DNA of 21,250 bases from Cafeteria roenbergensis (taxonomy: Eukaryota; Sar; Bigyra; Bicosoecida; Cafeteriaceae). The notes under the pieces are model-generated. The model ran no database searches. It was given only the letters and a program-made list of their open reading frames with translations, and was not told the origin of the DNA. The position numbers were made by a program, and so were the translations under genes. Shown in pieces: positions 1 through 21,250 of this stretch; position 1 is the stretch's first letter, and every line of letters starts with the position of its first letter. The DNA lies in the NCBI GenBank assembly GCA_008330645.1, contig VLTN01000133.1:1-21250 (forward strand). The letters are read 5' to 3'.

Positions 1-215
1 GCCGGCCTCGATGCGCGGACTAGCCAGCCCCCCGGGCGCTGGACACCATTGCCCACGAGCTTGGCGGGATGCCTGGGGCGCGGGCGGCGGAGGGCGTCCG
101 CCGCGGTGCCCGCACGGCGCCAAGCTGGGCTGCCGGCCACCTGCGCGCGCTTGTTTTGCGCCGCTCCTGGCGCGGATGGGGGCTGCTCTCCGGCCCGCTG
201 CAAGCGACTTCTCAC

Positions 216-401
216 TGATGGCGGGAAGCGGTCGTTCACGAGGCCCACGAAGGCGGGCACGAGCTCAGCCAGCAGCTGGCTGTACCCATTCGTGAACGCA
301 AGGTCGATGCGGTCTTGCACGTGCCCCAGCGCGTCCATTACCTCGGCCGGGGTTGTGCCGGAGTCCAAAAAGACCTTCTTCGACTCCTTGAGGGAGGCCA
401 T
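216..401 (-). CDS. First exon of an unidentified gene, possibly Tra1/TRRAP-like; continues off the left edge
   Basis: An ATG in good context (GCCATGG) at 401 opens a 62-codon exon that ends in phase 0 at a GTGAGA donor (215-210). The peptide is not Ala/Arg-rich shadow sequence. It reads like paired amphipathic helices (VMDALGHVQDRIDL, then YSQLLAELVPAFVGLV). By eye it resembles the extreme N-terminus of Tra1/TRRAP, the giant HEAT/FAT pseudokinase scaffold of SAGA and NuA4 that binds activators, where plant members read RDSLEIAHTAEY followed by a FRAF segment. The match is short and made from memory, so the family name is tentative. Bases 1-215 would be intron and possibly exon 2, but I could not choose an acceptor. 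The 284 bases between this start and the end of the neighbouring gene (402-685) would hold its promoter. An alternative is any helical-repeat protein. Confidence 0.4.
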
Positions 402-685
402 GGCGAGAGCAGGCCAGCCAACGGGCCCCTCAAGCCCCCTCTTCCGGGCGGGCGGCCGATTTTGTGCACCCCGAGGCCACGGCCCGGACGACTGGCAAGC
501 AGCCTGCCTCTGCCGCGGCCCGCCGCCTGCCGCGTCGCGCGTCCGGCCGCGTCGGCTGGCAGCTCGCGGCCCTCCCGGGTGCCACTTGTCCACGGCTGCG
601 GCCCGGGGCCTGCCGCAGACAGGGCCTCGGGGTTGGGCGGACGGGGAGGGGGCGCCGCCCGGGAAGAGAATTGGTGCCCGCGAAG

Positions 686-1244
686 TCACAACTCGCCGTT
701 CAACTCAGCCTTGAGTTGCACGGGTGGTTTGTTGCGGGTTTGAAATTTGCATTGGGGCAGTTGGGTTGGAGTGCGGGAACGTTTGCGCCGCGCGATTCGC
801 ACCCAGACTGGCGCACACCCATGCACTGCGCTCATCCTGCTCCATCTCTGGCTGCTGGCAAGCTCCGCTCGCACGGGCGGCCCGCCTTGGCTCCCCGAGC
901 GCGACCCCGCTACCCCAGATGAGGCTCCAGCCCCGACCACGAGCGACCTGCTGGCGTTGGCCTCATGAAAGAGCGCCGCGAAGCGGCGCGCAAGCGCTGC
1001 GTGGCAAACGTTGGCATGCCCCCGGACGGTAGGGTCGCTGCTGCTGTCGCTGGCCTCTCGCAACGTGCGCGCCACAAGAGCCATGCAGGGCCACGGCTTC
1101 CGAAACCGCCTGGGGCGCGCTGGACATGGCCACGTCACAGAGGACCAGCACCGCGGCACGGCGGACAGTGGCCGAGGCGCGGGCGATCACACGGCGCGCC
1201 GCCTCCTCCTCCTCTTCCTCCTCCTCCTCCTCCTCCCCCTCCCC

Positions 1245-1280
<36 letters not shown>

Positions 1281-1282
1281 AC

Positions 1283-1313
<31 letters not shown>

Positions 1314-4300
1314 AGCCACTGCCGCTGACTGCCCCGCATCAGTGACCCCCATGCCACCCTGCACGGAGGGCGACGGCGCCACGGCTGCATCGTCAGCTCC
1401 CGGCAAGGGCTTCTCCCTTTGGTCACCCGCGCCGGGCAGAGCTGCGCGGCCGCCGCCCTCGCTGCAGGGGGCTGCACTGCGCTGGGACGGAGAGCCGCCC
1501 CCGGCCCCGTCGGCCGCGCGAAGCCGCCCCCTGCCCCCTCTGGTTGGTCGGCGGGGCGGAGGCAGCGAGCGGGCGCGGCGCTCCTCCGCCTGCAGCACTG
1601 CCGCGCACGCGCCCACGACTGCCTCGCTGTGTTCCTCGGCCGCATCGCCCAACGTCGTCATGGTGGCGGCCACGCAAGCGAAGCAGGCCGCTCGGTACTC
1701 GGCGTCGTCGAGGGACAGCGCCAGCCTCGGCGCGCGACCAGCTTGCGGCGCCGCAGGGCTCGCGCCGGGGGCCAGGCCGCGCGTGGCGCCTCGCATGCTC
1801 GATGCGAGCACCGCCCCCGCCCACCGCGGCAGCGTTGCGCCACACTTGCGAACAGCCCGTGACACCGCCTCCGCGAGCAGCGTGCGCACGTACGGGGCGG
1901 CGGAGCTCGCGGCATGCACCCGCAACAGCGGCAGCATGAGCGTGTCTGCGCTCGCGTCCACCAGCGCCGCAGTGGCCTCCACCGCGGCCAGGTGAACGAA
2001 GCTGTCGGCGTCGGCCAGCGAGGCCAGACACACTTCGCAGAGGTCCCGCAGGCGGGTCTCGTCCGCCACGAGCGCCGCCCGCAGGTGACGGGCGCGGGCG
2101 GCGTCTCGCAGCTGCCGGAGCCCTGCGCCCCGCAGCGCCGGCTCGGCGTCCCGCGCCAGCGACAGCGCCTCGGCGATGCGGCCGCGGAGCTCCGCCGAGC
2201 TGGCGGCTGCGGCCGCAGCGGCAGGGTCAACCGGCCCCGCGGCCGCAACCGCAGCCAGCAGCGGCTCCGAGGCCATTGCTCCCGCGTCGGCGCCGGGCTC
2301 ACCGGGCACGCTCCACGCACAGAAGGACACAACGGACATGCGGAGGGCGAGGGCAGTGGAGCAGAGCGCTGGCGGAAAGAGCGGCGTGCCGTCTGCTGCC
2401 CCTCGGGGCAGCCAGCGACGGCCGCCAGGGCCGCCAGTACACGCCTTGAGAGACGCCGTCACACGGCTGCAGCAGCGGGGTCCGGTGAGGGGGGCGGGGC
2501 CGTCGACGGCTGCAGCGACCAGCGCCAGCGCGACTGGCACGGCGCCCACCGCCGCCGCCAGTGCCTCCGCGTGGTCGGTCGCGGGCACCGGCGCCGCCTG
2601 TTTGCCCGTGGCCGAGGCGCCCCGACCGCCCCCCATGTGGCGCCGGTGCGGCGTCGGCGGGAGCGAGCACAGCCTCCGCAGCCGCTAGAAGGGTCGCTGC
2701 GGCAGCAGCCGCGTGCCGCTGCGAGAGTGCCAGTACGTGTCCTGCCCGCTCGAGCGCCACTGAGCACGCCGCGGTGGCTGCGGCCGCGCGCCTGCGCAGC
2801 TCGAACACGCCTGCGCCACCTCCGCGCCGCTCGCTCAGCCCAGCCCCGCTCACGCCCTCCAGGCTCTCGCCGCGCGCGCGCAGCGCAGAGTCCAGCTCTG
2901 ACCGGCACTGCCTCTGGTGGTCGAGAAGCGCCAGCACCACGTCCGCGGCCGCCGTTGCGCTCAGCGTCCCCGCCGCGTCGCGCGGGGCGTCGTCGCTGGC
3001 CGCCGGGGGCGCTGACGCTGATCCGTCAGCGGCACTCGCGGCGGTCGGGCCTGCGGCATCAACGCTTGCCCCAAACGCGGTGCCGGCACCAGCATCCGCC
3101 CCAACTCCCGCTGTGCTGGCGAGGACGTCTGCCAGAGCCGTTGCGGCCAGGTCCTGACTCGACACCTGCTCAGCAACCCCCATTCCCGAGACCCCGGCGC
3201 TTACAAAGGCACCGGCACCGGCACCAGCATCCTCTTGCGGCACGTCTTTCCCCGCACCGCCAGCATCCTCGAACTCCGCACCCGTTGTCTCCGCACCCGT
3301 AGTCTCCGCACCGGCTGCATCGGCGTCGCTTGCGTCAGCAGCTCCGTTGGCGTGACCCGCGGCCCCGCTGTCTCGGCCCCACGCCGCTGCCGCGCCGCGC
3401 TGCAGGGAGACGCAGGCCAGCCCGCCGTCGGGCGACGGCCGGAGCACCGGTCCAGCCTCCGCGCTCCACGGCACCGCCACCGCCCGCACAGCCCACAGCC
3501 CGCGAGCCCTGCCAGCCGCCCCAAGCAGCCGAGCAACGGCCGCCCGCGCGTCCGACGCCAGCCGCGCCCTCCCCGTCGCCTCCGCCGACCCTGCGACTCT
3601 GCAGAGCCCGCGGCCGACCCAGCTCCCCAACAGCCGTGCCACTGCCGGCGAAACCGCCTCCGCCTGGCACAGCACCAGCAAGCTTTCGATCAGCGACTCT
3701 AACCGAGGCTGCGCGGCGGAGCCCGCGGCTGCCGCCTCAGCGCCCCCGGCGCCGGCAACCCAGCCCGCCGCAGCGGGGGCCACGAAGGCGACGTCGACTG
3801 CCAGGCCGGATAGGCGCGCGAGGGGGCGCAGCCAGTCGCCCAGCACCGCGGCGCGCACTGCCTCTGCCCAGCCGGCGGTCGCTGCCTGCTGCGAGCAGGT
3901 GGCGAGGGCGGCGGCCAGCGCCGCCGTGGCGGTGGCTGCGAGGGCGCGGCGCTGGTCGGGGGTTACGCGCGAAGCCGCGACGGCGGCTTTGCCGGCTGCG
4001 CCGTGTGTTGCGAGTGCAAGCGCGGCCACCTGGCGGACGCAGCTGCGTGCCACGAGAGCCCGGATGGCGGTGGCAGACGGCGCCATGGCCCGCCCGGCTG
4101 CCTTTGCGCCGCCCGCTGACTCGCTGTCAGCCAGCGCAAGCGCAGGCTTGCCCGCAGAACGCTCGGCGCTTTGCCCAGGCTCGGCGGCAGAGCTCGATGC
4201 CGCCGGCTCCCCGGGCAAGCCAGCCCACCGGGCGACGGCAGCGGCCGAGGCCTCGCGGCCACTGCACGGGTCTGCCACGAGCGCGTCGGCCAAGCGTCTG

Positions 4301-5304
4301 CTCGCCGCCACCACATGCGCGTCCGCCGTGTCGTCCAGCAGCGCCAGCGTGACGGCGGCAGCGCCGCCTGCCAGGGAGGCTTGCTGCCCATCGGCCGTCC
4401 ACCACTGCAGCGGGGCGCCGGTGACGGCGCGACTCGCGGGGCCGGCCGCATCGCCGGCCCGGCCGGCGCCAGCACGCCCAACGCGCCAAGTCGCCTCGGC
4501 GGCGGCAGAGGCGGCGGCACTGCTGCTGCCGCCCCTTCGCTGGCTGCCAAGCATGCAGCCGCACACCAGCCCGCGCACCGCCACGGCAAACCACGCGGGC
4601 GGCGCGCGGGCGGCCCCTGCCCCCGGCAGAGCCCTCATCACCGCGCGGGCCCTGTCCGTTGGGGGCAGCAAAAGCAGCAGGTCCCACACGAGGCCCATGG
4701 GCCCGGCCGCGGGCCCCGCTGGGCGGGACGCGCCAGGGTCCTCCGCCACCTGGATGCCAGCGCGCACGACGTCGGCAGCGAAGCGATCGACGAGCAGTGG
4801 GTGCGCCGCTGGCCGCAGAAGCGGCCCGACGAGCGCGGAGAGCGCGGCCGCCAGCACGGCCCCCCGGCAGTCGGCTGCCGAGAGGGCTCCCGGCGCGGTT
4901 GGCGACCGGGTCGGCGGCTCGGAGCGGATGGCACTGCGAGCAACTGCGAGCGCCTTGGGCGGCAGGCCCAGCGCGCGCAGGTCGGCCCGCTTGGCCGGGG
5001 GCGGGCAAACCCCGAGCTCAGACGGGGCGGCGACGCCAAAGGCCGCCACCAACTCAAGCGCCGCTGCCACCGCCGCAACAGCGCCCATGCTGACAGTCTG
5101 CTCCTCCGCGACTGCCGCCCTGGAGCTGCTTGCCGGCCGCCTCGCTGCATCGCTTGGAGCAGCCGTCGTGACCGACGCGTCCACCGCGGCAATGCACAAC
5201 ACCCTGAGGCGCGCCAACATCGCGAGCACATCGTCGCTTGTCGCGGGTGGCTTTGCCACATAGCCTCGCACGCCTGTGCGAAGCGCTTCGGTGGCCTCGG
5301 ACAT
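686..5304 (-). CDS. TANGO6/RTP1-like HEAT-repeat protein, reading frame broken at two places
   Basis: TANGO6 and yeast Rtp1 are cytoplasmic HEAT-repeat proteins; Rtp1 helps assemble and import RNA polymerase II. The best-supported part is at about 2192-1650: a helix ending LRGAGLRQLRDAAR, then LCEVCLASLADADSFVHLA and further helical pairs, as in the RTP1_C1 domain. A poly-Glu/Gln/Ala linker follows, then LREASDSSSDPTVRGHA near 1062-990, which fits RTP1_C2. The N-terminal 889 codons (start at 5304) are Ala-rich helices with little I recognise. The three parts lie in different frames. The first switch coincides with a run of six G (minus strand, about 2634-2639). The second lies near 1085-1120. 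Each is cured by skipping one base. The C-terminal frame stops at 686. An unseen intron around 2300-2640, or two separate genes, remain possible. The length, about 1535 codons, exceeds the roughly 1100 aa of animal TANGO6. Confidence 0.6.
1202..1313. repeat. Three abutting trinucleotide microsatellites
   Basis: A CCT/CTC tract (about 1202-1247), a CTG tract (1248-1279) and a CCG tract (about 1284-1313) follow one another. In the TANGO6-like frame on the minus strand they encode, in gene order, a poly-Ala, a poly-Gln and a Glu-rich run, which sit between the RTP1_C1- and RTP1_C2-like parts and so probably form a flexible linker. Confidence 0.9.
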
Positions 5305-5602
5305 GTTGAGCCTCCGTGCCGCAGGCCACTCAGCCAGCCAGCCAACTGCGGAGCCGCCCGGTCAGCCTCCCCGCCCCGTCCGGAACGCCCCCGATTGTGG
5401 CGCGTGGTGCGCCTCCAAGTGTGGCTGCGTGCCGGCAAGGCTGCGCAAAACACTCACGCCGCCGGCAGAGCCCAGGCGGGCGGTCTGCGGCCGGGACGCC
5501 CGCCACGTTCGACGCAGCCTCACTCCGGCGCGGTCCGAGAGGCACGCGGAGGCAAGCCGGCGAGCCGGAAGAGCCCCGCCCTGCGCAGCCCGCACAGCAG
5601 AC
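5305..5602. promoter_or_regulatory. Divergent intergenic promoter region
   Basis: These 298 bases separate the start of the TANGO6-like gene (minus) from the start of the E2 gene (plus), so both promoters should lie here. The sequence is GC-rich. I see no TATA box, CCAAT box or other recognisable element on either strand. Confidence 0.4.
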
Positions 5603-6320
5603 ATGTCCCTCAGGGGAGGCAGCTCCGCGCCCCTGAGCAAGGTCGCCATGCGCAGGCTTCTCACGGAACTCGAGTCCCTGGCCGCGACCCGCCGCCGCTC
5701 ATTTCAGCGTGCCCCGTCTCGGAGGAAAAGGTGGCACGAGTGGGACTGCGTCATTGTTGGGCCGGATGACACGCTCTACGCTGGCGGCGCGTTCCGCCGC
5801 CAAGCTGCTGTTCCCGTCGCAGTACCCCATGCAGCCGCCGAAAATGGTCTTCACCTCGGCCATGTGGCACCCCAACATCTACAAGGGAGGAGACGTGAGC
5901 GCTCGTCGCAAACTTGCCTTGCCGGAGTGCCGCCCCCGCGCTCGGGACCCCGGGCAGCCCCTGGCCGACCGCCAACTTGAGGCTGCGGCGCCAAATGCCA
6001 CGCGTCGGCCCTTGCCCCGCCACCTGCTGCCCTCCCGTTGTTTGCGTCGACCGAACCGTGCCTGATCGCAGCGAGATGGCGAGGTGTGCATCTCCGCGCT
6101 CCACCCGGCAACGGGCGACCCAATGACTGGCGAGACTGTCTCCGAGCAGTGGTCGCCGGCCCGCACGATTGAGAGCATCCTTCTCTCTGTGCAGTCCATC
6201 CTAGCCGAGCCCAACCTCAGCTCGCCAGCGAACGTGGATGCGGCGGCGCAGATGCGGCGCGAACCAGACGGCTTCCGCGCCAAGGTTCGCGAGACAGTTC
6301 GGCGGAGCCTGGCTGCGTGA
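5603..6320 (+). CDS. UBE2G/UBC7-type ubiquitin-conjugating enzyme E2, two exons, exon 1 frame-disrupted
   Basis: E2 enzymes accept ubiquitin from E1 on a cysteine and pass it on with E3 ligases; UBE2G2/UBC7 acts in ER-associated degradation. Exon 1 (5603-5894) gives the N-terminal helix [13 protein letters not shown], the [13 protein letters not shown] loop, [26 protein letters not shown] and the HPN triad WHPNIY (His codon 5868). The intron 5895-6083 is GTGAGC...GAG, phase 0. Exon 2 (6084-6320) has the catalytic Cys ([11 protein letters not shown] at 6087), the acidic insertion [13 protein letters not shown] typical of UBE2G/CDC34, [20 protein letters not shown] and a C-terminus RRSLAA close to UBE2G2. 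Expected product is about 175 aa, against 165 for human UBE2G2. Exon 1 is not one frame: one base is missing near 5684-5689 and single extra bases occur near 5730-5732 and 5795-5799. CDC34/UBE2R is the alternative family, but its long acidic tail is absent. Confidence 0.85.
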
Positions 6321-6918
6321 GAGGGTGCCCCTTTTGAACGGCCCACTCCATTGTCTTGCATCGATCACGTGCGTTGTATGCCTCTCTAGGCCTTGACAGG
6401 TTTGTGTGCATGTGAGTGCACACAGTCGGCGTTGGCTGGCGCCGCCGTGCCCACGCCGCGCCGCTCACGACGGCAATCCCGGCTCCCGCTGCTTGCCACC
6501 TGAACCAACCGCGAGCCGGCAAGCCCCGCGTCATCGTGGTGCGCTGCTGGCCCGTTCGGCAGAAGACTCTCAGCGTCGTGCTGCACGCACGCAGCTCCGC
6601 CCCGCTCCGCCCCTGTGGCGCACACGAGGGCCAGGCTGGCCGGCCAGCCACGGAGCGCGGCGAGCATTCGTGTGGCAGAGTCGAGTGCCTCTCCTCCGCT
6701 GCCACCCCTCAATTCATCACTTTGGTCCCGCCGCGCTGCAGCTGGGGCCGGAGCGAACGCGACGTGTGCAGACTGCGCCGACGCTCGGGCAAGGGAGGCC
6801 GGCAAGCCGCGCAAACCAGCGCCACGAAGGGTGCCTGCCGCGGAAGGCGCTCGATGGCCTCCTGCTTCGCCGTCAACAGTGCCTCGCACGCTGCAGCCGC
6901 CGGCTGGCGACTTGAGAG
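6321..6918. other. Intergenic stretch with no recognised gene
   Basis: The stretch is GC-rich. A 167-codon open frame on the minus strand (6386-6889) and several overlapping frames exist, but their composition is that of GC-driven shadow frames and none shows a domain I know. No polyadenylation signal is obvious right after the E2 stop. Confidence 0.4.
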
Positions 6919-6983
6919 TATTGTCGTCCAGATATAAAAGGCATAGACTAACAGTCTATGCCTTTTATATCTGGACGACAATA
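6919..6983. repeat. Perfect 31-bp-arm hairpin with a 3-base loop
   Basis: Arms 6919-6949 and 6953-6983 are exact reverse complements around the loop AAC. Each arm holds a TATAAAA string (6933-6939, and mirrored at 6963-6969). The stem continues imperfectly: ACTTG lies outside both arms, separated by AGAG on one side and CC on the other. It could be a foldback element, the terminal part of a MITE, a small-RNA precursor or a transcription terminator; the sequence alone does not decide. Confidence 0.95.
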
Positions 6984-7094
6984 GGCAAGTGTTTCACTTT
7001 TTTAATTTGTCCATATATTCACTTTTGTTTTTTTTATATTTAAATATTTTTTCTGAATATTTAAATATTTTATTTATGCTCATTTTTTGATATT
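6984..7094. other. AT-rich island
   Basis: About 110 bases made mostly of T and A in an otherwise GC-rich window, with two copies of ATATTTAAATATTTT-like sequence (near 7036-7050 and 7057-7072). It directly adjoins the B2 end of the retrotransposon. Read on the minus strand, AATAAA occurs just beyond B2, so it could supply a polyadenylation signal for the element, or be the AT-rich target it entered. Confidence 0.7.
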
Positions 7095-7240
7095 TGAACC
7101 CTGTGGTATCGGTGGTATTGAGGAGTGCCGGCCCGAAGTAGCTGTGTAGGTTGGCGCCGGCAGACGCGTGAGTGGCAGAAAGGACTCGATTGGAGGGAGA
7201 GTCCAACAGCACGGCGGGCAGAGCCAGAGCGGCTCTGCCC
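7095..7240 (-). repeat. Split direct repeat B2 (3' end of the retrotransposon)
   Basis: It matches B1 (7516-7661) at a constant offset of 421 bases without length change. Only scattered substitutions are seen, apart from the 5-base spacer of its terminal palindrome, which is inverted. The outer edge lies at TGAACCC (7095); partial similarity (ATAT) runs a few bases further out. Confidence 0.9.
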
Positions 7241-7241
7241 G
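7215..7241. repeat. Palindrome at the inner edge of B2, candidate recombinase site
   Basis: Eleven-base inverted arms (7215-7225, 7231-7241) flank the asymmetric 5-base spacer AGAGC. An arm-spacer-arm layout is the usual form of tyrosine recombinase sites, but no binding evidence exists. Compare 7631-7667, where the spacer is reversed. Confidence 0.7.
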
Positions 7242-7279
7242 AGGGCTGGGAGAGGTGGGAAACGAATTCACGCGCGCAC

Positions 7280-7503
7280 GCACAGACAGGAGGGCGACGA
7301 GGTCGCCTGTTGCGTTGGGTGGAGCGTGCGCACCCGTTGCTGGGAGCCGAGAAGGCAGCGAGCGAGTGCTCGGCGAGGGAGTCCTCAAGTGTGTCGGTTC
7401 AGGGCGCAGGCCATGAGGCCCTTTTCCCTGGGCAGAGTCATCGGGCGGCAGAGCCGCCCGAGCGGTACGCACCTACCCCGTAGGTTCAACCAAACGACCC
7501 TAC
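7280..7503 (-). repeat. Split direct repeat A2
   Basis: Matches A1 (11644-11878) from GCACAGACAGG to GACCCTAC, with an 11-base deletion relative to A1 after GCCGCCCGAG. It contains a 9-base inverted repeat, TCGGGCGGC/GCCGCCCGA around AGA, and ACCTAC-CCC-GTAGGT near its outer end. Bases 7241-7279, between B2 and A2, have no counterpart beside A1 or B1. Confidence 0.9.
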
Positions 7504-7515
7504 GGTCATAATATA

Positions 7516-7661
7516 TGAACCCTGTGGTATCGGTGGTATTGAGGAGTGCCGGCCCGAGGTAGCTGTGTAGGTTGGCGCCGGCAGACGCGTGAGTGGCAAG
7601 AAGGACTCGATTGGAGGGAGAGTCCAACAGCACGGAGGGCAGAGCCGCTCTGGCTCTGCCC
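7516..7661 (-). repeat. Split direct repeat B1
   Basis: Follows the recombinase ORF stop by about 66 bases in the direction of transcription and joins A2 through about 12 AT-rich bases (7504-7515). It is the copy matching B2 at 7095-7240. Confidence 0.9.
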
Positions 7662-7667
7662 TCCGTG
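7631..7667. repeat. Palindrome at the inner edge of B1, spacer inverted relative to B2
   Basis: Sixteen-base perfect arms (7631-7646, 7652-7667) flank the 5-base spacer GCTCT. The same position in B2 has AGAGC, the exact reverse complement, so the palindrome has been flipped in one copy. Confidence 0.85.
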
Positions 7668-7727
7668 CCGCCCATGGCCACTTACGGACGTAGTAGGAGG
7701 GCGCTGCAGAGCAGCCAACGGCTGGGC

Positions 7728-8933
7728 TCAGGACGCGCCCACTCCGATGGTGCGGACGTAGCGGCGACAGGCGTCGGCGCTGGACCAGCCGCCTAGGGTG
7801 GCGAGCTGGCCCAGGGTGAAGCCGCCCCGTGCCACCGCTTCGCTGGCGCTGGAGATCCTCGTCGTGTGGAGCGATACGGCGAGGTCCGTGTGCTTCCGAA
7901 GGAGGTCCAGCACGTCCTTGGCCGTGGCGCCTCGGCCGTCCGCGAGGCGCCACAACGGCTCCTCAGGCGACGCGCCGCGCTCTCGACGCCAGACGACCCA
8001 CGCGCGAATGTTCCTGGCCGCATTGAGGCCGCACGGATGGCACTCGGGCGAACCCGGGGAGCAGCTGGCCCGGATAGTGGTGACCCCGCCCTTCCGATCG
8101 CCCTTCACCGTGGTGCGTAGGTCCACCAAAGGGAAACCCTTGGGGCAAAGGCCGACGGTCACGTGGCCCAGGGGCATGGGGACAGGCTTGCAGCTGTCCG
8201 CACGGGACTCGGTCAGGTACTCCGAGGATCGACTCACCGTGTCAAAGCAAAAGGCCAGCGCCAGGCGGCATGCCAGAGGCGCGGACTTGTCGCTGCGTGC
8301 GTCGAGGAACGCGCGTCGAGGCACCGGGGGTCGCGTGTCAACGGTCTTCGGTAGCCACGCCGCGAGCCCGACCGCCACCAGCTTGTGGGCGCGCACGTCT
8401 GGCGTGTTGTGGACACCGATCGTGCGGCCGGCGAAACCGGTAATGGCGCCGATGTAGCTAGACACGGCCGCAGCGCTCAGGTACAAGCACTCGCGGGACG
8501 CGAGGAATGCGAACAAGGCCGCGGCGTCGTCGGCGATCAGCCGTAGCCGGGGAAAAGCGTGGCCGAGGAGGCGGCTGCGGCGAGCGTACCACCGGACGGC
8601 CGAAATGGACGTGATACGCTTGGACGTCTTGTCGCAGAGGGCGACCAGGGCGGCATCGCCTGGGCCATACAGACGGGGCAGGCTTGCGAACGGCTCGCAC
8701 TGTACGGTCCGTGCGCTGCCTCCGAGGTGGAACGCAGCCGCGTGGGCTACCGCCTCGCAGAATGTGAGGAGGCCATCCCACGATGGAACGGCCCCAGTCG
8801 CCGCCCACAGTGAGGGCGCGCGGGGATCCAGCGTCCAGGTTTCAGGCACGCGCCGAAAAGATAGCTGTGCCGCCGTCAGGACACGCGGTACCAGCTCGGA
8901 TCCGCTCGCACCGTGGGCGAAGGATAATGCCAT
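7728..8933 (-). CDS. Tyrosine recombinase of the retrotransposon
   Basis: A 401-aa protein that would integrate the circular cDNA through a covalent 3'-phosphotyrosine intermediate. The C-terminal catalytic domain shows the family residues in order: Arg235 (TVSRSSEYL), a Lys near 278 in the beta-hairpin region (TTVKGDRKG), His356 and Arg359 (SLHTTR, HxxR), Trp383 in the His/Trp position (GGWSS) and Tyr392 (RRYVR). Residues 105-170 (ISAVRWYARRSRLLGHAF to IGAITGFAGR) fit the N-terminal core-binding helices. A Cys/His cluster, C291, C298, H299 and C301, lies between the catalytic Arg and HxxR. The ORF overlaps the end of the RT-RNase H ORF by 92 bases in another frame, typical of these elements. 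The start at 8933 is the first Met; how the second ORF is translated is not visible. All catalytic positions are filled, so it may be functional. Confidence 0.9.
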   Translation of the reverse strand: MALSFAHGASGSELVPRVLTAAQLSFRRVPETWTLDPRAPSLWAATGAVPSWDGLLTFCEAVAHAAAFHLGGSARTVQCEPFASLPRLYGPGDAALVALCDKTSKRITSISAVRWYARRSRLLGHAFPRLRLIADDAAALFAFLASRECLYLSAAAVSSYIGAITGFAGRTIGVHNTPDVRAHKLVAVGLAAWLPKTVDTRPPVPRRAFLDARSDKSAPLACRLALAFCFDTVSRSSEYLTESRADSCKPVPMPLGHVTVGLCPKGFPLVDLRTTVKGDRKGGVTTIRASCSPGSPECHPCGLNAARNIRAWVVWRRERGASPEEPLWRLADGRGATAKDVLDLLRKHTDLAVSLHTTRISSASEAVARGGFTLGQLATLGGWSSADACRRYVRTIGVGAS

Positions 8934-11556
8934 TGACCCGCGCCGACCGGATTGTGGGGGCCACGCGCTCCCACGCGTGGCGGAGGCCCGCGGCCCAGGT
9001 GGCAGAGCCGGCCGCGAATTCTTCGGTGAACGCGCAGTTGTGGCGGCTGATCAAGTCGGCCGCCTCGTTTTCGACGCCTGGTATGTGCATCGCCTCCAGG
9101 AAAATACGGTTGTCAAGCAGGAGGGCGGCAAGGGCCTCGCCGAGGTCGTCGGCGTGCGCCGAAGCGGAACTGGCCTTCCCGCAGGACGCGGCCAGAGCTG
9201 CCATGTTGTCCGAAAACAGGCGCACCGACCTGCCAGCTAGAGCGTCCGCCATGGAATGGACCACGTGCACGACCGTGAGCAATTCCGACCTCGTGGATGC
9301 CGGCACGCGGGCGTCGTACTCGACCGTGATCGCCGTGGGGAGAAGGCCACGGCCCCGCGCACCGTCGTGCAGTGCGCCGTTGGCCACCGATGATGCCGCG
9401 AGAGCGACGGCGCCGCCCCGAGAGGACGATGCATCCGTGATTAGCGTGACGGCTGGAAACTTGTCCGGGAACGCCCGGCGGCACACGTCGGAGACGGGCC
9501 AGACGCGGCGCACGAAGAGGCTTCGTAGGCGGCCGGCGCCCGAGGCCGCGGCCCGAGAGAACCAGGCACCCGAGGCGGCCCCCGAGAGAGCCTGGCGCAG
9601 CCGGCGTAGCCAGAGCCCGACCGGCGGAGCGACGCACGCCAACCAGCCAAGGGGACCCAGCAGGCGCCGCAAGGAAGGGGGCGACACGGCCCCGCAGACT
9701 GCGACGGATGCCAGTTCCTGCTCGAGGGATTCCGCCAGGGCGGGAGCGTAGCCGATGGTGGCCTCTGGGCCGGCCGTCGAGATGGAGAGGCCAATCCACC
9801 GAATTGAGGTGCCCGGCGGGGGGCACTTGGCCTCAGCCATTGGGAGCCCCAGCGCGGAGAATCTGCGGATGACCGACAGACGGAAGGCGTCCGCCTCCGC
9901 CCTGGTGCCGACCATGTAGCCCAGCGTGTCGTCGCAGTAGCTCACGACGCGGGCCCTGCCATCCGCGCGGCGGAGGCTCTTAGCCACCGCGTGAACGATG
10001 GCGTTCATGGCGCTGGACGACCACCGTGATCCCATGCTGCAGGTGGTAACTCGGTACGTGCGGCCCGCCCACCGCACGGCCGCGGCCCCTCGCGCTTGGG
10101 CCGAGAGCATGATGCGGCGGAAGGCCGTCGTAATGTCCCACGACATGAGGAAGACGGACTGGCCCGGCGCCGGGCTGGGCGCAGTACGCAGCCAAGCCGC
10201 CACCCCCGGGATGGACACGGTGGCCGGGAAAGGCAGGCGGCTGGTGTCGCAGGCGCCGTTCGGCCCGCGTATCTTCCCCGAGCGGGATCGGCTGCTGTCG
10301 TCGCAGATAAGCCGACCCCGACCGCTTGCCTTCGCGACAAGGCTGAGGGGGCTCGGCGGCGGTGCCCGCGCCCCGGGGGGAACGGGGACGATCCACCAGT
10401 TGTCGGCGTCCCGCTGGAGCAGCGACTGGACAGAGTCCGCGGTACCGGCGTTGTCCAGGCGGTTCGGACGAGGCTGGAAGGCCGCGACGGGGTGCGAAAG
10501 CTCCGCCGGGGCGCCGAGGAGCGCGCACGCGAAGGCGTGGTGCCAGGACGAATCACCCGGGCGCCGGAGCTCCCGCAGGACCGCGACAGGGCAGAGTCGG
10601 GGCACGTCAGGATTGGCGAGCGGAGCCACGATGGGAAAGTCCACCAGCGTGCAGGGCGAGCCGTCGTGGCGGGCGCCGGCCGACGTCGCGGCCTCGTTCG
10701 CCGCCGCGTCGACGGCCGGAGCAAGGACGCCGGAACGGGACAGCTCGTCGAGCCACGTGCTCAGCTCCTTCGGCGGAACGGAGTGGACGTCCATGTCATT
10801 AGCGGCGAGGAGGGCCGCCGCGCGGTGGAAGTGTACAGAGGGGGATCCGGGGGCCGCCCACGACTGCCCCGAGGATGAGACCAGTTGTGGGGGTGTCGGG
10901 ACAACCGGGGCCGGCGTAGTCAGCGAACAGCGGTATCGCTCGGCGGCTGGGCTGGCCCGGTATGGCGCGGTGGTCGGCACACGGGCCGAGGGCCGCAGGG
11001 GCACCTCGGCCGTCTCGCCGCATGGGGACTCGCCGGGCGTGGGCTCCGGGTCCGGCGTGCTGCCCGGCGGGGGCCCCGGCGGACCGTCCTCTTGGGCGGA
11101 TCGCCGCCGACCCACGGTGCCGGGCTTCGGCGCGGGATCCGGAGCGACCGGGGACAGCGGCCGCGCGCAGCCGGGCGGGGCAGCGCGAAGCCGGAGGGGC
11201 CGGGCCCGCGTCGTGGGGCACAAGCGCCCATCGGGTGGGCGCCCCCGATGCGGCCAGGGCCCGCTGGGGTCCCGGTGCCGTGGTCCCCGCGCGACCGCCA
11301 GGGCGAGGTTGTAGGCGCGTGGCGTTGGCGTGGCCGCGGCCGACGGTTCCTCGTGTGTGCGGTTAGTGCTCGGTTGTGCGCCAGTGCGCGCGTCGGCTGG
11401 GACGGCGCGCTCCTCCCGCATCACTCCGCGGAGGCGCCGAGTCAGCGCCGCGGAGAGCCTCGAAAATCCGACCGGCCAACGCGAGGCAGACCCCCTAGCC
11501 GCTCGGCGAGAGAGGTGGCCGTACCCGACGCGCCGGCGGCCGCGAGCCGGGCCCAC
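8842..11556 (-). CDS. Reverse transcriptase-RNase H polyprotein of the retrotransposon
   Basis: A 904-aa protein that copies the element RNA into DNA and removes the RNA template. Residues 1-240 are Pro/Arg-rich without a recognised domain and may be a gag-like remnant or linker. Residues 380-550 form the RT core: LSLVAKASGRGRLICDD, the catalytic Asp474 in MSWDITTAFRRI, and the YCDD box (540-543) in place of YxDD as YADD. RNase H lies at about 700-840 with Asp708 (LITDASSSRGG), Glu758 (RSELLTV), Asp783 (LFSDNMAAL) and Asp834 (ENEAADLISR), the full DEDD set. No protease, methyltransferase or DDE integrase is seen. The ORF begins only about 88 bases inside A1, so there is no room for an upstream gag gene. 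The first Met (11556) is used by default; Met46 is an alternative. Confidence 0.9.
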   Translation of the reverse strand: MGPARGRRRVGYGHLSRRAARGSASRWPVGFSRLSAALTRRLRGVMREERAVPADARTGAQPSTNRTHEEPSAAATPTPRAYNLALAVARGPRHRDPSGPWPHRGRPPDGRLCPTTRARPLRLRAAPPGCARPLSPVAPDPAPKPGTVGRRRSAQEDGPPGPPPGSTPDPEPTPGESPCGETAEVPLRPSARVPTTAPYRASPAAERYRCSLTTPAPVVPTPPQLVSSSGQSWAAPGSPSVHFHRAAALLAANDMDVHSVPPKELSTWLDELSRSGVLAPAVDAAANEAATSAGARHDGSPCTLVDFPIVAPLANPDVPRLCPVAVLRELRRPGDSSWHHAFACALLGAPAELSHPVAAFQPRPNRLDNAGTADSVQSLLQRDADNWWIVPVPPGARAPPPSPLSLVAKASGRGRLICDDSSRSRSGKIRGPNGACDTSRLPFPATVSIPGVAAWLRTAPSPAPGQSVFLMSWDITTAFRRIMLSAQARGAAAVRWAGRTYRVTTCSMGSRWSSSAMNAIVHAVAKSLRRADGRARVVSYCDDTLGYMVGTRAEADAFRLSVIRRFSALGLPMAEAKCPPPGTSIRWIGLSISTAGPEATIGYAPALAESLEQELASVAVCGAVSPPSLRRLLGPLGWLACVAPPVGLWLRRLRQALSGAASGAWFSRAAASGAGRLRSLFVRRVWPVSDVCRRAFPDKFPAVTLITDASSSRGGAVALAASSVANGALHDGARGRGLLPTAITVEYDARVPASTRSELLTVVHVVHSMADALAGRSVRLFSDNMAALAASCGKASSASAHADDLGEALAALLLDNRIFLEAMHIPGVENEAADLISRHNCAFTEEFAAGSATWAAGLRHAWERVAPTIRSARVNGIILRPRCERIRAGTACPDGGTAIFSARA

Positions 11557-11643
11557 AGGTCAGCCTCCGTCGCTTCGGGTCGTCCCGCCAGGCGCTTCAG
11601 GGTAGCGAGGCGGTCCTTGGGGGCGGCCCGGCCGACCGCGCAA

Positions 11644-11878
11644 GCACAGACAGGAGGGCGACGAGGTCGCCTGTTGCGTTGGGTGGAGCGAACACACCCG
11701 TTGCTGGGAGCCGAGAAGGCGGCGAGCGAGTGCTCGGTGAGGGAGTCCTCAAGTGTGTCGGTTCAGGGCGCAGGCCCCGTGGCCCTTTCCCCTGGGCAGA
11801 GTCATCGGGCGGCAGAGCCGCCCGAGCCTCGCCCAAACGGTACGCACCTGCCCCGTGGGTTCAACCAAACGACCCTAC
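11644..11878 (-). repeat. Split direct repeat A1 (5' end of the retrotransposon)
   Basis: Copy of A2 (7280-7503). The match ends at GACCCTAC (11871-11878), and the next base begins another repeat (11879-12037). As the 5' terminal repeat it should contain the element promoter, but I see no TATA box. Confidence 0.9.
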
Positions 11879-12037
11879 CACCGGGTGAGCTCGCTTCTCG
11901 GAGGGCGCAAAACGATTGACGATCGGCGAGGTACAGCTCTGCCGTAGAAAGCAGAGCCACATGCGCTCGCAAGGTTTAGCGGTAGCGTTTCGATGCCAAC
12001 CAAGTTGTACAGCAGCCCTAGATTTCGATCATTTCCA
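11879..12037. repeat. Direct repeat R, copy 1
   Basis: 159 bases from CACCGGGTG to GATCATTTCCA, nearly identical to 12216-12374. It starts at the base after the retrotransposon end. It contains an internal stem, GCTCTGC/GCAGAGC around CGTAGAAA. Confidence 0.95.
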
Positions 12038-12215
12038 GGCAGAGTGGAGGCGAGAATCGCCGATGCTGACCTTATGGCTAAAGATTCGGCTCGGCGGGGA
12101 CCGCCAGGGTCGCCCGAGGGACGGGAAGGTGGGTCAAACGAGTTCACGCACACACCACACGGGGCGCGCGCGAGACGGTACGGGGTACGACCCGGGAAGC
12201 CCACGTGGGCTTGAG
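12038..12215. other. Segment between the two R repeats, A2-like in position
   Basis: 178 bases without a gene. Near 12122-12143, AGGTGGGTCAAACGAGTTCAC resembles 7253-7272, which lies between B2 and A2 of the retrotransposon. A perfect 16-base palindrome, AAGCCCACGTGGGCTT, lies at 12197-12212, close to the edge of R copy 2. Together with R it could be a B-A-B relic of a related element. Confidence 0.5.
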
Positions 12216-12374
12216 CACCGGGTGCGCTCGCTTCTCGGAGGGCGCAAAACGATCGACGATCGGCGAGGTACAGCTCTGCCGTAGAAAGCAGAGCCACATG
12301 CGCTCGCAAGGTTTAGCGGTAGCGTTTCGATGCCAACCAAGTTGTACAGCAGCCCTAGATTTCGATCATTTCCA
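12216..12374. repeat. Direct repeat R, copy 2
   Basis: 159-base copy of 11879-12037 in the same orientation, with only a few substitutions (for example GTGCGCTCG for GTGAGCTCG). Unrelated sequence begins at 12375. Confidence 0.95.
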
Positions 12375-12378
12375 TGTC

Positions 12379-12449
12379 GACTCCGAGCAAGGCACTGCTT
12401 CTCCCAGCACGCTCCCGCCGGGCACCTAGCTGGTGCCCATTTGGCCACT
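12379..12449. repeat. Direct repeat S, copy 1
   Basis: 71 bases, GACTCCGAGCAAGGCACTGC to TTTGGCCACT, repeated at 12844-12914. It contains GGCACC-TAGCT-GGTGCC, again inverted arms around a 5-base spacer. Confidence 0.85.
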
Positions 12450-12843
12450 ATTGGTTCGGAATCCGGTTGGGTTCATCTTTGTCCGCAGACGTAGATTCTA
12501 CCCCGGCGAAACAGACGAGCCATCTGGCATCGTCACGACACTCTCTTGGGCTACGCGGCTTCCCAGCAGCGTGCTGGGGGTGCCCCCGGCGTGACTCAGA
12601 GAGTCCCGAGCTCTAATCTTCCCGCCTGCGTTGGCGGCCAAGACAAGCAGCTCGCTGGCAAGGCGCGCGCAGCGTGCGCTTCGCTTTGCCCGCCGTGCCG
12701 TGCGAACGTTCGCACAGCACGCCAGGGCCCGTTGCGGTCGGCTTTGAGGTTGTGTGAGGGCAAAGCCGCATTCGTGACCCGCCCGCCCATCCCGCGGCAG
12801 GCTGGGAGGTGGCTTGCGAGGTTTCAGTGCCCCTGTGGGTGCA
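12450..12843. other. Repeat-flanked non-coding stretch
   Basis: No gene is recognised. It includes a perfect 16-base palindrome, GTGCGAACGTTCGCAC (12700-12715). The open frames that cross it have no known domain. Confidence 0.4.
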
Positions 12844-12914
12844 GACTCCGAGCAAGGCACTGCCACTCCTAGCCTGCTGGCGCCGGACACCTAACAGGTG
12901 CCCATTTGGCCACT
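12844..12914. repeat. Direct repeat S, copy 2
   Basis: Diverged copy of 12379-12449 in the same orientation and of the same length. Confidence 0.85.
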
Positions 12915-12989
12915 GCTGTGTTTGTGATGTAAATCTTGTGCTGCTGTCCCCTCGAGTTGAGAGGCCGCCTTCAGATGCGGCAACAACAC

Positions 12990-13095
12990 CGGGCCCGCTC
13001 TGCCCCACGGCAGGCGCGGGCCATCCCGACCCGCTCGCAAGCCCGCCCTCTGGGCGAGCACTCCGACCCGAGCCCGCGTGGGGGCTCGCCGGCCG
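12990..13095. repeat. Direct repeat T, copy 1
   Basis: Repeats at an offset of 165 bases (13155-13260). Shared strings include GCGCGGGCCATCC, CCCGCTCGCAAGCCCGCCCT and GAGCCCGCGTGGGGGCTC. Confidence 0.85.
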
Positions 13096-13154
13096 TATCC
13101 CGTTCCCGCCGCGCGCATGCGTTCCGACTAGCGCGTGAGCGGTCTCGACCACAT

Positions 13155-13260
13155 GACCCCGGCTCTGCCTCACGGCAAGCGCGGGCCATCCGACCCGCTC
13201 GCAAGCCCGCCCTTTGGGCGAGCACACCGGTTCGAGCCCGCGTGGGGGCTCACCGGCCGC
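13155..13260. repeat. Direct repeat T, copy 2
   Basis: Copy of 12990-13095. Read on the minus strand, its GAGCCCCCACGCGGGCTC region and what follows also resemble the junction at 12197-12245, which ties it to the R array. Confidence 0.8.
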
Positions 13261-13264
13261 ACCC

Positions 13265-13380
13265 GCACCCGTACCCGCCGTACGCGCGCGCCCCGAGTGG
13301 TGTGCGTGTGCTCGATTCGATCGTTTGACCCCTCCCTCCCGTCCCTCGGGCGACCCCGTGCGGTCCCCGCCGCGCCAAAC
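13265..13380 (-). repeat. Inverted, diverged copy of 12086-12185
   Basis: Read on the minus strand it shares, in the same order as 12086-12185, GGCGGGGACCGC, GGTCGCCCGAGGGACGGGA, GGTCAAACGA and CGGGGCGCGCGCG, with short indels. With repeat T it makes 12960-13380 an inverted relative of the R array. Confidence 0.8.
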
Positions 13381-13533
13381 TTAAGCCATTTGAGTCAACA
13401 CCAGTCCTCCACCAACAAGCGGCCTCTCAACGCCCACTCAGGTCAGCAGATGCGTGATCGCCATTCCCCACGATCACACACACCAGGATGAATCGGTGGC
13501 GTCGTCGGACAGCAGATTGAAAATGGCACAAGC

Positions 13534-16500
13534 TCACCTCCAGCCACAGGCTCGGCGCCACAAGGCCAGGCTTGCGCGCCGATGCCAACGCTGGAAGCAG
13601 TCAGCTCGCTCAAGCACCCTTGCCACTGAGTCGTTGGCGGCAACGGAGAGCGCAGTTTCGCCGGCCTGTGAGCAAAAACAAACAGGGCTCCGTGCAAGCA
13701 AACAGTGCATTGTTCAGCGCCAAGACGAGCGCTTCGAGAAAACCAACAGCAGCGCAGGACGTGCGGGGCACGAAAATGCCGCTGCCCGACTCTTGTTCGC
13801 CTGCAAGGAACGTGGAGCAGCCCGAGCCGAAACCAGGCGCAACTTACGACATTGGTCACCTCCACGTCTGCGCCCCGATCCAGCAGCTCCCGCACCATGG
13901 ATTCCGTGCCCGCGGATGCAGCCGTCAGCAATGCGTTCCAGCCATCCTGTGCTCATGCCGCCCGGCCCACGATGTACGCTCTTGTTGAGAGGCAATGGTG
14001 CCCACAAGCGAATGGAGGCAAAGGCGTCCCAAGCTTGCCAAGAGAAGCGAGTCGCGCGCACAGCGGATGGTCGGCCGCGTGACAGCTCCCGAGTGCGACC
14101 CTCCTCACGTGATCGCAGGCTTCGATATCAGCACCTGCCTTCAGAAGTAGACCAGCAGCACCGAGACGGCGCATTCGCAGCGCAATCAGCAGTGGCGGGG
14201 CACTGGCGCCTGCGCCTGGCAGCAATCCCAAACTCCGTGCCGCCTCCTCTACCCAGGGCGGAGCCCTGGCTTCGCCCGCGGCCTCGACCCCGGCCACGAC
14301 TGGCCTGGCCACCACCGGCATCGCGTGGAAAGGCGTGAGGGAATCGGTGCGAACCACCCAGCACCGAGGCGGGGCCGCCGGCGACGCAGCCCCGGCAGAC
14401 GCGACCGAAATCGCGGCGCCTCCCGGAGCCGCGGCCCCAGCGTCCGAGTGCGAGGCGAACTTGCGGTGCAGCGCTGAGGAGGGGGCGAAGGGAACGGGCA
14501 GCTGCAGCGGAGGGGGGTCCTGCGCGTCGGGCCCAGCATCCACGTTGACGCGGCAGGCGCACAACGCGCACCACAGCCGGCGCGACGGCGCTTCTGCGGC
14601 GGGAATGGTGCCGCCCGAGAGCGACGAGGCTGACAGCTGGAAGGACCCAGGGGGGCGGGCGGGGCTCACTGGCTCTGCCTCGAGCAAGTCTCGCACCCCG
14701 CGGGTGCCGAGCGCTCCGGCAGCAGGCGACGGGTCGGCGTCGATGGCCACAGTCGCCGCCTCCTGCGCGGCCTGAGGTCCTGCCCAGCTCAGCAGCTGCC
14801 CAGGCGAGCGCTGCTGAACCGGACTGACGCGCCGGGGAGCCTGTCGGGTGGCGGCCGCGTGCCCGGCGGCAGAAGAGCTTGGCACAGAGGGCGGCGCCTG
14901 GTGCTGGCTGGTGGCAGGGGGAGGCGGAGGGACCTGGGCCTGTGCCGAGGCACAGGCGGGTGTGCCAGCGAGGCCGCTCCCCCGCGGACTGCTAACAGGC
15001 GAACTTGAAGCATCGGACGACGACGCCGACGAAGGGGCCTCGGACTGGTTCCCGGGCGCGGGCAGGGCGCCCTGAGAGGGGCGCTGCGGCTTCGCCAGCT
15101 GCTTCTGCGAGAATCCTGCAGTTGCTGTGAGGACCGACACCGCAGTGGACCCGTTCCGCACCCCAGCTTCTTGAAACTTGCGCACGAACCACGCGCTAAG
15201 GAGCGAGTCAGACGGGGGGCGCACGAGCTGCTCCCGCAGACGTGAGTCCACAAGGATGACCGAGCCCCAGTCGTTCGCGTGGCGGATGCAGCGCCCCAGT
15301 GCCTGGTTCAGCGCGCGGTAGGCTTGGTGACGGTACCACAGCCCGCCAGCAAGGGGCTCTTGCGATGCGCGGGCCGACCTCGCGCCGCGCGCAGGGCTGC
15401 TTGGCTGGGAGCCCAGTGGCAGCTGCAGCTGCCCTTGCGCCCCACTGGCTGCCTCTGCAGCCCTGTACTCAGATGACAGCTCGTCCTGGTACGCCTGCTT
15501 CAGCCTCACAGGCGCGTCCAGTGCGGCGTAAGGCGTGCCCACCAGAATCACGCCTCTGGCCGCATCGTCCGCGAAGTCGATTCCCTCGCTCACTTTTCCG
15601 CGGAACACCGCGAACAGCACTGCGCCAGTTTGAGCGTCGGCCGGCATGCCTGCCCCGGGCCCAAAGTCCGACCGCTCGCTCCACAGCCGCCGAAGCAACG
15701 GAATGCCTGATCGGAAGCCGCCCGTGTGGCCGCCGAGCGCATCCTGGCCTCGCCACCTCCCCCGCTGGCCTGCGCCCCGCCCCTGCCCAGCTCTCGCGGC
15801 CTGCAACCGAGCGCGCAGGCTTGCCGCCTCAAGCCTGCGCCTCCTCCCCGCGTCCCCCACGCTCAACGCCTCTCGACCCGCCGTGTCGACAGCGCCCAGA
15901 TCCGACTCCTCGCTGCTCGCGTACGCCGGCTCCCCGCTGTCTTCACCGCTTCCCTCGCAATCGGCGGCGCCACCGTCACCGACGCCGTCCGCGACAACGT
16001 AACTTTCACCGTCACTGTCACCTTCGCCGTCGTGGTCGCGGTTGCCCCAGCGGCGGCCGAGTGTGCCCGACGCCTTCTCGAACGACAGGCGCACGCCCTC
16101 GGCTGCGGAGGGTCGCGCCGCCGCCCCCCGGCTGCGCCGCTCGTCGGAGCGGGGATCGGACCTTGCCTTCACGCCGGCTGCCTCCTGCAGCTCTTCTCGT
16201 CCGGCGCGTCGCTGCCAGCGGCGAATCGACCGCACGTACTTGCGCATCACACGCTTAAAATGAGGGCCTTGCGAGCGGGGCTCCACGCAAAGGCGCTTAA
16301 ACGCGGCGAGGTGCTCCAGCGTGTTGGGAGGGCGCGTTGCCGCTTCGGCAGCAGCCTCGACCCCTTCCCCGGCGGGACGAAGCGCGTTGGCTGCCGTCAC
16401 CATCCGCGCAGGGCTCTCCGCCCAGCGCTCCACGCACCTCGTCAGTGTGTCGTACGACGGGAAAAACACCAGGAGGCCCCCAGGAATGCGCCCGGCGGCC

Positions 16501-17257
16501 TCGACGAGAAGCCTGCCCAGGGCGTCTTGCCACACGGCACTCTTGCGACTCACAGCCGAGCCGTCGAGCTCCACGCCGCAGCACTCGCTGACCCACGACG
16601 GAAGCAAAGACAGCCCTGCGTGGTGCGGAGCGCTCAGCCGCACGGGAAAGCTGGTGCCCAGCTCGCTCGCGAAGCTGTCTGCGGGAGACAGCGTGCCGGA
16701 CGTGAGAAGCACTGAGTGTGCCGTCGCCTGCACAGGGCTGAAGGCCACCGCGGCGTTGAGGCACCACAGGTCCAGCTGAACGTCTCCTTGGATCCAGCCG
16801 GGCGCTGCCACGGCGCGCTTGCGGGAGGAACGCCTCCCGCTCCCTGCCCCGCTCGGCTGCGCCGCGCTGCTGGCCGGTGTCACTCCCGAAGGGCCCGCTT
16901 CCAGGCCGTCAGCGTCGTCGCCAGAAGCGTCCACCCACTCTACGAAGCCGGCAGATGCGGCCTCGCCACCGCTTGTCTCGGAGCCAGCCCCTGCCCGGCG
17001 GCTCGCATTTGCCCAGGGCATTGGCCGGTGGCTGCAGTACCGCCGAGGCGTCCTGGCGAGGCCAAGTCTGAATGCGTCTGCCGCCGGCCGCTCTGCGCCT
17101 CCGCCCGCACCCAGGCCATCCCGAACCGTGGAGTGGAGAAACCCCAGTGTCTGCAGCAGCTCGCCCACCAGCGCAAGCGTGGCCTGCCCGGCCATCACTC
17201 GCATATTGCGGCCCCTGCCCCCGCCGCCACTGCTGCTGCTGCTGCCGCCGCCGCCGC

Positions 17258-17291
<34 letters not shown>

Positions 17292-19343
17292 GCCGCTGCT
17301 GCTGCTGCTGCTGCTGCCGTCGGGATCCTGCTTGCTGTCTCCGGCCTCGTCGTCGCCCACTGCTTTGAGCAGGCCAGCGAACGCCGCCACGGCCCTCGCA
17401 GACGGAACGCCCCACTTGGCGGCAGCTGCCTCGAGCGGGGACTTGGCCGTTGCAGCCTCACCACGAGGCTGCTTTCCTGACCACACGAGCGACGGCCCGA
17501 TTCGGGAAGAGTGCGGCGGACCCGTGGCAGAGCCAGCCGCCTTGATCGCCTCGGCTGCGATGGTCGCCAAGTCGTGCTCCGCGTCTGCTGGCTGTCCGTC
17601 GAGCGGCGCAACAGCGGCCACTACCTCGGCCCTGCTCGCCACGTCCTCTTGCCGCCTCCCTCGCGCGCAGGCGGCAACGGATTCCGGAACCCTTCCCAGG
17701 ACTTCGTCCATGATGTCACTGCCCAGCACGAGCCGAACTGTCGCCTCGCTCTTTCCCAGCTCTGCCGCCAGCGAAGTGGGCCGCTCGTCGAGCGGCACGA
17801 TGCCAGTTGACTGCCCAGCCCGGCCGCGGCCCCGCCCCCACCCGGCTCTGTCCCGTCCCCCTCGCGCATTGACGGAGCCTGCCTGGGCGGCCGCGGGCAG
17901 GTCCGGCGCCGCGCGCTCCGCCCACGCGCACACTCGCAGGAGCAAGCGGGTCAGCTCCCGGTACGCGGCGACCAGCTCCGGCACGACGGAGGGGTCTGGC
18001 TGCACGCTCACGCCGGCAGAGCCAGAAGCAGGGGGCGGGTGCCGAGCGTAGTAGGCGCTGATGGCGGCGCGTGCCATGCCCAGCGCTGCGCCCTTGAGCT
18101 CTTCCAGCCCCGTGGAGAAGGATGCCGCCTCTCGGCACTGGTCCTCGATGTTGTGCGCCTCATCCAGCACTACGGCGGCGCCGCTCAACTGCAGACTCAT
18201 CGCGGCGCGGATGGACGGGTTGATCAGGTAGGTGTAGGGGCACAGGATCAGATCTGCGGACTCTACCATGTCTCGCGCCGCATAAAAAGGGCAGCCGCCT
18301 GTCACCCGCCTGCTCGACCCGCCACCCAGCCGGCCGCGCGCGGTTGCTGCGTGGCTCATCGCCACCGCGTCCTCCACGTCCCACACAGGAGGGAGCGACA
18401 TGAGCAAGGATGTCTTGGCCGAGTAGTGAGGGCACTGCCTCCGCCGGAGCAGGTCCCTGCAGAGCTCGTCGCGCCCCAACAATTGACGAGACACGGAGTG
18501 GTGGACGCAGTACTGCTTGCGGGACCCCAGAGTGGTCATGCGGAACCGCGAGCGGCTGGAAGCCGCTGTGCAGCCGAGCTCACGGAGCCCGGTTGCAGAG
18601 CCGCCGCGTTCGGTTCCGTCCGAGTCAGAGTCTTCCCGGAGCCGGTGCGCGACGGACGCTGCCGATGTGCCCCACGCGCGCGGGCTGGCGGCGGCTGCGG
18701 CTGCGGGTGCTCCACCGCAGGATGAAGACGAGGTCGAAGATGAGGCGGACCCGCCGACCGCCGGGGCATCCACCGGCGCGGCCCTAGCCCGCCCTGCGCC
18801 CCCCTCGGTGCCTCCTTGCCCCGCAGGGCCCTGCGCCGAGAAGCCTTCCTCGCCGCCCTGCACCACGAATGCCCGATGCGAGTGGAAAAAGGAACAGCGT
18901 CGGAGCTCCTTGACCACTTGCCGCAGCTGAGAGTGCGTGCGCGACGCGAAAACAACCCGGGGCGCCCTCTCCCGCTGCGCGGCCGCGTTGTTCTCCTGCA
19001 CGCGCTTCAGCAGCGCCTCGATGTCTGGGGTCTCGTCGGCGTCCAGCGCGAGGGTCGCCTCAGCCTCAACGGCCGCTGCCCGCTTCTGCTGGCGCTCCGC
19101 AAGCCGCTCCCGCTCCGCACGCTGCCACGAGAGGGCGGCACACAGCAACGCGAGGGTCTTGCCCGTTCCCGTCGGCGACTCAAGCAAGGCGTTGGAGCCC
19201 GACTCCAGCGCCCGCACGGCAGCGGACATGAGCCCTCTCTGGGCCGGGAAAGGGGTGTGCGTGGCTGGAAAAAGCACGTTCAGACCGCACATCTTGAGAA
19301 CCTTGGCCCCGTGCGGCGCCTTTTGCCCTGCGGGAGCAGCCAT
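13534..19343 (-). CDS. BRIP1-like: FANCJ/BRIP1-type Fe-S DNA helicase with C-terminal ankyrin repeats (three exons)
   Basis: FANCJ is a nuclear 5'-3' DNA helicase of the XPD family acting in crosslink repair and G-quadruplex unwinding. Exon 1 (19343-14109) holds the Q motif (FPAQ), Walker A ESPTGTGKT (about 55-63), motif Ia FASRTHSQL, four Fe-S cysteines (C279, C295, C304, C351), DEAH (394-397), the FANCJ-like stretch VVLDEAHNIEDQCREAASFS, LTSGTLSPADSFASELGTSF (near 890), VSEGIDFADDAARG (near 1250) and YRALNQALGRCIRHANDWG (near 1350). Ser/Gly- and acid-rich inserts make it about 1821 aa against 1249 in human. A disordered tail with a WCALC motif leads, in the same frame, into an ankyrin repeat (LLLKAGADIEACDH). 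Exons 13946-13848 and 13665-13534 continue with DGWNALLTAASAG and AGETALSVAANDS. Introns (162 and 182 bases) are GTGAGG..CAG and GTAAGT..CAG, phase 0. Met at 19343 is chosen; an upstream Met (19445) would add 34 residues. Confidence 0.88.
17216..17321. repeat. Mixed CTG/CCG microsatellite in the helicase gene
   Basis: Interrupted CTG and CCG runs. On the coding (minus) strand they give a poly-Ser/poly-Gly tract located between the DEAH box and the second helicase lobe, where FANCJ has no conserved fold, so variation in length is probably tolerated. Confidence 0.9.
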
Positions 19344-19849
19344 GCCGGACGCACTGGTCCAGCTTTGCAACTCGGGCCTGCCAGGACGGCGCGCCCGCAC
19401 GGACGCCAGCGGGCAGCAATGACGAGAGCAGCGGCCGCCGTTCAATCGATCCCGATAGTCTGGCGGCGACGCGAGTCGCAGGGCGTCATCGGGTGCGCTC
19501 GTCCGAACAGCCGTTTGAGCCTGGGCTTGTCAATTTTCTGCGTTTAGGCAAGTGCTCTGCAGCGTCTCGGTTCGCGATGCCATCGCTTGCCTCGCCCCTC
19601 CTGTCCCTCGGGATGGCACGGAGGGCGACCCCGCGTGGTCCCCGGCACGCGCGACCTGAGCCTTCCAGCCTCCTTGGCCCCTTCACTCGCACGCGGCCTG
19701 CCGCCGCTCGGAACACGGCCGTCTGCACGGCACCGCTGCGCCGAGTATTGACCATTCGCGGCAATATTGCGGCTGCTCGCTCTGCAAGCAACGCCTCAGA
19801 CCACGGCGCACCCTCAGCAGCTCAAGCGCGGCTCGTTTCCCCGGCAGCC
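19344..19849. promoter_or_regulatory. Divergent intergenic region between the FANCJ-like and ankyrin genes
   Basis: 506 bases between the two starts, expected to contain both promoters. No TATA box is clear. Near 19600-19655, CTGTCCCTCGGG followed by GGGCGACCCCGCG and GGTCCCCG echoes GTCCCTCGGGCGACCCCG at 13341-13358, so a fragment of the dispersed repeat (or a shared promoter element) may lie here. The AUG of the ankyrin gene has a CAGCCATGG context. Confidence 0.45.
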
Positions 19850-21108
19850 ATGGCCAACCTCACCCCAGATGCGCTCGCAGACGCCATTGCGGCCGGCCAG
19901 TTCGACAAGGTGCTGGCAGCAGTCGACGGCGGGCTCAGCAAGGACAGCTGTCTGGTGCGTCTGCCGCATGGCCGCTGTGGGGCAGGCTCTTGGGGCACCC
20001 CGCAGGCGGATTGGCCAGGGGTCAAGAATGGGCGTTTGCATGCCGGAGCATGCGGCGCAGGTGCGCGCGGGCACGCTCGGTGCGAACAGGCAGCCGCGCA
20101 GGTCGGGAGCAGCTTGACGGCTGTTTGCTGTTTTCGCTGCGATGTCTTGCCTGCAGAGCGGGCGCCCGCTGCTCATTGAGGCAGCAGCTGCTGGAGGAAC
20201 CGTCCTCGTGGAAGGGTTGCTGAACCGTGGCGCGGACGTGGAGACAGAGGCGCAAGTGAGCGCCGACAGCTGAGAGGTTGTTGACGGCTGTGTTGGAGAA
20301 CACTCTGGACGCCTGCGAGCCCCCCCGGGCTTGGCACTTGGGCATGTGCTCGCCGTGGCATTGCTTTCTGTCATGCGTTCAGGTTGTGCGAGGCATTGAG
20401 GCGGTCGTGCAGACGACTGGCGTGGCGGTGCGTGGTCGTTGCTGGGTGATGCGACTGCAGGAGGGCTGGACGGCGGTCATGCTGGCTAGCGGTGGTGCTG
20501 ATCCGTGTCCACGGAGGCGGAGCGGCGTCGCGGCGTCCGCCGTGGGGTGGGTGTGCGCGTGTGGTTGGCGGTGGACGGGTGCGGGCAGGTGTCGGCCGGC
20601 GGCGTTGGTGGGGCGCTGCGGCTTGCGCGCAGTGTGCGAGGCGGCGTGTCCGCATCGGGTGTGGGGTGGCGGTCGCGGAGGGGGTCATGGCGGCGGCACG
20701 GGGTGTCGTGGGGTCTGGTGGTGTGTCGGTCAGGGTCAGGGTCGGTGGCGGCCGGGGGTCGCAGCCGTGGCCGATGGCGGAGTGTGGGGTGCTGCTGCGG
20801 GTGCGATGGCTGGCGGCCGTGACGAGGTCCTGGGGTGTGTGGGCGCAGGCGTGTGTGTGTGTGTGTGTGTTGGGCATTGTGTGCTGGATGGTCGGGGCCT
20901 GTGGGTGTCGCACGGGGCGGTGTGTGGGTGGAGGGCGTGCGGTGGTGTGGCGGCCGTGATGGCGACTGGCGTGGCCTTGCGTGGTCGTTGCTGGGTGATG
21001 CGATCGCAGGAGGGCTGGACGGCGGTCATGCTGGCTGCATCCAACGGCCACGAGTCGACGGTGGGGCTGCTGCTGGATCGCGGCGCGGACGTGGAGGCAC
21101 GAAACAAG
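19850..21108 (+). CDS. Ankyrin-repeat protein, 5' part; continues beyond the window
   Basis: Ankyrin repeats are 33-residue helix-loop-helix units used for protein binding; no enzymatic domain is visible. Exon 1 (19850-19954, 35 codons) starts MANLTPDALADAIAAGQFDK. Exon 2 (20157-20255, 33 codons) reads SGRPLLIEAAAAGG then LLNRGADVETEAQ. The next intact exon (21010-21108, 33 codons) reads EGWTAVMLAASNGHE then LLLDRGADVEARNK. All junctions are phase 0 (donors GTGCGT, GTGAGC, GTGAGC; acceptors CTGCAG, CGCAG), so each repeat is exactly one exon. A defective copy of the last exon at 20461-20487 is probably skipped. The partner and role are unknown. The exon module matches that at the end of the divergent FANCJ-like gene. 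Confidence 0.75.
20415..20626 (+). repeat. Tandem genomic unit, left copy (deleted)
   Basis: Aligns with 20960-21250. Shared flanks include GACTGGCGTGG, CGTGGTCGTTGCTGGGTGAT and AGCGGTGGTGCTGATCCGTG. The offset is 549 bases left of the deletion and 624 right of it, so the ancestral unit was about 624 bases. Edges are approximate. Confidence 0.85.
20461..20487 (+). pseudogene. Truncated ankyrin exon with no splice donor
   Basis: After a good acceptor (CTGCAG) the codons EGWTAVMLA are identical in sequence to the intact exon at 21010. The following 75 bases of the intact copy (21037-21111), covering the other 24 codons and the start of the donor, are missing. Without a donor the exon should be skipped. 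Confidence 0.8.
20851..20870. repeat. GT dinucleotide microsatellite
   Basis: Ten uninterrupted GT units inside the intron of the ankyrin gene. Confidence 0.95.
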
Positions 21109-21250
21109 GTGAGCGGTGGTGCTGATCCGTGTCCACGGAGGCGGAGTGGCGTCGCGGCGTCCGCCACGCGCGGGGTGTGTGTGCGCGTGTGGTTGGCGGT
21201 GGACGGGTGCGGGCAGGTGTCGGCCGGCGGCGTTGGTGGGGCGCTGCGGC
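20960..21250 (+). repeat. Tandem genomic unit, right copy (intact, cut by the window edge)
   Basis: Contains the intact 99-nt ankyrin exon (21010-21108) and the same flanking intron as the left copy. It stops only because the window ends, so further copies may follow. Confidence 0.85.

Follow-up and report, generated by a model that had tools for sequence, protein, structure and literature searches.

A tyrosine-recombinase retrotransposon of Cafeteria, very probably a damaged and mosaic Ngaro copy

Known Ngaro elements and related systems

The closest described systems are the Ngaro retrotransposons of Cafeteria burkhardae. Hackl et al. 2021 (PMC8547959) reported four Ngaro types in this species and 80 Ngaros across four strains; as far as that account goes, the family had thus been published before, along with its repeats, its ORF1-deleted variants and its solo AB repeats. 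Types 1-4, especially type 2/2b, are described there with the A1-[ORFs]-B1A2B2 layout that we found in the window (the whole 21,250 bp stretch of DNA analysed), with the same ORF set as the relatives of the window copy, and with insertion in endogenous virophages, as for relatives here. Compared with the types as described, the window copy is additionally short of 12 bp at its left end, and its repeat halves appear to come from two lineages; the ORF1 deletion of type 2b is given as ~2 kb, whereas it is ~1,648 bp here. Type 2b is further characterised by residing in host DNA instead of a virophage element; next to the window copy lie a short AT-rich stub and repeat debris. The window copy would probably correspond to this ORF1-deleted "type 2b".

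Zebrafish, sea urchin and fungal Ngaro elements, likened here by their published descriptions, share with the window copy the split direct repeats downstream of the tyrosine recombinase (YR) and the combination of reverse transcriptase (RT)-RNase H and YR without a methyltransferase. PAT, Kangaroo and Toc also have split direct repeats and a YR, but they belong to the DIRS group, which, PAT included, is defined by a methyltransferase domain according to the part of PMC4157794 consulted. DIRS1 has RT-RNase H and YR as in the window, but its terminal repeats are described as inverted, while those of the window element are direct. DIRS1 is not known to produce target duplications, in which it resembles the group of the window element.

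Repeat layout and ends of the element

The element belongs to the retrotransposons that carry a tyrosine recombinase and split direct repeats. Read along the minus strand of the window, it runs A1 - RT/RNase H - YR - B1 - A2 - B2, an A-ORFs-B-A-B arrangement with the internal repeats downstream of the YR. The 5' direct repeat A1 was located at 11637..11878, and repeat comparison placed B1 at 7516..7661, A2 at 7273..7515 and B2 at 7095..7240, all on the minus strand. The original prediction of two interleaved repeat families with two direct copies apiece was borne out by the alignments: the A pair (11637-11878 / 7273-7503) showed 12 mismatches and one 11-bp indel in 231 aligned bases and the B pair 9 mismatches in 146, both far above chance expectation. 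The B1|A2 junction, at 7515/7516, is TTCA|TATATTATGACC.

Of the two predicted boundaries, 7095 coincides with the ends of the genome copies, TTCA being found in 8/8 terminal B repeats (window included; C156 was excluded as diverged), while 11878 falls 12 bases short of them. These 12 extra bases, TAT(A/G)(A/T)TATGACC, were present in 6/6 other complete external left ends. The same canonical layout was found in C112, C20, C53, C55, C69, C85 and C36. The repeat pairs were 98.8-100% identical in C53, C55 (RT at 118 kb), C69, C85 and C36, with 0/243 (A) and 0/146 (B) mismatches in C112, and 1/253 and 0/146 in C20.

Open reading frames and ORF1 deletion

ORF2 (8842..11556, minus strand) encodes RT and RNase H in 904 aa under table 11 with a GTG start, the first ATG lying ~46 codons into the open frame. 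ORF3 (7728..8933, minus strand), which overlaps ORF2, encodes a tyrosine recombinase of 401 aa with a Cre-like C-terminal part. In ORF2 the RT motif is YCDD, whose DD did not vary when three other families were aligned with it; the RNase H residues D-E-D-D were found by alignment. In ORF3 the YR residues R235, K277, H356, R359, W383 and Y392 were invariant across 12 sequences from four families. The prediction of two open ORFs with catalytic residues was confirmed.

RVT_1 was matched by the window ORF2 (6e-07) and in 9/9 aligned RT sequences. Two Pfam RNase H models each matched 2/9 aligned sequences; no Pfam RNase H match was found for the window ORF2 itself, in which the RNase H call comes from the aligned residues. 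All 17 PDB matches of the YR profile were Cre or Cre-derived (E 0.0012-0.027), and Phage_integrase was matched by 9/12 YR family members, while the window YR alone reached no match to the Pfam integrase models.

C8, C20 and C112, though not C7, the fourth of the other copies with ORFs, contain ~1,648 bp extra between A1 and RT, holding an ORF1 of ~600 aa that is open in C8 and C112 and frame-shifted in C20. The window and C7 have the same ORF1 gap (~1,648 bp) with the same deletion junction, and the window retains only the last ~190 bp of ORF1 (11447..11636, minus strand, low end approximate). The Gag-like ORF1 of Ngaro is deleted in the window copy. We treated this absence as damage to one copy, not as a distinct family. 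No Pfam or PDB matches were found for the ORF1 of C112. The deletion in the window and C7 would most simply be one common event; the ORF1-less lineage therefore seems to have increased in copy number, or to have been duplicated, once its Gag-like gene was gone. The window copy keeps open RT and YR genes, yet it is probably not an autonomous element. With ORF1 deleted and the left tip missing, it cannot be called complete, as had been predicted.

Other copies in the genome

The RT of C7, C8 and C112 showed 91-92% amino acid identity to that of the window, and the RT of C20 consisted of overlapping frame-shifted pieces with 76-93% identity; YR identity was 92-93% in all four copies. C8 and C20 differed at 6/6,019 sites (99.9% identical), but A2-B2 was kept in C20 only. 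A C55 copy of another family (RT at 227 kb) also stops exactly at B1. Solo AB units with exact ends were found at C6 and C38. C119 was rejected as a solo AB unit: its contig begins inside the A repeat, and its right flank is almost the same as that of C112. C12 was rejected as a tandem array, as the sequence past its A2 had no DNA match among the other fetched loci, and in translation it matched just L039, in short and scattered stretches; the match of this copy to C85 begins mid-RT.

Both C8 and C112 have virophage-like capsid and rve integrase genes as neighbours. When viral contigs were scanned for relatives, the RT alignment gave 96 pattern matches and the YR alignment 36, of which tblastn confirmed none.

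Flanking sequences

The element is bordered at its 3' side by a 175-bp AT-rich stub (6919..7094; 24% GC over 6919-7093) and at its 5' side by debris of another Ngaro family. The first part of the stub, starting exactly where the match to the allelic contig C85 ends, is a perfect inverted repeat of 31 bp (6919-6983). The stub matched only itself in the genome, and the same held for 27 bases of the palindrome when as many as 3 mismatches were allowed. The debris consists of a truncated second piece of an AB repeat abutting A1 (11879..12037, minus strand) and an AB unit of the same family (12038..12374, minus strand), which was found at no fewer than 35 other places in the genome search, at least two of them belonging to full elements.

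A target duplication of at least 4 bases was found in 0/23 flank pairs of a sister family, 21 of them informative. The 23 pairs remained from 26 sites after 3 with duplicate flanks were dropped; they came from the fetched part of the 35 places, among units with ends differing by at most 2 bases, and two were A2-B2 of full elements rather than solo units. For the own family, inspection by eye of six joined flanks revealed no clear target duplication.

Mosaic structure of the window copy

From the lineage sites, the two halves of the window copy appear to derive from different lineages, A1-ORFs-B1 grouping with C7 and A2-B2 with C112. In A1..B1, counted over five ORF-bearing copies only, 105 sites were common to C7 alone against 4 to C112 alone. 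In A2 (22 sites) there were 5 C112-only and no C7-only sites, together with an 11-bp deletion in common with C112, and in B2 there were 2 C112-only and no C7-only sites, with 0/146 mismatches to the B repeats of C112.

The lineage signal within the short repeats was not uniform. In A1 the window matched C112 alone at 1/20 sites and C112 plus C20 against C7 at 5/20, and B1 had no lineage-only sites.

In established Ngaro models, an RNA spanning A1 to B2 is reverse transcribed. The ends can be rebuilt thanks to the internal B1-A2 junction, which makes A1=A2 and B1=B2 in a new insertion, and the Cre-like tyrosine recombinase integrates a circular DNA without target duplication. Our analysis demonstrated the repeat layout, near-identical pairs in canonical copies, exact common ends, the residues of RT, RNase H and YR and, chiefly in a sister family, the lack of target duplication. 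For the RNA, the circular form and strand exchange we rely on inference.

Considering these features, we regard it as very likely that the window contains a damaged, mosaic copy of a Cafeteria burkhardae Ngaro retrotransposon. The copy would stem from the ORF1-less lineage that includes C7, with which it has the same deletion junction. Its A2-B2 half would have been supplied by the C112 lineage and joined by recombination at or near the B|A junction, and the 5' tip has been lost. The element itself adds little to published knowledge of Cafeteria Ngaros; because it is a damaged mosaic and such elements are already catalogued (PMC8547959, as far as consulted), the expectation of a useful reference copy was not justified. 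The mosaic of the window copy, taken with the C8/C20 pair and the C55 copy (RT at 227 kb), points to gain or loss of the A2-B2 module at the repeat junction, which puts the way in which Ngaros are removed from virophages within reach of tests on defined junction sequences.

Alternative explanations

Although unlikely, an assembly chimera, in which contig C133 joins two loci through repeats, deserves some weight. It could mimic part of the mosaic, because the left flank is allelic to C85 (window 3500-6918 matches C85:78982-82397) and the right flank to C22 (window 14194-16000 matches C22:18015-19821), two different contigs, and C133 is only 21,250 bp long. However, the switch lies near B1|A2, and the few hundred bases that the lineages share there would be too short for the usual long-read overlap. 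The satellite ending the window is also present in both C85 and C22, which may therefore be neighbouring or subtelomeric. The mosaic structure, still provisional, would be a modest new detail.

We might speculate, at low probability, that A...B is the real mobile unit and that the B|A junction (TTCA|TATAWTATGACC in this family) is a recombination site reused by the element's own recombinase. If so, A-ORFs-B and solo A-B units would behave as modules that are swapped, gained or dropped there, and the window would contain a C7-type A-ORFs-B unit linked to a C112-type A-B unit that was already in place. This would account for C8, located in a virophage, being without the A2-B2 that its near-identical relative C20 keeps, and for the C55 copy (RT at 227 kb) stopping exactly at B1. 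It would also offer a route for the Ngaro loss that PMC10945749, in the part consulted, infers upon virophage reactivation. We do not favour it, because most of these facts are also accounted for if A or B repeats recombine homologously.

An ordinary insertion without any mosaic, in which the A1/A2 and B1/B2 pairs merely diverged with age, is improbable. At 113 two-state sites in A1..B1 the window copy stands alone, so it has diverged; its left tip is lost, it lies in old repeat debris, and A2 sides with C7 and C20 against C112 at 6/22 sites. But drift cannot yield shared derived states such as the 11-bp deletion and the 5/22 sites that A2 has in common with C112 only, nor a B2 identical to the B of C112 next to a half grouping with C7, and the two ORFs have stayed open.

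A PAT- or Kangaroo-type element, which would have the identical split-direct-repeat layout, is highly improbable, as neither ORF (RT or YR) gave a methyltransferase match at E<=10, PAT is defined inside the methyltransferase-bearing group (PMC4157794) and the Cafeteria elements are classed as Ngaro by their authors (PMC8547959), both as far as consulted. The predicted Ngaro/PAT, DIRS-order class stands as a YR retrotransposon with split direct repeats, with Ngaro fitting rather than PAT. The best matches of the RT profile were Ty3-type RTs. A grouping of the RT with LTR elements does not speak against Ngaro, because Ngaro lineages are themselves reported to cluster with LTR elements in the consulted part of PMC4157794.

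Element layout and class

On the minus strand, the element consists of A1 (11878-11637), an RT-RNase H ORF (11556-8842), a tyrosine recombinase (YR) ORF overlapping it (8933-7728), B1 (7661-7516), A2 (7515-7273) and B2 (7240-7095), the order that the original prediction had given. Its assignment to the split-direct-repeat YR retrotransposons was confirmed by this layout together with the domain evidence. The window RT matched RVT_1 (6e-07), as did the others of the nine sequences in the RT alignment (9/9), and the best matches of the RT profile were Ty3-type RTs, including 7q5b, named as Ty3, and 4ol8, presumably Ty3 as well. The window YR alone gave no Pfam integrase match, and such a match was present in nine of the 12 aligned YRs. 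All 17 PDB sequences that the YR profile hit (E 0.0012 to 0.027) were Cre or derived from Cre, and R235, K277, H356, R359, W383 and Y392 were invariant across 12 sequences of four families. No methyltransferase domain was found in the window element, which sets it apart from PAT and DIRS as PMC4157794 defines them, with such a domain.

Of the two predicted ends, the right one stood: TTCA at 7095 is identical in 8/8 terminal B repeats (C156 excluded). The left one did not, since the six other complete external left ends, on contigs C6, C7, C8, C20, C38 and C112, all lie 12 bases beyond 11878; by the original prediction's own criterion, coincidence with the ends of other copies, one of its two ends thus fails. 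At 11878/11879, A1 of the window joins a truncated AB-repeat piece of another Ngaro family. The AB unit of that family (an A and a B repeat) is 358 bp long and occurred in at least 35 other places in one search, in which 40 of 167 candidates were scored.

Loss of ORF1

The family of the window comprises five ORF-bearing copies (window, C7, C8, C20 and C112). The element had been described as complete, but it lacks the ORF1 region present in C8, C20 and C112, which contain about 1,648 bases more between A1 and RT. This segment encodes an ORF of about 600 aa overlapping the RT frame, open in C8 and C112 and frame-shifted in C20. ORF1 showed no match in Pfam or PDB; the label "Gag-like" comes from synteny in the Ngaro description of PMC8547959. 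Because window and C7 have the same gap with the same junction, the loss in both would most simply be one inherited event. ORF2 of C7, the RT-RNase H frame, has a single stop at residue 101.

The C8 copy adjoins a virophage-like major capsid protein gene (L022 29-1876; MCP_V20_C, 1.3e-16; PDB 6g45, which we take to be the mavirus capsid, E 3.2e-46), and the C112 copy adjoins a virophage-like rve integrase gene (L023 131-1237, 2e-09) with a sub-threshold chromo match. A copy on C55 adjoins a virophage-like A32-type ATPase gene (L030 7520-8320).

In their account of Ngaros, Hackl et al. 2021 (PMC8547959) described 80 elements from four strains of Cafeteria burkhardae, sorted into four types, and these resemble the window family in the A1-[ORFs]-B1A2B2 layout, in solo AB units and in ORF1-less copies (their type 2b). 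The Ngaro family and its phenomenon are already published; new, though small, findings are the mosaic structure of the window copy and the C8/C20 pair, through which the appearance and disappearance of the A2-B2 module could be tested.

Probable mosaic origin of the window copy

Repeat pairs within the other copies compared are almost identical. The A pair differs at 0/243 sites in C112 and 1/253 in C20, the B pair at 0/146 in both, and the pairs of other-family copies (C53, C55, C69, C85 and C36, with one A repeat of C36 cut by the locus end) are 98.8-100% identical. The A pair of the window has 12 differing sites and an 11-bp indel, and its B pair differs at 9/146 sites. Compared with the other B repeats covering it, window B1 (7516-7661) has an apparent small inversion inside a hairpin stem, which would account for part of the 9/146.

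From A1 to B1, 105 two-state sites unite the window with C7 alone and four unite it with C112 alone; no site links it to C8 alone or to C20 alone, and 113 are private to it. In A1 (20 sites), three are C7-only and one C112-only, and at five the window agrees with C112 and C20 against C7; B1 has no lineage-only sites. In A2, the 11-bp deletion is that of C112, and of 22 sites five are C112-only and none C7-only; B2 is identical to the C112 B repeat, with two C112-only and no C7-only sites (n=4). Counter to this division run the A1 sites shared with C112, the lack of lineage-only sites in B1, and 6/22 sites at which A2 sides with C7 and C20 against C112, so the source of A2 would be a relative of C112, not C112 itself. 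As judged from these site patterns, the window copy is best read as an ORF1-less body of the C7 lineage carrying an A2-B2 of the C112 lineage.

Possible gain and loss of the A2-B2 module

C7 and C8 terminate precisely at the TTCA of B1, without A2-B2, and C6 and C38 contain A-B only, with ends identical to those of the C7/C8 family. C8 and C20 differ at six of 6,019 sites, yet only C20 has A2-B2. The C8 copy (L022), without the module, lies in AT-rich virophage DNA and the C20 copy (L024), with it, in GC-rich host-like DNA. In another Ngaro family, the C55 copy with RT at 227 kb (L032 125-6454) has a single A and a single B; its last base coincides with the end of the B repeats in C36, a copy that does have B1-A2-B2. 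Among 11 ORF-bearing copies with a readable 3' end (window, C7, C8, C20, C112, C53, two on C55, C69, C85 and C36; truncated C12 and diverged C156 left out), three stop at B1 (C7, C8 and C55 at 227 kb) and eight carry B1-A2-B2.

Direct-repeat recombination could give both reduced forms, A1 with A2 leaving A-B alone and B1 with B2 leaving A-ORFs-B, and the element's own recombinase acting at the B|A junction might yield the same products. Repeat recombination was already proposed for solo AB units in the Ngaro account of PMC8547959, and Ngaro excision upon virophage reactivation was inferred as a possibility in PMC10945749.

Target sites and contig surroundings

A tyrosine recombinase is expected to leave no target duplication. 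The flanks of the 358-bp AB units, compared as 23 non-redundant pairs (21 informative), showed none of at least 4 bases; a 3-base match occurred once and a 2-base match twice, close to the shuffled expectation of 0.3 and 1.2. These units (L031-L056) showed a weak site preference, with C immediately left in 15/23 and C at the first two right bases in 0/23.

On the left flank, window 3500-6918 is almost 100% identical to C85:78982-82397, to which it is allelic, and the match breaks off exactly at 6918. Beyond this point C85 is GC-rich and host-like, and the window has an AT-rich stub (24% GC). Right where C85 diverges, this stub opens with an inverted repeat (6919-6983) whose 31-bp arms match perfectly around a 3-base loop; a 27-base part of it had no other genome site with up to 3 mismatches. 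On the other side, repeats are piled up across 11879-14201. Among them are a 530-bp repeat found in many other places (12919-13448) and, with units at 12038-12374 and 12454-12918, AB repeats that belong to at least two other Ngaro families. A 99% match to C22 starts at 14194, and the right flank of the window is allelic to C22:18015-19821. Two explanations would fit, a rearranged haplotype or a chimeric assembly of the contig, C133, which the window spans in full.

A long minus-strand ORF (13953-19445) with DEAD_2 and Helicase_C_2 domains resembles XPD/RTEL1 helicases and contains long low-complexity stretches. The contig end (20488-21250) is repeat DNA, with many copies at C85:86-92 kb and at the start of C22, spaced ~700 bp.
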